Both the position numbers and the translations under genes were made by a program. The notes under the pieces are model-generated. The model did no database searches and had not been told where the DNA came from. It saw only the letters and a list, made by a program, of their open reading frames with translations. Shown here in pieces: positions 1-64,000 of a stretch of DNA of 64,000 nt (the first letter of the stretch is position 1; each line of letters starts with the position of its first letter). This DNA is from Lautropia sp. SCN 69-89 (GTDB taxonomy: Bacteria > Pseudomonadota > Gammaproteobacteria > Burkholderiales > Burkholderiaceae_E), in the NCBI GenBank assembly GCA_001724855.1, contig MEED01000008.1, positions 1 to 64,000 on the forward strand, read 5' to 3'.

Positions 1-99
1 GGAATCGGTCACGATCAACCGGATTCCCCGGTCACGATCCGCCGGATTGCCCGGTCACGTTCGACCGGATTGCCCGGTCACGTTGCGCCGGAATACGCA
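1..99. mobile_element. End of an IS21-family-like insertion sequence (23-bp tandem repeats)
   Basis: The first 99 bases hold about three and a half imperfect 23-bp direct repeats. Each unit reads roughly CCGGATTGCCCGGTCACG plus 5 variable bases, with units starting near positions 19, 42 and 65 and a last partial unit at 88. They stop at a CA dinucleotide at 98-99, after which the sequence becomes coding for an acyltransferase. Known of the family: IS21 elements carry multiple internal terminal repeats and end in TG...CA. The transposase genes (istA, istB) would lie to the left, outside the window. The family assignment is inference from the repeat pattern and the CA end. Confidence 0.55.
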
Positions 100-460
100 C
101 GCGGCCTTGTCGGGTACGCTGGTCGGCCAGCCCGTGAACTTCAACGGCGGCCCGGGCCTTGCGGCAATCGTCTACGCCTTCTGGGAGCCCTTTGTCGCCT
201 GGGGCGTGATCGTGTCACTGCTGGTGCTCTTTCGCGAGCGCTTCGACGCGCCGAGTGCGGCCTGGCAGCGCTGGAGCGCGCGGGCCTACGGCGCGTTCAT
301 CGTGCACGCGCCCGTCGTGGTGGGGTTGTCCGTCGCACTGGTGGACTGGGCGCTGCCTGCGGCGCTGAAATTCGCCATCGTAGGCGTCAGCAGCATCTCG
401 GCTTCGTTCGCCATCGCCGGGGGCTTGCTGCGAGTGCCCGGGGCACGACGCATCCTCTAG
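100..460 (+). pseudogene. Acyltransferase 3 family protein, C-terminal fragment cut by the IS end
   Basis: The open frame is in register with the C-terminal part of membrane acyltransferases (acyltransferase 3, OafA/YrhL-like). It contains GGPGLAAIVYAFWEPFVAWG followed by several hydrophobic segments separated by a basic loop (FRERFDAPSAAWQRW), and ends in a basic tail. About 120 residues remain of a family that is normally 350-400 residues long. The catalytic N-terminal part is missing and the frame runs upstream into the IS-like repeats, so the gene was probably truncated by that insertion. Such enzymes move acyl groups onto sugars or lipids at the inner membrane; this fragment is not expected to be active. 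Confidence 0.65.
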
Positions 461-681
461 CGAGCGGGGTCGCCGGCGTCGATCGCATCTGCCGGCTGCG
501 GACGGCAGCAGTGCGGTGCCGGGCCCGACCGAATGTCGTTTCCGTGTTCCACAGCCGTCCGGGACTTCGCGAGAGCGTTGCCGTCGGGCCAGGTCCCGGG
601 TCGACGGCGCGCTGCGGGTGCAAGGTCCAGGATCCACGCGGGTGATCGGGCACTCGGCCACGCCCATGCCTGGAGCGCGCC
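461..681. other. Intergenic region, no gene seen
   Basis: These 221 bases lie between the truncated acyltransferase and the convergent DMT transporter gene. Open frames across them are shadows without a plausible start or family resemblance. No clear terminator with a T-run was seen. Confidence 0.5.
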
Positions 682-1572
682 TCATGCCTTGCGCCGGACC
701 CGCCAGCCGCCCGCCGGCCAGCGAAGCAGGTTCAGCACGTTCCCGGCCAGGATCAGGCCGATGCCCAGGGCCGTGAAGAGGTCCAGCCGCTCCGAGTACA
801 TCAGCCAGCCCACGAGCGCGGTCAGCGGGACGCGCAGGAAGTCCATCGGCACAACCAGGGTGGCGTCCGCATGCTGCATCGCCCTGGCGAAGCAGTAGTG
901 CGAGTAGGTGCCGCAGAAGGCCACTACCACCACCCAGGCCCAGGCCGCCGCCGAGGGCCATTGCCAGACCACGAGTGCCGGGGCGAGCCCGATCGCGCTC
1001 TGCACCACCAGCATCCAGAAGCTGATCGCCACCGCCGCGTCGGTACGGGTGAGCGACTTCACCAGCACGACCGAGATGGCGAACCCGAGCGCGGAGGCCA
1101 GCGCGATCAGCTGCCCGGCATCGACTTCGCCCGCGCGGGGCCGCACGATCATCGCCACGCCCACCAGCCCCAGCAGCACCGCGAACCACTTCCGGCCGCT
1201 CATGCGTTCGCCCAGAAAGGCCACCGCCAGGGCTGCCGACCAGATCGGCATCGTGAACTCGATCGACACCACCTGCGCGAGCGGGATCAGGGTCAGGGCC
1301 ACGAACCAGCCGTACTGCGCGGCATAGTGCACCGCGTTGCGCAGCACGTGCTGGGGCAGCCGTCCGGTCCTGACCGCGGCCAGTCCGCCCGCTGCGCGCA
1401 CCAGCGGCCACAGCATCGCCATGCCCAGGGTGGAGCGCAACAGCATGACCTGGAATACCGACAACTCGCGCGCGGCCTCGCGCCCCGCCACGGCAATCAC
1501 GACCATCAGCGTCAGCCAACCGGCCATCCACCCCGCGGCACGAGCGATCGAGGCGTTGGGGGTGGCTTGCAT
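682..1572 (-). CDS. DMT superfamily (EamA) permease
   Basis: This 296-residue protein has about ten hydrophobic segments arranged as two EamA repeats (roughly residues 10-140 and 150-285), the layout of drug/metabolite exporters of the RhaT/RarD/YdcZ type. Recognisable family stretches are FTMPIWSAALAVAFLGERMS at the end of the first repeat and PMDFLRVPLTALVGWLMYSE in the second. The start at MQATPN was chosen because the longer open frame upstream is not hydrophobic and looks non-coding. It probably exports a small metabolite or amino acid; the substrate cannot be read from sequence. It stands alone, with no operon partner. Confidence 0.85.
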   Translation of the reverse strand: MQATPNASIARAAGWMAGWLTLMVVIAVAGREAARELSVFQVMLLRSTLGMAMLWPLVRAAGGLAAVRTGRLPQHVLRNAVHYAAQYGWFVALTLIPLAQVVSIEFTMPIWSAALAVAFLGERMSGRKWFAVLLGLVGVAMIVRPRAGEVDAGQLIALASALGFAISVVLVKSLTRTDAAVAISFWMLVVQSAIGLAPALVVWQWPSAAAWAWVVVVAFCGTYSHYCFARAMQHADATLVVPMDFLRVPLTALVGWLMYSERLDLFTALGIGLILAGNVLNLLRWPAGGWRVRRKA

Positions 1573-1809
1573 CGCCGGGAGCTTAGCGGATCGGCCCGCG
1601 CGAACCCCAGGACATGAAATCGATGGGAGCCCGTCTGTGTCGTCACGGCGCGCCATGATCCCAGTCGGTGGGAGGCGCGCTGGAGTGCCGCCGGACGCTA
1701 CCGGCCAGAAGCTGCCTCGTCTCGAAAGTCGGCTTGCAGCCGCACGGCATGTGATGTCGAGCCAGACAGCGGACGGGGTCCGCACGTGGGCCACCAGTCG
1801 GCCTCGACA

Positions 1810-2955
1810 TCAACCGTCGGTGGTCTGTGTCGCGACACTGCGGGCCATCAGGGCCACGGCCTCCGCCTGTCGGTGTGTGCCGGTCTTGGCGAGGAGTCGC
1901 TTGAGGTGCGAGCGCACCGTGGCCATTCCGATGCCCAGGCCTGCGGCAATGTCCTCGAGTGGGCGTCCTTGTGCGAGGGCTGCAGCGACAAGACCTTCCG
2001 TAGGCGTCAGGCCGAACAAGTCGCGCAGGCGCGCCACGGCAACAGGCGCCTGCGGGTCGCGGATGAGGATCAGGCAAAAAGGCTGTTGTTCGCCCAAGGG
2101 GCACGCCGATGGGCCCAACGGCGCCACCTCGAGCGCGAGCGGCATTCGGTGCGCGCGTGGCACGGACAATGCCGTGGCCGCTTGGGCCATCCTGCCGCTC
2201 GCCACGTCCATCGCAGCGCCTACCAGCGTGCGCAGCCGATCGTGAAGCGCGGGCGGACGCAACCCGAAACGTCCGCGCACAACCGCAAGCTCCGCGTTCT
2301 CGCTCAGCAACGACCGGGCCATGGCGCTGGCGTGAACGATGCGGCACGAGGCATCGACGACAAGCACGCCGGTGTCGAGCCGGTCGAGTGCCTCCACCGC
2401 CGCCGCTTCAAGCCGAGAGCGCGCCGCAAGACGTTGGCCGAGACGCAGCGCGCGCTGCAGGTGCGGCAGCACCAGCGAGGCCTGCCGACGCTCCGCCGGC
2501 GTGTAGGCGCCGGCACCGCGCGGACGATGGATGCCGAGCACACCGATCATGCCGTCCGTCGCCGGAAACACGGCGCCCAGCATGTGATGAATGCCAAGGT
2601 GGCGCAACCATTCCCGATAGAAGCCGCTGCGCGTCTCTTCCGCACGCGTCACCAGGTCTTCGCTGGTCACGATGCGCGACATGCCGAAGGCGACCGAGCG
2701 TTCCACCCACATGTCCTGGCGGTGCCAATCATCCGCCCATGCCTTGTCGCGGTCGGACACGATCAGGTTGTCGGTGCATTCCAGCAACCTCACCGAGCCA
2801 CCGTCGCCATGCAGCTTCAGGACGGCGCTCGTAGAGCCCAGCACGTCGGCGATGCGCGCAGCCGCGCCGCGCCACAGGGCGTCGTCCATCGCCGCGTCGT
2901 AAAGCTGGGCGATCAGCGCGTGGACACGGCGCTCACTACGTTCCTGTGACGACAC
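1810..2955 (-). CDS. LuxR-family transcriptional regulator
   Basis: The C-terminal 65 residues form a LuxR/GerE helix-turn-helix (FGLTPTEGLVAAALAQGRPL ... ATVRSHLKRLLAKTGTHRQAEAVAL). The N-terminal 300 residues contain a probable PAS/GAF-like sensor region around VLVVDASCRIVHASAMARSL. No receiver domain is seen, so it is probably a stand-alone ligand-sensing regulator. The GTG start at 2955 (SSQERSERRVHAL) gives 381 residues and follows an ACAGGGG ribosome-binding-like stretch; the open frame is longer, but its upstream part overlaps the divergent promoter region. The gene is divergent from the lipoprotein gene at 3077, which may be a target. Confidence 0.8.
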   Translation of the reverse strand: MSSQERSERRVHALIAQLYDAAMDDALWRGAAARIADVLGSTSAVLKLHGDGGSVRLLECTDNLIVSDRDKAWADDWHRQDMWVERSVAFGMSRIVTSEDLVTRAEETRSGFYREWLRHLGIHHMLGAVFPATDGMIGVLGIHRPRGAGAYTPAERRQASLVLPHLQRALRLGQRLAARSRLEAAAVEALDRLDTGVLVVDASCRIVHASAMARSLLSENAELAVVRGRFGLRPPALHDRLRTLVGAAMDVASGRMAQAATALSVPRAHRMPLALEVAPLGPSACPLGEQQPFCLILIRDPQAPVAVARLRDLFGLTPTEGLVAAALAQGRPLEDIAAGLGIGMATVRSHLKRLLAKTGTHRQAEAVALMARSVATQTTDG

Positions 2956-2976
2956 GGCCCCTGTCCCGCTTCTACC

Positions 2977-2994
2977 CTGTATGGGGGAATACAG
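2977..2994. promoter_or_regulatory. Dyad CTGTAT-N6-ATACAG, candidate operator
   Basis: This is a perfect 6-bp inverted repeat with a 6-bp spacer in the 121-bp divergent region between the LuxR-type regulator (start 2955) and the lipoprotein gene (start 3077). Its position suits a binding site for the regulator or another dimeric factor. The assignment is inference; no consensus is known for this regulator. Confidence 0.35.
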
Positions 2995-3076
2995 CCCGAT
3001 GGCAGGACCGTACCATAGGCCGCGTATACGACAGGCCCGACTCGTCCCACTCACGTTACTGCACTGCGAAGATTCG

Positions 3077-3589
3077 ATGAGGACGACGAGAGCACCCATC
3101 GCACCGCTGCTGCTGATTGCGGGTCTGGCCGCTTGCGACAGGGATGCAGTCGAATCTTCGAGTTCCCCCGTGACCGAGGCCGCAGCCCCCGTCATGAAGG
3201 CGGCCGTGCCGGCGGAAGGGTCGGCGGCCCCCGTTGCGACGTTACCGCTCAGGCTTGGCTACTACGTCGCCAGCGACACGCCGTGCAGCGAGGCCTCCAA
3301 CGCGACTGTGTCGCTGCTCCGGCGCGGCGGCATCGGTGGGTCACGCGACTTCTGCGAGTTCAGGAAGATCGACCGGATCACGCCGAGCACCTATCGCGTG
3401 ACGCAGGCCTGCAAGGACTTTCAGGACGGCGGCCCGCCGCAAGACAGCGTCGTGACCTACACCCTGTCGGGCGATGCGCGCTTCACGTCCCGGAACCGGC
3501 ACGGCTGGGAATACAGCGCCCGCCACTGCGCCCAGTCGAGCATGCCGGCCTCCTGGCGCCAGAACGACATCCGTGAACCACCCGGCTGA
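3077..3589 (+). CDS. Hypothetical lipoprotein
   Basis: This 170-residue protein begins with a lipoprotein signal peptide (MRTTRAPIAPLLLIAGLAAC, with lipobox LAAC and the lipidated Cys at residue 20). An Ala/Pro/Val-rich linker of about 35 residues follows, then a globular part with four cysteines (TPCSEA, RDFCEF, TQACKD, ARHCAQ) that could pair as two disulfides in the periplasm. No family could be named. The start at 3077 is chosen because it places the signal peptide at the N-terminus; an upstream in-frame ATG at 2981 would put 32 charged residues before it. It is followed 73 bp later by another exported protein. Confidence 0.75.
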   Translation: MRTTRAPIAPLLLIAGLAACDRDAVESSSSPVTEAAAPVMKAAVPAEGSAAPVATLPLRLGYYVASDTPCSEASNATVSLLRRGGIGGSRDFCEFRKIDRITPSTYRVTQACKDFQDGGPPQDSVVTYTLSGDARFTSRNRHGWEYSARHCAQSSMPASWRQNDIREPPG

Positions 3590-3662
3590 AGCAGCCGGAG
3601 CGCGATGCGATGGGTCGGGGCTTCGCTCGTGTTCAATCTGTTCGACCCCGGGAGATACTGCC

Positions 3663-4469
3663 ATGCACAAGGTTCTCGCTCATCGCTGCTCGGTGCTTCT
3701 CGCCGCATCGGCGCTTCTGGTAGGGGCAGCGCCGTCGCTTGCCGCGCCCGACTGGGACATCGTCGGCATCCGCCTCGGCATGACCCCCGCACAGGCGCGC
3801 GCTGCGCTGCTGGCGCATGCGCCGAAGGCGGAGGTCACGGAATTCACGCGCCAGTTCTCCTTCAACGACGGTGTCAAGGACCAGCAGTTACCGGGCTTCC
3901 TCGGATCGATCATCGCCCGCCAAGGCCCCACCCCCGGCAAATCCGAAACGCTGGAAGTGATGTTCTCGGCGCCACCGATGGAGCAGCGTGTCATCCGGGT
4001 CATGCGCACCTTGACGATGTACAACGATCCTTTGCCGCTGGAGCGTGCAGTGGCTTCGTTGAGGCAGAAATACGGCAAGCCGTCCGCAGTGATGGAGTCG
4101 CACACGGCCATGGGCAACACCTCACGCTGGGTCGAAGCCGGAAAGACGGTATGCGGCAATACGGCAGCCAATTCGCAGGACGCGCGGGAGGCGCCACAGG
4201 TGGACAACTCGCCGTCCGGACTCGGTCACTACAAGGCCTGGCACCAACGCAAGCTGGCGCCAGCCGACGCGTCGAACTGCAGTGCGGCCCTGGTGGTGAA
4301 TCTTGTCACCGTAGCCCCCCGCAACCCTCTCGTGAGGGAAATGAAGTTCGTGATGACCGATCCGGGCCACGCTGTTCCCGCCATGCAAGCCGCCGCGAAG
4401 CAGATTGCGGACCTGCAAGCGCAGGCACGCAAGGTCCGCCAGAACTCGGGTCCCGTGCCGAAGCTGTAG
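3663..4469 (+). CDS. Hypothetical exported protein
   Basis: This 268-residue protein has a Sec signal peptide (MHKVLAHRCSVLLAASALLV ... PSLAA). The mature part starts with PDWDIVGIRLGMTPAQARAA, a motif common in small periplasmic proteins that resemble a SmpA/BamE-like start (IRLGMT.AQ...L). Two cysteines near residues 161 and 202 may form a disulfide. No enzyme motif was seen. It lies 73 bp downstream of the lipoprotein gene on the same strand and may share its promoter. The function is unknown. Confidence 0.75.
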   Translation: MHKVLAHRCSVLLAASALLVGAAPSLAAPDWDIVGIRLGMTPAQARAALLAHAPKAEVTEFTRQFSFNDGVKDQQLPGFLGSIIARQGPTPGKSETLEVMFSAPPMEQRVIRVMRTLTMYNDPLPLERAVASLRQKYGKPSAVMESHTAMGNTSRWVEAGKTVCGNTAANSQDAREAPQVDNSPSGLGHYKAWHQRKLAPADASNCSAALVVNLVTVAPRNPLVREMKFVMTDPGHAVPAMQAAAKQIADLQAQARKVRQNSGPVPKL

Positions 4470-4659
4470 GCCAGATGTACTTGCCGAATCGGGACACCGG
4501 GGCGTGCCGATGATGTTCGCGATGGTCGCGGCAGTCGATGGATGTCGATTGGCCCCGATGGGTGCCCGCGCGCCGCGCGGCGCACTTGCGTCCGGTCAAT
4601 TCGGCTTCGCGAGCGCCTCCTTAACATGGGGTTCGCGGCGTGCTCCCCCTCGCCGCACA

Positions 4660-4725
4660 ACCCTTTCGCATGGCGCGTGGTTCCGGCTTTCCGGACGCTG
4701 GCTGGAGGAGGCGGCGATCGTGCTC
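4660..4725 (+). pseudogene. SymE-like toxin fragment (degenerate)
   Basis: One frame in the gap before the phosphoketolase gene reads SHGAWFRLSGRWLEEAAI. It resembles the conserved core of SymE-type toxins (W-[LF]-R-L-x-G-x-W-L-x-x-A-G-[FI]). The usual continuation (a Gly-rich turn, then a beta-strand ending in hydrophobic residues) is lost, and no good start or ribosome binding site is present. It is best read as a decayed remnant. The resemblance is short, so confidence is low. Confidence 0.3.
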
Positions 4726-4827
4726 GAGCTGTCGGCGGCGATGAAGGCCGTGTGCCTGTCGAAGATCGCGATGACGCCGCTGAACCGGAACCGCGGCCCG
4801 CATCGGCCTCGCTGACGGGATGGCGCC

Positions 4828-7221
4828 ATGGGCCAACGGACCCGACGCATGCCCGAAAGTCGTACCGCTTTGTCTGCCGGCGAGCGGCGCAGGATCGATG
4901 CCTATTGGCGCGCCGCCAACTATCTTTCGGTCGGGCAGATCTACCTGCTCGACAACCCCTTGCTGCGCGAGCCGCTCACGCTCGCGCACGTCAAGCCGCG
5001 GCTGCTCGGCCACTGGGGCACGACCCCGGGCCTGAACTTCATCTATGCGCATCTGAACCGCGTCATCAAGGCGCGCGACATCGACATGATCCACGTCACC
5101 GGGCCCGGGCACGGCGGTCCGGCGCTGGTCGCGAACGTCTATCTGGAAGGCACCTACAGCGAGGTCTACAGCACGGTGTCGCAGGATGCGGAGGGGATGA
5201 GCAAGCTGTTCAGGCAATTCTCGTTCCCGGGCGGCATACCGAGCCATGTGGCACCGGAGACGCCGGGGTCGATCAACGAGGGCGGAGAACTCGGCTATTC
5301 GCTCGCGCACGCGTTCGGCGCTGCGTTCGATCACCCGGGCCTGATCGTCGCCTGCGTCATCGGCGACGGCGAAGCCGAAACGGGACCGCTTGCGACCGCC
5401 TGGCACTCCAACAAGTTCCTGAACCCCGCGACCGACGGCGCGGTCCTGCCGATCCTGCATCTGAACGGCTACAAGATCGCGAACCCGACCATCCTCGCGC
5501 GCATTCCGCGCGAAGATCTCGCATCGCTGATGCGCGGATACGGCTACGAGCCGCGTTTCGTCGAGGGCTCCGAGCCGGACGCGATGCACGAACAAATGGC
5601 GGCGACGCTCGACGAGGTGCTCGACCGCATCGCCGAAATCCAGCATGAGGCGCGCACGCGCGGCAACGTCGGCGCGGCGCCGCGATGGCCGATGATCGTG
5701 CTCGCCACGCCGAAGGGCTGGACCGGGCCGAAGGAGGTCGACGGCAAGAAGACCGAAGGCTACTGGCGCAGCCATCAGGTGCCCCTCGCCGAGCTGGCGG
5801 CCCGCCCCGCGCACCTGAAGCTGCTGGAGCAGTGGATGAGAAGCTACCGGCCCGAGGAACTGTTCGACGCCGACGGCCGCCTCGTGGAGGAACTGCGCGC
5901 GCTCGCGCCGAAGGGGGACCGACGCATGGGCGCAAATCCGGTGGCCAACGGAGGTCTGCTGTTGCAGGACCTGAAGCTGCCGGACTACCGGATGCACGCG
6001 GTCGATGTGCCACGACCCGGCGGCGCGGTGGCCGAGGCGACGCGCGTGATGGGAGAGTTCCTGCGCGATGCGATGAAGCTCAACGCGAGCCGGCGCAACT
6101 TCCGCGTGTTCGGACCCGACGAGACGGCCTCCAACCGGCTCGGCGCGCTGTTCGACGTGACCGGCCGCACCTGGCTCGCCGAGCGCCTGCCGTACGACGA
6201 TCATCTGTCGCCCGACGGGCGCGTGATGGAGATCCTGTCCGAGCACACGTGCCAGGGATGGCTCGAAGGCTACCTGCTCACCGGTCGCCACGGCGTCTTC
6301 TCCTGCTACGAGGCGTTCGTCCACATCGTCGACTCGATGTTCAACCAGCACGCGAAGTGGCTGAAGGTCGCGCACGACATACCGTGGCGGCGCCCGATCG
6401 CCTCGCTCACCTACCTGCTCACTTCGCACGTGTGGCGCCAGGATCACAACGGCTTCTCGCACCAGGATCCGGGCTTCATCGACCACGTCGTCAACAAGAA
6501 GGCCGACGTGATTCGCGTGTATCTGCCGCCGGACGCAAACACGCTGCTGTACGTCGCCGACGCGTGCCTGCGCAGCCGGGACTTGATCAACGTCATCGTC
6601 GCCGGCAAGCAGCCGTCGCCGCAGTGGCTCGACATGGACGCGGCGATCAGGCATTGCAGCGCCGGCATCGGCATCTGGGACTGGGCATCGAACGACAGGG
6701 GCACGGAGCCGGACGTGGTTCTTGCTTGCGCCGGCGATGTGCCGACGATCGAGACGCTCGCGGCGGCTGCGCTGCTTCGCGAGCACCTTCCTTCGCTGAA
6801 GGTGCGCGTGGTGAATGTCGTCGATCTGATGACGCTGCAGCCTCGCGAGGAGCACCCGCACGGGCTCCCGAATCGGGACTTCGATGCACTGTTCACCACG
6901 GACAAGCCGGTGATCTTCGCCTACCACGGCTATCCGTGGCTGATCCACCGCCTCGCCTATCGCCGCACCAATCACGACAACCTTCACGTGCGTGGCTACA
7001 AGGAGGAGGGGACGACGACCACGCCCTTCGACATGACGGTGCTGAACGACCTGGACCGCTTTCATCTGGTGAGCGATGTCATCGACCGCGTGCCTTCGCT
7101 GGGCTACCGTGCGGCGCACGTCAAGCAGCTGATGCGCGACAAGCGCACCGAGCACAAGCAGTACATCGTCGAGCACGGCGAGGACATGCCCGAGATACGC
7201 GAATGGATGTGGCCCGGCTGA
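4828..7221 (+). CDS. xfp: Phosphoketolase (D-xylulose 5-phosphate/D-fructose 6-phosphate)
   Basis: This 797-residue thiamine-diphosphate enzyme cleaves xylulose 5-phosphate or fructose 6-phosphate with phosphate to acetyl phosphate plus an aldose phosphate. Family signatures are visible: [49 protein letters not shown], and the ThDP motif [19 protein letters not shown]. The length matches bacterial phosphoketolases (about 790). The start is either 4828 or the in-frame ATG at 4849 ([14 protein letters not shown]); both lie before conserved sequence. No acetate kinase or phosphotransacetylase gene is adjacent. It converges on the LysR gene that faces the DAB transporter. Confidence 0.95.
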
Positions 7222-7279
7222 GGGCGGGTCGCTCGTCGTCGGGGCTGCGCAGTTCGATCGCGATCCGGGAAGGCGATCG

Positions 7280-8254
7280 TCACGGCGATGCTGCCGGCCC
7301 CACTGGGTCGGACTGCCGTGGCACACCCTGGCCAGCGTCGGGCGGCGGCGCGCGCTGAAAGGAAGATTCTCGCGAAGAGCTCCCCAGCAGACGCTCCAGC
7401 CTTTCCAGGCGATGCCGGTGCAGCGTGGTGATTGCGTAGAAGTTTTCGTGCAGCTGGCTGGACTGGCCCAGCACGGTGAGGTGGCCGGCGCGCAGTTCGT
7501 CCTGCACCACCACCTCGGGCAGCACGGTCAGCCAGCCGCTGTCGCGCGCAATCAGGCGCAACATCGCCATGTCGTCCACCTCGGCGCGCACGCGCGGCTT
7601 GACGTCGGCGGCCATGCACAGCGCATCGAACTGGCCGCGCAGCGCATGCCGCGGCCCGGGCAGCGCCACGTCGAGACCGTCGAGGTCCTCGGGCACGCGT
7701 AGCGTTCGACCCGCCCAGACCGCTGTCGGGCCCATCAGGGAGATCGCCTGGCTGCCCAGAAAGCGGCAGTGCAGCGGTCGTTCCGCGTCGGCGGGCACCG
7801 CCTCGTTGGCCAGCACCACGTCGAGTTGATGCTGGAGCAGCCGCTCCAGCAGGTACTCGAGCGTGCCCGACTCCAGTGTCAGCGTGACTGACGGGTCGGC
7901 CAGCAGCGGACGGATCCAGTTCTCCTTGTAGTTGCGCGACAGGGTGCTCACGCCGCCCACCCGCAGCCGCTCCAGTCCTTCGGTTCGGCCCTGCAGCCGT
8001 CCCAGCATCTCCTGCCCCAGGCCGAAGATGTTCTCGGCGTAAGCCAGAACCATCTGCCCGGTCTCGGTGAGGGCGAGGCGCCGGCCCTCGCGTGCGAACA
8101 GCGCCTCGCCCAGCCGGTCCTCGAGTTGGCGGATCTGGGCCGACAGCGCCGACTGCGAGGTATGCAGCTCCTGTGCCGTCCGCGTGAGGTGCCTGGTGCG
8201 CGCTACCCGCCAGAAGTAGAAGAGATGGTGGAAGTTGAGCTGTTCGAGCTTCAT
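7280..8254 (-). CDS. LysR-family transcriptional regulator (NhaR-like)
   Basis: This 324-residue protein has an N-terminal winged HTH (residues about 5-64, QLNFHHLFYFWRVARTRHLT then SQSALSAQIRQLEDRLG) and a LysR substrate-binding domain. The N-terminus, with FHHLFYFW, is typical of NhaR-like members. It is divergent from dabB with 97 bp between the start codons, so it is the likely regulator of the dabBA operon. The effector cannot be read from sequence; sodium or bicarbonate status would be reasonable guesses. The C-terminal 25 residues are Pro/Ser-rich and probably disordered. Confidence 0.85.
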   Translation of the reverse strand: MKLEQLNFHHLFYFWRVARTRHLTRTAQELHTSQSALSAQIRQLEDRLGEALFAREGRRLALTETGQMVLAYAENIFGLGQEMLGRLQGRTEGLERLRVGGVSTLSRNYKENWIRPLLADPSVTLTLESGTLEYLLERLLQHQLDVVLANEAVPADAERPLHCRFLGSQAISLMGPTAVWAGRTLRVPEDLDGLDVALPGPRHALRGQFDALCMAADVKPRVRAEVDDMAMLRLIARDSGWLTVLPEVVVQDELRAGHLTVLGQSSQLHENFYAITTLHRHRLERLERLLGSSSRESSFQRAPPPDAGQGVPRQSDPVGPAASP

Positions 8255-8278
8255 TGTTCGATTAAATATATGGTTGTG

Positions 8279-8292
8279 TTCATTTCATTGAA
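8279..8292. promoter_or_regulatory. LysR-type T-N11-A dyad in the lysR-dabB divergent promoter
   Basis: TTCA-N6-TGAA is an inverted repeat containing a T-N11-A spacing, the classic LysR-box form. It lies in an A/T-rich island (about 8255-8310) between two GC-rich genes. Its position, 25 bp from the regulator start and 60 bp from dabB, fits a regulator binding site. The assignment is inference from pattern and position. Confidence 0.45.
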
Positions 8293-8351
8293 TTTTACAG
8301 AATTATCCGGGGTCGCCACCATTCCGACTATCGACCGCCCTGGGGATCCCG

Positions 8352-9947
8352 ATGACAGCGTTCACCTTTCTGGCCCTGGCCGGCGCGCTGGCACCGGCAG
8401 CCCTGATGGGCGCGGCTGCGCTTGCAGCGCGCTCGCTGCCGCGGCCGCCCGTTGCCTGGGCCGTCTTCCAGGTGCTGTCGACCATTTCGCTGCTGGCGGC
8501 CGCGGCTTCCCTGGCTGCCGTGCTGGCACCGGGCTCGGTCGCAGCCGCCGCACTCGCGCCCGGCCTGGCGTCGAGCCTGCCGGGCGCCTGGATGGCCGTG
8601 CTGGTGCAGCTGCTGGGCCTGGTGATCGGCGCCTTTTCGGCCCGCTACCTGGAGGGCGAGCCTAGCCAGCCGCGCTATGTCGCCGCGCTGGCCGGTGTGC
8701 TGGCTGCCGTGCACCTGCTGCTGCTGGCCGACCACTGGCTGGTGCTGATCGCGGCCTGGGCGGCCGTGGGTCTGGCGCTGCAGCAACTGCTGTGCTTCTA
8801 CGCCGACCGCCCATTCGCGCTGTTGGCCGCGCACAAGAAGCGCATCGCCGACCGTGCGGCCGATGCGCTCCTGCTGTGCGCGGCGGCGCTGGCCTGGTCG
8901 CAGGTGGGTAGCGGTTCGCTGACCGAGCTGAGGGTGCATCTCGCCGCCGTCGAGGCCTCCGTCGCGCTGCAGGCCAGTGCCGTATGCCTGGTGCTGGCGG
9001 CGATCCTGCGCACCGCGCTGCTGCCTGTGCACGGCTGGCTGATCCAGGTGATGGAGGCACCGACGCCGGTGTCGGCGCTGTTGCACGCGGGCGTGGTCAA
9101 CCTCGGTGGCTTCGTGCTGATTGGTTTTGCGCCGCTGCTGGAAGCCGCGCCGCTGGCCCGCGGGCTGCTGGTGGTGTTCGGCCTGGCCACCGCAGCGCTG
9201 GCCGGACTGGTGATGCTCACGCGCGTGAGCATCAAGGTGCGGCTGGCCTGGTCCACGGTGGCGCAGATGGGCTTCATGCTGCTCGAATGCGGCCTGGGCC
9301 TGTATACGGTGGCGCTGCTGCACCTGATCGGCCATTCGCTGTACAAGGCGCACACTTTCCTGGCCTCTTCCTCGGTCGTGCGCGACAGCAAGCTGCAGGC
9401 CATGCGCGGCCACTTCGTGCCCGCGGCTCCGAGTCTGCTGACTGCGCCCCTGGTGGCTGGCGGCATCGTCGCATCGATCGACCTCGTGCTGATCTCGCTG
9501 AGGGGCGCCGCCGCCTGGCCGTGGTGGTGGAGCGCGGTGCTGGGCCTGGCCTGGGCCCCATTGCTGTGGCTGCCCGCCGCGCCCCGGCAGGGCATGGCGC
9601 GCGCCCGTCTCTGGCAGGCGGCAGCGGGCGTGATGCTGGTGGCTCTGCTTACGGTGCTGGCCGGCCTGGTCCACGTGGTGCCGCTGGGCGTGCACGACGC
9701 GCCGAACCCGCTGGCCGGTCTGCTGGCGCTGGCCGGCATGGCTGCCCTGTACCTGTGCCTGGCAATGCTGCAGTGGCGGCCGCGGGCGCTGTCGGCCTGG
9801 CGCCACTGGGCCTACGCCGGCTTCTACGTCGACGAGTTCTACACCCGCCTGGCGCTGCGCCTGTGGCCCGGTGGCTGGGCCCTCCCGGCCGCACATGCTG
9901 CGCCCGCCCGGCTGAGCGGCACGTGGCCGCTCACCGCTTCGAAATGA
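8352..9947 (+). CDS. dabB: DAB inorganic carbon transporter, membrane subunit DabB
   Basis: This 531-residue, very hydrophobic protein is related to the NuoL/MrpA proton-translocating subunit family, with the family motif IGHSLYKAHTFLASSSVV and more than twelve membrane segments. In the DAB system (dissolved inorganic carbon accumulation, first described in Halothiobacillus; MpsA in staphylococci), the cation flux through DabB is thought to drive bicarbonate formation by DabA. The stop codon overlaps a possible ATG of dabA at 9944, and dabA follows directly. The divergent LysR gene probably controls it. An isolated NDH-5-like protein next to a DUF2309 gene is diagnostic of DAB. Confidence 0.9.
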   Translation: MTAFTFLALAGALAPAALMGAAALAARSLPRPPVAWAVFQVLSTISLLAAAASLAAVLAPGSVAAAALAPGLASSLPGAWMAVLVQLLGLVIGAFSARYLEGEPSQPRYVAALAGVLAAVHLLLLADHWLVLIAAWAAVGLALQQLLCFYADRPFALLAAHKKRIADRAADALLLCAAALAWSQVGSGSLTELRVHLAAVEASVALQASAVCLVLAAILRTALLPVHGWLIQVMEAPTPVSALLHAGVVNLGGFVLIGFAPLLEAAPLARGLLVVFGLATAALAGLVMLTRVSIKVRLAWSTVAQMGFMLLECGLGLYTVALLHLIGHSLYKAHTFLASSSVVRDSKLQAMRGHFVPAAPSLLTAPLVAGGIVASIDLVLISLRGAAAWPWWWSAVLGLAWAPLLWLPAAPRQGMARARLWQAAAGVMLVALLTVLAGLVHVVPLGVHDAPNPLAGLLALAGMAALYLCLAMLQWRPRALSAWRHWAYAGFYVDEFYTRLALRLWPGGWALPAAHAAPARLSGTWPLTASK

Positions 9948-9970
9948 CTTCGCGCCACGTGGAGATCTGC

Positions 9971-12514
9971 ATGGACACCATCGAGACGATCGCCGCGCAC
10001 GACCTGGCCGCCGCCCGCGACGCCGCCGCTGCGTTGCGCCCGCGCATCGAGGCCGCCTGCGAGCAGGCGTGCCGCGCGATCGCGCCGGCCTGGCCGCTCG
10101 ACCGCGCGATCGCCGTCAACCCGTATTGGTCGCGCATCGGTCGCCCGGTGCGCGAGGTGGCCGCCCGGATGGCGGTGCTGGGCGGCATCCGGGTCCTTCC
10201 GCCGCGGACCTACCTGAAGCAGGCCTGGGAGGAAGGGCGCATCGACGACAGTGACCTGGCCTGTGCATTGGGCGAGCTTTCCGCCGCACGCACTGCGGGC
10301 CTGACGGCCGCGCACTGCATCGAGGCGCTGCAGCGTGCCGTGCCGGTGGTGCAACTGCCGCTGCTGATCGACGTGCTGGACGATGACCCGGCGCGCCATG
10401 CGCGGCTGTCGTGGCGGCAGGCCATCACGCATCAGGTCGGCCAGACCTGTGCGGCCTACTTCGACCAGCAGCAAGCCGATTGGCGGCCCGAGCGCGCGCA
10501 AGGCCTGTACGCGTTCTGGCGCGACACGCTCATGCACGACCACAGCATCGGCGTGCTGATGGGCCTGCCCGAACTGGGCCGCAGCCTGGCAGCGTTGCCC
10601 CAGGCCCGGCAGGATGCCGAGCAGTGGGTGCTGCAGCGCCTGGGCCTGCCCGAGGTGGTGTGGGCCGATTACCTCGAGGCGGTGCTGCTGACCGTGAATG
10701 GCTGGGCGTCGTGGTGCGCCTACCTGGGCTGGCAGGCCGGGCTGGAAGGCCGCAGCGACGCGCACCTGCGCGACCTGCTGGCCATCCGCCTGGCCTGGGG
10801 CGTCATCCTGCTGGAGTGCAAGGACGATGCCGGCGCCCGGCGCGCCTTCGCGGCCCTGCAGGCCGACTGGTCCCAGGCCCACACGCGGCTCCTGCAGGCC
10901 GAGCGCGCACTGCTGGTCGACGAGGTCTGGCAGGGTGCACTGGAGGTTGGCTATCAGCGCGAACTGGCCCGGAAGCTCGGCATGGCCACCGGTGCTGCCG
11001 CGGAGATCCAGGCCGCCACGCCGGCCGTCGAGGTGCAGGCGGGGTTCTGCATCGACGTGCGCAGCGAGCCCATGCGCCGCGCACTCGAGGCAGTCTGGCC
11101 CGCCGTGCAGACGCTGGGCTTCGCGGGCTTCTTCGGTCTGCCGGTGGCCTACACGCCGCTGGCGACATCGGTGCGCCGGCCTCAGTTGCCGGGCCTGCTG
11201 GCGCCCGCGATGGAAGTCACCGACCGGGTCCTCGCGGCCGACGACGATGGCGCCGACGCCGGCTTGCAGGACAGCGCCGCGCAGGCCCGGCGCCAGCGCT
11301 TTGCCGGGTCCCAGCCGTGGCAGGCGGCCAGCCGCTGGCCTGGCGCGGCCTTCTCCTTCGTGGAAGCCGCCGGGTTCAGCTACCTCGGCAAGCTCGGCCG
11401 GTGGCTGCGCCCGAACGCGGCCGCCCGTGCGCGCGACGACCTGGAAGGTCTGCCCGCGCGCTATCGCCCGGTGTGTCGCCCGTCGCTCGCCGGCCTGGAC
11501 ATCGAGGCCAAGGTGGCCCTGGCCGCGCGCGTGCTGCACGCGATGGGCCTCGACACTGACATCGCGCCGTTGGTGCTGCTGGTCGGCCACGGCAGCCAGA
11601 GCGAGAACAACCCCCAGGCCGCCGCGCTCGATTGCGGCGCCTGCTGCGGCCAGACCGGCGAGGTCAATGCCCGCGTCCTTGCGCGGCTGCTCAACGAGCC
11701 GGCGGTGCGCGAGGGCCTGCGCGCACAGGGCCTCGACATCCCGGCGGCCAGCCGCTTCGTGGCCGCGCTGCACAACACCACCACCGACGAGATCGAGGGT
11801 CTGGACCTCGATCTGCTGCCGCCCGATGCCCGCGCGCGCTGGGAGCGATTGCAGGCGGTGTTCGCACAGGCCTGCGACCAGGTGCGGCGCGAACGCGCGC
11901 CCAGCCTTGGTCTTGACCCTCGCCTGCCGCACGCGCAGCTGCTCGCCCAGCTGCGCCGCCGCGCCAGCGACGGTGCGCAGACGCGGCCGGAGTGGGGGCT
12001 GGCGGGCAACGCCGCCTTCGTCATCGGGCCGCGTCACCGCACCCGGGGCGTGGTGCTCGACGGCCGCAGCTTCCTGCACGACTACGACGCTGCGCGCGAC
12101 GCGGACGGCAGCGTCCTCGAATTGCTGATGACGGCGCCCATGCTGGTCACGCACTGGATCAACTGGCAGTACCACGCCTCCACCTGCGACCCGCAGCGCA
12201 TGGGCAGCGGCAACAAGGTGCTGCACAACGTGGTGGGCGGCCAGATCGGCGTGTTCGAGGGCAACGGCGGCGACCTGCGCATCGGCTTGTCGCGCCAGTC
12301 GCTGCACGATGGCCAGCGCTGGGTGCACGAACCGCTGCGGCTGACCGTGGTCATCGACGCGCCGCGCGAGGCGATCGAGCGGGTGATCGCGCGGCACGCG
12401 GTGGTTCGCCAGCTGCTGGACCATGGCTGGCTGCACCTGTGGCGCTTCGATCCGGAGCAGCTCGTGCGCTATTCGGCCGGGGATTGGCTCGCGCTGGGTC
12501 AGGCGGCCTCGTAG
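9971..12514 (+). CDS. dabA: DAB inorganic carbon transporter, DabA (DUF2309, carbonic-anhydrase-like)
   Basis: This 847-residue soluble or membrane-associated partner of DabB is a distant relative of beta-carbonic anhydrases. The four residues reported as the zinc site in the Halothiobacillus protein are present: Cys360 and Asp362 in FCIDVRSEP, His540 in LVGHGSQSENNP and Cys555 in LDCGACCGQ. The His-Cys spacing of 15 and the CxD spacing are the same as in that protein. The start at 9971 is favoured over 9944 because GGAG lies 7 bases upstream of it; 9944 would overlap the dabB stop as ATGA and add 9 residues. Function: vectorial CO2 hydration to trap bicarbonate in the cytoplasm. Confidence 0.92.
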   Translation: MDTIETIAAHDLAAARDAAAALRPRIEAACEQACRAIAPAWPLDRAIAVNPYWSRIGRPVREVAARMAVLGGIRVLPPRTYLKQAWEEGRIDDSDLACALGELSAARTAGLTAAHCIEALQRAVPVVQLPLLIDVLDDDPARHARLSWRQAITHQVGQTCAAYFDQQQADWRPERAQGLYAFWRDTLMHDHSIGVLMGLPELGRSLAALPQARQDAEQWVLQRLGLPEVVWADYLEAVLLTVNGWASWCAYLGWQAGLEGRSDAHLRDLLAIRLAWGVILLECKDDAGARRAFAALQADWSQAHTRLLQAERALLVDEVWQGALEVGYQRELARKLGMATGAAAEIQAATPAVEVQAGFCIDVRSEPMRRALEAVWPAVQTLGFAGFFGLPVAYTPLATSVRRPQLPGLLAPAMEVTDRVLAADDDGADAGLQDSAAQARRQRFAGSQPWQAASRWPGAAFSFVEAAGFSYLGKLGRWLRPNAAARARDDLEGLPARYRPVCRPSLAGLDIEAKVALAARVLHAMGLDTDIAPLVLLVGHGSQSENNPQAAALDCGACCGQTGEVNARVLARLLNEPAVREGLRAQGLDIPAASRFVAALHNTTTDEIEGLDLDLLPPDARARWERLQAVFAQACDQVRRERAPSLGLDPRLPHAQLLAQLRRRASDGAQTRPEWGLAGNAAFVIGPRHRTRGVVLDGRSFLHDYDAARDADGSVLELLMTAPMLVTHWINWQYHASTCDPQRMGSGNKVLHNVVGGQIGVFEGNGGDLRIGLSRQSLHDGQRWVHEPLRLTVVIDAPREAIERVIARHAVVRQLLDHGWLHLWRFDPEQLVRYSAGDWLALGQAAS

Positions 12515-12656
12515 GGCGGGGGAGGGGTTCGCAGGATGAAGATCATTCGCGGCCCTACCGCTGGCATGTCGGCGATGCCGAAGAGGTGTTCGGCGTGAAC
12601 GCAAAGAAGATATACTTCGCACGCACCTTTAACCCGGAACCGGAGAATCCGCAACC

Positions 12657-12962
12657 ATGAGAGAAATCATCCGCTCGAGAACAGTGGAGATCGCGGCGGC
12701 AAGCCAGGCGGTCCTCTCGACCATCGACGTCCGCACGATCGCGCCGAACGAGCGTCACGACCTGATCTTCTCCTCCTTCAATGCCCTGCCGCAGGGAGCT
12801 GCTCTGGAACTGGTCAACGACCACGATCCGTCGCCGCTGCATCGCCAGTTCAAGTCGAATTACCACGGTCTCTTCACCTGGGACTATGTCGAGCAGGGAC
12901 CGGATCTCTGGCGCGTACGCATCGGGAAGGCCCCCGGCAACTGCTGCGGCAGTTGCAGCTGA
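12657..12962 (+). CDS. DUF2249 domain protein
   Basis: This 101-residue protein has the DUF2249 pattern: DVRTIAPNERHDLIFSSFNA then LELVNDHDPSPLHRQFKSNY and FTWDYVEQGPDLWRVRI. It ends in a short Cys-rich tail (NCCGSCS). The family is small, cytoplasmic and often linked to nitrogen-oxide or redox metabolism genes; its biochemical role is not established. The His in NDHDPSPLHRQF is the most conserved feature. It lies 142 bp after dabA with its own leader, so co-transcription is uncertain. It converges on the DEAD-box helicase gene, with 27 bp between stops. Confidence 0.85.
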   Translation: MREIIRSRTVEIAAASQAVLSTIDVRTIAPNERHDLIFSSFNALPQGAALELVNDHDPSPLHRQFKSNYHGLFTWDYVEQGPDLWRVRIGKAPGNCCGSCS

Positions 12963-12989
12963 TCGAACGTCGCCAGCCTCCGATATCTC

Positions 12990-14750
12990 TCAACGCGCAG
13001 GGCGGCGCGGCCCCTTCCGGTCCGGCTTCGGACTCCCGCGCGGCGGCGGCGGGCTCTTGCTCGCCACGAGACTCAGCGTCTGTCCGCGCAGTCGCACCCT
13101 CGACAGCCGCTCGATCACCGCCCGCGGCAGCGCCGCGGGCAGGCGGACCAGCGAGTAGTTCGCGCGGATGTCCACGCCATTGATCTGCGACCCATGCAGC
13201 CGCGCCTCGTTGGCGATCGCACCCACGATGTGGCCGGGCTGCACGCCGTGCCGGTGGCCCACCTCCAGGCGCCAGGTGATCTGCCGGCCATCGTCCTCGA
13301 ACTCGTAGCCGCCCTCCGGCACCGGCGGCAGGTCGCTGCCGGGCTCCGAGTCGCCGCGCGGCCTGCGCGGTGCCTCTTCCCCGGCCCGCATCGACTCACC
13401 GGCGGGTGGCGCACCGGTGCGCGTGGGCGCCGCGGACTGGACGGGTGCGCCGCCCTCGACCAGCGAGGCGATCGCGGCCGCGACATCCAGCAGGTCGGCG
13501 CCGGTCTCCAGCGCGACCTCCTGCACGGCCTTGCGATGGAATTCCGCCGAGCCGGCGGCCAGCGCCTCCCCGATGCGCGCCTTGAACTTCGCGAGGCGCC
13601 GGGTGTTCACGTCGTCGACCGTCGGCAGGCTCAGCGGCTCGATGCTCTGGCGCGTCGCGCGCTCGATCAACCGCAGCAGGTTGCGTTCGCGCGGCGCGAT
13701 GAACAGGATGGCCTCGCCGCTGCGTCCCGCCCGGCCGGTGCGGCCGATGCGATGCACGTACGACTCGGTGTCGTAGGGCACGTCGAAATTGACCACATGC
13801 GTGATGCGATCCACGTCGAGCCCGCGCGCCGCGACGTCGGTGGCGACGAGGATGTCGATCTTGCCGGCCTTGAGCTGGGCGATCGTCCGTTCGCGCTGCG
13901 ACTGCTGGACGTCACCGTTGAGCGCCACGGCCGCGAAGCCTCGCGCCTGAAGCCGCTCGGCCAGGTCCACGGTGGATTGCCTGGTGCGCACGAACACCAG
14001 CATGGCGTCGAAGTCGGCCACCTCGACGATGCGCGTGAGGGCGTCCAGCTTGTGCAGCCCGCTGACCAGCCAGTAGGACTGCCGGATGTTCGCCGCCGTG
14101 CCCGATTTGCCCTTGATGACGATCTCGCGCGGGTCCTTCAGGTGCGTCTTCGCGATGCGGCGGATGTCCGGCGCCATCGTGGCCGAGAACAGCGCCACCT
14201 GCTTCTGCTGCGGCGTCTGCGAGAGGATGGCCTTCATCGCATCCGCGAATCCCATCGCGAGCATCTCGTCGGCCTCGTCCAGCACCACGCATGTGATGCC
14301 GTCGAGCTTCAGCGTGCCGCGGTCCAGGTGGTCGATGACGCGGCCGGGCGTGCCCACGATCACCTGCGGGCCACGCTCGAGGGCATTGAACTGGGGTAGG
14401 TAGCTCTGGCCACCGTAGATCGGCAGCACGTGGAAGGCGGGCTGCCCGGTCGCGTATTTCTGGAATGCCTCGGCGACCTGGATGGCGAGCTCGCGCGTGG
14501 GCACCAGCACCAGCGCCTGCGGAACGCGCCGCTTCATGTCGATCCGCGCGAGGATCGGCAGCGCGAACGCCGCGGTCTTGCCCGTGCCGGTCTGCGCCTG
14601 GCCGAGGATGTCCGCCCCCTCGAGCATCGCCGGGATGGTGGCGGCCTGGATCGGCGAGGCGGTTTCGTAGCCAATGGCCCTCACCGCGCGGACGATGACC
14701 TCCGGCAGGTCGAGGTCGCTGAACAGGACGGCGTCGGTATCCGAAATCAT
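12990..14750 (-). CDS. DEAD-box ATP-dependent RNA helicase (DeaD/CsdA-like)
   Basis: This 586-residue protein has all helicase motifs: Q-motif (YETASPIQAATIP), AQTGTGKT, PTRELAIQ, VLDEADEML, SAT, and motif VI HRIGRTGRAGR. After about residue 380 comes a linker and then a DbpA-like RNA-binding domain (ITWRLEVGHRHGVQPGHIVG ... LVRLPAALPRAVIERL), and it ends in a basic Arg/Pro/Gly tail. This layout matches DeaD/CsdA, which unwinds RNA in ribosome assembly and cold adaptation. The start at MISDTDAVLFSDL was chosen because the longer open frame has no helicase-like sequence. It stands alone. Confidence 0.92.
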   Translation of the reverse strand: MISDTDAVLFSDLDLPEVIVRAVRAIGYETASPIQAATIPAMLEGADILGQAQTGTGKTAAFALPILARIDMKRRVPQALVLVPTRELAIQVAEAFQKYATGQPAFHVLPIYGGQSYLPQFNALERGPQVIVGTPGRVIDHLDRGTLKLDGITCVVLDEADEMLAMGFADAMKAILSQTPQQKQVALFSATMAPDIRRIAKTHLKDPREIVIKGKSGTAANIRQSYWLVSGLHKLDALTRIVEVADFDAMLVFVRTRQSTVDLAERLQARGFAAVALNGDVQQSQRERTIAQLKAGKIDILVATDVAARGLDVDRITHVVNFDVPYDTESYVHRIGRTGRAGRSGEAILFIAPRERNLLRLIERATRQSIEPLSLPTVDDVNTRRLAKFKARIGEALAAGSAEFHRKAVQEVALETGADLLDVAAAIASLVEGGAPVQSAAPTRTGAPPAGESMRAGEEAPRRPRGDSEPGSDLPPVPEGGYEFEDDGRQITWRLEVGHRHGVQPGHIVGAIANEARLHGSQINGVDIRANYSLVRLPAALPRAVIERLSRVRLRGQTLSLVASKSPPPPRGSPKPDRKGPRRPAR

Positions 14751-14803
14751 CGGGAGGGCTCGGTGGCAGGCGAACCAGAGAGTGTATTCGGGACGCCGGC
14801 CCT

Positions 14804-14983
14804 TCACTTCACCGTATAACCGCGGCCCTCCATGCAGGCTCCCACCGCACGGTTGTAGGTATCGATTTGCGAAGTGCGAGCGCCCTGTGCCTGTTGCTGC
14901 TGGGCCTGGGCTTGCGCCGCCTGATTCTTGCGTGCCCTGGCGCCGCCCGCCATGCCGCCGATCATCGCTTTCATGCTTCGCAT
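14804..14983 (-). CDS. Small Gln-rich protein with GYTVK terminus
   Basis: This 59-residue protein starts at an ATG preceded by a perfect GGAGGT, 7 bases upstream, which decides the start. Layout: a short Gly/Met segment (AMIGGMAGG), a Gln/Ala-rich stretch (about 15-35), and a C-terminus CMEGRGYTVK. That terminus is a frequent ending of small glycine-zipper or surface-associated proteins in proteobacteria. No signal peptide is convincing. The family is not named with confidence; it could be a shortened member of a glycine-zipper family that has lost its N-terminal export signal. Confidence 0.6.
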   Translation of the reverse strand: MRSMKAMIGGMAGGARARKNQAAQAQAQQQQAQGARTSQIDTYNRAVGACMEGRGYTVK

Positions 14984-15034
14984 GTTCCGTACCTCCTTCA
15001 CTGCTCGATGCCCACGTAGCGGGAACGGCCAGGA

Positions 15035-15853
15035 TCAATAGACCACGACCCGGTCGCCGACCTTCACCTGCTCGTACAGCCACTTGGCGACCCGGTAGTC
15101 GCGCAACTGGCTGCAGCCGTGCGAGCCGCTCTCGTAGCCCTTGTCGGCGAAGTCCTGCGAGAAGTGGATGGCCACGTTGCCCTGGTAGAAGATCGCGTAG
15201 GGCATCGGGGTGCGCTCGCCGAAGATCTTCGAGACCGTGTCGCTGTTCATGTACCAGATGCGGAACTCTCCCTCGGGGCTCTCCCAGCCGGGCATGGCAA
15301 AGCGCGCCTCGCGCGTGAAATGCACCTTGCCGTCCACGGCGCCCTGGTACAGGCCGACCTGCCGGAGCCGGTGCTGCAGCTCCTTCATGTAGCCATCCTG
15401 CGTGCGGGCCGTGAACCAGGGCCCGACGTCGACGCTGTTCAGCTCGGCCTCGGTGGGGCGGCGCGAACGCGCCAGCAGGGCGTCCCAGGTGGGCTGATCG
15501 ACCACGCCGGTGGTGCGCAGGCCGCTGTCTCGCTGCAACCTGGGCACCGCCTCGCGCGTGAGCATGCCGAAGCGGTCATCGACGTCATGGATGGCCAGGT
15601 ACCTAGCGTGGCGCAGCCGTACCTGCAGCTCGCACACGCGGGGCGATCGCATGCGAAAACGCAGTTCCGGCCCGAGCGGATCAGGGTTGGCGAGCGAGCC
15701 CGGTGTGGCCTTGGCCGCACTGTAGGTCCAATGGGCGGACGCCGGCATGAGTGTGGCCTGGGCAGAGCGAGCCTGTACGGGCCAGGCGACAAGGCCGAGT
15801 GCCGCCGCCGTGGCGGCGGCGAGAACGGAGTGGGAAAGACGCCGGGATGTCAT
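15035..15853 (-). CDS. L,D-transpeptidase with peptidoglycan-binding domain
   Basis: This 272-residue exported protein starts with a signal peptide (MTSRRLSHSVLAAATAAALG ... VQA). A peptidoglycan-binding-1 domain follows (about 65-125, LQVRLRHARYL ... DDRFGMLTREAVPRLQRDSG). The C-terminal part is a YkuD-type L,D-transpeptidase (PGWESPEGEFRIWYMN, then MPYAIFYQGNVAIHF and the catalytic SGSHGCSQLRD). It should crosslink peptidoglycan or attach proteins in the periplasm. The stretch that normally opens the YkuD fold is short: a second peptidoglycan-binding-like start (ELQHRLRQVGLYQGAVDGK) runs straight into it. Alternative starts are 15871 and 15892; 15853 puts the signal peptide at the N-terminus. 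Confidence 0.85.
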   Translation of the reverse strand: MTSRRLSHSVLAAATAAALGLVAWPVQARSAQATLMPASAHWTYSAAKATPGSLANPDPLGPELRFRMRSPRVCELQVRLRHARYLAIHDVDDRFGMLTREAVPRLQRDSGLRTTGVVDQPTWDALLARSRRPTEAELNSVDVGPWFTARTQDGYMKELQHRLRQVGLYQGAVDGKVHFTREARFAMPGWESPEGEFRIWYMNSDTVSKIFGERTPMPYAIFYQGNVAIHFSQDFADKGYESGSHGCSQLRDYRVAKWLYEQVKVGDRVVVY

Positions 15854-16034
15854 GAAAGAAATATTATCCATGTCCCTGGCGTACGGCCGCAATCATCGCC
15901 TCCGGTATCCGCCGCTGCACGTGGAATGGACACGCCGTGCGCCGACAGGACCGGCACGCCGACCCGCAACGGCGCGCGAACGCGGGTTGCTCGCCGTGCC
16001 GGCGCGAATCCTGGCATTTGTCGCCTTTTCGGCG

Positions 16035-16423
16035 GACACGATGCCGACCGAGGCGCGCATCGAAATCGACGGTACGATCGTTCGCGTGACGAAGGGTGCT
16101 GGCGCGTCGTGGCCGATGCCTGCGGATTGCCGCAGGCCGCGCGACGGGCGCTGGACCAAAGGCCTGGATGCTCGTCGAGGCGCTGGCGCTGCTTGCCTTC
16201 GGTTGGTACCGCTTCGGGCTGGAAGACGACGCCGGGGGCGACAGACCTTCGCATTCCAGACGCTGCTCTTCTTCGCATTGTTTTCGCTGGTGTCGATTCG
16301 GGAGCGACGCGCCTTCCAGGCGTCGCGACCCGGCCGTGCGCTGGCGATCGCGATGCTCGCCGATGCCTCTGCTCGCTCTGGTCCAACGATCGTGTCAAAG
16401 TGGCGATGCTGGCGCGCAGCTGA
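16035..16423 (+). pseudogene. P-type ATPase remnant, fragments in three frames
   Basis: Pieces of a P-type cation/proton ATPase can be read in order but in different frames. These are MPTEARIEIDGTIVRVTKGA (nucleotide-binding domain, near 16041), AWMLVEALALLAFGWYRFGL (a C-terminal membrane segment), then TFAFQTLLFFALFSLVSIRE with RRAFQASRPGRALAIAMLAD, and finally NDRVKVAMLARS at the very C-terminus (ending near 16423). Deletions and frameshifts join them, and the phosphorylation domain is absent. No function is expected. The remnant lies between the divergent L,D-transpeptidase and the paiB-like gene. Confidence 0.7.
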
Positions 16424-16460
16424 GCGATTCCTGTCCCGTCCCGATATCGGTCACCCCACG

Positions 16461-17084
16461 ATGTACATCCCCGCGCACTTCGCCGAGACCCGGCCCGAAC
16501 ATCTGCAACGCATCATCCGCGAGCACCCGCTCGGCGTGCTGGTCACGCAGGGCAGTGCCGGACTGGACGCCGATCACGTTCCGTTCGAGTTCGACCCCGA
16601 TGCGGGAACGCACGGGGTGCTCCTGGCTCACGTGGCCCGCGCGAATACGCTGTGGCAGCGCTGTCCCACCGGCACGCCGGTCATGGTCGTCTTCCGCGGT
16701 GCCGAGGCCTACGTTTCGCCCAACTGGTACCCGAGCAAGCACGAGGCGCACCGCCAGGTTCCGACCTGGAACTACGAGGTGGTGCACGCGCACGGCACGA
16801 TCACCGTGCACGACGACGAGCGGTTCGTGCGCCGCCTGGTCGCGCGCCAGACGCGCCGGCACGAGGCGGCCGAACCCGTGCCCTGGAAGATGGGAGACTC
16901 CGCGCCCGAGTTCATCGACAGCCTGCTGCGCAACATCGTGGGCATCGAGATCGCGGTCACGTCGTTGACGGGCAAGGCCAAGCTCAGCCAGAACAAGGAG
17001 GCACGCGATCGCCTCGGCGCCGCCGCCACCCTCGATTCGCACGGCCTTCAAGAACTGGCCGCAGCGATGCGCGAGACCGGCTGA
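16461..17084 (+). CDS. FMN-binding negative transcriptional regulator family (PaiB-like)
   Basis: This 207-residue protein of the PaiB/FMN-binding split-barrel family begins with the typical MYIPAHFAETRPEHLQRIIR. It also contains LLAHVARANTLWQR, VVFRGAEAYVSPNWYPSKHE, VPTWNYEVVHAHG and the C-terminal GKAKLSQNKEARDR. In Bacillus, PaiB affects sporulation and protease genes, but in most bacteria the role is unknown and it may be a flavin- or heme-linked oxidoreductase. The length is standard. It is a single gene; upstream is the ATPase remnant and downstream is the convergent sorB. Confidence 0.88.
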   Translation: MYIPAHFAETRPEHLQRIIREHPLGVLVTQGSAGLDADHVPFEFDPDAGTHGVLLAHVARANTLWQRCPTGTPVMVVFRGAEAYVSPNWYPSKHEAHRQVPTWNYEVVHAHGTITVHDDERFVRRLVARQTRRHEAAEPVPWKMGDSAPEFIDSLLRNIVGIEIAVTSLTGKAKLSQNKEARDRLGAAATLDSHGLQELAAAMRETG

Positions 17085-17132
17085 GCGTCGGGCGCACTTT
17101 CGACTCGACGGGCGGACGGAAGCGAGCGCCGC

Positions 17133-17444
17133 TCAGCGCCCCGAAACCGCCTTCGCAACGAAGTCGGCCACCGCCTCGATCTGCTGCTCGCTCAGCTGGT
17201 CGGCAAACCTGGGCATCACGCCGATTCCGGTGCGCACGGCTTCCATGACGCGCGCCTTGTCGGGCTTGAGCTCGTCCAGCGACGGGCCGATGGTTCCGGT
17301 CGCGCCGGCCGCCTCCAGCGTATGGCACAGCGCGCAGGGCGGCTGCGCAGCCTCGGTGAACACCTTGCGTCCCAGCTCGTCGGCGGAGGCGGTGCCGGCG
17401 AGGGCCAGCAGCCACGCCAGCCCCGCAGCCTGCAACCGCCTCAT
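17133..17444 (-). CDS. sorB: Sulfite dehydrogenase cytochrome c subunit (SorB-like)
   Basis: This 103-residue c-type cytochrome has a signal peptide (MRRLQAAGLAWLLALAGTASA), one heme site CALCH at residues 37-41 and a probable Met ligand in GIGVMPRFADQLS. It starts in an ATGA overlap with the sorA stop, which indicates translational coupling. In the periplasm it would take electrons from the molybdenum subunit and pass them to the respiratory chain. SoxD would be larger (diheme), so SorB is the better fit for a single-heme subunit. Confidence 0.8.
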   Translation of the reverse strand: MRRLQAAGLAWLLALAGTASADELGRKVFTEAAQPPCALCHTLEAAGATGTIGPSLDELKPDKARVMEAVRTGIGVMPRFADQLSEQQIEAVADFVAKAVSGR

Positions 17445-18637
17445 GCGACGGTGACCGCGACCGCGTGGTCGCGCCAGCCGTTGTGCGCATAGGCGCGCTC
17501 GTTCTCGACGCGCAGTTCGGGCTGCACCGTGCCGTCGACCGCGATCGCCCGGCTGGTGATCAGGTGCTGGCCGGCTCCGAGCGTGACCTGCGCCACGAAC
17601 TGCCGCCAGGCGTAGCGTCCGAGGTGTGGCCCGAAGAGGGTGGCCGCCTGCCACGACTTGCCGCCGTCGACCGACACCTCGACCGCCTTGATCGGGCTGC
17701 CGCCGGTGAACGCGACGCCGTGCACCTGCACCGGGCCGGCACGCAGGGTCTCGCCGCCGGCCGGACCCGTGACGAACGACTTCAGGTTCATGTGCCACAT
17801 GGTGGGCTGGGTCGGGTCGCCCTTGCGGCCGATGTCGCGCACCCGGTAACCCGACTTCTGGATCGTCGCGGAGGTCTCGTCGACCGTGAAGGCGACGCGC
17901 TTCACGTACTTGACGTTGTTCACGCCGTAGTAGCCGGGAACGATCAGGCGCAGCGGACCTCCGTGCGCCAGCGGGACCGGTTCGCCGTTGAGTTCCCAGG
18001 CGAGGAGCGCTTCCTCCATCGCGATCCAGGGCACCGAACGCTCGACCATCACCTTCTGCGGGTCGATGCCCGGCGGGAAGGTTTCGCCGCCGGTGCTGGT
18101 CATGTAGCGCATGCCCTCGCGCACGCCGCCGAGTGCGGCGACGACGTCCCTGACCGGCACGCCGCTCCATAGCGTGTTGCCGGCCGCGCCGACTTTCCAC
18201 TGCGATCCGGAGGCCTTGTGGGCGAAGAAGCCGCGCCCGTTGCCTGAGCATTGCAGCACCATCGCCACGCTGGACAGCCCGATTCGCTTGAGGTCGGCGA
18301 GGGTCAGCGTGCGCGGCTGCGTGACGCCGTCGATCTGCACTTGCCAGGCGTCCCGATTCGCCACGATTGCCGCATCGGGAGCGGCGATGTTGTTGCGCAG
18401 GAAGAGGATGTCGGTGTCGGTGATCCCGCTCGTGCCGAACGCGCTGCGCTGGGTCTCGATCCCGCTCGCGCTGTGCACGATCACGCGGCTGGCGTCCTTG
18501 AACGAGGCCACCGGCGGCAGTGGCCTGGCCTGCGCCAGGCTGGGGCTGCTGAAGCCGCCCAGACCGGCGGCTGCGCCGCCGGCGCTCGCGGCCAGCAGCC
18601 AGCGACGTGCGACATTCACTTCGAGGGCTTCTTTCAT
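17441..18637 (-). CDS. sorA: Sulfite dehydrogenase molybdopterin subunit (SorA/SoxC family)
   Basis: This 398-residue sulfite-oxidase-family protein has a twin-arginine-type leader (ARRWLLAASAGGAAAGLGGF) and the molybdenum-ligating Cys130 in MVLQCSGNGRG. It also has the PGYYGVNNVKYVKRV region of the active site and a C-terminal dimerisation domain (VHGVAFTGGSPIKAVEVSVD). It oxidises sulfite to sulfate in the periplasm. The start is set by a strong AAGGAGGAGG ribosome binding site, and it overlaps the stop of the upstream barstar-like gene (ATGA). Together with sorB it forms a tightly coupled three-gene operon. Confidence 0.87.
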   Translation of the reverse strand: MKEALEVNVARRWLLAASAGGAAAGLGGFSSPSLAQARPLPPVASFKDASRVIVHSASGIETQRSAFGTSGITDTDILFLRNNIAAPDAAIVANRDAWQVQIDGVTQPRTLTLADLKRIGLSSVAMVLQCSGNGRGFFAHKASGSQWKVGAAGNTLWSGVPVRDVVAALGGVREGMRYMTSTGGETFPPGIDPQKVMVERSVPWIAMEEALLAWELNGEPVPLAHGGPLRLIVPGYYGVNNVKYVKRVAFTVDETSATIQKSGYRVRDIGRKGDPTQPTMWHMNLKSFVTGPAGGETLRAGPVQVHGVAFTGGSPIKAVEVSVDGGKSWQAATLFGPHLGRYAWRQFVAQVTLGAGQHLITSRAIAVDGTVQPELRVENERAYAHNGWRDHAVAVTVA

Positions 18638-19122
18638 GACGTTCCTCCTCCTTGTCCTTGTTCCGTGAGGCTGGCCACGGCTGCCGGCGGGTTCCGGAGC
18701 CAGTTGTAGAGCGGGTCGAGCGCGAGCCGCCGCGCCGGATCCAGAAAGACCGCGAAGAACCTCATCCCGCGCTCTCGCCGGCGCGCCGCCGCGGTCCGCA
18801 GCGCATCGAGCAAGGGGACGAGTGCTTCGGGTTCGGCGTGCCCCAGCGATTCGAAGCCGTCGAACAGCAGCACGTGCCCCGGAGCGGGCGACCAGGCCGG
18901 ATCGGCGAGCGCCGTGGCGAACCCGTGCCAGCCGGGCGTGGCGGAGAGGGCAAGTGCCTCGACACAGAGCCGCTGCAGGTTTGCGCGATCGGCATCGCCC
19001 AGCCGAACCCGCGCCATCGGATAGCGGTCAATCGCTGCCGCCTCCTCGAGGGCATCGATCGTCTCGACCCGGTAGACGCCCGAGCGCCGCTCATCGGCGA
19101 GGCGTTCGGCGAGCTTTCCCAT
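18634..19122 (-). CDS. Barstar-family protein coupled to sorAB
   Basis: This protein has 162 residues from the ATG at 19122 (MGKLAERLADERRSGVYRVE). The core matches the barstar (RNase inhibitor-like) pattern: a helix, then TPGWHGFATALADPAWSP, a strand GHVLLFDGFESL, a helix EALVPLLDALRTAAA, and a final strand RGMRFFAVFLD. The 4-bp overlap with sorA makes it the first gene of the sulfite dehydrogenase operon. No barnase-like nuclease is nearby. Several upstream starts are possible (19155, 19161); 19122 is preferred because a sigma70-like promoter covers the others. Its role is unknown; a protein-interaction or maturation role is a guess. Confidence 0.6.
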   Translation of the reverse strand: MGKLAERLADERRSGVYRVETIDALEEAAAIDRYPMARVRLGDADRANLQRLCVEALALSATPGWHGFATALADPAWSPAPGHVLLFDGFESLGHAEPEALVPLLDALRTAAARRRERGMRFFAVFLDPARRLALDPLYNWLRNPPAAVASLTEQGQGGGTS

Positions 19123-19150
19123 CGACAGGCGGAGAACGGCGCATGTGGCG

Positions 19151-19802
<652 letters not shown>

Positions 19803-19960
19803 GAAGCTGTGAACCAATCACCCATGCCCGTCTTGCGCGCCCAGATGCGCCCATTCTTCGTTGCAAATGCTCGCCATATCCCCGATATGGCTGCGCTTTG
19901 CGCCTCGATCGGACGCATCTGGGCACGCCTTCCGGGCACGGCCGATTGATTCACAGCTTC
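19803..19960. repeat. 158-bp imperfect palindrome directly after tadA
   Basis: The element starts with GAAGCTGTGAACCAATCA and ends with GATTGATTCACAGCTTC, its reverse complement with one mismatch. Moving inward, CGCCCAGATGCG pairs with CGCATCTGGG, GCAAATGC pairs imperfectly with GCGCTTTGC, and the exact centre is CCATAT-CCCCG-ATATGG at 19874-19890. The arms are symmetric about 19882 over the whole length, so it can fold into one long hairpin. It looks like a dispersed REP- or MITE-like palindromic unit rather than an ordinary terminator. It starts on the base after the tadA stop. Confidence 0.8.
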
Positions 19961-19970
19961 TGAGACGACG

Positions 19971-19993
19971 AGGGCCGCTCGACGAGCGGCCCT
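19971..19993 (-). terminator. GC-rich hairpin between convergent tadA and ppiC
   Basis: AGGGCCGCTC and GAGCGGCCCT form a perfect 10-bp stem with a 3-base loop. It lies 43 bp beyond the ppiC stop on the minus strand. No strong T-run follows on either side, so its efficiency as an intrinsic terminator is uncertain; it could serve both convergent genes. Confidence 0.5.
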
Positions 19994-20035
19994 TCGGGTA
20001 GCCTGCGGCGCGAGCCCGCGCGCTGCAACGTCCCC

Positions 20036-20827
20036 TTACTGGATCTTCGCCTTCGCGCGCAGGCTCTGCTGCAGCTCCTGCACGCGGCGGCGCTCGATCT
20101 CCTGCTGGATCTGCGGACGCACTTCCTCGAGCGGCGGAGCCTTGGCTTCGCGGGTGTCGTCGAGGCGGATCACGTGGTAGCCGAACTGGGTCTTGACCGG
20201 CGTTTCGGTGAACTTGCCTTTCTCCAGCTTGACCATCGCGTCGGAGAACTCCTTCACGAAGGTCTGCGGGGTGTTCCAGTCGAGGTCACCGCCCGATTGC
20301 GCCGAGCCGGTGTCCTTGGACTTCTTCGCGAGATCCTCGAACTTCGCGCCCTTCTTCAGCTGGTCGATGATCTGCTTCGCTTCGTCCTCGCTCTCGACCA
20401 GGATGTGGCGCGCGCGATATTCCTTGTCGCCGGCCTGCTTGCGGATCTTGTCGTACTCGGCCTTGATCTCGTCGTCCTTGACCGGGTGGGCCTTCAGGTG
20501 GTCGCGGATCAGCGCGCGGATGAGCACGTCCTGGCGCAGGTTGTCGAGCTGGCGCTGCACGTCGGCATTGCGGGTGAGGCCCTTCTTCTCGGCCTCCTGC
20601 ACGAACAGCTCGCGCGCGATCAGCTCGTCGCGCACCGCGGCGCGCAGCTCCGGCGTGTCGGGGCGGCCCTGCGCGACGAGCGCCGCGACGAAGTCGTCGA
20701 CGCGCTGCTTCGGGATCGGCTTGTTGTTGACCACCGCCGCGTTCTGGGCGAAGGCGACCGAAGCGATCGGCAGCAGGGCGGCGGCCGCGATCTTCGCCAG
20801 CCGGAGCGACAGGGAGGGGTGCGACAT
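20036..20827 (-). CDS. Peptidylprolyl isomerase, parvulin type (PpiC/SurA-like)
   Basis: This 263-residue exported protein has a signal peptide (MSHPSLSLRLAKIAAAALLP ... VAFAQ), an N-terminal chaperone-like helical region and a parvulin PPIase domain. The domain shows YRARHILVESEDEAKQIIDQ, FEDLAKKSKDTGSAQSGGDL and TQFGYHVIRLDD. It probably assists outer membrane and periplasmic protein folding. An AAGGA site lies 6 bases before the ATG. It is downstream of bolA and yciB on the same strand, a gene order common in Burkholderiales, with 64 bp after the bolA stop. Confidence 0.9.
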   Translation of the reverse strand: MSHPSLSLRLAKIAAAALLPIASVAFAQNAAVVNNKPIPKQRVDDFVAALVAQGRPDTPELRAAVRDELIARELFVQEAEKKGLTRNADVQRQLDNLRQDVLIRALIRDHLKAHPVKDDEIKAEYDKIRKQAGDKEYRARHILVESEDEAKQIIDQLKKGAKFEDLAKKSKDTGSAQSGGDLDWNTPQTFVKEFSDAMVKLEKGKFTETPVKTQFGYHVIRLDDTREAKAPPLEEVRPQIQQEIERRRVQELQQSLRAKAKIQ

Positions 20828-20891
20828 CGTGGGTCCTTGTGGCAATCGTGGAGTGACCGGCGCGCGCCGGTGACGGGCGGCGGGCCTGGCG

Positions 20892-21164
20892 TCAGGACGC
20901 CTCGGCCGGAGTACGGGCATCGATCACGAGCGCGTGTACGCGCTGCGGCATCCAGTCGTGCACGGCATCATACACGAGGCGATGTCGAGCCACGGTGCCC
21001 AGTCCGGCGAAGCGCTCGCTGACCAGACGGACGCGAAAATGCCCGGCACCGCCGGCGGCTCCGGCATGCCCGGCGTGCAGGTGACTGTCGTCGATCACTT
21101 CGATCGTCGCGGCCGGAAAACGCTCGGCGAACCGCTCGCGCAACTCTTCGACCGACGGCCGCAT
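20892..21164 (-). CDS. BolA family protein
   Basis: This 90-residue BolA-fold protein contains VEELRERFAERFP, the conserved DDSHLHAGHAGA and GGAGHFRVRLVSERF, then RHRLVYDAVHDWM. Family members partner with monothiol glutaredoxins and affect iron-sulfur handling and morphology genes. The start codon shares its A with the stop of yciB (TGATG), so the two are translationally coupled. The length is typical. The conserved His residues in SHLHAGH are candidates for cluster ligation with a glutaredoxin. Confidence 0.88.
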   Translation of the reverse strand: MRPSVEELRERFAERFPAATIEVIDDSHLHAGHAGAAGGAGHFRVRLVSERFAGLGTVARHRLVYDAVHDWMPQRVHALVIDARTPAEAS

Positions 21165-21697
21165 CAGCCTTCCTCCTGGATATGGCGGCCGAGCCAGAGC
21201 GCCTGCGCGATCACGAACGCGATGGTGAGACCCATCGTGCCGAACAGCTTGAAGTTGACCCAGACGTCGGTCGGGAAGCGGTAGGCGACGACCAGGTTCA
21301 GGGCGGCCATTGCGACGAAGAACGCGATCCAGGCGATGCTGAGCCGGTGCCAGACCGGTTCGGGAAGCGCCAGTTGCCTGCCCATGACCGACTTGACCAG
21401 GTTGCGGCCGAACATCATCCGCCCGCCGGCCAGCACCGCCGCGAACAGGCCGTAGAGGACGGTGGGCTTCCACTTGATGAAGGTTTCGTCGTGCAGGAAC
21501 AGTGTCATGCCGCCGAAGACGACGATGATCGCCAGGCTCGCCCACTGCATGCCTTCGACCGGCCGGGCGCGCAGCTTCAGCCAAAGGATCTGCGCGACGC
21601 TGGCGGCGATCGCCACCGCCGTGGCGACGTAGATGTCGGCCAGCTTGTAGGCCAGGAAGAACAGCAGGATCGGGAACAGGTCGAACAGCAGCTTCAT
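21164..21697 (-). CDS. yciB: Inner membrane septation protein YciB/IspZ
   Basis: This 177-residue protein has five or six membrane segments and starts with [20 protein letters not shown], the hallmark of the family. It also contains [38 protein letters not shown] and the C-terminal [20 protein letters not shown]. In enterics it affects cell envelope synthesis and septation. It is the first gene of yciB-bolA-ppiC. The longer open frame upstream is not hydrophobic and overlaps the divergent small gene at 21758. Confidence 0.93.
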
Positions 21698-21757
21698 GCG
21701 CGCAGTATAGAATGAGAGGTTTGATTGCGCCCCACGGGGCAACCCAGGAGTCTGACG

Positions 21758-21886
21758 ATGGCCGAACGCACCCGCAACCGCCGCAACACGCTCGAGCGCC
21801 GTTGCCTGCCCAAGTCGCTGAAGCGGCTGTTCAAGGGCTCGAAGCGCCCGGTGTTCCGGATGCTCGAGAAGGTCAAGAAGGCCTGA
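21758..21886 (+). CDS. 42-residue highly basic protein
   Basis: An ATG with AGGAG 8 bases upstream opens a 43-codon frame. The product starts [20 protein letters not shown], continues [18 protein letters not shown] and ends VKKA; about 16 of 42 residues are Lys or Arg. A TATAGAAT box near 21706 could be its -10 element. It is divergent from yciB. The composition suggests a nucleic-acid- or ribosome-associated small protein, or a short membrane-active peptide. No family is recognised. The GC-rich codon third positions are consistent with translation. Confidence 0.6.
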
Positions 21887-21906
21887 GTTCCCGCGCTTCG
21901 AGCGCT

Positions 21907-22332
21907 TCAGCCTTGCGGCTCGAAGCGCAGCGACGCCGAATTGATGCAGTAGCGCAGGCCGGTCGGCGGCGGTCCGTCGTCGAACCGGTGGCCCAGGTGC
22001 GCGTCGCAGGCCGCGCACAGCACTTCGGTGCGCACCATCCCGTGGCTCGCGTCGCGCCGCAAGGCCAGGTTGGCCTCGTCGATCGGCCGCCACCAACTCG
22101 GCCATCCGCTTCCCGATTCGTATTTTTCCGACGACGCGAACAGCGGCGTGCCGCAGCACACGCACAGGTAGCGGCCCTTTTCGTGGTGGTCCCAGTAGCA
22201 GCCGGTGAAGGCACGTTCGGTGCCGTGGCGGCGCGCGATCCGGTATTGCTCCTCGGTGAGCAGCGAGCGCCATTGCTCGTCTGTCTTCTCGACACGGGCA
22301 GGCGGGCGGGCGGCGGGTTTCGTGACAGTCAT
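21907..22332 (-). CDS. msrB: Peptide methionine (R)-S-oxide reductase MsrB
   Basis: This 141-residue protein reduces the R form of methionine sulfoxide in proteins. It has the zinc CxxC pairs (CVCCGTPLF and [10 protein letters not shown]), the conserved SGSGWPSWW and the catalytic Cys129 in [13 protein letters not shown]. There is no selenocysteine. The N-terminal [18 protein letters not shown] is typical. Start 22332 (MTVTKP) gives the standard length; a longer open frame to 22575 lies antisense to the next gene's start and is rejected. There are 166 bp to the divergent acyl-CoA ligase. Confidence 0.93.
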
Positions 22333-22498
22333 GGCGGGCAGCTCGATGGCGCAGCCCCGACGCCCGGTCGGGCGCAGGCGCGGCGGTTGTCGTGATTCTA
22401 TGCGGTCGGCGTCGCGGGCATCGACCATCTCCCCGCGGGACTCGCTAGAATTCCGGCGATCCGCACGCGCGCGTGCCTGACAACAACGGAGACACCCC

Positions 22499-24142
22499 AT
22501 GCAAGGACTGATGATGGACATGCCGCTGCTCGTCTCGGGCATCCTGCAGCATGCCGCGCGCCACCATGGGGACACCGAAATCGTCTCGCGCCGCGTGGAA
22601 GGCGACGTTCACCGCTACACCTACACCGACTGCGAGCGCCGCTCGCGCCAGCTGGCCGACGCCTTGTCGCGCGAGGGGGTGGCGATCGGCGACCGCGTCG
22701 CCACGCTCGCCTGGAACGGCTACCGGCACATGGAGCTGTACTACGCAGTGGGCGGCATGGGTGCGGTGATCCACACGATCAACCCGCGACTGCACCCCGA
22801 ACAGATCGCCTGGATCGTCAACCACGCGGGCGACGTGCACCTGGCGTTCGACCTCACCTTCCTGCCGATCATCGAGGCGATCGCGGCGCACTGCCCGAAC
22901 GTCAGGAGCTGGATCGCGATGGTCGACGAAGACCGCCAGCCGACGTCCGGCAAGGTGGCCAACCTGGTCAACTACGAGCAGCTTCTCGCCCGCGGCTCGA
23001 CCGACTACCGCTGGCCCGAGATCGACGAGCGAAGCGCCGTCGGCCTGTGCTACACCTCGGGCACCACCGGCAACCCGAAGGGCGCGATGTACACGCATCG
23101 CTCCACCGTGCTGCACGCCTATGCGGCGGCCTTGCCCGACGCGATGGGCGCATCCTCGCGCGACTGCATCCTGCCGGTGGTGCCGATGTTCCACGTCAAC
23201 GCGTGGGGGCTGCCGTACACCTGCCCGCTGGTCGGGGCGAAGATCGTCTTCCCCGGCGCGCAACTCGACGGCAAGTCGCTGTACGAACTGTTCGAGAACG
23301 AGGGCGTCACCTACTCGGCCGGCGTGCCCACCGTCTGGCTCGGCCTGCTGCAGCACGTCCGGCAGGCCGGCGTGAAGTTCTCGACCTTCAAGCGCACGGT
23401 GATCGGCGGCTCGGCCTGCCCGCCGGCGATGATCCGCGCGTTCCACGACGAATTCGGGGTCGAGGTGATCCACGCCTGGGGCATGACCGAGATGTCGCCG
23501 CTGGGCACGCTGTGCCGGTTGCAGAACAAGCACCTGGGGCAATCCGGGGCCGTCCAGCAGAAGATCCTCGAGAAGCAGGGCCACGTGATCTTCGGCGTCG
23601 ACATGAAGATCGTCGACGACCAGTACCGCGAACTGCCGTGGGACGGCACGACCTTCGGCAACCTGCTGGTGCGCGGTCCCTGGGTGATTCGCGAGTACTT
23701 CCGCGGCGAGGGCGGCGATCCGCTGAAGTACGACGCCGACGGGCGCGGCTGGTTCCCGACCGGCGACGTGGCGACGATCGACGCGGACGGCTACATGCAG
23801 ATCACCGATCGCAGCAAGGACGTGATCAAGTCCGGCGGCGAATGGATCAGCACGATCGACCTGGAGAACCTGGCGATCGGGCACCCGGCGGTGGCCAACG
23901 CCGCGGTGATCGGCGTGCCGCATCCGAAGTGGGACGAGCGGCCGCTGCTGGTGGTGGTGAAGAAGCCCGGCGCGGAAGTCACCAGGGAAGAACTGCTCGC
24001 CTTCTACGAGGGCAAGGTGGCCAAGTGGTGGATGCCCGACGACGTGCAGTTCGTCGAGTCGATCCCGCTGGGCGCCACCGGCAAGATCCTGAAGACGAAG
24101 CTGCGCGAGCAGTTCCGCGACTACAAGCTGCCCGGCGCCTGA
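22499..24142 (+). CDS. Fatty-acid/acyl-CoA synthetase (AMP-forming)
   Basis: This 547-residue enzyme of the ANL superfamily has the P-loop-like [18 protein letters not shown], the adenylate-binding [12 protein letters not shown], and [20 protein letters not shown] with [13 protein letters not shown]. The C-terminal catalytic Lys is in [15 protein letters not shown]. It resembles medium/long-chain acyl-CoA ligases and the DmdB type. It activates a carboxylic acid to its CoA thioester at the cost of ATP. CGGAGACACCCC precedes the ATG. It lies 121 bp upstream of a complete LivKHMGF-type importer and a few genes from beta-oxidation enzymes, suggesting it activates the imported acid. Confidence 0.92.
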
Positions 24143-24263
24143 GGGGGCGCTCCGGGGGTGTTTCCCCGATTGCGGCGCCGGGCCGTTCGGTTATGATCGT
24201 CCGGCACCCGGCGGCCCGAGCGGCCTACGATCGGGGCCGGCCAATTACAACGAGGAGACACCC

Positions 24264-25514
24264 ATGACCGGATTCCGTTCCGCAGCGGCGGCATTCGCCG
24301 CGTCCGTCGTTCTTGCGTCCCCCGCAGCCTTGGCGCAGTCGGGCACGGTGAAGGTGGCCTGGATCGACCCGCTGTCGGGAATGATGGCGCCGCTCGGCCA
24401 GAACATGGTGCGCAGCTGGCAATACGTGGCCGACCTTGCCAACCAGCAGAAGTGGGCCGGCGACGTGAAGTTCGAGGTGGTGCCGTTCGACAACAAGCTC
24501 AGCCCGCAGGAAAGCCTCACGGCGCTGAAGTCGATCGTCGACCAGGGAATCCGCTACGTCGTGCAGGGCAACGGCTCGGGCGTCGCGATCGCGCTGTCCG
24601 ATGCGGTGGCCAAGCACAACGAACGCAATCCGGGCAAGGAGATCGTCTTCCTGAACTACGCGGCGATCGAGCCTTCGCTGACGAACTCGCGCTGCAACTT
24701 CTGGCATTTCGCGCTCGACATCAACGCCGACATGAAGATGGAGGCGCTGACTTCCTACATGGCCAAGCGTCCGGAGATCAAGAAGGTCTACCTGATCAAC
24801 CAGGACTACGCGTTCGGGCATGCGGTCGAGAAGGCCGCCGAGGAATACCTCAAGCGCAAGCGCCCCGACATCCAGATCGTCGGCAAGGACCGCCATCCGC
24901 TCGCGCAGGTGCGCGACTTCGCGCCGTACGTCGCCAAGATCAAGGCGGCCGGCGCCGACACGATCATCACCGGCAACTGGGGCGCCGACCTGGCGCTGAT
25001 GGTCAAGGCCGCCAAGGATGCCGGGCTGAACGCGAACTTCTACACCTACTACGCGGGCACCACCGGCGTGCCCACGGCGATGGGAGCCGCCGGCGCCGAC
25101 CACGTCCGGCAGGTGAGCTACTGGCAGCCGAACGACTCGGTCGTGAATCCGCAGCCGATCATCGAAGGCTTCAAGAAGAAGTTCAACGACGACTACTACG
25201 TGATGGCCACCTACACCGCCTTCAAGTTCCTGTCGGAGGCGATGAAGAAGGCGAAGTCCACCGATCCGCTGAAGGTGGCCTTCGCGATGGAAGGCCTGAA
25301 GGTGCAGTCGCTGAACGGCGAGGTCGAGATGCGCGCCACCGACCACCAGGCGCAGCAGTCGGTCTACATCTCGTCCTGGCAGAAGGTCGACGGCAAGGCC
25401 GTCAAGTACGACCAGGAGAACACCGGCTACGGCTGGCGCACCGAGGCGAAACTCGACAGCTACGTCGCGTCGCAGCCCACCTCGTGCCAGATGAAGCGGC
25501 CAGCCGCGCGCTGA
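24264..25514 (+). CDS. Branched-chain amino acid-type ABC transporter, substrate-binding protein
   Basis: This 416-residue periplasmic binding protein of the LivK family has a signal peptide MTGFRSAAAAFAASVVLASP ... ALAQS, then VKVAWIDPLSGMMAPLGQNM and repeated Rossmann-like lobes (VYLINQDYAFGHAVEKAAEE). A GAGGAGA site precedes the ATG. In this operon setting (an acyl-CoA ligase before it, beta-oxidation genes after it) the ligand may be an aliphatic or aromatic carboxylate rather than leucine or valine. It is the first gene of the importer operon. Confidence 0.9.
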   Translation: MTGFRSAAAAFAASVVLASPAALAQSGTVKVAWIDPLSGMMAPLGQNMVRSWQYVADLANQQKWAGDVKFEVVPFDNKLSPQESLTALKSIVDQGIRYVVQGNGSGVAIALSDAVAKHNERNPGKEIVFLNYAAIEPSLTNSRCNFWHFALDINADMKMEALTSYMAKRPEIKKVYLINQDYAFGHAVEKAAEEYLKRKRPDIQIVGKDRHPLAQVRDFAPYVAKIKAAGADTIITGNWGADLALMVKAAKDAGLNANFYTYYAGTTGVPTAMGAAGADHVRQVSYWQPNDSVVNPQPIIEGFKKKFNDDYYVMATYTAFKFLSEAMKKAKSTDPLKVAFAMEGLKVQSLNGEVEMRATDHQAQQSVYISSWQKVDGKAVKYDQENTGYGWRTEAKLDSYVASQPTSCQMKRPAAR

Positions 25515-25614
25515 GGCACGTCGCCCGCGCACACGCCGCCGGCCCGGCGGCGTGTGCCGGCGCGGGCGCGCTCGCCTGCGCCCGCCGCTGCCCGCCATCC
25601 GGGATATCCGCCGC

Positions 25615-26583
25615 TTGGAATTCGTCGTCATCTCGCTGCTGAACGGCATCAGCTACGGGCTGCTGCTGTTCATGCTCGCCTCGGGGCTCACGCTGATCTT
25701 CAGCATGATGGGCGTGCTGAATTTCGCGCACGCGTCCTTCTACATGATCGGCGCCTACGTGGCCTACCAGATCAGCACCTGGCTCGACGCGCTGTTGCCG
25801 GGTACCGGCTACTGGATCGCGCTGGTGGCGGCGCCGCTGGCAGTCGGTGCGCTCGGCGCGCTGGTCGAGCGCTACGGCCTGCGGCGCGTCCACAAGTGGG
25901 GTCACGTGCCGGAACTGCTGTTCACCTTCGGGCTGTCCTACATCGTGGTCGAACTGGTCCAGATCGTCTGGGGCAGGGCGGCAGTGCCGTACCGGATCCC
26001 GCCCGAGCTCGACGGGGCGCTATTCACCGTCTATTCGACGCACTTTCCGGCGTACCGCGGCTTCATGATGCTGGTCGCGGCCCTGATGCTGTTCGCGATC
26101 TGGCTGATGCTCACCCGCACCCGCATCGGACTGGTGATCCAGGCCGCGCTCGCGCATCCGGAGACGGTGGAGGCGCTCGGCCACAACGTGCCGCGGGTCT
26201 TCATGCTCACGTTCGGCGGCGGCACGGCGCTGGCCGGCCTGGCCGGAGTGATCGGCGGCAACGCGTACGTCACCGAGCCGTCGATGGCGGCGCTGGTCGG
26301 CTCGATCATCTTCGTGGTGGTCGTGGTCGGCGGCATGGGCTCGCTCGCCGGCGCGTTCATCGCGTCGCTGCTGATCGGGCTGCTGCAGACCTTCGCGATC
26401 GGCATCGACTGGGCGCCGGCGGCGCTGCTGCAGTCGCTGGGCTTCGAGATCGGCCCGGCGACACCCCTCTACAGCCTGTGGTCGCTCAAGCTGTCGCAGG
26501 TCGCGCCGGTGCTGCCGTACCTGTTGCTGGTGCTGGTCCTGATCCTGCGGCCCAAGGGCCTGATGGGCACCCGGGAGAACTGA
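25615..26583 (+). CDS. ABC transporter permease, LivH type
   Basis: This 322-residue permease has eight or so membrane segments and the family hallmark LISLLNGISYGLLLF near the N-terminus (here VVISLLNGISYGLLLFML), followed by SMMGVLNFAHASFYMIGAYV. The start is uncertain: TTG at 25615 (LEFVVISLLNG) puts the first membrane segment at the N-terminus, while GTG at 25552 would add 21 basic residues. The gene sits 100 bp after the binding protein and 1 bp before livM. With LivM it forms the membrane channel. Confidence 0.9.
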   Translation: MEFVVISLLNGISYGLLLFMLASGLTLIFSMMGVLNFAHASFYMIGAYVAYQISTWLDALLPGTGYWIALVAAPLAVGALGALVERYGLRRVHKWGHVPELLFTFGLSYIVVELVQIVWGRAAVPYRIPPELDGALFTVYSTHFPAYRGFMMLVAALMLFAIWLMLTRTRIGLVIQAALAHPETVEALGHNVPRVFMLTFGGGTALAGLAGVIGGNAYVTEPSMAALVGSIIFVVVVVGGMGSLAGAFIASLLIGLLQTFAIGIDWAPAALLQSLGFEIGPATPLYSLWSLKLSQVAPVLPYLLLVLVLILRPKGLMGTREN

Positions 26584-26584
26584 G

Positions 26585-27877
26585 GTGGGCGAGACCGTCC
26601 GCTTCGCGCCGATCGACGTCGGGCGCTGGTTCGTCTGGGGAGCGACCGCGCTGCTGCTGGCGCTGCTGCCGCTGGTGTTCTCCAGCGGCTTCGCGATCAC
26701 GCTGCTGTCGCAGATGGGCATCATGGTGGTGTTCGCCCTGTCCTACAACATGATCTTCGGGCAGGGCGGCATGCTGTCGTTCGGCCACGCGGTGTATTCG
26801 GGGCTCGGTGCGTTCTTCGCGATCCACGCACTGAACTGGATCGGCGCGGGCGAGTTGCGGCTGCCGGTATCGCTGGTGCCGCTGGTGGGCGGCCTGGCCG
26901 GCGCACTGTTCGGCGTCGTGTTCGGCTACGTCACGACGAAGAAGGCCGGAACCCCGTTCGCGATGATCACGCTGGGCATCGGCGAAATGGTGTTCGCCGC
27001 CTCGCTGATGTTTCCCGCGTTCTTCGGCGGCGAAGGAGGCATCTCCAGCAACCGGGTGGCCGGCCAGCCGTTCCTCGGCATCACCTTCGGCCCCGGCATC
27101 GAGGTCTACTACCTGATTGCGGCCTGGTGCTTCGCCTGCATGGTGGCCATGTTCGCATTCACCCATACGCCGCTCGGGCGCATCGCGAATGCGGTGCGCG
27201 ACAACCCCGAGCGGGCCGAGTTCATCGGCTACAACACGCAGCGGGTGCGTTTCTTCGTGCTGACGGTGTCGGCGTTCTTCGCGGGCATCGCCGGCGGCCT
27301 GTCGGCGATCAACTTCGAGATCGTCACCGCCGAGAACGTCTCGGCGATCCGCTCGGGCGGCGTGCTGCTGGCCACCTTCATCGGCGGGGCGATGTTCTTC
27401 TTCGGGCCGATTCTCGGCGCGGTGATCTTCGTCTTCTTCGCAGTGGCACTGTCCGACTACACCAAGGCCTGGCAGTTCTACCTGGGCGTGTTCTTCGTCG
27501 CGATGGTGATGTACGCGCCCGGCGGCGTCGCATCGCTGCTGCTGATGAACCTGAGGGTGGCCCGGCACCGGCTGTTCGGACGGCTGCGCGATCCGTATGC
27601 CGGCGTGCTGCTGTCGGGCCTGATCCTGCTGGTGGGCGTGGTGATGGTGGTCGAGATGAGCTACCACCTGACGCTGAACTTCGCGGCCGGTTCGAAGATG
27701 AGGCTGTTCGGCTTCCCGGTCGACAGCGCCGCTCCCGAAATCTGGGTGCTCGCCGCCGGGGTGCTGGCGGCCGGTGCCTGCAGCTTCGAGGTCATGCGGC
27801 GCTACTTCGTCCGCGAATGGGGCGCGGTGCAGGTTGCGATCGAGGAACAGCTGCAGCGCGAGGCGGGCGTGCGATGA
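26585..27877 (+). CDS. ABC transporter permease, LivM type
   Basis: This 430-residue permease starts at GTG 26585, one base after the livH stop. It contains LSYNMIFGQGGMLSFGHAVYSGLGAFFA and the cytoplasmic-loop signature GRIANAVRDNPERAEFIGYN (EAA-like, contacts the ATPase). It is longer than the usual 320-350 residues. The extra C-terminal 90 residues hold two further membrane segments (VLLSGLILLVGVVMVVEMSY and IWVLAAGVLAAGACSF) and a charged tail, an extension found in one subfamily of these permeases. The stop overlaps the livG start (ATGA). Confidence 0.9.
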   Translation: MGETVRFAPIDVGRWFVWGATALLLALLPLVFSSGFAITLLSQMGIMVVFALSYNMIFGQGGMLSFGHAVYSGLGAFFAIHALNWIGAGELRLPVSLVPLVGGLAGALFGVVFGYVTTKKAGTPFAMITLGIGEMVFAASLMFPAFFGGEGGISSNRVAGQPFLGITFGPGIEVYYLIAAWCFACMVAMFAFTHTPLGRIANAVRDNPERAEFIGYNTQRVRFFVLTVSAFFAGIAGGLSAINFEIVTAENVSAIRSGGVLLATFIGGAMFFFGPILGAVIFVFFAVALSDYTKAWQFYLGVFFVAMVMYAPGGVASLLLMNLRVARHRLFGRLRDPYAGVLLSGLILLVGVVMVVEMSYHLTLNFAAGSKMRLFGFPVDSAAPEIWVLAAGVLAAGACSFEVMRRYFVREWGAVQVAIEEQLQREAGVR

Positions 27878-28647
27878 CCGCGACGACCGCCCTGAACCTG
27901 GTCGACCTGCGCAAGAGCTTCGGCAAGACCGAGATCATCCGCGGCGTGAGCCTGTCGATACCGCGCGGCCAGCGCCACGCAATCATCGGGCCCAACGGCG
28001 CCGGCAAATCGACGCTGTTCAACCTGGTATCGGGACGCTTTCCGTCCACCAGCGGCCGCATCGAGCTGAACGGCGAGGACATCACCGGGCGGCGCCCGTT
28101 CGAGATCAACCGCAAGGGGCTCTCGCGCAGCTTCCAGATCACCAACATCTTTCCGCGGATGTCGGTCTACGAGAACATCCGCTGCGCGACGCTGTACGCC
28201 CTTGGCTACCGCTACTCCTGCTGGCACCGGCTCGCGAAGCTGGCCGACGCGGCCGAGCGCGCCGAAGAGGTGCTGCGCCGGATCGGACTGCGCAACCGGC
28301 GCGACACGCCGGCGTCGACCCTCACCTACGCCGAGCAGCGCGCACTCGAGATCGGCATCACGATCGCCGGCGGCGCCGACGTGATCCTGCTCGACGAGCC
28401 CACTGCCGGGATGAGCCGGTCCGAGAGCGACCGGGCCGTGGAGTTGATCCGGCGTGTCACCGAGGGCAAGACGCTGGTCATGGTCGAGCACGACATGAGC
28501 GTGGTGTTCGGCCTGGCCGACCGCATTTCGGTGCTCGTGTACGGCGAGATCATCGCCACCGACACACCGGCCGCCATCCGGGCCAACCGCGCGGTGCAGG
28601 AGGCCTATCTCGGCACCCCGGCAGCCGAACCCGGGTCACACGCATGA
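27874..28647 (+). CDS. ABC transporter ATP-binding protein, LivG type
   Basis: This 257-residue ATPase has Walker A GPNGAGKST, the Q-loop region SRSFQITNIFPRMSVYEN, a divergent signature segment STLTYAEQRALEIG in place of LSGGQ, Walker B ADVILLDEPTAGMS and the switch His in MVEHDMSVVFGLAD. Start and stop both overlap neighbours as ATGA. It pairs with LivF to power the LivHM channel. Confidence 0.92.
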   Translation: MTATTALNLVDLRKSFGKTEIIRGVSLSIPRGQRHAIIGPNGAGKSTLFNLVSGRFPSTSGRIELNGEDITGRRPFEINRKGLSRSFQITNIFPRMSVYENIRCATLYALGYRYSCWHRLAKLADAAERAEEVLRRIGLRNRRDTPASTLTYAEQRALEIGITIAGGADVILLDEPTAGMSRSESDRAVELIRRVTEGKTLVMVEHDMSVVFGLADRISVLVYGEIIATDTPAAIRANRAVQEAYLGTPAAEPGSHA

Positions 28648-29348
28648 GCGCGCCGATCCTCGAAGTCGAGAACCTGCACGCCTACTATGGCAAGAGCCAC
28701 GTGCTGCACGGCGTGGACCTGTCGGTGGGCGCCGGCGAAATCGTCAGCCTGCTCGGTCGCAACGGCGTCGGGCGCTCGACCACGGTCAAGGCGATCATGG
28801 GGCTGGTCGCCGCGAGCGGGCGCGTCGACTTCAAGGGCCGTCCGATCCTCGGGCTCGAGGCCTACCGGATCGCGCATCTCGGACTGGGCTACGTGCCCGA
28901 GAGCCGCGACATCTTCCCGACGCTCACGGTCGAGCAGAACCTGGTCCTCGGGATGAAGGGCCGGCGCCCGGGCCGCTGGTCGTTCGACGACATGTACCGG
29001 ATGTTCCCGCGGCTGCGCGAGCGCCAGCACACGCAAGCCGGCGTGCTCTCCGGCGGCGAGCAGCAGATGCTGACGCTTTGCCGCACGCTGATGGGCGACC
29101 CGGATCTGATCATGATCGACGAGCCCACCGAAGGGCTGGCGCCGAAGATCGTGGAACTGGTGGCCGACTACCTGAACGAGTTGAAGAATCGCGGCATCTC
29201 GGTGCTGCTGGTCGAGCAGAAGCTGGCGATCGCGATGCGGATCTCGCAGCGCGTCTACGTGATGGGGCACGGGCACATCGTGTTCGAGGGCACGCCGCAG
29301 CAGCTCGAGGCGAACGCTCAGGTCCGGCGCGAGTGGCTGGAGGTCTGA
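28644..29348 (+). CDS. ABC transporter ATP-binding protein, LivF type (Walker A Lys replaced by Arg)
   Basis: This 234-residue protein has the signature VLSGGEQQMLTLCRTLMGDP, Walker B DLIMIDEPTEGLAP and a switch-region VLLVEQKLAIAM (H-loop His replaced by Gln, normal for LivF). Walker A reads GRNGVGRSTTVK, so the usual Lys is Arg44. ATP binding may be asymmetric, with LivG carrying the canonical site. It is the last gene of the importer operon; the 478-bp gap after it contains a long inverted repeat. Confidence 0.92.
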   Translation: MSAPILEVENLHAYYGKSHVLHGVDLSVGAGEIVSLLGRNGVGRSTTVKAIMGLVAASGRVDFKGRPILGLEAYRIAHLGLGYVPESRDIFPTLTVEQNLVLGMKGRRPGRWSFDDMYRMFPRLRERQHTQAGVLSGGEQQMLTLCRTLMGDPDLIMIDEPTEGLAPKIVELVADYLNELKNRGISVLLVEQKLAIAMRISQRVYVMGHGHIVFEGTPQQLEANAQVRREWLEV

Positions 29349-29358
29349 GGGGCGTCGC

Positions 29359-29691
29359 GGCAGGTGATGGCTGGGCGGGCTGTGGCCCAAGGGCTCGGCC
29401 GGAGGGCGGCGCAAGGGGCTGGGCGCAGCGGGGCGCTGACGCTGGCGGTCGGTGCTTCGCACCGACTCCCCTCCGCTGCTCGCCTCGGGGTCGTGCGGCG
29501 CAACTCGCTGCGCTCGCTTCGCGAGCTCCGCTCAGACACGGCGCCGCAAGTCAGAAGTACGAAGCGCGCTTCGCGCGCCGACCCCGAGGCTGCGCTGCTC
29601 GGCGCCGCCGACAGCGCCCCGCTGCGCCCAGCCCCTTGCGCCGCCCTCCGGCCGAGCCCTTGGGCCACAGCCCGCCCAGCCATCACCTGCC
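29359..29691. repeat. 79-bp perfect inverted repeat (29359-29437 / 29613-29691) with 175-bp centre
   Basis: The left arm begins GGCAGGTGATGGCTGGGCGG and ends GCAGCGGGGCGCT; the right arm is its exact reverse complement over 79 bases. The spacer holds a second, nested inverted repeat (GCCTCGGGGTCG near 29485 and CGACCCCGAGGC near 29580) and several shorter ones, so the whole 333 bp can fold into one branched hairpin. No transposase frame is present; the apparent reading frames on both strands are mirror images. It lies 11 bp after the livF stop and 136 bp before the FadB-like gene, filling most of that gap. It could be a MITE-like element or a large terminator-like structure. Confidence 0.85.
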
Positions 29692-29826
29692 GCTCGAGCA
29701 AGCTTGATGGTGTTCGGACCCGAGACGGAGCCATTGCCTGCGCGGACCATCGCACGCGAAGCGACCGCCCGTCGACGCGAGCGGGTCAGGTTAAACTCGA
29801 AGCTCATCGCATTACGGGAAGCTTCC

Positions 29827-31920
29827 ATGAGCCAGGCCCACTACACGACACAGGGCGAGGTCGCGGTCATCACGATGGACAATCCGCCGGTCAACGGGCT
29901 CGGCCTTGCGCTGCGCACCGGGATCGTCGAGGGCGTGCGGCGCGCGCAGGCCGATCCGGCGATCAAGGCGATCGTGCTCACCGGCGCGGGCAAGGCGTTC
30001 TCGGGCGGTGCCGACATCCGCGAGTTCAACACGCCGAAGGCGCTCACCGAGCCGACGCTGTTCACGGTCATCCGCACGGTCGAGCAGTGCACCAAACCGG
30101 TGGTCGCGGCGATCCACAGCGTGGCGATGGGCGGCGGGCTGGAGCTGGCGATGGGTTGCCACTACCGGGTGGCGGTGCCGGGCGCGCAGATTGCATTGCC
30201 GGAGGTCAAGCTCGGCGTCATTCCGGGGGCGGGGGGTACGCAGCGCCTGCCGCGACTGATACCGCTCGAAATGGCGGTGAACATGATCGTCTCCGGCAAC
30301 CCGGTGAAGTCCGAGAAGCTCGAAGGCACTCGCCTGTTCGACGAGATCGTCGAGGGCGACCTGCTGGCGGGGGCGGTGGCGTTTGCGCGCAAGGTGGCTG
30401 CCGGGAACCGCGGGCTGCCCCGGGTGCGCGACCTGAAGGTGGAGCACGAAGACGCCGAGGCGTTCCTGCAGTTCGCACGCAACACGGCCAGGGCGGTGGC
30501 GAAGAATTTCCCGGCGCCTGCGCGCTGCGTCGACGCGATCGCCGGGGTGCTGGGCGAGTCGTTCGACGCGGGCCTGGCGCGCGAGCGGGCGATGTTCCTC
30601 GAAATGGTGCAGACGCCCGAATCGAAGGCCTTGCGCCACGCGTTCTTCGCCGAGCGCGCGGCCAGCAAGATTCCCGACGTGCCCGAAGACACGCCGATGC
30701 GGCCGATCGCTACGGCCGCGGTGATCGGCGCCGGCACGATGGGCGGCGGTATCGCGATGAACTTCGCCAATGCTGGCATTCCGGTGAAGCTGCTCGAGGT
30801 GAAGCAGGAGGCGCTCGATCGCGGGCTCGCCACGATCCGCAAGAACTACGAGAATTCGGCGAAAAAGGGCCGGATGAGCGCCGAGGACGTCGAGAGGCGC
30901 ATGGGACTGATCCAGCCGACGCTCGCCTACGAGGGCATCGGTTCGGCCGACATCGTGATCGAGGCGGTGTTCGAGGACATGCCGGTGAAGGAAGCGGTGT
31001 TCCGCAAGCTCGACGAGGTGATGAAGCCCGGCGCGATCCTCGCGACCAACACCTCGACGCTCGACGTGAACCGCATCGCCTCGTTCACGAAGCGCCCGCA
31101 GGACGTGATCGGCACGCACTTCTTCTCGCCGGCCAACGTGATGAAGCTGCTGGAGATCGTGCGCGGCGAGAAGACCGCGAAGGATGTGCTGGCGACGACG
31201 ATGCAATTGTCGAAGAAGCTGCGCAAGACCGGCGTGGTATCGGGCGTCTGCGACGGCTTCATCGGCAACCGGATGCTCGAGCAGTACCTCCGCCAGGGCC
31301 TGTACATGCTGGAGGAGGGCGCGAGCCCGCAGCAGATCGACCGCGCGATCGAGAAGTTCGGTTTCGCGATGGGTCCGTTCCGCATGAGCGACCTGGCCGG
31401 CAACGACGTGGGCTGGTTCATCCGCAAGCGCCGCTACGTCGAGCAGCCAGACCTGAAGTATCCGAAGGTCGCCGACCGGCTGTGCGAGCTCGGCCGCTTC
31501 GGCCAGAAGACCGGCGCCGGCTGGTACCGCTATGCGCCGGGCAAGCGCGATGCGCTGCCCGATCCGGCGGTGGACGAACTGATCGCCGCGCACCGCAAGG
31601 AGATCGGCGTGGCGTCGCGGCGCATCTCCGACGACGAGATCGTCCACCGGCTGGTGTTCGCGCTGGTGAACGAGGGCGCGAAAATCCTCGAGGAGGGCAT
31701 CGCGGCGCGCGCCTCCGACATCGACATGATCTATCTCACCGGCTACGGCTTCCCGCTCTGGCGCGGCGGGCCGATGCTGTACGCCGACATGGCGGGGCTC
31801 TACAACGTGGTCAACCGGATGGCCGATTTCGCCGCGAATCCGCATGGCGACGCCGCGTTCTGGACGCCAGCGCCGCTGCTTGCGCGACTGGCGGCCGAGG
31901 GCAAGGGATTCAACGGTTGA
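29827..31920 (+). CDS. Multifunctional enoyl-CoA hydratase / 3-hydroxyacyl-CoA dehydrogenase (FadB/FadJ type)
   Basis: This 697-residue beta-oxidation enzyme has an N-terminal crotonase domain with both catalytic Glu segments (MGGGLELAMGCHYRV and LPEVKLGVIPGAGGTQRLPR). An NAD-binding 3-hydroxyacyl-CoA dehydrogenase domain follows (AAVIGAGTMGGGIAMNFANA, the active His in VIGTHFFSPANVMKLLEIV), then two C-terminal dehydrogenase domains (GVCDGFIGNRMLEQYLRQ; TGYGFPLWRGGPMLYAD). It converts enoyl-CoA to 3-ketoacyl-CoA, which the thiolase 21 bp downstream can cleave. A GGGAAG sits before the ATG. Residual hydratase/isomerase activity towards unusual acyl chains cannot be judged. Confidence 0.93.
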   Translation: MSQAHYTTQGEVAVITMDNPPVNGLGLALRTGIVEGVRRAQADPAIKAIVLTGAGKAFSGGADIREFNTPKALTEPTLFTVIRTVEQCTKPVVAAIHSVAMGGGLELAMGCHYRVAVPGAQIALPEVKLGVIPGAGGTQRLPRLIPLEMAVNMIVSGNPVKSEKLEGTRLFDEIVEGDLLAGAVAFARKVAAGNRGLPRVRDLKVEHEDAEAFLQFARNTARAVAKNFPAPARCVDAIAGVLGESFDAGLARERAMFLEMVQTPESKALRHAFFAERAASKIPDVPEDTPMRPIATAAVIGAGTMGGGIAMNFANAGIPVKLLEVKQEALDRGLATIRKNYENSAKKGRMSAEDVERRMGLIQPTLAYEGIGSADIVIEAVFEDMPVKEAVFRKLDEVMKPGAILATNTSTLDVNRIASFTKRPQDVIGTHFFSPANVMKLLEIVRGEKTAKDVLATTMQLSKKLRKTGVVSGVCDGFIGNRMLEQYLRQGLYMLEEGASPQQIDRAIEKFGFAMGPFRMSDLAGNDVGWFIRKRRYVEQPDLKYPKVADRLCELGRFGQKTGAGWYRYAPGKRDALPDPAVDELIAAHRKEIGVASRRISDDEIVHRLVFALVNEGAKILEEGIAARASDIDMIYLTGYGFPLWRGGPMLYADMAGLYNVVNRMADFAANPHGDAAFWTPAPLLARLAAEGKGFNG

Positions 31921-31941
31921 GACACCTGGGGACAGCGAATC

Positions 31942-33120
31942 ATGCGTGAAGCAGTCATCGTATCGACCGCGCGCACGGGCCTGGCGAAGTCCTGGCGCGG
32001 CGCGCTGAACATGACCCACGGCGCGACGATGGGCGGGCACGTCGTGCGCGCGGCGATCGAGCGCGCCGGCATCGAGCCCGGCGAGGTCGAGGACGTGCTG
32101 ATGGGGTGCGCCACCCCCGAGGGCGCCACCGGTTCGAACATCGCGCGGCAGATCGCGCTGGCCGCGGGTTGCCCGGTGACCGTGTCGGGCGTCACGGTCA
32201 ACCGCTTCTGCTCGTCGGGGCTGCAGACGATCGCGATGGCCGCCCAGCGGATCATCGCCGCTGAGGGCGACATCTTCGTCGCCGGTGGCGTCGAGTCGAT
32301 CTCGTGCGTGCAGAACGAGATGAACACGCACATGATCCGCGACGCCCGGTTGCTGAAGACCAAGCCGGAGATCTACTGGTCGATGCTGCAGACCGCGGAG
32401 ATGGTCGCCAGGCGCTACAACATCCCACGCGAGCGGCAGGACGAATACGGCGTGCAGAGCCAGCAGCGCGCCTGCGCGGCCGCCGCGGCCGGCAGGTTCA
32501 CCGACGAGATCGTGCCGATCACCGTGCGCATGGCGGTGGCCGACAAGGCGACCGGACAGCTCGGCACCCGGGAGGTGACGCTGTCCGACGACGAGGGACG
32601 GCGCGCGGACACCACGCTCGAGGGCGTCTCGCAGATCAGGCCGGCGCTGCCCGGCGGCGTGATTGCGGCGGGCAACGCGAGCCAGTTCTTCGACGGCGCC
32701 GGCGCCTGCGTGGTGATGGACGCGAAGCTCGCCGAGAAGCGCGGCCTGAAGCCGCTCGGCTGGTTCCGTGGTTTCGCGGTGGCCGGCTGCGAGCCCGACG
32801 AGATGGGAATCGGCCCGGTGTTCGCGGTGCCCAAGCTGCTCGCACGCGCGGGCCTGAAGGTCGACGACATCGACCTGTGGGAGCTGAACGAGGCGTTCGC
32901 GGTGCAAGTGCTCTATTGCCGCGACCGGCTCGGCATCCCGAGCGATCGGCTCAACGTGAACGGCGGCGCGATCGCGGTCGGGCATCCGTACGGCGTGAGC
33001 GGCCAGCGGCTCACCGGACACGCGCTGATCGAGGGCAAGCGCCGCGGCGCGAAACGTGCGGTGGTCACGATGTGCATCGGCGGCGGCATGGGCGCGGCCG
33101 GCCTGTTCGAGATCGCCTGA
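31942..33120 (+). CDS. Acetyl-CoA C-acyltransferase (thiolase)
   Basis: This 392-residue thiolase has nucleophile Cys90 in [12 protein letters not shown], then [14 protein letters not shown], the His motif [20 protein letters not shown] and the second Cys in [15 protein letters not shown]. It cleaves 3-ketoacyl-CoA with CoA, completing the beta-oxidation cycle begun by the preceding gene. GHPYG replaces the more frequent GHPIG or GHPLG. It is 21 bp after the FadB-like gene, in the same operon. Confidence 0.93.
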
Positions 33121-33184
33121 GCGGGCGCGAATGCCGCAGTCCGGCAGGGTCCGCCCCGACGGCGCCAACGAAGCCCGAGCGAGC

Positions 33185-34090
33185 ATGGACCCGTTGCGCA
33201 CTCCCGACGAACGCTTCGACGGATTGGTCGACTTTCCGTTCGCGCCGCATTACGTCGACGACCTGCCCGGCTACGAAGGGGTGCGTGTGCACTACGTCGA
33301 CGAAGGTGCGGCCCACCGTGGCACCGTGCTGTGCCTGCACGGCAACCCGACCTGGAGCTACCTGTACCGGCGCATGATCCCGGTGTTCGCCGAGGCCGGC
33401 CTGCGCGTGGTCGCGCCGGACCTGATCGGCTTCGGGCGCTCCGACAAACCGGTCGACGAGGCGGTGCACGGCTTCGAGTTCCACCGCTCGATGCTGATGC
33501 GCTTCGTCGAGCGACTCGAGCTGCGCGACGTCATGCTGGTCTGCCAGGACTGGGGCGGGCTGCTCGGGCTGACGCTGCCACCCGACATGCCGGGTCGCTT
33601 CACGCGGCTGCTGGCGATGAACACCGCGCTCGCGGTCGGCACCGCGCCCACCCGCGGCTTTGCCGAGTGGCGCGCGTATTCGAACCGCACGCCCGACCTG
33701 GCCGTCGGCAGGATGCTGATGCGCGGCAAGCCCGACATGAGCCCTGCCGAGGCGGCAGGCTACGACGCCCCGTTCCCGGACGCGCGCTACAAGGCGGCGC
33801 TGCGCGCGTTCCCGAACCTGGTGCCCGATTCGCCCGACTCGCCCGGTGCCGAGATCTCCGCGCGCGCCAGCCAGTGGTGGCGCGAAAGCTGGACCGGGCA
33901 CGGTTTCATGGCGATCGGCCTGCGCGACCCGGTGCTCGGCGAGGAGTCGATGCTGCCGCTGCGCTCGATCATCCGCGGCTGCCCCGAGCCGATGCGGCTC
34001 GCCGACGCGGGGCACTTCGTGCCCGAATGGGGCGGCCCGGTCGCGCGCGCCGCACTGGCGGAATTCGACCTGCGCGGCCTGCGGCACTGA
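33185..34090 (+). CDS. Haloalkane dehalogenase (HLD-I, DhlA/DppA-like)
   Basis: This 301-residue alpha/beta hydrolase closely follows DhlA: HGNPTWSYLYRRMIPVFAEA, PDLIGFGRSDKPVDEA, VCQDWGGLLGLTLP and a C-terminal IADAGHFVQEFG-like stretch (LADAGHFVPEWG). Expected catalytic residues are Asp122 (nucleophile), Trp123 and Trp162 (halide binding), Asp248 (acid, in AIGLRDPVLG) and His277. It should hydrolyse a carbon-halogen bond to an alcohol plus halide, though the true substrate may be natural. The start at 33185 (MDPLRTPDERF) matches the family N-terminus; 33131 would add 18 residues. It lies between beta-oxidation and SDR genes. Confidence 0.85.
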   Translation: MDPLRTPDERFDGLVDFPFAPHYVDDLPGYEGVRVHYVDEGAAHRGTVLCLHGNPTWSYLYRRMIPVFAEAGLRVVAPDLIGFGRSDKPVDEAVHGFEFHRSMLMRFVERLELRDVMLVCQDWGGLLGLTLPPDMPGRFTRLLAMNTALAVGTAPTRGFAEWRAYSNRTPDLAVGRMLMRGKPDMSPAEAAGYDAPFPDARYKAALRAFPNLVPDSPDSPGAEISARASQWWRESWTGHGFMAIGLRDPVLGEESMLPLRSIIRGCPEPMRLADAGHFVPEWGGPVARAALAEFDLRGLRH

Positions 34091-34107
34091 CACACAAGGA
34101 GACCAGC

Positions 34108-34884
34108 ATGTCGTTGAAGCAAGCGCTCGACCTGAGCGGTCGCAAGGCCATCGTCACCGGCGGTTCTCGCGGACTCGGGCTGCAGATCGCAGAGGCGCTC
34201 GGCGAGATGGGCGCCGAGGTGCTGCTCGCCGCGCGCAAGCAGGACGAGCTCGACGAGGCGGTCGAACACCTCGCGAAGATGGGGGTGAAGGCACATGCGG
34301 TGGCGGCCGACCTGGGCAAGCCGGAGGCGGTGCACGCGCTCGTCGATGCGGCGCTCGCGAAGCTGGGGCACTGCGACATCCTGGTGAACAACGCCGGGAC
34401 CACCTGGGGCGCCCCCGCGGCCGAACATCCGCTCGACGCGTGGCAGAAGCTGGTGAACCTGAACCTGACCGGCGTGTTCCTGCTGACGCAGGAGATCGGC
34501 AGGCGATCGATGATTCCGCGCAAGTACGGCCGGATCCTGATCGTCGCGTCGATTGCCGGGCTGCGCGGAAATCCGCCGGGCACCAACCACACGATCGCCT
34601 ACAACACGACCAAGGGCGGGCTGGTGAACTTCACGCGCGCGCTCGCCGGCGAGTGGGGCGAGCACGGGATCACCGTCAACGCGCTGGCCCCGGGTTTCTT
34701 CCCGTCGAAAATGACGAAGGCCACGCTGGCGGCGATCGAGGACCGGGTTAAGGAGCGCACGCCGCTGCACCGTCTCGGCGACGACGAGGATCTGAAGGGC
34801 GCGGCCGTGCTGTTCTGCTCGGACGCCGGAAAACACATCACCGGGCAGATCCTCGCGGTCGACGGCGGCGTCACCGCGGTCTGA
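34108..34884 (+). CDS. SDR family oxidoreductase (gluconate 5-dehydrogenase-like)
   Basis: This 258-residue classical SDR has the cofactor motif TGGSRGLG, NNAG at about residue 93, a catalytic Ser in IVASIAGL and YNTTK as the YxxxK. AAGGAG lies upstream of the ATG, 17 bp after the dehalogenase stop. It could oxidise the alcohol released by the neighbouring hydrolases or act in acyl-CoA metabolism. The specificity cannot be read from sequence. Confidence 0.9.
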   Translation: MSLKQALDLSGRKAIVTGGSRGLGLQIAEALGEMGAEVLLAARKQDELDEAVEHLAKMGVKAHAVAADLGKPEAVHALVDAALAKLGHCDILVNNAGTTWGAPAAEHPLDAWQKLVNLNLTGVFLLTQEIGRRSMIPRKYGRILIVASIAGLRGNPPGTNHTIAYNTTKGGLVNFTRALAGEWGEHGITVNALAPGFFPSKMTKATLAAIEDRVKERTPLHRLGDDEDLKGAAVLFCSDAGKHITGQILAVDGGVTAV

Positions 34885-34911
34885 ATCGAAGCGAGAGAGG
34901 AGGACGGCGCC

Positions 34912-35916
34912 ATGAGCGAGAAGAACCGGCAGATCCTGCTGGCCAGCCGGCCGAAGGGCGAAGTCACGCCCGCCGACTTCCGGCTGGTCGAAGCGGAGAT
35001 CCCCGCGATCGGGCCCGGCGAGGTGCTGGTGCGCAACCATTTCCTGTCGCTCGATCCGTACATGCGCGGCCGCATGGACGATGCGAAGTCGTATGCGGCC
35101 TCGCAACCGCTCGACGAGGTGATGATTGGCGGCACCGCGGGCGAGGTGGTCGAGAGCCGCAATCCGGAGTTCGCGGTCGGCGACCGCGTGATGGGCATGC
35201 TCGGCTGGCAGCTGTACGGCAAGGACGACGGCCGCATGATCCGCAAGGTCGACACGTCGCGGGTACCGCTGTCCGCGTACCTCGGCGCGGTCGGGATGCC
35301 CGGCGTCACCGCCTGGTACGGCCTGAACCGCATCATCGCGCCCAAGGCCGGTGAGACCGTCGTGGTGTCGGCGGCCAGCGGCGCCGTCGGCTCGGTCGTC
35401 GGGCAGCTCGCCAGGCGCAAGGGTTGCCGCGTCGTCGGGGTCGCGGGCGGCGCGCAGAAGTGCGCCATCGTCGTCGACGAGTACGGGTTCGACGCCTGCG
35501 TCGACTACAAGGCAGGGCAGCTGTACGCCGACCTGCGCGCGGCCACGCCCGACGGCATCGACGGCTACTTCGACAATGTCGGCGGCGCAACGCTCGACGC
35601 GGTGCTGCGCCGGATGAACGCGTTCGGACGCATCGCGGTCTGCGGCCTGATCTCCTCCTACGACGGCCAGCCGATGCTCTTGCAGAATTTCCGCTCGGTG
35701 CTGGTCAACCGCCTCCGGGTCGAGGGCTTCATCGTCTCCGAGCACATGGAGGTGTGGCCCGAGGCGCTGCGCGAGCTGGGCACGCTCGTCGCCACCGGCG
35801 AACTGAAGTACCGCGAGACGATCGCGCAGGGTCTCGAGAATGCGCCGGAGGCGTTCATCGGCTTGCTGAAAGGGCGCAACGTCGGCAAGCAGCTGGTGAG
35901 GCTGATCGCGCCATGA
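34912..35916 (+). CDS. NADP-dependent oxidoreductase, MDR family (CurA/YncB-like)
   Basis: This 334-residue zinc-free medium-chain reductase has the family opening NRQILLASRPKGEVTPADFR, LDPYMRGRM, the nucleotide-binding VVVSAASGAVGSVVGQLA and GIDGYFDNVGGATLDAVL. Relatives reduce alpha,beta-unsaturated ketones and aldehydes (leukotriene B4 12-hydroxydehydrogenase type, curcumin reductase). The stop overlaps the following SDR start (ATGA). In this cluster it may detoxify or saturate enone intermediates. Confidence 0.9.
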   Translation: MSEKNRQILLASRPKGEVTPADFRLVEAEIPAIGPGEVLVRNHFLSLDPYMRGRMDDAKSYAASQPLDEVMIGGTAGEVVESRNPEFAVGDRVMGMLGWQLYGKDDGRMIRKVDTSRVPLSAYLGAVGMPGVTAWYGLNRIIAPKAGETVVVSAASGAVGSVVGQLARRKGCRVVGVAGGAQKCAIVVDEYGFDACVDYKAGQLYADLRAATPDGIDGYFDNVGGATLDAVLRRMNAFGRIAVCGLISSYDGQPMLLQNFRSVLVNRLRVEGFIVSEHMEVWPEALRELGTLVATGELKYRETIAQGLENAPEAFIGLLKGRNVGKQLVRLIAP

Positions 35917-36785
35917 AAGACTTCGCCGGCAGAGTCGCCGTCGTCACCGGGGCCGCCAGCGGCTTCGGCCGCGAATTCGCGCGCATCGGCGCGCAGCTCG
36001 GAATGAAGCTCGCGCTGGCCGACATCCAGGCCGACGCGCTGGCTGCCACCGTCGACGAGCTGCGCGCGCAGGGCGCGCAGGCGTTCGGCGAGGCGGTCGA
36101 CGTGAGCCGCGCCGCCGACGTCGAGCGGCTCGCGCAGCGCACGCTCGACGCGTACGGGGCCGTGCACCTGGTGTTCAACAACGCCGGCGTCGCGGCCGGC
36201 GGGCTGGTCTGGGAGCAGACGGTCAAGGACTGGGAGTGGGTGCTCGGCGTGAACCTCTGGGGCGTGATCCACGGCGTTCGCACCTTCGTGCCGATCATGC
36301 TGGCGCAGGGCGACGAGTGCCACGTGGTCAACACCGCGTCGGTCGCCGGGCTGCTGTCGCCGCAGCTGATGGGCGTCTACAACGTCAGCAAGCACGGCGT
36401 GGTTACCCTCACCGAGACGCTGTACCAGGACCTTCGCGTGACCGGCGCGCGCATCGGCGTGAGCCTGCTGTGCCCCGCGTTCGTGCCCACCGGCATCGCG
36501 CAGTCGCACCGACACCGGCCGGCTTCGCTGCGCGACGAGGCGACTCCTACCGCCTCGATGATCGCCGCGCAGAAGGCCTCGGAGAAGGCGGTGTCGTCGG
36601 GGCGGATCAGCGCCGGGGAAGTCGCGCAGATGACCTTCGACGCGATCCGCGAGAACCGTTTCTACGTGATCACGCATCCCAGGATCCTCGCTTCGGTCGA
36701 GTTGCGGCTGCAGGACGTGATCGCGCAGCGCAATCCGAGCGACCCGTTCAGCCTCGAACCCAGGGTGGCGCCGCAGCCCCGGTGA
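35913..36785 (+). CDS. SDR family NAD(P)-dependent oxidoreductase
   Basis: This 290-residue classical SDR has VTGAASGFGREFA (cofactor), FNNAGVAAGG, the catalytic Ser in NTASVAGLL and Tyr/Lys in YNVSKHGVV. The C-terminal extension (ASMIAAQKASEKAVSSGRIS ... FDAIRENRFYVITHPRIL) is typical of a subgroup of putative steroid or fatty-alcohol dehydrogenases. The start overlaps the MDR gene stop, so the two are coupled. The epoxide-hydrolase-like gene follows after 16 bp. Confidence 0.9.
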   Translation: MKDFAGRVAVVTGAASGFGREFARIGAQLGMKLALADIQADALAATVDELRAQGAQAFGEAVDVSRAADVERLAQRTLDAYGAVHLVFNNAGVAAGGLVWEQTVKDWEWVLGVNLWGVIHGVRTFVPIMLAQGDECHVVNTASVAGLLSPQLMGVYNVSKHGVVTLTETLYQDLRVTGARIGVSLLCPAFVPTGIAQSHRHRPASLRDEATPTASMIAAQKASEKAVSSGRISAGEVAQMTFDAIRENRFYVITHPRILASVELRLQDVIAQRNPSDPFSLEPRVAPQPR

Positions 36786-36801
36786 TGCGAGGCCCTGCCG
36801 C

Positions 36802-37716
36802 ATGAGCGCCGGCTCGCCGCCGCCCGTCACCACAGGCCACTACCTGCGGGTCGCGCCCGAGGTCCGGCTCCACTACGCGTCGTGCGGCGAGCCCGGCGCC
36901 CCGCTGATGCTGTTCCTGCACGGCTTTCCGGAGTTCTGGTACGCGTGGCGGGCGCTGCTGCCGGCCTTCGGCGAGCGCTTCCACGCGGTCGCGCCCGACC
37001 TGCGCGGCTACAACCTGTCGGACAAGCCTGCCGACGTGCGCGCGTACCGCGCGCCGGCGCTGGTGGCCGACATCGACGCGCTGGTGCGCGGGCTCGGCCA
37101 CGAACGCTGCGTGCTGGTCGCGCACGACTGGGGCGGCGCGGTGGCGTGGTCGTACGCGATCGCGCACCCGGAGCGCATCGCGAAGCTGGTGATCCTGAAC
37201 GCCCCGCATCCGGTGCCGTTCGCACGTGCGCTCGCCGCCGACCCCGCACAGCAGGCGGCCAGCCAGTACATGAACTGGCTGCGCCGGCCCGATTCCGAGG
37301 AGGCGCTGGCGCGTGACGGGTTCGCGCGGCTCGACGCGTTCTTCCTGCGCCCGGGCGGCGCGACCTGGTTCCACGGTGAGGTGCGCGACGCCTATCACGC
37401 GGCCTGGGCGCAGCCGGGTGCGATTGCCGGCGGCGTGAACTTCTATCGCGCGTCGCCCCTCTATCCGCCGGCGGGCGACGATCCAGGTGCCGCGCGGCTG
37501 GCGCTCGACGAGGCCGACTTCGTCGTGCGGGCGAGGACGCTGGTGATCTGGGGCGACGGCGATACCGCGCTGCTGCCGGTGCTGCTCGACGGACTCGATC
37601 GCCTGGTGCCCGACCTGCGCATCGTGCGGCTTGCCGATGCCACGCACTGGCTGGTGCACGAGCAGCCGCAGCGGATCGCCCGCGAGATCGCGGAGTTCGT
37701 CGACGATGCCGCTTGA
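36802..37716 (+). CDS. Alpha/beta hydrolase, epoxide hydrolase type
   Basis: This 304-residue protein has the soluble epoxide hydrolase motif FLHGFPEFWYAWR, nucleophile Asp109 in VLVAHDWGGAVAW, an acid in WGDGDTALLP and a base His in ADATHWLVHEQP. A cap region lies between (about 135-220). A Tyr in GVNFYRASPLYPP may be one of the oxirane-polarising residues. It should open epoxides to diols; a haloacid dehalogenase activity is possible because the nucleophile motif is shared. The next gene starts before its stop (11-bp overlap). Confidence 0.85.
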   Translation: MSAGSPPPVTTGHYLRVAPEVRLHYASCGEPGAPLMLFLHGFPEFWYAWRALLPAFGERFHAVAPDLRGYNLSDKPADVRAYRAPALVADIDALVRGLGHERCVLVAHDWGGAVAWSYAIAHPERIAKLVILNAPHPVPFARALAADPAQQAASQYMNWLRRPDSEEALARDGFARLDAFFLRPGGATWFHGEVRDAYHAAWAQPGAIAGGVNFYRASPLYPPAGDDPGAARLALDEADFVVRARTLVIWGDGDTALLPVLLDGLDRLVPDLRIVRLADATHWLVHEQPQRIAREIAEFVDDAA

Positions 37717-38662
37717 CCCGCAGGTCGAGAAGATCGTGCACTGGGCGCAGCGCGCGTCGGTGCCTCCGTACCCGGAGCTTGGCGCGGTGCAAGCGCGCGA
37801 GCACTACGCGAAAGCGTCGGCCACGCTCGACATCGTGCCCCCGCCACTGCACGCGGTGGAAGATCACGAGGTCGAACTGCCCGGAAGGGTGCTGCGCGTG
37901 CGCCAGTACGCGCCGTGGCCGCACTCGTGGGCCGATCCGCGGCCGGCGCTGCTGTACTTTCACGGCGGCGGCTTCACCATCGGCTCGGTCGAGACGCACG
38001 ATCGCGTCTGCCGGATGCTCGCGTCGGGCGGCGACTGCCTGGTGTTCTCGGTCGACTACCGGCTCGCGCCCGAGCACCGTTTTCCGAGCGCGCAGGACGA
38101 CGCCTTCGACTGCCTCGCGTGGCTGCGCAACGAATCGACGGCGCTCGGCGTCGACCCGGCGCGCATCGCGGTCGGCGGCGACAGCGCCGGCGGCACGCTC
38201 GCCGCAGCCAGCGCGATCCATGCGCGCGATCGCGGCTGGCCGCTGGCGCTGCAACTGCTGATCTATCCGGGGGTTTCGAGCCACCAGGACAGCGATTCGT
38301 ACCGGCGCTTCGCCACCGGCTACCTGCTCGACGCGCAGACCGTGCAGTGGTTCTTCGCGCAGACGCTGCGCGACGAGCGCGACCGCCTCGACTGGCGCTT
38401 CGCGCCGCTGCGTGCGCCCGACCTGCGCGGCGTGGCGCCCGCCTGGATCGCAGGCGCCGAGTACGACCCACTGATCGACGAGAACCGCGCGTACGCCGAG
38501 CGGTTGCGCGAGGCGGGCGTGCCGGTGCGCTTCGTGCAGTACGATGGCATGATCCACTCGTTCTTCCAGCACGCCGGCTTCGTGCAGGCGGCGCGGCGCG
38601 CGCATCGGGACGCCTGCGCGGCGCTGCGCGAGGCATTCGGGCATCCCGAGGCGGAGCAATGA
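37706..38662 (+). CDS. Alpha/beta hydrolase, hormone-sensitive-lipase family esterase
   Basis: This 318-residue esterase of family IV has the oxyanion motif FHGGGFTIGS (residues 85-94), nucleophile Ser160 in VGGDSAGGTLA, an Asp in AGAEYDPLIDEN and a His in DGMIHSFFQHAG. It acts in the cytoplasm on short acyl esters. It overlaps the preceding epoxide-hydrolase-like gene and is followed after 1 bp by the GNAT-DUF4197 gene. Confidence 0.9.
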   Translation: MPLDPQVEKIVHWAQRASVPPYPELGAVQAREHYAKASATLDIVPPPLHAVEDHEVELPGRVLRVRQYAPWPHSWADPRPALLYFHGGGFTIGSVETHDRVCRMLASGGDCLVFSVDYRLAPEHRFPSAQDDAFDCLAWLRNESTALGVDPARIAVGGDSAGGTLAAASAIHARDRGWPLALQLLIYPGVSSHQDSDSYRRFATGYLLDAQTVQWFFAQTLRDERDRLDWRFAPLRAPDLRGVAPAWIAGAEYDPLIDENRAYAERLREAGVPVRFVQYDGMIHSFFQHAGFVQAARRAHRDACAALREAFGHPEAEQ

Positions 38663-38663
38663 G

Positions 38664-39797
38664 ATGAACCGCAGCGACGACCACGGCGAGCCGGAGATCG
38701 AACTGCGCACGGGCACCTGGGCCCAGCTGGGCGAGGCGGCCGGCGCGCTGCGCCTGGCAGTGTTCGTGCGCGAGCAGGGCATTCCGGCCGCGCTCGAATA
38801 CGACGCATGGGACGCGCGCTCGGTACATTGCGTCGCGTATCTCGACGACGAGCCGGCCGCCACTGGCCGGCTGCTGCCCGACGGCCGCATCGGACGCATG
38901 GCGGTGCGCGCCGATCAGCGCGGCCGCGGCATCGGCCGGCGCGTGCTCGAGGCGCTGCTGGCCGTCGCCAGGGAGCGCGGCGACAGGAGTGTCGAGCTGA
39001 GCGCACAGACCCAGGTCGAGGCGTTCTATCGGGCTCAGGGTTTCGTGCCGGTGGGCGAACCCTACGAGGAGGTCGGGATCCCGCACCTGAAGATGCGTCG
39101 CAGCCTGCTGGCGCTCGCCGCATGGGCAGGCGCGGCGGCAATCGCCGGTGGCGGCGCGTCGCCCGCGCGTGCCGGCGCGCTCGATGCGGTGTCCAGTGCG
39201 GATGCGACCAGCGCGCTGCGCGCGACGCTCGAGCGCGGGGCCGGGCAGGCGGTCGCGCGCCTGGGCAAGCCGGGGGGCTTCCTCGACGATCCCAAGGTAC
39301 GTATTCCGTTGCCCGACGGACTGCGGCAGGCCGAAGGATTGCTGCGCGCCACAGGCCGCGGGCGCGACCTCGACGAGCTGGTCACCTCGATGAACCGCGC
39401 CGCCGAGCAGGCGGTGCCGCAGGCGAAACAGCTGCTGGTGGCGGCCGTGAAATCGATGAGCGTCTCCGACGCGAAGGCCATCCTCACCGGCGGCGACGAC
39501 TCGGTCACGCAGTTCTTCAAGTCGCACACGCAGGCGCCGCTCACCGAGCGCTTCCTGCCGATCGTGACGCAGCAGGTGTCGCGGCTCGGTCTCGCGAAGC
39601 GCTACAACGCGCTCGCCGGCCAGGCCTCGAAACTCGGGCTGCTGAAGGAGCGCGACGCGTCGGTCGAGCGCTACGTAACGTCGCGCGCCCTCGACGGCCT
39701 GTACCTGATGATTGCCGAGGAAGAGCGTGCCATCCGCCGCGATCCGCTGAAGGCGGGCTCGAAAGTCATCGAGCGGGTGTTCGGCGCACTGCGTTGA
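38664..39797 (+). CDS. In-frame fusion: GNAT acetyltransferase + DUF4197
   Basis: This 377-residue open frame reads as two proteins. Residues 1-143 are an ElaA-like GNAT acetyltransferase (VREQGIPAALEYDAWDARS, acetyl-CoA loop RADQRGRGIGRRVL, AFYRAQGFVPVGEPYEEVGI). At residue 144 a complete signal peptide begins (MRRSLLALAAWAGAAAIAGG ... SPARA), followed by a DUF4197 protein (LRATLERGAGQAVARLG ... SRALDGLYLMIAEEE). No stop separates them; ATG 39093 is the natural start of the second part. Either the GNAT stop was lost, or the DUF4197 protein is made separately from an internal start. The end overlaps the convergent NRDE gene by 32 bp. Confidence 0.8.
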   Translation: MNRSDDHGEPEIELRTGTWAQLGEAAGALRLAVFVREQGIPAALEYDAWDARSVHCVAYLDDEPAATGRLLPDGRIGRMAVRADQRGRGIGRRVLEALLAVARERGDRSVELSAQTQVEAFYRAQGFVPVGEPYEEVGIPHLKMRRSLLALAAWAGAAAIAGGGASPARAGALDAVSSADATSALRATLERGAGQAVARLGKPGGFLDDPKVRIPLPDGLRQAEGLLRATGRGRDLDELVTSMNRAAEQAVPQAKQLLVAAVKSMSVSDAKAILTGGDDSVTQFFKSHTQAPLTERFLPIVTQQVSRLGLAKRYNALAGQASKLGLLKERDASVERYVTSRALDGLYLMIAEEERAIRRDPLKAGSKVIERVFGALR

Positions 39798-40575
39798 AGC
39801 GCGCGCGCCGGTCGCCGGCGATGCGCACCGAGTCGCCGTCGGGGGTCCAGCTGCGCTCGACCGTCTCGATGCGTCCATCGCGCCGGATCGCCACCAGCGT
39901 CGACGCGCGCGTGCCGTAGCCCAGGCCGGGCGCCACGATCATCGCCGGCGCCAGGACGCGCTCGCGCTCGAGTCCGATGCCGGTGTCGGGCAGCACCTCG
40001 TCGGGCGGCTGCGAGCGATCGGCCAGGGCTTCGAGCAGTACTGCGTCGACCGGCGCCTGCGGGTCGTCGAGCGCGTCGGCGATGCGGCGCCTCAGGCTGT
40101 GGACCTTCGGCCAGTCGGTGTCGAGCAGGTGGTTCGACAGCCCATGCACGCCAGGCGGCACTTCGAGCACGCGTCGTGGATGCCGGTTCGACACGTAGAG
40201 CGCAGGCTGCGCGGCGCCTGGGTCGAACAGCAGCAGGTTGAAGCCCGCGTAGTCGTCGCCGCGAGCGGCGACCTGTGCCGCCCAGACGTCGATCGGGACG
40301 TCCGCACCGACGAAATCGGCGACCAGTTCACCGCGCGAACGGCGCCCCGGTGCGGCGCCGGGCTCGCGCACATTGGTGACCGCCGCCAGCCGCCCGTGCC
40401 GGTCGATCGCCAGCCAGCTGCCACCGGCGACGCGGTCGCGCCCGCCCCAGACCGGGCCGCGGTCGCCCCACCAGCCCGCGGGATCGGCCTCGCGCGCGTA
40501 ATACTCGTCGCGGTTGGCGGCCAGCAGCAGCACGAAATCGTCGTGCGCATCGAGTGCGAAGCCGATCAGGCACAT
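39766..40575 (-). CDS. NRDE family protein (TANGO2-like)
   Basis: This 269-residue protein begins with MCLIGFALDAHDDFVLLLAANRDEYY, carrying the NRDE motif that names the family, and contains WWGDRGPVWGGRDRVAGGSW and GVHGLSNHLLDTDWPKV. Cys2 may act as an N-terminal nucleophile after Met removal, as in Ntn hydrolases; the animal homologue TANGO2 is linked to heme and lipid handling. The length is typical. It converges with the GNAT-DUF4197 gene, sharing 32 bp. The DUF4936 gene ends 18 bp upstream of it on the same strand. Confidence 0.9.
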   Translation of the reverse strand: MCLIGFALDAHDDFVLLLAANRDEYYAREADPAGWWGDRGPVWGGRDRVAGGSWLAIDRHGRLAAVTNVREPGAAPGRRSRGELVADFVGADVPIDVWAAQVAARGDDYAGFNLLLFDPGAAQPALYVSNRHPRRVLEVPPGVHGLSNHLLDTDWPKVHSLRRRIADALDDPQAPVDAVLLEALADRSQPPDEVLPDTGIGLERERVLAPAMIVAPGLGYGTRASTLVAIRRDGRIETVERSWTPDGDSVRIAGDRRARFNAVRRTPAR

Positions 40576-40593
40576 CGGGGGAGGTCGGCCAGC

Positions 40594-40884
40594 TCAGTCG
40601 ATCCAGTCGAACGCTTCGACGTGCCGGCCGTTGAGCGCCAGCGCGTCGAGGCCGAGGGCGTTCGCCTCGGCCCGCAGCGCCGCGACGAAGGCATCGCATT
40701 GGGCGGCGGCCAGCGGCTCGTAGGTTTCCAGCCAGGTCCGGTAGCCGGTTTCGTCGCGCCATCCGGCGCGCGCCTCGATGCGATGCGCGTCGGTGAGGCG
40801 TCGGCCCAGTTCGGCCAGCCGCTCGCGGCAGGCGTCGTCGTCGGCGCGATCGGCGCGAAACCAGACCATGACCACGCGACTCAC
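40594..40884 (-). CDS. DUF4936 family protein
   Basis: This 96-residue protein is rich in Arg and Asp, with MVWFRADRADDDACRERLAE, GWRDETGYRTWLETYEPL and the C-terminal HVEAFDWID. It resembles the DUF4936 family of small alpha/beta (ferredoxin-like) proteins in Burkholderiales, usually beside ygfZ as here. The start is GTG at 40884 after GAAGGGG, or ATG at 40869. The gene lies 10 bp after the ygfZ stop and is probably co-transcribed with it. The function is unknown. Confidence 0.75.
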   Translation of the reverse strand: MSRVVMVWFRADRADDDACRERLAELGRRLTDAHRIEARAGWRDETGYRTWLETYEPLAAAQCDAFVAALRAEANALGLDALALNGRHVEAFDWID

Positions 40885-40894
40885 GATGGCCCCT

Positions 40895-42010
40895 TCAGCC
40901 GTCCGCCGGCAGCGCGTAGGGCAGCGGCTCGACGCGCAACGGGCGATCGCCGATGCGCAGCGGTGCGCCGCCTTGCGCGATTGCCGCAGCCTGCGCCTCG
41001 AACAGCAGGTCGGTGCCGCCGCCGGGAGCAGGGGCTGCGAGCGCGACCACGCCGACCGCATCGGCCGCGTCGGCGAAGATCTCGGTGCCCGGTGCCGGCT
41101 CTGCGCCATCGAGGTGAGCGAGAAAGACGCGGCGCTTCACCTTGCCGAGATAGTGACTGCGGGCGACGATTTCCTGGCCGGGGTAGCACCCCTTGTCGAA
41201 GCTCACGCCGCCGATCGTGTCGAAGTTGATCATCTGCGGCACGAAGCGCTCGACCGTGGCCGGCACGATGCGGGCCACGCCGCTGCGCACCTCGGTCCAG
41301 CGCCAGGCCGCACTGCCCACCGCGTGCAGCGAGCCTGCCAGGCGCGCCCACAGCGCCGCCAGGGCAGCGGCCGGCACCACGAGCAGCCAGCGTCGCAGCG
41401 ACGCCGTGTCGCCGGCCTGGCTGCTTCCGATCGGCGCGAGCCCGACCACCGTGGCCTGCGCCTCCGGGTCGGTGCCGAGTGCCGCCTGCGCGACTTCGAA
41501 GGCCGCCGGCACCGGCAGGCCGAGCGCCGCCAGCGCCTCGCCGGCACGCTCGCCGCACAGCCCGAGCACCGCATGCGCATCGGAGCGGTCTTCGACCTTC
41601 ACTTTCGCGCGCAGAACGTACATCGACAGCCGCTTGCGCACCGCTTCGGCCTGCGGCCGCGGCAGCAGCAGCCAGATGGCGGCCGGATCGCGCCAGGCGA
41701 GCATGGTGGCGAGCAACCGGCCCTTGGGCGTGCACAGGCCGTGCCAGCGCGCCTGGGAGGCCGGCTGGCGCTCGACGTCGTTGGTGGTCATCGAGTGAAG
41801 GAAGCGCACCCGATCGTCGCCGGTGAGCGAGACCAGGCCGTGGTCGGGCAGCAGCGCGACAGCGCCCGACAACAGTTGTTCGAAGCCCGCCGCGGCGGCG
41901 TCGCGTGCCGCCTGCGGGCCGTAGGCGTCGGTGTCGAAGCGTGCGCCGGAGGTTTCGACGGCGGATCGGGCGGCGCTGTCGTCGGCGATGGCAGGGGTAG
42001 CGGCGAGCAT
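40895..42010 (-). CDS. ygfZ: tRNA-modifying / Fe-S cluster assembly protein YgfZ
   Basis: This 371-residue folate-binding protein is related to GcvT. It has the invariant KGCYPGQE motif (SFDKGCYPGQEIVARSHYLG), SLTGDDRVRFLHSMTTNDVE and the C-terminal VKRRVFLAHLDG domain. The Cys in KGCYPGQE is essential in E. coli for helping iron-sulfur enzymes such as MiaB. The start at 42010 (MLAATPA) is chosen since upstream sequence is the divergent mltG promoter. The DUF4936 gene follows. Confidence 0.9.
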   Translation of the reverse strand: MLAATPAIADDSAARSAVETSGARFDTDAYGPQAARDAAAAGFEQLLSGAVALLPDHGLVSLTGDDRVRFLHSMTTNDVERQPASQARWHGLCTPKGRLLATMLAWRDPAAIWLLLPRPQAEAVRKRLSMYVLRAKVKVEDRSDAHAVLGLCGERAGEALAALGLPVPAAFEVAQAALGTDPEAQATVVGLAPIGSSQAGDTASLRRWLLVVPAAALAALWARLAGSLHAVGSAAWRWTEVRSGVARIVPATVERFVPQMINFDTIGGVSFDKGCYPGQEIVARSHYLGKVKRRVFLAHLDGAEPAPGTEIFADAADAVGVVALAAPAPGGGTDLLFEAQAAAIAQGGAPLRIGDRPLRVEPLPYALPADG

Positions 42011-42067
42011 GGCAGATCCGGTAGGGGTCGGGATTATTATAGGCACCCCCCTTCGCCCGACGAGGCC

Positions 42068-43081
42068 ATGACCGCTGTGCCGCAAGGCCGATTCGTACGC
42101 CTGCTGATCCTGCTGCTGGTGCTGGCGGCGGGCGCCTGTGCCTGGGGCTGGTATGCCTTCACGGTCCAGCCGCTGGGTTTCGCCGCGTCGCCGGTGCGCT
42201 ACGTGGTGCCCAAGGGCGCCAGCGTGCGCACCGTCGCGGCCGGCCTGCGCGCGCAAGGGGTCGACATCTCGACGACGCGCCTGTGGCTCTGGTACAAGCT
42301 GCGCCGCTACGACGGGCGACTGAAGGCCGGCACCTATGGTTTCGCCGCGCCGCTGACGGTGGATGCGCTGCTCGACAAGCTGGTGCGTGGCGACGTGCTG
42401 CTCACCGAGATCCGTTTCATCGAAGGCTGGACCTTCCGCCAGATGCGCGATGCGATCGACGCGCATCCCGACCTCGTCCACGACACGCGAGGGCTGGCCG
42501 AGACGGCGTTGCTCGGGCTGATCGGCGCCGACGAACGCCGCGCGGAAGGGCTGTTCTTCCCCGACACCTATACCTTTTCGCCCGGCGCGAGCGACATCGA
42601 GATCTACCGGCAGGCCTACCGCAAGCAGCAGCAGGCCCTGCGCGCCGCCTGGGAGGCGCGCGATCCGTCGCTGCCGTACGGCACTCCGTACGAGGCGCTG
42701 GTGATGGCCTCGATCGTGGAGAAGGAGACGGGCCATGCGGCCGATCGCGAAAAGGTCGCGGCGGTGTTCGTGAACCGGCTGCGCCGCGGCATGATGCTGC
42801 AGAGCGATCCGACGACGATCTACGGGATGGGCGATCGCTTCGACGGCAACCTGCGCAAGCGCGACCTGCAGGCCGACGGCCCCTACAACACCTACACGCG
42901 CGCGGGCCTGCCGCCGACGCCGATCGCGCTGCCGGGCAAGGCCTCGATCGACGCGGCACTCGAGCCGGCGAACGTGGGCTCGCTGTACTTCGTCGCGCGT
43001 GGCGACGGCACCAGCGAATTCTCCGAGGACCTGTCCAGCCACAACCGTGCGGTGTCGCGCTACCAGCGCAACGGCCGATGA
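42068..43081 (+). CDS. mltG: Endolytic transglycosylase MltG
   Basis: This 337-residue protein has one N-terminal membrane anchor (LLILLLVLAAGACAWGWYAF) and a YceG-like lytic domain: YVVPKGASVRTVAAGL, FIEGWTFRQMRDAID, GLFFPDTYTF, the catalytic Glu in ASIVEKETG and QSDPTTIYGM. It cuts nascent peptidoglycan strands at the inner membrane and sets glycan length. Its stop overlaps the tmk start (ATGA). It is the first gene of mltG-tmk-holB-pilZ-tatD. Confidence 0.94.
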   Translation: MTAVPQGRFVRLLILLLVLAAGACAWGWYAFTVQPLGFAASPVRYVVPKGASVRTVAAGLRAQGVDISTTRLWLWYKLRRYDGRLKAGTYGFAAPLTVDALLDKLVRGDVLLTEIRFIEGWTFRQMRDAIDAHPDLVHDTRGLAETALLGLIGADERRAEGLFFPDTYTFSPGASDIEIYRQAYRKQQQALRAAWEARDPSLPYGTPYEALVMASIVEKETGHAADREKVAAVFVNRLRRGMMLQSDPTTIYGMGDRFDGNLRKRDLQADGPYNTYTRAGLPPTPIALPGKASIDAALEPANVGSLYFVARGDGTSEFSEDLSSHNRAVSRYQRNGR

Positions 43082-43692
43082 CCGGACGCTTCGTCACCTT
43101 CGAGGGCATCGACGGGGCCGGCAAGAGCACCCACGTCGACTGGTACGTCGAGCGGCTGCGCGCGCGCGGCATCGACGTGGTGCTGACTCGCGAGCCCGGC
43201 GGCTCGGAGCTCGCCGAGACGCTGCGCGAACTGCTGCTGCGCCGGAAGATGGGGATGCAGGCCGAACTGCTGCTGATGTTCGCCGCGCGCAGCGATCACC
43301 TGGAACGGCTGATCCGCCCGGCGCTGGCGGCCGGGCAGTGGGTCGTCTGCGATCGCTTCACCGACTCCACCTGGGCCTATCAGGGAAGCGGACGCGGCGC
43401 TCCGGCCGAGCGGATCGCCTGGCTCGAAGCCTGGGTGCACGACGACCTGCAACCCGACCGCAGCTATCTGTTCGACCTGGCGCCCGAACTGGCCGCGCAG
43501 CGGCGCGCATCGGTACGGGCGCCCGATCGCTTCGAGTGCGAAGACGTGGCTTTCTTCGAGCGGGTGCGCCGCGGCTACCGCGAACGGGCGCAGGCCGACC
43601 CCGAGCGCTTCGTCGTGCTGGATGGCGAAAGGGCCGTTCCTGAAATTCGTGTAATACTCGAAGAAGACATCGTAGAGCTTTGTAATACATGA
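43078..43692 (+). CDS. tmk: Thymidylate kinase
   Basis: This 204-residue enzyme phosphorylates dTMP to dTDP. It has P-loop GIDGAGKST (residues 10-18), LTREPGGSELAETLRELLL, the DR(F/Y) motif VVCDRFTDSTWAYQGSGRG and an E. coli-like LID. It overlaps mltG and holB at both ends, so translation is coupled. Confidence 0.95.
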   Translation: MTGRFVTFEGIDGAGKSTHVDWYVERLRARGIDVVLTREPGGSELAETLRELLLRRKMGMQAELLLMFAARSDHLERLIRPALAAGQWVVCDRFTDSTWAYQGSGRGAPAERIAWLEAWVHDDLQPDRSYLFDLAPELAAQRRASVRAPDRFECEDVAFFERVRRGYRERAQADPERFVVLDGERAVPEIRVILEEDIVELCNT

Positions 43693-44768
43693 TTTATAAG
43701 TGGCTGGTGCCGGCCTGGCAACAACTGCTTGCGCAGCGCACCACGCTGCACCACGCGCTGTTGATCCACGGTCCGGCCGGCATCGGAAAATCCGCGTTCG
43801 CCGACGAGCTGGCGCGATCGCTGCTATGCGAGTCGCCGCTGCCCGACGGTGCCGCCTGCGGGCGCTGCAGCGCCTGTGGCTGGTTTGCCCAGGGCAACCA
43901 TCCCGACTTTCGCAGGCTGGCGCCGGCGTCGGTCGAGGAGGGCGGCGACAGCGACGCAGGCGCGGGCGCGGGCGAGGAACCGGCGGGCAAGGCCGGCGGC
44001 CCGAGCGGGAGCAAGAGCGGCGGCAGAAGCGGCAGCAAGCCATCGCGCGATATCCGCATCGACCAGGTGCGGGCGCTCGAGCGCTTCACCGAGGTCGGCG
44101 GTCATCGCGGCGCGACCCGCATCGTGCTGATCGACCCCGGGGACGCGATGAACGCGGCTGCCGCGAACGCGCTGCTCAAGACGCTCGAGGAACCCAGCGG
44201 CGGCACGCGCTTCGTGCTGGTCACCGACCGGCCGGACGCCTTGCCGGCCACGATCCGTTCGCGCTGTCGCACGCTGGCCCTGTCCCTGCCGCCCGCCGAC
44301 GAGGCTGCGGCCTGGCTCGCGGCCGACGTCGGTGTCGATCTCGCGCAGGCACGGGCCTGGCTCGCTGCGGCCGGCGGTGCGCCGCTGCGCGCGCGCCGTT
44401 TCGCCGATCCCGCCCAGGCCGCCATCCATCGGCTCGTCGTGGAGACGGTGGCCGGCCTTCCCGAGACTGGCGTCGTGCAGGCAGCCGATGCGCTGGCCGA
44501 CGTGCCTCCCGCGATCTGGGTGGCGACGCTTCAGGCCTGGGTCGTCGACCTGCAAAGGGTATGCGTGGGCGCGCCGCCGCGCTACTTCCCCGATCGGGCC
44601 GAACGCCTCGGGGCGCTGGCACGGCGGGCCGGACTGGCGGCGCTCGACCGCCTCGCCGCCCGTCTCGACCGGTCGGCCAGGGCGGTCGATCATCCGCTGA
44701 ATCCGCGGCTGATGGTCGAGGATGCCTTGCTGGACGTTCGTGCGGCGCTCACGGCCCGTGCGGTGTAG
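43689..44768 (+). CDS. holB: DNA polymerase III subunit delta prime
   Basis: This 359-residue clamp-loader subunit has P-loop GPAGIGKS (28-35), the zinc Cys set C47, C57, C60 and C63 (CESPLPDG ... CGRCSACGW) and the sensor-1-like ALLKTLEEPSGGTRFVLVTD with SRC. A low-complexity Gly/Ser/Lys-rich insert at about residues 84-118 lies between the zinc module and DIRIDQVRAL, longer than in most relatives. It starts in a short overlap with the tmk stop. Confidence 0.92.
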   Translation: MIYKWLVPAWQQLLAQRTTLHHALLIHGPAGIGKSAFADELARSLLCESPLPDGAACGRCSACGWFAQGNHPDFRRLAPASVEEGGDSDAGAGAGEEPAGKAGGPSGSKSGGRSGSKPSRDIRIDQVRALERFTEVGGHRGATRIVLIDPGDAMNAAAANALLKTLEEPSGGTRFVLVTDRPDALPATIRSRCRTLALSLPPADEAAAWLAADVGVDLAQARAWLAAAGGAPLRARRFADPAQAAIHRLVVETVAGLPETGVVQAADALADVPPAIWVATLQAWVVDLQRVCVGAPPRYFPDRAERLGALARRAGLAALDRLAARLDRSARAVDHPLNPRLMVEDALLDVRAALTARAV

Positions 44769-44813
44769 GAACCCGGCGCTGCTGCCTGGCAGGGCGGGAA
44801 ACAGGGGCAAGCG

Positions 44814-45296
44814 ATGGATGGGCTTTTCAAGTCGACACTCGGCGGACCGAACACCGGCACGGGCCTGGCCGCCACGCTCGAACCGGTGACGATGCCCGGG
44901 GTCGGCGCACCCATGGCAGCGGCTGCAGCCCCGGCCGCCGCACCGGCGCGCAATGCTTCGGCGCGGCCCGGCGTGGTGCAACTCGCGATTCGCGAGAAGG
45001 CGGCGCTGTATGCCGCCTACATGCCGTTCATCGACGGCGGCGGCCTGTTCGTGCCCACGACCCGCTCGGTCAACCTGGGCGACGAGCTGTATCTGATCCT
45101 GTCGCTGATGGACGACCCGAACAAGCTCTCGGTCACCGGCAAGGTCGTCTGGATCACCCCGACCGGCACGCCGGGCAGGCAGCAGGGACTGGGCGTTCAG
45201 TTCGCCAAGGACGACGCCGGGGCGCAGGCGCGTGCGCGGATCGAGAACCTGCTGGGCGGCGTGCTGAAGGCAAACCGGCCGACGCACACCATCTGA
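44814..45296 (+). CDS. PilZ domain protein
   Basis: This 160-residue protein has an Ala/Pro-rich N-terminal 50 residues, then a PilZ-like domain (LAIREKAALYAAYMPFIDGG, FVPTTRSVNLGDELYLILSL, VVWITPTGTPGRQQGLGVQF). The RxxxR and DxSxxG residues that bind c-di-GMP are not evident, as in the type IV pilus PilZ proteins found next to holB in this order. A role in pilus biogenesis is therefore likely. It lies 45 bp after holB. Confidence 0.88.
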   Translation: MDGLFKSTLGGPNTGTGLAATLEPVTMPGVGAPMAAAAAPAAAPARNASARPGVVQLAIREKAALYAAYMPFIDGGGLFVPTTRSVNLGDELYLILSLMDDPNKLSVTGKVVWITPTGTPGRQQGLGVQFAKDDAGAQARARIENLLGGVLKANRPTHTI

Positions 45297-45354
45297 GCCC
45301 CGGGCTCGCGGGCAGCAGCCGATACAATGCCGGGTCCTCCCCGGCAACGCGGCC

Positions 45355-46137
45355 ATGCTCGTCGATTCCCACTGTCACCTCGATTTTCCGGAGCTTGCGG
45401 GCCGACTCGACCAGGTGCTCGCCGAGATGTCGGCGCACGAAGTCGGCCACGCGCTGTGCGTGTGCGTCTCGCTGGACGAATTCGACCGCGTGCTCGAACT
45501 CGCGATGCGCGACCCGCGCCTGAGCGCCTCGGTGGGCGTGCATCCCGACCACCACGACATGCGCGAACCCGACGTCGCGACGCTGGTGCGGCTGGCCGCC
45601 CATCCGAGGGTGGTCGCGATCGGCGAGACCGGCCTCGACTACTACCGCGCGGAAGGCGACACCGAGTGGCAACGAGAGCGCTTCCGCGTGCACATCCGGG
45701 CCGCGCGCCAGGCCGGAAAGCCCCTGATCATCCACACGCGCGCGGCGGCGGCCGACACGCTGCGGCTGATGCGCGAAGAGGGCGCGGGCGAAGCCGGCGG
45801 CGTGATGCACTGCTTCACCGAAGACTGGGACACTGGCCGGGCCGCACTCGACCTCGGTTTCTACCTGTCGTTCTCGGGGATCGTCACCTTCAAGAACGCA
45901 GCTACGCTGCGCGAGGTGGCGGCACGGGTGCCCGACGACCGCCTGCTGATCGAAACCGACGCGCCGTACCTGGCGCCGGTGCCGCATCGCGGCAAGACCA
46001 ACGAGCCGGCGTTCGTGCGCTTCGTGGCGGCCTGCCTGGCCGAACTCCGGCAGCAATCGATCGATCGGATCGCGGAAACGACCACCGATAATTTCTTCCG
46101 TCTTTTCAAGCACTCGCAGAGATCTTCTCATGCGTAA
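45355..46137 (+). CDS. TatD family metal-dependent deoxyribonuclease (YcfH-like)
   Basis: This 260-residue TIM-barrel hydrolase has the metal motif VDSHCHLDF at the N-terminus, SVGVHPDHHD, AIGETGLDYYR, LIIHTRAA, MHCFTED, the final TDAPYLAPVPHRGKTNEPAFV and DNFFRLF. Relatives act in DNA repair and RNA quality control. It overlaps the following ankyrin gene by 8 bp. The gene order (tmk, holB, pilZ, tatD) is conserved in Betaproteobacteria. Confidence 0.93.
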   Translation: MLVDSHCHLDFPELAGRLDQVLAEMSAHEVGHALCVCVSLDEFDRVLELAMRDPRLSASVGVHPDHHDMREPDVATLVRLAAHPRVVAIGETGLDYYRAEGDTEWQRERFRVHIRAARQAGKPLIIHTRAAAADTLRLMREEGAGEAGGVMHCFTEDWDTGRAALDLGFYLSFSGIVTFKNAATLREVAARVPDDRLLIETDAPYLAPVPHRGKTNEPAFVRFVAACLAELRQQSIDRIAETTTDNFFRLFKHSQRSSHA

Positions 46138-46930
46138 CTTGAATTCGAGGCGGGCCGTTTTGCGCCTGGCAACAGGGCTGCTGCTGTCAGGGCTGCAGGC
46201 GGGGCTGCCGGCCGGAGCCGTGGCTGCGGCGTCGCAGGCACCGCAGCGCGCTTCGCCCGAATTCTGGGAGGCGATCGCCCGCGACGACGTCGCGCGCGTG
46301 CAGACACTGCTGCTGCGGGGCGTGGACACCAATGCGGTGCATCCCGAGCTGGGGCCGGCGATCGTCGCGGCCGCGCGCGAAAAGGCGTGGAAAACGGTGA
46401 CGCTGCTGGCGGGACTGGCCGGCACGCGGGTGGACGTTCCCAACCGGCGTGGCGAAACCGCGCTGATGCTGGCCGCGCTGCACGGGCAGCTGGACGTCGC
46501 CAGGCTGCTGGTGCGCAAAGGCGCCGAGATCAACCGGAGCGGCTGGACGCCGCTGCACTATGCCGCCACCAACGGCCATGCCGAGCTGGTGCGCTACCTG
46601 CTCGACGAGAACGCCTACATCGACGCCCAGTCGCCCAATCGCACCACGCCGCTGATGATGGCCGCGCGCCACGGGCATTCGGAAGTCGTGCGCCTGCTGG
46701 TGCAGGCCGGCGCGGATCCGACCGCGCGCAACGAAGCCGGAATCGACGCCGCCGGCTACCTGCAACGTCAGGGCCAGCCGGAACTGGCCCAATGGGTGCG
46801 CGAGCGCGCCGCCGACTACGCGCGGCGCTACGGCACGCTGGAGCGGCCGCGTACCGTCGAGATGATCGAAGAGGAAAGACGGCGCGCCGAACGAAGCGGC
46901 GCCCCGAGACTGCCCGGCGCGCGCGACTGA
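46130..46930 (+). CDS. Exported ankyrin repeat protein
   Basis: This 266-residue protein has a signal peptide (MRNLNSRRAVLRLATGLLLS ... VAAAS) and about five ankyrin repeats (residues 45-210), clearest in RGETALMLAALHGQLDVARL, GWTPLHYAATNGHAELVRYL and RTTPLMMAARHGHSEVVRLL. A charged C-terminal tail follows (MIEEERRRAERSG). It acts in the periplasm or at the envelope, partner unknown. It overlaps tatD by 8 bp; an ankyrin gene at this place is common in Burkholderiales. Confidence 0.92.
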   Translation: MRNLNSRRAVLRLATGLLLSGLQAGLPAGAVAAASQAPQRASPEFWEAIARDDVARVQTLLLRGVDTNAVHPELGPAIVAAAREKAWKTVTLLAGLAGTRVDVPNRRGETALMLAALHGQLDVARLLVRKGAEINRSGWTPLHYAATNGHAELVRYLLDENAYIDAQSPNRTTPLMMAARHGHSEVVRLLVQAGADPTARNEAGIDAAGYLQRQGQPELAQWVRERAADYARRYGTLERPRTVEMIEEERRRAERSGAPRLPGARD

Positions 46931-46959
46931 GCGCCGCGCCGCCCAGGGGCGGCCTCTCG

Positions 46960-47763
46960 TCAGCCGATGGCCACGTCCAGGAAGAAGGTCAGCGCGAATC
47001 CGACGAACAGCGCCGCGGTGGCGCTGTCGCCGAAGCCCGCGCGATGCGTTTCGGGAATCACCTCGTCGCTGATCACGAACAGCATCGTGCCGGCGGCGAA
47101 CGCGAGAGCCAGCGGCAACATGGCCTGCGAGATTGCGAGCAGCCCGGCGCCGGCCAGCCCGCCCACCAGTTCGACCGCGCCGGTCAGCGCGGCCACGCCC
47201 ACCGCCCGCCCGCGGCTGTAGCCGAGGCCGGCGAGCGACATCGCGACGGCGAGTCCTTCCGGCAGGTTCTGCAGCCCGATCCCGAGGGTGACGCCGAGGC
47301 CGATCGCTGCGTCGCCGCTGGCGGCGCCCACGCCCATCGAAAGCCCCTCCGGGAAGTTGTGCACCGTGATCGCGAAGACGAACAACCAGACGCGCGCGAT
47401 GCGCTCGGGGCCGGGGCCTTCGGGGCCCTTCTGGAAATGTTCGTGGGGTACGAAGCGGTGGATCGCCGCCATCATCAGCCCGCCGGCGATCAGCGCCGCG
47501 ACCACCGCCAGCGCGGCCGCCTTGCGGCCGCCGAACATCGGCTGGGCCAGCGCGAACCCCGGCAGCAGCAGCGAGAAGACAGTCGCAGCGAGCATCACGC
47601 CCGCTGCGAACGCGAGCATCGCGTTGCTGGCGCGAGGGGAGAGCCGGCCGACCACGAGCGCCGGCAGCGCCCCGACGGTGGTGGCGATCGTGCCGCCGAC
47701 GAGGCTCGCCAGCAGGGCGAGCGTCAGTGGCGAGGCGGAATGGAGGAGATCGGGCAGGGTCAT
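46960..47763 (-). CDS. ZIP family metal transporter
   Basis: This 267-residue protein has eight hydrophobic segments and the ZIP metal-site motifs: TVHNFPEGLSMGVG in TM4, GLQNLPEGLAVAM in TM5, and VISDEVIPETHRAG. The His-rich loop is short (HRFVPHEHFQKGPEG). It imports zinc or another divalent metal across the inner membrane. The start at 47763 (MTLPDLLHS) is chosen over 47799 because the latter overlaps no family sequence. It is a single gene. Confidence 0.9.
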   Translation of the reverse strand: MTLPDLLHSASPLTLALLASLVGGTIATTVGALPALVVGRLSPRASNAMLAFAAGVMLAATVFSLLLPGFALAQPMFGGRKAAALAVVAALIAGGLMMAAIHRFVPHEHFQKGPEGPGPERIARVWLFVFAITVHNFPEGLSMGVGAASGDAAIGLGVTLGIGLQNLPEGLAVAMSLAGLGYSRGRAVGVAALTGAVELVGGLAGAGLLAISQAMLPLALAFAAGTMLFVISDEVIPETHRAGFGDSATAALFVGFALTFFLDVAIG

Positions 47764-47915
47764 CGCGGGGTCAGCAGTCGGCCGATCGAAGATTAGCAAG
47801 ATCGCTTTGCCGCACCGGGCTCATGGGCGGGCGCCGAAAGGCCTGTCGGCCGCGCCGCGACAGACGCCGCAGTAGCCGACTGCCGCAGACCGGCGGCCGC
47901 GCCGAGGGAGGGGAT

Positions 47916-48377
47916 ATGAACCGGTCGTTTCTCGGTTTCGCCAACCTGCTGCTTGCGGCTCTGGTCATCGGCACGACCTTCGGAATCTGGCTCGGATACG
48001 ATCCGGTCGGCCTCTCGGGTCCGGCCTGGGTCGAACAGCAGCAGCATGCGATCGCTGCGCTGAACACGAGCCTGCCCGCGCTGGGCGCCGCAACCATCGC
48101 GTTGACGCTCGTCTCGGCGGTGCAGGCGCGCGGTGAACGCCGGGCTTTCGCGCTGCTGATCGGCGCCATCGGCTGCTTCGTGATCGTGGCGTTGCTCACG
48201 CGGCTGGCGAACCAGCCGATCAATGCCGTCGTCATGACCTGGCCGTCGGCGCAGCCGCCGCCCGACTGGGGCGCACTGCGCGACCGTTGGTGGCACTGGC
48301 ATGAGCTACGCACCGCCGTCGGCGTGGGCGGGCTTGCCCTGCTGATTGCCGGCCATCTCGCCGCGCAGCGCCGCTGA
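47916..48377 (+). CDS. DUF1772 family membrane protein
   Basis: This 153-residue protein has four membrane segments and the family pattern GFANLLLAALVIGTTFGIWL, EQQQHAIAALNTSLPALGAA and QPINAVVMTWPSAQPPPDWGALRDRWWHWHELRTAVG. GAGGGAGGGGAT precedes the ATG. The function is unknown; related proteins are often near anthrone oxygenases or NAD(P)-dependent enzymes. It faces the 3-hydroxyisobutyrate-dehydrogenase-like gene tail to tail, 4 bp apart. Confidence 0.88.
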   Translation: MNRSFLGFANLLLAALVIGTTFGIWLGYDPVGLSGPAWVEQQQHAIAALNTSLPALGAATIALTLVSAVQARGERRAFALLIGAIGCFVIVALLTRLANQPINAVVMTWPSAQPPPDWGALRDRWWHWHELRTAVGVGGLALLIAGHLAAQRR

Positions 48378-48381
48378 ACGT

Positions 48382-49257
48382 TCAGGATGCGAGCAGGTCG
48401 ATCAGTGTGGGGACGGTCGATCGGGCGTGCCCCTCGGCGGCGCGCGCGTAGGTTTCGCGCACCGCTTCGGCCGTGATGCGCACCGCGCCCAGTTCGCCGG
48501 CCATTCCGGCGTAGTAGCCCATGTCCTTCTGCGCGTTGGCGATCGTGAAGCGAAAGCCCGAATCGTCGCGTGTTTCGATGAAAGGGCGCAGCCGCTCGAG
48601 CACCACGCCGCCGCCGCCCCCCTTGGCCAGCACCTGCAGCAGCACCTCGCTGTCGATGCCCGCTCGCCGCGCGCAGGCGAGCGCTTCGGCCAGCACCGCG
48701 GCGAAGCCGAGCGACACGTAGTTGTGCAGCAACTTCAGCGCGTGCCCAGAGCCGACCGGCCCGGCATGGACGATGTTCTCCGCGAAGCAGGCAAGCAGCG
48801 GACGGCATTCGGCAAAGAGCGCCGGATCGCCGCCTACGATCAGGTTCAGCCGTCCCTGCGCCGCCTCCTTCGGGGTGCGCGTCATCGGCGCGTCCAGGAA
48901 CCTCGCGCCTGCCGCCTCGAGAGCGGCGGCGATGCGCGCCGTGGAGGAGGGCATCGCGGTCGAGCAATCGATGACCACTGCGCCCTGACGGAGCCCGGCG
49001 AGCACGCCGTCGTCGCGAAACAGTGCGTCCTCGACTTCCGGTGAGCCGGTGACACAGAGAATCACCACGTCGGATGCGGCCGCGACCGCCGCGCCGCTCA
49101 TGGCGGCGCGCGCGCCGGCTGACAGAAGGTCGGCGGTGGGCCGATTGCCCGGATGATCGAGGAAGGTGAGCGGAAGACCGTGCCGGAGCAGGCTGGACGC
49201 GATGCCATGGCCCATCAGGCCGACTCCGACCATTCCGATGCGCTTTGTTTGCGTCAT
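48382..49257 (-). CDS. 3-hydroxyisobutyrate dehydrogenase-like NAD(P)-dependent enzyme
   Basis: This 291-residue beta-hydroxyacid dehydrogenase has Rossmann motif GMVGVGLMGHGIASSLL, the substrate motif DAPMTRTPKEAAQGRLNLIV, GSGHALKLLHNYVS with the catalytic Lys and a C-terminal helical domain (AQKDMGYYAGMAGELG). It oxidises a beta-hydroxy acid, possibly 3-hydroxyisobutyrate, glycerate or a related compound. The start at 49257 is favoured because GAGG lies 9 bases upstream; 49266 is an alternative. Confidence 0.88.
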   Translation of the reverse strand: MTQTKRIGMVGVGLMGHGIASSLLRHGLPLTFLDHPGNRPTADLLSAGARAAMSGAAVAAASDVVILCVTGSPEVEDALFRDDGVLAGLRQGAVVIDCSTAMPSSTARIAAALEAAGARFLDAPMTRTPKEAAQGRLNLIVGGDPALFAECRPLLACFAENIVHAGPVGSGHALKLLHNYVSLGFAAVLAEALACARRAGIDSEVLLQVLAKGGGGGVVLERLRPFIETRDDSGFRFTIANAQKDMGYYAGMAGELGAVRITAEAVRETYARAAEGHARSTVPTLIDLLAS

Positions 49258-49381
49258 GCTCGCCATCCTCGTCGCCATGGCGGTGACTTTACCCGTTCGC
49301 GCGCGGCGGGTGACGGCCGATGCTGCGCCGCCCGAGCGTAAAGTCGAACTCGGGAGTCCACGGCAGAATGCGGAGGCGGTC

Positions 49382-49753
49382 ATGACGACGATCAGGATCA
49401 AACGCGTCTACGAGGCGCCGGCCGACAGCGACGGATTCCGGCTGCTCGTCGACCGCTTGTGGCCGCGCGGGCTCACGCGCGAACAGGCGCGGATCGACGC
49501 CTGGCTGAAGTCGGTCTCGCCATCGAATGAGTTGCGGCGGCGCTTTCATCACGATCCGGCGCAGTGGGACGACTTCCGGGCAAGCTACTTTGCCGAACTG
49601 GAAGCCGCGCCGTCCGCGATTGCGGAACTTGCCGATCTGCTGCGCAAGCACCGGGTGGTCACTTTTCTGTACGGCGCCAAGGACGAGACGTTCAACAACG
49701 CGCGGGCGCTGGTGGAGTTCGTTGGGGCGAAGAAAGGGGCTGGTGTGTCGTAG
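49382..49753 (+). CDS. DUF488 family protein (YeaO-like)
   Basis: This 123-residue protein has the DUF488 pattern RIKRVYEAPADSDGFRLLVDRLWPRGLTREQARID, then LRRRFHHDPAQWDDFRASYF and VVTFLYGAKDETFNNARALVE. The role is unknown. It is the last ordinary gene before the dif region. An open frame on the opposite strand through it belongs to the phage-type gene that has lost its stop. Confidence 0.88.
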   Translation: MTTIRIKRVYEAPADSDGFRLLVDRLWPRGLTREQARIDAWLKSVSPSNELRRRFHHDPAQWDDFRASYFAELEAAPSAIAELADLLRKHRVVTFLYGAKDETFNNARALVEFVGAKKGAGVS

Positions 49754-50158
49754 CGGGAACAAAGCCGGGCTCTTTTCCCGGCCAAGCTTTCGATCCCCCC
49801 ACAAATCCCCCGCGCAAGAGGTCGGGGGGCTTGTGGGGGGGTCGATGATCAGGAAATGCGCGGGCGCGGCAGCCCCATGCGGCTCTGTTTTGCAGGGTGT
49901 GCCGCGCATCGCGCGGCGACGGCCGTTCGACTTGCACGGATGCTGGGTGATTCGCACCGGGGCTATGGTCGACAGATCTGTTTCGCGCAGCATCAGCAGC
50001 TCGGGGACCCACCACGGCGTGCGCCGCTTGCCGGTCATCCAGTCGTGAACCGTTCTCGGGTGGCGGCGCAGCTGCCGCGCGATGGTTCGCAGGGGTTTTC
50101 CTGCCGCGTAGGCCCGCAGGGCGGCGGGGTCTCCGTATCGGAGGTTCGGGTAGATCAT
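49754..50158 (-). pseudogene. Filamentous-phage-type HTH protein without its own stop codon
   Basis: The frame starts at ATG 50158 with GGAG 5 bases upstream: MIYPNLRYGDPAALRAYAAG, then an HTH-like KPLRTIARQLRRHPRTVHDW followed by MTGKRRTPWWVPELLMLR. This matches small DNA-binding proteins of filamentous phages integrated at dif sites in Betaproteobacteria. After about 75 residues the sequence becomes Arg/Pro-rich and passes through a strong hairpin. The frame has no stop until 49289, antisense to the DUF488 gene, so the 3' end of the gene was probably lost. It may still be expressed up to the hairpin. Confidence 0.5.
49795..49841. repeat. Strong hairpin inside the phage-type frame
   Basis: CCCCCCACAAATCCCCC (49795-49811) pairs with GGGGGGCTTGTGGGGGG (49824-49840) with 15 of 17 matches, leaving a 12-base loop. 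It lies about 40 bp after the DUF488 stop and inside the minus-strand phage-type frame. It could be a terminator for either gene, or a single-strand hairpin such as filamentous phages use for replication or packaging. Confidence 0.7.
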
Positions 50159-50175
50159 GAGGGCTCCACAAACGC

Positions 50176-50211
50176 GACAGGCCCGAAATACCCTTGGGCT
50201 CCGGGCCTGTC
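50176..50211. repeat. Hairpin beside dif
   Basis: GACAGGCCCG (50176-50185) pairs perfectly with CGGGCCTGTC (50202-50211), loop 16. It sits 17 bp before the dif-like site and 18 bp upstream of the phage-type start codon, within the leader of that gene. It could attenuate transcription or be part of a phage att region. Confidence 0.7.
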
Positions 50212-50227
50212 TATGAATTCGTTTGCA

Positions 50228-50255
50228 AGTGCGCATAATGTGTATTATGTAAAGT
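50228..50255 (+). other. dif: XerCD dif site (chromosome dimer resolution / phage att)
   Basis: The 28-bp site has the XerC-side half AGTGCGCATAA, centre TGTGTA and XerD-side half TTATGTAAAGT. Compared with E. coli dif the XerC half differs at one base, the centre at one and the XerD half at two. dif lies in the replication terminus, where XerC/XerD resolve chromosome dimers with FtsK; filamentous phages such as CTXphi use the same site to integrate. Its neighbours here are a phage-type HTH gene and two hairpins. Only one copy was found in the window, so it may be an empty or reduced prophage site. Confidence 0.8.
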
Positions 50256-50789
50256 CATTGGGCCTCCAGGCTGCGGGGACACCGTCGCGCTGCCTGACCG
50301 GATTCGTTGTGCCACCCTGCCGACCTGATCAAGTCGATCGCCATCAACTCCTCAACGCGGCGTAGCGAACCATCCATCGATCCGGCGCCGGAAACACCAG
50401 GTTGCGCAGGTGTGAAAGGTGGCACCCAGAATTCTTTCGTACTAACAGCGTCTTAGATCTGCAAACTGTAGTGCTTTATGAATATTTGCGTCGCGAATGA
50501 CGAATGCCTTGGCTCAGCGGCAAGGCGGCGGAATTACTTCGTGTGAATTAAGATAAAAGCGGTCTACCACATTGATTACATGGCATATATTTGCGAGCGC
50601 TCTGCCCTAAACAGTCGATCTCGGTGTGGGCGCCTCGTTCGACCTTAAGCACCGCCCAGCGGAATTGGCGAATTGCCAGGCAGCGAATCGTCGCCGTGTC
50701 GAGCGCAGGCGCGCAGCGGACCTGACCTGCTGAGTCCGTTCGAAGCCGCGCCGGGATCCTGAGGCGCGCGAATGGCTGGCGTTGGGCCA
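50256..50789. other. Non-coding, lower-GC region after dif
   Basis: About 530 bases have no convincing gene on either strand. The A/T-rich part around 50430-50600 (for example AATTAAGATAAAAGC near 50546) contrasts with the GC-rich neighbours. No second dif copy, tRNA or transposase was found. It may be a decayed phage flank. Confidence 0.5.
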
Positions 50790-51320
50790 TCAAGAGCTCG
50801 CCCTGAGCGCGGGCTCGGTGCGCCGCTTCCACAGTCGCCACCCGAGAAAACCTACCAGCGCGGTGTTGCAGACGACTACCAAGGCGCTTTGCCAGGTCGG
50901 TTCGTGCCAGAAGTGCCGCAGCTCGAACGGCACGTAGATCGCCCCTCCGAGCGCGCCGAGCCATTGACCCCATGCGCGGTCGAGCCACAAGCCGCACGCC
51001 TCGATCCAGCGCAGCCCGATATAGGCCGAGCCGAGCAGGACGGTCGTGCGCAGCGGCGTGACATTCAGTTCGTCGACGTAACGAAGCAGCAGCGCCGGAT
51101 AGTGCGTCGTGGGATCGAGCTGGAAATGCCCGATCAACTCCAGGGCCAGTCGGTGGACATCGTGGTGCACCAGGCTCAGCCAGCCGAGCAACGCGGCCAG
51201 CGCCGCCAGGCCCTTGGTCGCTTCGAAGAGTGCAACGCCTTCCAGCGCGACCCGCGTCGCACGATGCCTCGGTGCGATGACCTCCGGAGTGGCGTGTCGT
51301 GACGAACCGATTCGAAGCAT
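50790..51320 (-). CDS. DUF2127 family membrane protein
   Basis: This 176-residue protein has about four membrane segments: the family-typical ATKGLAALAALLGWLSLVHHDVH, YVDELNVTPLRTTVLLGSAY, GLRWIEACGLWLDRAWGQWLG and ALVVVCNTALVGFLGWRLWK. An AGAAGGG stretch lies before the ATG. The function is unknown. It is the first ordinary gene beyond the dif region. Confidence 0.85.
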   Translation of the reverse strand: MLRIGSSRHATPEVIAPRHRATRVALEGVALFEATKGLAALAALLGWLSLVHHDVHRLALELIGHFQLDPTTHYPALLLRYVDELNVTPLRTTVLLGSAYIGLRWIEACGLWLDRAWGQWLGALGGAIYVPFELRHFWHEPTWQSALVVVCNTALVGFLGWRLWKRRTEPALRASS

Positions 51321-51375
51321 CCACCCTTCTCCGGCCTGCGCCGCCGTGTCGACGCGCAGGCCGGGCCGACGTGCG

Positions 51376-51696
51376 TCAGGCGTTCGGAGCGTACAGCACT
51401 CGCCGCGCGTTGCGCTCGGCGTCGCTCATCGTGGCGGCTTCGCGCCGCACCTGTTCGCGCGTGAGCGTCGACGGCGTCATCCGGGTCGGCGGAGCGAATT
51501 CGTAGCTCGCGGCGATTTCGCCGCGGCGCTGCGCGTCCCGAAGTTCGGCGATCACTGCTTCGCGCGTCAGCGTGCCGGGCGAGACGACCAACTGCTCGCC
51601 GATCTCGTTGTTGACGAAACGCACTTCGTCGGCCAGCGCGGGGGCCGACGACACCGCGAGCAATAGCGCGGCAAACGGGAGTGCAAGCCTGGACAT
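51376..51696 (-). CDS. DUF4148 family periplasmic protein
   Basis: This 106-residue protein has a signal peptide (MSRLALPFAALLLAVSSAPALA) and DUF4148 features: GTLTREAVIAELRDAQRRGE, STLTREQVRREAATMSDAER and the Tyr/Pro-containing end VLYAPNA. AAGGAG lies 7 bases before the ATG. Small proteins of this type are abundant in Burkholderiales; their role is unknown. The 253-bp divergent region to the histidine kinase gene contains no other gene. Confidence 0.85.
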   Translation of the reverse strand: MSRLALPFAALLLAVSSAPALADEVRFVNNEIGEQLVVSPGTLTREAVIAELRDAQRRGEIAASYEFAPPTRMTPSTLTREQVRREAATMSDAERNARRVLYAPNA

Positions 51697-51949
51697 TCGA
51701 AACTCCTTCGCAAGATGATGGATACGGCCGACCCGCTCCGGGTCGGTGGACAGGCATCGCGCCCGTCGTACCTCATTAGACGAACGAGCGAGCGAAAAGT
51801 TCCGGCGATCGCCGTCGCGCGCCGCACTCCCCGCAGGCATACCGGTTCGATTTGGCGAAACATGTGGCGTGTAGCGGGCGCGCGTCTCGAGACGCAAACC
51901 TTTGCGACTTCGGGCATGTCTTCGCCCGGGCATCCGGCAGAATGCCGCG

Positions 51950-54900
51950 ATGCGCACGCTGCTGCCTCCGCTCGGTCGGTTCACGAAGGAATGGCTCTTT
52001 CTCGGGGGCGCACTGCTTGTGCTGGCTGGCTTTCTCGTCTGGTCACTGGTCAGCGAGCGTGCAGCGATCGAGGCGCGCGAACGAGACCGGCTGGCGGTGC
52101 AGGCGCGGATCATCCGCGACGGCGTCGAACGTCAGCTCGATGTGGTGAATCGCGCACTGGCGAGCGTGCGTGCCGACCTGCCGAGCTGGCAGGCACTGCC
52201 CGACGGCATGCGCCTGGCGAGCCAGCGCCTGCGCGCATTTGCCGACGCGATGACCGGCGTGCGCTCGATGATGGTGCTCGACGCACGCGGCACGGTGGTC
52301 GCGGCAAACTGGCCCGAACTGATCGGCACCGATCTGTCTGGTCGCGCCTACTTCCAGGTTCCGCTCGCGCACCCGGATCCGGACACGCTTTACGTGAGCG
52401 CGCCGTTCATGTCCGCCCTGGGTATCTGGGCAATGAACCTGGTGCGGATGATCCCCGGCCCGGCAGGCGAGTTCGCCGGCATGGTGAGTGCGACCCTCGA
52501 CCCCGACGAGTTCGAGCGACTGCTCGGATCCGTGCGCTACGCCGACGACATGTGGACCGCGCTGGTGCACGGCGACGGCGCGCCTTTCCTCATGAATCCA
52601 AAGCGCGAGGAACTTCCCGACAGGAACCTGGCACGGCCCGGCTCGATGTTCCAGCGCCATCTCGATAGTGGGCGCGAAACCAGCGTGCTGACCGGCACCG
52701 TGTTCGCGACCGGCGAGCGGCGGATGGTGGCGCAGCAGACGATCCAGCCGCCCGACTTGCGGATGGACAAGCCGCTGGTGGTCGCGGCCAGTCGCGACCT
52801 TGGGGCACTCTATGGCGCCTGGGCAGCCGAGGCGCGCATGTTCGGGGGCTTCTACGCACTGCTCGCGGGCGTGTCGATCGCGGGCCTGCATGCGTTCCAG
52901 CGCCGGCGCCGCCTTGCCGAGGCACAGGCCGCGCGTTCGGCCGACGCGCTGGCCGAGCGCGAGCGGTTCCTGCGCGCGCTGGTGGACACCATTCCGGGCA
53001 TGGTTGGCTACTGGACCGCGGACCTGCGTTCGGCCTTCGCCAACAGCGCGTATCTCGAATGGTTCGGCAGGACGCCCGAGCAGATGCAGGGCATCCGCAT
53101 GCAGGATCTGATGGGCGAGGATCTGTTCCGCCGCAACGAACCGTACGTGCGCGGCGCGTTGCGCGGCGAGCGGCAGCGTTTCCAGCGCACGCTCACGAAG
53201 GTCGACGGCACTGTGGGCTACACCTGGGCGCACTACATTCCCGACGTGGTGGATGGACATCTGCGCGGCTTCTTCGTGCTGGTGTCCGACATCACCGAGC
53301 TCAAGCGCACGGAACTCGCGCTGCGCGAGGCGCTCGCGGAGGCCGACCGATTCCGCCAGGTCGCCGAGGAGGCCAGCCGCGCCAAGAGCGAGTTCGTCGC
53401 GAACATGAGCCACGAGATCCGCACGCCGATGAACGCGGTGCTCGGGCTGCTGCAGTTGCTGCAGGGCACCCGGCTCACCGAGCGCCAGGCCGACTACGCC
53501 CAGAAGGCGCAGGGGGCCGCGCAATCGCTGCTCGCGATCCTCGACGACGTGCTCGACTTCTCGAAGATCGAGGCGGGCAGGATGGTGCTGGAGAACGTAC
53601 CGTTCCGGATCGACAGCCTGCTGCGAAGCCTCGCCGCGACGCTGTCGGCCGCCCCGGGGAACAAGGATCTGCAGGTGATCTTCGAGATCGATCCGGCCGT
53701 GCCGCGCGTGTTGCGCGGCGACGCGCTGCGCCTGCAGCAGGTGCTGCTGAACCTCGCCGGCAATGCGGTCAAGTTCACCGAGCGCGGCGAGGTGCTCGTC
53801 GCGGCGCGGCTGGTCCAGGCGGACAACGACTCGGCGAGCGTCGAATTCTCGGTGCTCGACTCCGGGATCGGCATTGCGGCCGATCGGCTGGGTGCGGTCT
53901 TCGACAGTTTCATGCAGGCCGAGAGCTCGACTGCACGGCGCTATGGCGGAACGGGGCTCGGCCTGGCGATCAGCCAGCGACTGGCGCGCATGATGGGCGG
54001 CGAAATCGGCGTCCAGAGCACGCCTGGCCGAGGCAGCCTGTTTCATTTCGCGCTCGAGTTCGCTCGCGATCCCGATGCGCGGGACACCGAGGGCGAGGCG
54101 CTGCGTGCCGCGGCGCTGGCGGTGCAACCGCGTCCGTTGCGCGCGCTGGTTGCGCACCCATCGGCCGCCGGGCGCGAGATCCTCGTCGAGATGACGAATG
54201 CCTTCGGATGGAGCGCGCAGGCCGCGGCGAGCGGCGCAGAGGCGATCGAGCAGACGCGATCGGTGCTGGCCGGCGGCACGACGTTCGACCTGGTCTGCCT
54301 GGGCCTGAAGATGCCGGACATGGACGGTCGGCAACTCATCGAGAAGTTGCGCGAACTGCACGGCGGTGCCGAGGCGCCGATCGTGCTGCTGCTGGCGAAT
54401 CACGCGCGGGAAGTGCCGGCCGAGCCGGTCGCGCCCGGGGTCGTCGACGCCGACGAAGTGCTGCTCGGGCCTTTCACCGCCTCGATGCTGCTCGACGCGT
54501 ATGCAAAGGCGGCCAGGGCACGGCCGGGCACGGCGGTCGGCGCGCAGGCGCAGCGGGCTGCCGTGGTGCCGGCGCAGCCGGCCGGAGGCGCGCCGCTGGC
54601 CGACCTGCGCATCCTGGTCGTGGAAGACAATCCGCTGAACCAGCAGGTCGCGCAGGAGCTGCTCGCCGGCGCGGGGGCCGTCGTCCAGCTCGCCAGCGAT
54701 GGCCGCCAGGGAATCGCCTGCGTGCGGGCAGCGAAGCCGCCGTTCGACGCCGTCCTGATGGACGTGCAGATGCCCGAAATGGACGGCTACGAGGCGACCC
54801 GCCGGCTGCGCTCGGGCGGCGCGACGCTGCCGATCATCGCGATGACCGCCAATGCGTTGCCCGCCGATCGCGCAGCGTGTCTGGATGCCGGCATGGACGA

Positions 54901-55405
54901 CCACGTGGGCAAGCCGATCGATATCGAGGCGCTCGTGGGCACGCTGTTGCGGCATTGTCGCCACGGGGCTGCAAGCGGGCCGTCGCCCACTTCGGGCAAT
55001 GTCGCGGGACAGCCGGCCTCATTGGCCACGCCGCCCTCGTCGCTCTCGTCGACGTCGCCGCCCTCGCCCGACATCGACCTGGCCAGCGCGCTCGCCGCGC
55101 ACGGCGGCGACGCCGCGCTGCTGGCGCGGCTCGGCCGGCGCTTCGCGTGCGAGCAGGACGAGATCGTCGCGCGCGCCGATCGGGCGCTGCGCGAAGGCAA
55201 CCACGCGGCAGCCGCGCGTGAACTGCACACGCTCAGGGGACTCGCATCGACCTTCGGTGCGCAGGCGCTCGCCGAGGCGGCCGGGATCGCCGAAGCGCGC
55301 ATCCGGACATGCACCGGCCCTGTCGACGCGGAGCAGGTGCTCGACGCGGTCCGCGACCGTATGGCGCAGGCGGCGGCGTCGCTGGCCTCGCTGCCACTGG
55401 CCTGA
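51950..55405 (+). CDS. Hybrid sensor histidine kinase with two receivers and an Hpt domain
   Basis: This 1151-residue protein has two N-terminal membrane segments (about 13-33 and 288-308) flanking a Cache-type periplasmic sensor (GVRSMMVLDARGTVVAANWP ... SGRAYFQVPLAHPDPDTLYV), then a PAS domain (about 340-460). A HisKA follows with phosphorylated His488 in FVANMSHEIRTPMN, and a HATPase with NAVKFTERG, GIGIAADRLG and GGTGLGLAIS. Receiver 1 has lost its Asp (Gly785 in LVCLGLKMPDMDG), receiver 2 keeps it (Asp938 in LMDVQMPEMDG), and a C-terminal Hpt has His1093 in ELHTLRGLAS. No partner response regulator is adjacent. The start at 51950 (MRTLLPPLGRF) puts the first membrane segment in place. 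Confidence 0.92.
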   Translation: MRTLLPPLGRFTKEWLFLGGALLVLAGFLVWSLVSERAAIEARERDRLAVQARIIRDGVERQLDVVNRALASVRADLPSWQALPDGMRLASQRLRAFADAMTGVRSMMVLDARGTVVAANWPELIGTDLSGRAYFQVPLAHPDPDTLYVSAPFMSALGIWAMNLVRMIPGPAGEFAGMVSATLDPDEFERLLGSVRYADDMWTALVHGDGAPFLMNPKREELPDRNLARPGSMFQRHLDSGRETSVLTGTVFATGERRMVAQQTIQPPDLRMDKPLVVAASRDLGALYGAWAAEARMFGGFYALLAGVSIAGLHAFQRRRRLAEAQAARSADALAERERFLRALVDTIPGMVGYWTADLRSAFANSAYLEWFGRTPEQMQGIRMQDLMGEDLFRRNEPYVRGALRGERQRFQRTLTKVDGTVGYTWAHYIPDVVDGHLRGFFVLVSDITELKRTELALREALAEADRFRQVAEEASRAKSEFVANMSHEIRTPMNAVLGLLQLLQGTRLTERQADYAQKAQGAAQSLLAILDDVLDFSKIEAGRMVLENVPFRIDSLLRSLAATLSAAPGNKDLQVIFEIDPAVPRVLRGDALRLQQVLLNLAGNAVKFTERGEVLVAARLVQADNDSASVEFSVLDSGIGIAADRLGAVFDSFMQAESSTARRYGGTGLGLAISQRLARMMGGEIGVQSTPGRGSLFHFALEFARDPDARDTEGEALRAAALAVQPRPLRALVAHPSAAGREILVEMTNAFGWSAQAAASGAEAIEQTRSVLAGGTTFDLVCLGLKMPDMDGRQLIEKLRELHGGAEAPIVLLLANHAREVPAEPVAPGVVDADEVLLGPFTASMLLDAYAKAARARPGTAVGAQAQRAAVVPAQPAGGAPLADLRILVVEDNPLNQQVAQELLAGAGAVVQLASDGRQGIACVRAAKPPFDAVLMDVQMPEMDGYEATRRLRSGGATLPIIAMTANALPADRAACLDAGMDDHVGKPIDIEALVGTLLRHCRHGAASGPSPTSGNVAGQPASLATPPSSLSSTSPPSPDIDLASALAAHGGDAALLARLGRRFACEQDEIVARADRALREGNHAAAARELHTLRGLASTFGAQALAEAAGIAEARIRTCTGPVDAEQVLDAVRDRMAQAAASLASLPLA

Positions 55406-55452
55406 GGCCTGTTCACACTACGAACGACCTCGCGCGGCCCGGTCGGCCGCGC

Positions 55453-57168
55453 TCATCCGAGGAACTTCAGCAACTCGCGCAGCGGACGCGTATTGAGCAC
55501 GTCGTCGCGTTCGAGCCAGCCGCGGCGGGCCTGGCCGATGCCGAAACGCAGGTTGGCGAATTGCGCGACGTCGTGCGCATCCGAAGTGATCGCGACCGGC
55601 ACGCGTTCGTCCTTCGCCATCCGGCAATGGGTGTCGATCAGGTCGAGCCGCTCGGGGTGTGCGTTCGATTCGAGGCTCACGCCGTGCTCGCGCGCCTTGC
55701 GGATCACCTGCGTCATGTCGACGTCGTAGGGTTCGCGCTGGCCGATCAGCCGGCCGCTCGGGTGCGCGAGCAGCTTCACCCGCGGATGCGCAAGCGCACG
55801 CAGGATGCGCTCGGTCTGCTGCGCGCGGCTCAATTCGAAGCGGCTGTGCACCGCGGCCACGACGATGTCCAGTCCGGCCAGCGCGCTGTCGGGCAGGTCG
55901 AGGTTGCCGTCCTCCAGGATGTCGACCTCGATGCCCTTCAGCAGCCGGAAGCCCTTCGCCTGCCGATTGAGCCGGTCGATCTCCTCGCCTTGCGCGCGCA
56001 GCCGCTGGGCATCCAGTCCGTGCGCCATGCGCTGGCGGCGCGAGTGTTCGGTGATCGCCAGGTACTCGAAGCCGAGTGCGCGCGCGGCCGCGGCCATCTC
56101 CTCGATCGTGTTGTGGCCGTCGGTGGCCGCCGTGTGCGCGTGCAGGTCGCCGCGCAGGTCTTCGGGCGCCACCAGTTCCGGCAGGCGGCCAGCGGCCGCA
56201 GCGTCGATCTCGCCGCGATCCTCGCGAAGCTCCGGCGGAATCACGGGCAACCCGAGCGCGCGGTAGACCGACTCCTCCGTCAGCCCCGCGACGCGTGTGT
56301 CGCCGCGGAACACGCCGTATTCGTTGACCTTCAGGCCACGCTCCTGCGCGCGCCTGCGCAGCGCGATGTTGTGCGCCTTCGATCCGGTGAAATAGGTCAG
56401 CGCCGCGCCGAAGCTCTCGGGCGCGACCAGCCGCAGGTCGACCTGCAGCCCGCCGCGCAGACGCACGCTCGCGCGCGTGCCGCCGCGCGAGAGGACTTCC
56501 TCGACCTCGCGGTAGCCGGTGAAGTGCTCGATCGCCGCGTTGCCGCGGCGCGCGGTAACCAGCAGGTCGAGATCGCCCACGGTCTCGCGCATGCGCCGGT
56601 AGCTCCCCGCGACGACCACGCGATCCACGCCGGGCGCGCCGCGCAGATGCTCGACCAGCGCATCGGCGTAATGCCCCGCGGTCGCCAGCGGCAGGCGCCG
56701 CTGTTTCGACAGGTGCGCGGCTACTGCCGACTCGATGCGCCGCTCGGTCTTCTCGCCGAAGCCCGACAGCGCGCGGATGCGGCCATCGCGCGCGGCGCGC
56801 AGCACCTGCTCGGGCGTCTGCACGTCCAGGTCGTGCCAGAGCACCGCGACCCGCTTCGGACCGAGCCCCGGGATTTGCAGCAGTTCGGTGACCGCCGGGG
56901 GCATTTCCCGGCGCAGGCGCTCGAGCAGCTCACAGCTGCCGGTTGCGGCAATTTCGCGGATCTTCCCTGCAAGATCGGCGCCGATGCCGCGCAGTTCGGT
57001 CAGGTCGCGGCCCTGCTCGACCATCGCCGCGATATCGCCGCTCAGCTCCTGCAGCATCCGCGAGGCATTGCGATAGGCGCGGATGCGAAACGCGTTCGCG
57101 CCCTGGATGTCGAGGCGGTCGGCGATCTCGTCGAAGACCGCGGCAACCGCGAGATTGCGCACCGGCAT
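55453..57168 (-). CDS. DNA polymerase X family protein with PHP domain (PolX-like)
   Basis: This 571-residue protein has a helix-hairpin-helix region (LTELRGIGADLAGKIREI, LLQIPGLGPKRVAVLW, LSGFGEKTERRI), a polymerase X palm with GSYRRMRETVGDLDLLV and YFTGSKAHNIALRRRAQERG. A C-terminal PHP 3'-5' exonuclease follows (DLHAHTAATDGHNT, AITEHSRR, AVHSRFEL, AHPSGRLIGQR, NAHPERLD, TSDAHD). All PHP metal-binding motifs are present. It acts in DNA repair gap filling. GGGAGGG lies before the ATG. It follows the SNF2 gene on the same strand, 35 bp apart, so a DNA-repair operon is possible. Confidence 0.92.
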   Translation of the reverse strand: MPVRNLAVAAVFDEIADRLDIQGANAFRIRAYRNASRMLQELSGDIAAMVEQGRDLTELRGIGADLAGKIREIAATGSCELLERLRREMPPAVTELLQIPGLGPKRVAVLWHDLDVQTPEQVLRAARDGRIRALSGFGEKTERRIESAVAAHLSKQRRLPLATAGHYADALVEHLRGAPGVDRVVVAGSYRRMRETVGDLDLLVTARRGNAAIEHFTGYREVEEVLSRGGTRASVRLRGGLQVDLRLVAPESFGAALTYFTGSKAHNIALRRRAQERGLKVNEYGVFRGDTRVAGLTEESVYRALGLPVIPPELREDRGEIDAAAAGRLPELVAPEDLRGDLHAHTAATDGHNTIEEMAAAARALGFEYLAITEHSRRQRMAHGLDAQRLRAQGEEIDRLNRQAKGFRLLKGIEVDILEDGNLDLPDSALAGLDIVVAAVHSRFELSRAQQTERILRALAHPRVKLLAHPSGRLIGQREPYDVDMTQVIRKAREHGVSLESNAHPERLDLIDTHCRMAKDERVPVAITSDAHDVAQFANLRFGIGQARRGWLERDDVLNTRPLRELLKFLG

Positions 57169-57203
57169 CGTCACCCTCCCCGTCCGTGGACTGCGTATCG
57201 GCC

Positions 57204-60200
57204 CTATCCGCGCGTCCTGGCCAGCCGTTGCGCCAGCTCGGCCAGCGCGATCGCGCCCTGGCCCGCCGCCTTGCGTGCCCTGCGCAGCGCCAGCCGTTCG
57301 CGCTGCAGCGTCGCCACCAGGCAGCGCTGGTAGAACGCGGGCAGGTAGATCGCGTCGCCCTCGGTCTCGAGCAGCCCGTATTCGGCCTCCGCGGCGACCA
57401 GGGCGGGATCGAGCCTGGGAATGCGCAACGTGCGCGTGCAATCGGGAAGATACGCTTCGAGTTCGTCGAGCCGGCTGCCGCGTGGCGCGGCGGCGAGCAG
57501 CTTCAGCGCGAGCGCCCGGTGCGTGCGGTGGTGCACAGCGGCCGCAAGCCGCGAAGCCTGCTCGACTTGCCCGAGCGCGGCGATCGCGGCTGCACGTTGG
57601 GCGGCGCGTTCGGCGGCGCGCTCGATGACGCTTGCCTTCCGGGCGCCGCATCGCCGAACCGCAGGCAAGACGGCAGCCAGCTGGTCGAACGATTCGATCG
57701 TCACCGGACCCGCCTCGGTGGTCAGCGCCCAGGAGACCACGCTCGCCTTCGTGCCCTCGATCGCCGCGCAGCCCCGCGCGAACCCCGGCGGCGGCTCACC
57801 GCGCGCAAGCGTGTGCTCGACGAGTGCGTCGAAGGCTGGCTCGCCCCAGGTTGCGAAGCGCAGCGGTTCGTCATGGCCTTCCAGCCCATGTTCGAACAGC
57901 GTTCGCGAGACGGTGAGCAGGCAGGGCGGCAACCCGGGCACGCCGCTCACCCGCAGCGCGGCGCCGTGCGCGGTGCGCACGATCTCGCTGCCGAGCGACT
58001 TCAGCCAGGCCGAGCCGGCGAGCAGCGAGAACACCTGGTCGAGCGTGATCGGCAGAGGCTGCGCAGCCAGTTCGTCGCCGATCTCGCGATACAGCGCGTG
58101 CAGCGTCGCGGCGCCCGGAATCATCGATTCGGTGCGTTCGTGCGCATTCTTCAGCCGCGCGCGCACGAGCGCTTCGAGCTGCTCGGTGCTCAGCTCGCCG
58201 GTGGCCAGCCGACGCAGATCGGCCGGCTGCACCGGAAGCACCACGAAGGGCGGTGCACCCACCGTGGCCGCCGCAGCGCGGATGCGCCGTTGCAGGCGCA
58301 CGTGGATCTCCTCCTCGACGGTGCCCGGATAGGCGAGATTCATCACATGGACCGTCGCGTGACGCTGGCCGATGCGGTCGATGCGGCCGATGCGCTGTTC
58401 GAGCTTCATCGGGTTCCACGGCAGGTCGAAGTTGACCAGCAGGTCGGCCGATTGCAGGTTCAGTCCCTCGGCGGCCGCGTCGGTACAGAGCAGCAGGTCG
58501 ATGTCGCCGCGCACGAAGCGGCGCTTGACCTCCTCGCGGTTCGACCCGTGCCAGGCGCCGCCCGCGTCGGTCCAGGCGCAACGCGGGCCGGAAAACACGC
58601 CGAGGCGCAGCGGCCCGGCCTCGCGCTCGAGCCAGCCCTGCAGGTCGCACAGCGTGTCGTAGAAGCGCGTGAACACCACCATCGGACGCAGCCGGCCGCT
58701 GGCCATGCGGCGCGCACGCACCGTCTGCAGCAACACGCGGACTTTCGACGACGGCCGCTGCGCCAGCGTTGCGAGCTTCGCCAGCAGCGCAGCCAGTTGA
58801 TCGGCTTCCCATTGGAGGTCGGCCGGCTTGCGATCGAGCAGGCCCGCGCCCAGCGCCTCGTCGCCGGGCACGTCGCCCTCGTCGTGGAGCCGCTCCTCGG
58901 TGACGTGCTCGTCATCCTCGTCCGTGCCCTGCTCACCGTCCGTGCGCTCCGCATGCGCTTCTGCGCCGCGCTCGTCGTGGCCGGCGTCCCGGGCTGCGGC
59001 CCCGGTCAGATGGTTCTGCAGCGCCGCGAGCACGCGTTCGCGCCTGCGCGCCAGCGTGTCGTGGATCGCCTTGTAGCTGGATGCGAATCGCAGGCCGAAG
59101 AAGCTCAGCATGAAGCCGACGGCGATGCGCTGGCGGCCATGCGAACCGACCTGCACGGCCAGCGCCCGGCAATACGGGGCGAACAGGTCGTAGACCGCCT
59201 GCTCGTCGGACGCCAGGCGGATCGCGGGAAGATGCACCCGGCGCCGTGGAAGCGCCGCCGGCAGCCTCCCCGCCTGCCGATACTTGCGCAGCAGCCCACG
59301 GTCGTGGCGCATCATCGCGCGCGACAGGGGCGCGAGCGCGAACAGCAGCCGCGGCACCGCGCGACGCACACTGGCCGGAGGCGCCGCCCCCGGCTGCCCT
59401 GCTCCCCGGAGCCAGCGCCGCAGCGTCGCGCCCGCGCGGCCGCGCAGCAGCGTGCGCTCGACGAAGGCCGCGGTAGCGGCGTCGAAGCGCAGCGCATGGC
59501 GCGCTGCCCTGGCGAGGAAGCGCCATTCGAGCGGCGCGAGTTTTCCCCCCTGTCTCAGCGTGTCGAGCAGCGCGTACCACGCGAGCGCCACCTGCGGCTC
59601 GAGCGCGAAAGGACCGAGCCGGCGGGTCAACCCGGCCAGGTCGATCGCCTCGATCGGTTCGAGCTGCATCGGCGTGGCCGTCGCGAACCACATGGCACCC
59701 GCCCTGGGGCGCAGCAGATCGCGCGCGATCCTGTACAGGCGCGTCCAGCGCGCCGGTCGCTCGGCCCGCGCGGTGGGGTTCGAGCGGCGCGCGCAATGCG
59801 CTTCGTCGAGCAACACCAGATCCCAGCCGGTCGCGGCCCTCAGTTCGGCCTGCCGCTCGCGGCGCGTGAGCAGCCCGGTGGACACGATGACGAGATCGGG
59901 CTCGAAGAGCGAAGCCGACGCGCGCTCATGCTCATGTGGCAACAGCCACGCGTGGCGCGACTGCGCCCCGCCACAGGCCCGGGCGAAAGGCAGCAGGAAC
60001 TTGTCGGCCATCTCGCGCTGCCACTGGCCCACGAGGCTCGCCGGCACAGCGACCAGCGCGCGCCCGAGCAGCCCCGACAGGCGCAACGCGCGCAGGGCCA
60101 GTCCGGCCTCGATCGTCTTGCCCAGCCCGACCTCGTCGCAGAGCATCCACGACAACGGCCAGCCGTCGACCAGGCGCCGCGCGACGATCCGCTGGTGCGG

Positions 60201-60332
60201 CCAGGGTTCGACCGGCGCGGTCTCGATGCCCAGGTATTGCCCGTTGGGCATTCGCGGCGCATCGCGCACGAAGGCGAACGCGAGCCATTCCGAGGGGCTC
60301 GGCCCCGGAGCCGACGCCGCGTTATCGTCCAT
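57204..60332 (-). CDS. SNF2-family ATPase/helicase (RapA/DrmD-like), orphan
   Basis: This 1042-residue protein has all SNF2 motifs: LCDEVGLGKTIEAGLALR (Walker A), DLVLLDEAHCARR (DEAH box II), WFATATPMQ (III), the IV-VI block VVFTRFYDTLCDLQGW, LLLCTDAAAEGLNLQSADLLVNFD and EQRIGRIDRIGQRHATV. The DEVGLGKT form of motif I is shared with RapA and with DrmD of DISARM. A charged insert (EAHAERTDGEQGTDEDDEHV) sits between the two helicase lobes, and the C-terminal 300 residues have no named domain. No DISARM partner (drmA, drmB, drmC, methylase) is near, so a role in repair or chromosome remodelling is as likely as defence. Neighbours are polX and a Mut7-C gene. Confidence 0.85.
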   Translation of the reverse strand: MDDNAASAPGPSPSEWLAFAFVRDAPRMPNGQYLGIETAPVEPWPHQRIVARRLVDGWPLSWMLCDEVGLGKTIEAGLALRALRLSGLLGRALVAVPASLVGQWQREMADKFLLPFARACGGAQSRHAWLLPHEHERASASLFEPDLVIVSTGLLTRRERQAELRAATGWDLVLLDEAHCARRSNPTARAERPARWTRLYRIARDLLRPRAGAMWFATATPMQLEPIEAIDLAGLTRRLGPFALEPQVALAWYALLDTLRQGGKLAPLEWRFLARAARHALRFDAATAAFVERTLLRGRAGATLRRWLRGAGQPGAAPPASVRRAVPRLLFALAPLSRAMMRHDRGLLRKYRQAGRLPAALPRRRVHLPAIRLASDEQAVYDLFAPYCRALAVQVGSHGRQRIAVGFMLSFFGLRFASSYKAIHDTLARRRERVLAALQNHLTGAAARDAGHDERGAEAHAERTDGEQGTDEDDEHVTEERLHDEGDVPGDEALGAGLLDRKPADLQWEADQLAALLAKLATLAQRPSSKVRVLLQTVRARRMASGRLRPMVVFTRFYDTLCDLQGWLEREAGPLRLGVFSGPRCAWTDAGGAWHGSNREEVKRRFVRGDIDLLLCTDAAAEGLNLQSADLLVNFDLPWNPMKLEQRIGRIDRIGQRHATVHVMNLAYPGTVEEEIHVRLQRRIRAAAATVGAPPFVVLPVQPADLRRLATGELSTEQLEALVRARLKNAHERTESMIPGAATLHALYREIGDELAAQPLPITLDQVFSLLAGSAWLKSLGSEIVRTAHGAALRVSGVPGLPPCLLTVSRTLFEHGLEGHDEPLRFATWGEPAFDALVEHTLARGEPPPGFARGCAAIEGTKASVVSWALTTEAGPVTIESFDQLAAVLPAVRRCGARKASVIERAAERAAQRAAAIAALGQVEQASRLAAAVHHRTHRALALKLLAAAPRGSRLDELEAYLPDCTRTLRIPRLDPALVAAEAEYGLLETEGDAIYLPAFYQRCLVATLQRERLALRRARKAAGQGAIALAELAQRLARTRG

Positions 60333-60371
60333 GATGATGCATTTTCGTCAGCTTGCCACAGCCATCGGGCG

Positions 60372-61133
60372 ATGCCGCGCTTCCGCTTCCACGCCGAGCT
60401 GAACGACCTGCTGCCGCCCGCATTGCGCGGTCACACGTTCGAGCACGCCTGCGCCGAGCGCGCCACCGCGAAGCACGCGATCGAGGCATTGGGCGTGCCG
60501 CACACCGAGGTCGGGCTGATCCTCGTCGATGGCCAGCCCGCCGAGCCGGGGCAGTTGTTGCGCGAGGCCGATTCGCTCGAGGTGTTTCCAGCGGCGCCGC
60601 CGCCCCTTTCGGCGGAGGCGCCGCTGCCGCGCTTCCTCGCCGATGCACATCTGGGCGGGCTCGCACGGCGCCTGCGGCTGCTGGGCTTCGACACCGAACT
60701 GGCGCGCGATGCGCCCGATCGCGGGCTCGCCGACCTGGCCGACGGCGACGGGCGCATCGTGCTGAGCCGCGATCGCGAACTGCTGAAGCATCGGCGAGTG
60801 GCACGCGGACGCTACGTGCGCGCGCTCGACACCGACGGGCAATTGCGCGAGGTCGTCGCGCATTTCGGGCTGCGCGAGCGTATCCACCCGTTCACCCGCT
60901 GCCTCGAATGCAATACCTCGCTACGGCTTGCGAATCGCGCCGAGGTCGCCGATCGACTGCCGCCTCGCGTCGCCGCCGAGCAGACCGAGTTCACTGCGTG
61001 CGACGGCTGCGGACGCGTCTACTGGGGCGGCTCGCACTGGCGCCGGCTGCGGTCGGTGGTCGATGCAGTCGCCAAGTTGGGAGGCAGTAGGGGGCAATCG
61101 ATCATGACCATGCCGGAATGTTGGAAATCTTGA
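60372..61133 (+). CDS. Ubiquitin-like (MoaD/ThiS-type) domain + Mut7-C RNase domain protein
   Basis: This 253-residue protein has an N-terminal ubiquitin-like fold (about 1-75, FRFHAELNDLLPP ... HTEVGLILVDGQPAEPGQLL). A Mut7-C PIN-like domain follows (PRFLADAHLGGLARRLRLLG, GRIVLSRDRELLKHRRVARG), ending in a zinc ribbon CLECNTSL and CDGCGRVYWGGSHWRR. The conserved Asp residues in LADAHLGGLA and LSRDRELL are probable metal ligands. It may act as an RNase; the function is unproven in bacteria. It is divergent from the SNF2 gene by 39 bp. Confidence 0.87.
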   Translation: MPRFRFHAELNDLLPPALRGHTFEHACAERATAKHAIEALGVPHTEVGLILVDGQPAEPGQLLREADSLEVFPAAPPPLSAEAPLPRFLADAHLGGLARRLRLLGFDTELARDAPDRGLADLADGDGRIVLSRDRELLKHRRVARGRYVRALDTDGQLREVVAHFGLRERIHPFTRCLECNTSLRLANRAEVADRLPPRVAAEQTEFTACDGCGRVYWGGSHWRRLRSVVDAVAKLGGSRGQSIMTMPECWKS

Positions 61134-61254
61134 CACTGACCTCCAGGCGGCGGCGCACACGGCTCGGCAAGTTCTTGAATTTCCGGAATTCGCCTCGGAA
61201 AGGCACGAAACGTGCTTCAGGCTGGGCATGGTTCGCCCATGCGAGGAAGGCATC

Positions 61255-61947
61255 ATGTCCATCAGGAAAGCCGCCACTGCCGCGCTGTTTGGCACCGCGC
61301 TCACGCTGGCGTCGGCAAGCCAGGCTGCCACTTTGTTCCAGGACAGCTTCGACAGCGATTCTGGGAGCAGTACCCTCAATTTCAATTCGCTGACGAACTG
61401 GACGGTCTCCGACGGCACGATCGACTACATCCGCAGCGGCGGCTACGGCATCAGCTGCTCCGGCGGCACCGGCGGCTGTCTCGACATGGACGGATCGACG
61501 AGCAATGCGGGCCGAATCACCAGCACGGCGACTTATTCGCTGACCGCGGGCGTCACCTATACGCTGAGCGGGCTGATATCCGGCAACCAGCGCGGCGGGG
61601 CCGACGACAGGCTTACGATGGGCTTTCTCGATGCAGGCACCGGCACGTCGCTCGTGAGCTTCACGTTCGCGGCGATCGCGCCCGGCGCGGCGTTCGGCAC
61701 GCAGTGGCTCGCGGTGACCTTCGCAGCCAACCAGACTATCCGGCTGTTCTTCGAAGGGTACGGCGGCGACAACTTCGGAGCGATCCTCGACAACGTGCTG
61801 TTCGTCGACGACGGAGGCTCCACTACGGTGAGCGAGCCGGGCACCCTGTTGCTCGCCGGCGTCGGCCTGATGCTTGCGGCGCTCGGCCGAAGGCGCGCGC
61901 GCTCCCAGGATCCCTACCCCGGCCGTGGCAGTTCGCCGGCGAGGTAA
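61255..61947 (+). CDS. PEP-CTERM-type exported protein
   Basis: This 230-residue protein has a signal peptide (MSIRKAATAALFGTALTLAS), a Ser/Thr/Gly-rich beta-type body (DGSTSNAGRITSTATYSLTA, FEGYGGDNFGAILDNVLFVD) and a C-terminal sorting segment VSEPGTLLLAGVGLMLAALG followed by RRRARS. It carries Ser-Glu-Pro where PEP-CTERM proteins have Pro-Glu-Pro; the rest of the signal is standard, so sorting by exosortase is likely if the cell has one. GAGGAAGG sits before the ATG. Upstream dyads include GAATT-N5-AATTC at 61177-61191. Its last 34 bases overlap the convergent gshA gene. Confidence 0.82.
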   Translation: MSIRKAATAALFGTALTLASASQAATLFQDSFDSDSGSSTLNFNSLTNWTVSDGTIDYIRSGGYGISCSGGTGGCLDMDGSTSNAGRITSTATYSLTAGVTYTLSGLISGNQRGGADDRLTMGFLDAGTGTSLVSFTFAAIAPGAAFGTQWLAVTFAANQTIRLFFEGYGGDNFGAILDNVLFVDDGGSTTVSEPGTLLLAGVGLMLAALGRRRARSQDPYPGRGSSPAR

Positions 61948-63539
61948 CGCTGCCGATAGGTCTCGAACGGCATGTCGTCGGCGGCCTCGATGCGCCGCTG
62001 CTCGGCCAGTGACTCTTCGGCCATCCGCGCGAAGCGCACCTGTGCGTCGCGATCGAACGGCAGCGCGAGCAGCGTGTGGTGGTGCTGCTGTGATTGCGCC
62101 AGCGCGAAGCGGGAAAACGAGTTGTCGAAGCGCTGCGCCATCGTGCGCAGGGTGTGCGCCGACGGCGTGAGTGCCGGGTCGTCGAGAAGCGCCGCAGCCG
62201 CGGCGAGCGCGTCGCGGTGGCGGGTAACTGCCGCCGGCGCGCCGGTGGTGGCCGCGTGCGCCGACCCACCGGCCGATGCGGCGGCATCGAGCGCGTCTGC
62301 GATCGGCGCGCAGTCGCGCAGCACTTCCCTGCCCCACAGCGCCAGCTCGATGTCCGCGTCGCCGCGCTGCAGCCGCAAGCCCGGTTCGCGGCCGTGCTGC
62401 GCGACCTTGTGCTGGTTGCGCGACATCGCGGCGATCTCCTCGGGCGTATCGGGCGGACTCACGTCGAGCAGGCAGTAGAGCAGGAACACGTCGAGGAAAT
62501 CGAGCGTCGGCGCCTCGATGCCGATCGGGCTGAACGGGTCGAGGTCGAGGCAGCGCACCTCGACATACTCGACGCCTCGTTCGGCCAGCGCGCGCAGCGG
62601 TCGCTCGCCCGGGCGGATCGTGCGCTTGGGCCGGATCGTGCCGTAGAACTCGTTCTCGATCTGCAGCAGCGTCGCGGCCAGCTGCCGGTACAGTCCGTTG
62701 CCGTCGTGAATGCCGATGCGCTCGTAGGCCGGATACGGTTCGCTGAGCGCGCGCGACAGCGACTTCGAGTAACTCTCCAGGCAATTGAAGCTCACCGCGA
62801 GCGACGACTGCACGTCGCTCTGGTAGCCCAGCGGCCCCATGCGCAGCGACGTCGCGTACGGCAGGTGCAGGGTGCCGCCCTCCAGGCTCTGCAGGCCGTG
62901 CGGATGCCCGGCGAGGAAGGTGCTGCAGGTCGCCGGCGACGCACCGAACAGGTAGAGCAGCAGCCACGAGCGGCGGCGGAAATTGCGGATCAGCGAGAAG
63001 TACGCGGCGGTGCGGTAGTCCTGCTGCGATCCGGTGTCGCCATCGGCCTGCTGCAAAATCGGCCAGGCCGCCTGCGGCACCGAGAAGTTGTAGTGGATGC
63101 CCGAGATCGTCTGCATCCGCCGGCCGTAGCGATGCGACAGGCCCTGGCGGTAGACCGTCTTCGCGCGCCCGACGTTCGAGGTGCCATAGCGCGCCAGCGG
63201 AATCGCATCGTCGGGCGGCAGCCCGCAGGGCATGCTCGCCGCCCACAGGATCTCGTCGCCGATCTGCCGATGCACGGCCTGGTGGATCGCGGTGAGCTCG
63301 GCCAGGCACGAGCGCGCATCGGCGTGCACGCCGGTGATCAGCTCGAGCTGCGACTCGCTGAAGTCGGTGGTGATGTGCGGGTGCGTGAGCGCCGAGCCCA
63401 GGCCGCGCGGGTGCGGCGTGTCGGCCAGCGTTCCGTCGGGGCGCGCGCGCAGGCTCTCCTTCTCGATGCCGCGCGCGAGCCTTCCCAGGACATCGGGCGA
63501 AAGGCGGTGAAGCCGGTCGGTGAGGCGGTTCGAGGGCAC
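61914..63539 (-). CDS. gshA: Glutamate-cysteine ligase (GshA)
   Basis: This 541-residue enzyme joins Glu and Cys with ATP, the first step of glutathione synthesis. The proteobacterial GshA pattern is clear: ARGIEKESLRARPDGTLADT, TTDFSESQLELITGVH, MQTISGIHYNFSVPQAAW, GPLGYQSDVQSSLAVSFNCL, YSKSLSRALSEPYP and EYVEVRCLDLDPFSPIG. The start is GTG at 63539 (PSNRLTDRLHRLSPD); the longer frame to 63884 runs through the next small gene and is not family sequence. Its end overlaps the PEP-CTERM gene by 34 bp. Confidence 0.93.
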   Translation of the reverse strand: MPSNRLTDRLHRLSPDVLGRLARGIEKESLRARPDGTLADTPHPRGLGSALTHPHITTDFSESQLELITGVHADARSCLAELTAIHQAVHRQIGDEILWAASMPCGLPPDDAIPLARYGTSNVGRAKTVYRQGLSHRYGRRMQTISGIHYNFSVPQAAWPILQQADGDTGSQQDYRTAAYFSLIRNFRRRSWLLLYLFGASPATCSTFLAGHPHGLQSLEGGTLHLPYATSLRMGPLGYQSDVQSSLAVSFNCLESYSKSLSRALSEPYPAYERIGIHDGNGLYRQLAATLLQIENEFYGTIRPKRTIRPGERPLRALAERGVEYVEVRCLDLDPFSPIGIEAPTLDFLDVFLLYCLLDVSPPDTPEEIAAMSRNQHKVAQHGREPGLRLQRGDADIELALWGREVLRDCAPIADALDAAASAGGSAHAATTGAPAAVTRHRDALAAAAALLDDPALTPSAHTLRTMAQRFDNSFSRFALAQSQQHHHTLLALPFDRDAQVRFARMAEESLAEQRRIEAADDMPFETYRQRYLAGELPRPG

Positions 63540-63654
63540 GATCGAATCCGTTCGGAGCCGTCGGGCATCCGTGAGGGGAACCAGCAGCGATCTTACGCGC
63601 TTGCCGGCGCGGTCGAGGCGAGGTGGGAAATGTCTCGCCCGCCGGAGCGTGGGC

Positions 63655-63759
63655 TCACGGCATCCGCGAAGGCAGGCGGATCGTCTCGCCATCGACGGTG
63701 AACGTGCCGTAGCCGCGATGGTGAAAGCAGCTGCCGATTCCGACCACCGTCCTGGCCAT
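63655..63759 (-). CDS. 34-residue ORF with perfect ribosome binding site
   Basis: ATG 63759 has GGAGGT 6 bases upstream and opens a 34-codon frame starting MARTVVGIGSCFHHRGYGTF, continuing with TVDGETIRLP and ending SRMP. It is rich in Gly and has one Cys and two His. It lies 21 bp after the patatin-like stop on the same strand and 115 bp before gshA. No family is recognised. It may be a real small protein, or a short upstream frame coupled to gshA translation. Confidence 0.45.
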   Translation of the reverse strand: MARTVVGIGSCFHHRGYGTFTVDGETIRLPSRMP

Positions 63760-63780
63760 TTCGACCTCCACTCGCGAAAG

Positions 63781-64000
63781 TCAGCGTCGATCCGCTCCGA
63801 ACAACGGTTCGCTGGAGAATTCGCGCACCAGGTCGAGCGTCGAGCGCCGGCCGATGTGCGCGAAATTGTGCGCGAGCCAGGCATGGGCGGCCGACGCGCC
63901 CAGGCGGTGAAGGCGCGCCAGCGTAGCCGGATCGGCCGCCATCCTGCTGCTGTCGCCGAGGCGCGCGATTTCGGCGCCGCCGTCGAGCCGGTGCAGCCGA
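63781..64000 (-). CDS. Patatin-like phospholipase family protein, C-terminal part (runs off the window)
   Basis: The final 220 bases read, on the minus strand, the C-terminal 72 residues of a protein: EIARLGDSSRMAADPATLAR, LHRLGASAAHAWLAHNFAHI and GRRSTLDLVREFSSEPLFGA. The pattern (LGxxSKxNAD ... LRxLGRxxAxxWLxxNFxxIGxxSTxDL) resembles the end of bacterial patatin-like phospholipases. The catalytic GxSxG and Asp motifs would lie outside the window, so the call rests on this tail only. The 34-residue ORF follows after 21 bp. Confidence 0.5.
   Translation of the reverse strand, partial: RLHRLDGGAEIARLGDSSRMAADPATLARLHRLGASAAHAWLAHNFAHIGRRSTLDLVREFSSEPLFGADRR

Follow-up and report, generated by a model that had tools for sequence, protein, structure and literature searches.

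The sequence at positions 50228–50255 of the window, by which is meant the whole 64,000-nucleotide stretch of DNA analysed here (bases 1–64000 of contig C8, 181,937 b), is the chromosome-dimer-resolution site (dif) of Lautropia sp. SCN 69-89. The joint explanation that best accounts for this locus, and which we regard as very probable, is a dif at the replication terminus next to what a small phage left behind, in all likelihood a filamentous one of the TLC type. Our confidence in it was slightly higher until the HTH gene next to the site was seen to belong to a family that also occurs with tailless phages, which makes the virion type uncertain. The arrangement is ordinary in kind.

The 28-mer, AGTGCGCATAATGTGTATTATGTAAAGT, is read on the forward strand of the window and consists of a left arm (50228–50238), a centre (50239–50244) and a right arm (50245–50255); by the convention for E. 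coli the left arm is of the XerC type and the right arm of the XerD type. A script count agreed with the preliminary description that 4 of the 28 bases differ from E. coli dif (positions 1, 15, 24 and 27). The genome (G000; 3,808,117 bases in 70 contigs, 95.6% complete) contains this one match at ≤3 mismatches (one forward, none reverse), so that the genome-wide search for dif-like 28-mers proposed in that description ended in a single copy within a 95.6% complete assembly; a reversed-pattern control at the same threshold gave none on either strand. A degenerate dif pattern matched the window once, with 0 mismatches, and was found in none of 100 shuffles. At ≤3 mismatches it matched 108 of 150 genomes, that of SCN 69-89 included, with 0 in the control columns, and the site was single-copy in every matched genome except G054, G090 and G149 (two each); the other 42 genomes had no match to the pattern. 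The exact window sequence was found at ≤3 mismatches in 18 of the 150. Like the proteobacterial dif/XerCD systems described in the available text of PMC2731167, from which the 11-6-11 division is taken, the window site has 28 bases, a 6-bp centre flanked by 11-mer arms, and is present in one copy.

KOPS motifs and GC skew were counted on C8, one of the 70 contigs; the KOPS and their GGG-NA-GGG form are described in PMC5357621. The polarity of GGGNAGGG flips around dif, with five copies pointing toward it and none away on the left, and 15 toward and one away on the right (whole contig; Fisher's exact test p = 2.9e-4), and the switch falls between 47752 and 57174. The nearest copy on the left (47752–47759, plus strand) and the nearest on the right (57174–57181, minus strand) are both aimed at dif; the others on the left lie at 12519, 19442, 25971 and 26759, and the others on the right inside the window at 61912 and 62327. 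With 20 of 21 copies toward dif, GGGNAGGG is second among its 56 letter permutations, after one having two copies. The word GGGCAGGG points toward dif in 12 of 12 cases and heads the list of 6436 eight-mers that have enough copies on each side (counting both orientations), and further G-rich words, such as AGGGNGGG (16/17), also switch at dif.

Cumulative GC skew, taken along C8 in 1-kb steps, makes a broad turn from rising to falling and peaks near 79 kb, which is 28.8 kb away from dif. Set against the dif collection in the accessible part of PMC2731167, where the dif-to-skew-maximum distance has a median of 7277 bp, a third quartile of 21,445 bp and a largest value of 199,612 bp, this is on the long side, past the third quartile. 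The GC-skew check suggested earlier returned, on one contig, a weak turn that agrees only loosely, with a peak 28.8 kb off the site, and because the skew is weak and peaks so far away the skew test alone is ambiguous. The same offset and the 95.6% completeness of the assembly are what speak for a pseudo-dif, the real dif being elsewhere, for instance in the missing part of the genome. This is extremely improbable, for the KOPS switch lies around 50228–50255, and another genome of the genus (G009) carries an identical 28-mer adjoining the same DUF488 gene and without the 474-bp insert described below. The genome encodes XerD (376 bits, over the cut-off) and a second Xer recombinase (230 bits; both scored against the XerD model), and the left-hand neighbour genes of dif are the same in sister genomes as in the window. 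The suggestion that the chromosome terminus lies here is borne out by these recombinases and shared neighbours together with the KOPS polarity and the single copy, and the view that dif is the meeting point of two replichores is supported. By the known pathway, FtsK would be led to dif by the KOPS from both sides, and XerC/XerD would resolve dimers there.

The left chromosomal neighbour of dif is a DUF488 gene (49382–49753, plus strand; start codon chosen by eye) and the right one a DUF2127 membrane protein gene (50790–51320, minus strand). Between the DUF488 gene and dif lies an insert of 474 bp (49754–50227) that is absent from three sister genomes (G005, G009 and G014): there the DUF488 homology stops 54–72 bp from dif, the DUF488 stop of the window being 474 bp away. 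G009 shares the window's left-hand genes as well as 44 bp rightward of dif (93%), and other members of the genus have different neighbours at dif. The insert contains an HTH gene, its hairpin and a G/C-rich inverted repeat (49790–49845). Bases 49761–49843 are 79.5% identical over 83 b to DNA located some 320 b beyond Zot in an inovirus of G011. The inverted repeat has no second copy in the genome; one inverted-repeat pattern was found in two viral contigs and another in none. A phage remnant on the right side of dif was looked for in the window and none was seen; blastn at E 0.01 against the compared loci gave nothing for bases 50272–50790, and one ORF from this stretch had no Pfam match. There is no Zot (PF05707) in the genome and no second half-dif on C8, and the insertion is therefore without a direct trace of its far end.

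The conserved part of the HTH gene, residues 1–59, occupies 49982–50158 on the minus strand, with 39 of 59 residues identical to the HTH protein of a viral contig (L118). The preliminary description had a filamentous-phage-type HTH gene abutting dif. The gene is present, but 69 bp separate dif from its start codon (50158), and the family libraries do not show a filamentous-phage type, although the nearest homologues are linked to inoviruses. In Pfam, HTH_23 (PF13384, E = 8e-6) alone exceeds the curated cut-off, and the best-scoring PHROG family (E = 0.004 with the long frame and 3e-4 with the 73-aa part) is of unknown function. A structure model (pLDDT 75) retrieved generic HTH folds in a Foldseek search of the PDB, none at E ≤ 0.001. 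Beyond residue 59 the open frame continues through the insert and then antisense to DUF488, ending at 49289, and has no resemblance to the tails of the homologues; the protein appears, from its sequence, to have lost its own C-terminus, and the copy is probably dead. A hairpin (50176–50211, minus strand; −26.0 kcal/mol) lies between dif and the HTH start, and hairpins of −12 kcal/mol or better, as raw fold energies, occur in 8 of 10 HTH leaders examined.

The window HTH is matched in three of the 150 genomes, its own, G002 and G040, the last two having copies that adjoin dif in the same orientation; at E ≤ 0.001 the matches within the genus are confined to G000 and G002 (2/18 genomes). Identity to the window protein is 61% over the aligned part in L118, 50% in G002, 49% in G040 and 44–48% in L119, L122 and G172. 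Bases 49700–50800 gave no blastn match among 50,697 phage or 72,556 plasmid records. In the phage records a tblastn search with the window HTH found none and one with the L122 HTH found three weak matches (best E = 3e-4); the G040 HTH had no match among the viral contigs.

The relatives indicate where the gene came from: it is a prophage remnant. L118 (IMG/VR contig IMGVR_UViG_3300048833_000400) is circular, 6294 b long with a 127-b terminal repeat, and carries the HTH gene together with Zot (PF05707, E = 1.2e-20) and a G2P-type Rep (PF23343, E = 2.7e-16). Its half-dif attP, with left arm and centre kept and the right arm degenerate, lies 87 bp upstream of the HTH gene. At 2310–2360 of this contig the attP is seen within an inverted repeat with 9-bp outer arms (by eye), which might fold in single-stranded DNA. 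A scan of relatives for an intact filamentous prophage at the site, as had been proposed, found in G040, a member of the family, an inovirus that looks complete and stands to the same side of dif; this 6.0-kb prophage runs from a half-dif (L071:4024) to dif (L071:10001) and contains a G2P-type Rep, Zot, the HTH gene and, by eye, a coat-like gene. G247 has two HTH copies located among or next to genes of inoviruses (Zot, E = 6.9e-29; Rep, E = 1.1e-15), its half-dif and dif being 9.2 kb apart. In the locus L199 of that genome (1–19968) two inovirus gene sets stand left of dif, and the right side has genes of the L119/G172 type. In the locus L057 of G002 (9991–16984) a lone HTH remnant lies left of dif, and Rep and Zot genes extend rightward to a right-half dif about 7 kb away.

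In attP sites of the TLC type, as the available text of PMC4246890 describes them, the XerC site and centre are nearly identical to dif and the XerD site is degenerate. The attP sites of L118 and G040 resemble those of TLC-phi, phi-Lf and Cf1c in the same excerpt in that they keep the XerC arm and centre, with dif rebuilt at the near end; in contrast to phages of this type, the window retains 474 bp, with the HTH gene as sole phage gene. The prophage of Cupriavidus taiwanensis STM 6018, set side by side by its description in the consulted part of PMC10011098, is likewise a betaproteobacterial, dif-integrated filamentous phage reliant on host Xer, and is complete, unlike the window remnant.

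Among the 150 genomes, Zot (PF05707) was matched 22 times in 20 genomes, and in 13 of the 22 cases dif is no farther than 5 kb away. All 13 belong to the 17 matches with E < 1e-7; of the other four strong matches two are on a different contig from dif and two are at 96 and 672 kb, and the five weak ones are on other contigs or in genomes in which no dif was found. Six of the near-dif genes are left and seven right of the site, with 10 of 13 pointing toward it. Far left-half sites were found in G080, G054 and G040 and far right-half sites in G002, G080, G077, G061 and G041; none were found for G134, G145 and G104 (contigs of 7.9–11.9 kb) or for G097. Where far ends were found, those of the left prophages carry a left-half dif and those of the right prophages a right-half dif. 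Mirrored inovirus genes flank one dif in L099 (G080; 2277–16831) and in L098 (G134). The right-half far ends imply attP sites that keep the XerD arm, a mirror class absent from the three classes set out in the accessible portion of PMC4246890; a limited literature search found nothing on it.

A search for the HTH protein across 399 genomes of the order found at least 13 matches in at least 11 genomes; among the matches listed, six had E ≤ 1.6e-10 (its own genome, G391, G247 twice, G172 and G378). In this search, and in that with NF040522 below, at most 11 candidates were scored per genome, and the counts are lower bounds. Eleven proteins were aligned (alignment A4): those of the window, L118, L119, L120 (G040), L121 (G002), L122, L156 (G391), L157 and L166 (both G247), L158 (G172) and L159 (G378). 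All 11 genes adjoin a full dif (≤5 mismatches) or a left-half dif (1 mismatch), on the same side and reading away from it, the distance from site to HTH start being 69–122 bp; in G002 the site overlaps the HTH gene. No such full or left-half site occurs in 137,937 background bases of C8. The partial alphaproteobacterial matches L123–L127 were left out of the alignment; they have no full dif within 7 mismatches, and the right-half-like sites of L124 and L126 (2–3 mismatches) and the left-half-like site of L127 do not adjoin the HTH gene. Also left out were G121 (two) and G080, though beside dif or a half site, and G198, G277, G410 and G346, which have no full dif within 1.5 kb, the G346 gene being a XafT with half sites.

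The HTH gene at dif in G172 adjoins a PM2-like tailless prophage with coat protein P2 (two domains, E = 2.5e-31 and 2.8e-15), a GPA replication protein (E = 1.1e-77) and a HerA/packaging-type ATPase. In the locus L200 of that genome the PM2-like genes lie next to dif (9860–19951), and no far end was seen in the stretch examined. L119 (with Rep_1) and L122 (with endolysin-like and glycine-rich proteins) carry related small genes, and not Zot. The HTH family is thus not confined to filamentous phages, and goes with the attachment site instead of the virion. Two unrelated virion types have the gene next to attP, which makes a function at the attachment site more likely than one in virion production, and from its position it most likely acts there on integration or excision. 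The G172 case and the related genes of L119 and L122 also allow that the phage lost from the window was itself tailless and PM2-like and left the same HTH gene. This we consider quite unlikely: the nearest homologues belong to inoviruses or adjoin them (L118, G002 and G040; 61, 50 and 49%), with L119, L122 and G172 at 44–48%, and the inverted repeat of the insert resembles DNA behind Zot in G011. To judge by these likenesses, the lost phage was probably filamentous.

NCBIfam NF040522 is entitled "VC1465 family Xer recombination activation factor", and we take it to be XafT. Over the cut-off it finds at least seven genes in at least six of the 399 genomes; at E ≤ 0.001 it matches 173 genomes, that of SCN 69-89 included, mostly through the common HTH part, for which reason only the seven over-cut-off genes were used. 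The genome has at least two matches to the model (best E = 3.2e-6), the listed place being on C6. XafT, a XerD-activating factor, is encoded by one Vibrio element according to the available text of PMC9765430, and the window HTH may once have been a true XafT, an Xer activation factor enabling a phage to use XerD without FtsK. The XafT-family genes of G120, G223, G386 and G185 share its side and orientation, each left of dif and reading away in an element of about 1.5–2 kb from left-half dif to dif, and that of G346 sits between two left-half sites. The two are alike, then, in place, side, orientation and HTH domain, and a profile comparison of A4 with the XafT alignment (A3) gave a probability of 96.4 (E = 1.1e-9). 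They differ in that the window protein is without the C-terminal DUF3653 domain and without an over-cut-off match; it has no match to NF040522 at E 0.1, and its relative L122 reaches only E = 0.064. As controls, ordinary XRE-type HTH proteins, drawn from sub-cut-off NF040522 matches and hence not independent of that model, scored nearly as well against A4 (94.9, E = 4.7e-8) and better still against XafT (97.8, E = 9.4e-13). A true XafT is accordingly rather unlikely; the gene occupies the XafT place and orientation at dif, and its sequence does not make it a XafT. Identification as XafT by sequence alone was dropped, the likeness of A4 to XafT being non-specific by the XRE-type controls.

Within the XafT family itself, one gene of G121 has a right-half-like site adjoining, and G120 has no Zot in its genome. 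Elements that run from a left-half dif to dif and combine a XafT-family gene with a handful of small ORFs were seen in L168 (928–2510), L170 (852–2910), L172 (815–2338) and L173 (830–2628), and these are, from their gene content, minimal Xer-exploiting elements. A tentative reading, to which we give somewhat less than even weight, is that the HTH-only proteins of A4 are phage-borne Xer factors of a second kind, lacking DUF3653, fixed beside attP, and common to otherwise unrelated Zot-filamentous and PM2-type tailless dif phages that share no virion genes. They would switch XerCD between integration and excision, and lone copies such as those of the window and G002 would be phage leftovers. This reading was held to be more doubtful before the tailless G172 case was found.

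The lone copies bear equally on whether the window HTH gene has been kept by the host, as a solitary phage regulator that would stop further phages from entering at dif (superinfection immunity). A lone HTH gene with an open frame stands between DUF488 and dif in both G000 and G002, two species of the genus, which counts against the preferred history given below and may mean two scars or functional retention; G391 has a lone-looking HTH gene with a half-dif and adjoining a PIN gene, and the differences between G000 and L118 over 59 codons number 18, 13 and 28 at the three codon positions. A parallel is offered by the inovirus XacF1, whose att-region gene corresponds, in the accessible text of PMC5666396, to the immunity determinant of phage Cf; a 5' deletion of this attP-region gene delayed integration and made the prophage unstable. 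By the same description its ORF12 is a regulator-like gene at the attP of a dif-integrating inovirus, as is the HTH gene of L118 and G040, but there the attP lies inside the gene, whereas in A4 it lies beside the gene and inside it only in G002. Retention is nonetheless distinctly improbable, for the G000 frame has no likeness to the homologues' tails past residue 59, the G002 frame begins on an ATG inside dif with its leader and first codons lost, the codon pattern can reflect a phage past, and matches at E ≤ 0.001 occur in only 2 of 18 genus genomes.

In the history that we prefer, dif would have received by recombination a small phage whose attP had the XerC arm and centre and no XerD arm; such a phage would be of the TLC type and most likely filamentous. 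Integration would have placed a left-half dif at the far (left) end of the phage and a rebuilt full dif at its near (right) end, with the phage HTH gene just inside the latter, as is seen in the relatives. A later deletion may then have taken the body of the phage together with its far end, so that 474 bp remained, with the hairpin, the tail-less HTH gene and the second inverted repeat. Insertion and decay in this lineage are what we infer from the site, its uniqueness, the polarity, the homology and geometry in relatives, and the insert-free sites. The old prophage scar proposed in the preliminary description accords with the G040 inovirus, which shares its side of dif, the circular inovirus contig with the gene at its attP and the three insert-free sisters, the word filamentous resting on the nearest homologues.

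The terminus could thus be placed from a fragmented assembly by means of KOPS where GC skew was too weak, and a lone HTH gene by dif can mark a lost phage. In Vibrio, filamentous and tailless prophages both use dif, as both virion types do here; the consulted part of PMC11630473 leaves open whether the tailless ones use the host recombinases and does not mention a shared att-linked HTH gene. An HTH gene linked to the attachment site and common to filamentous and tailless phages bears on that point, and is a concrete candidate for how both exploit host Xer.
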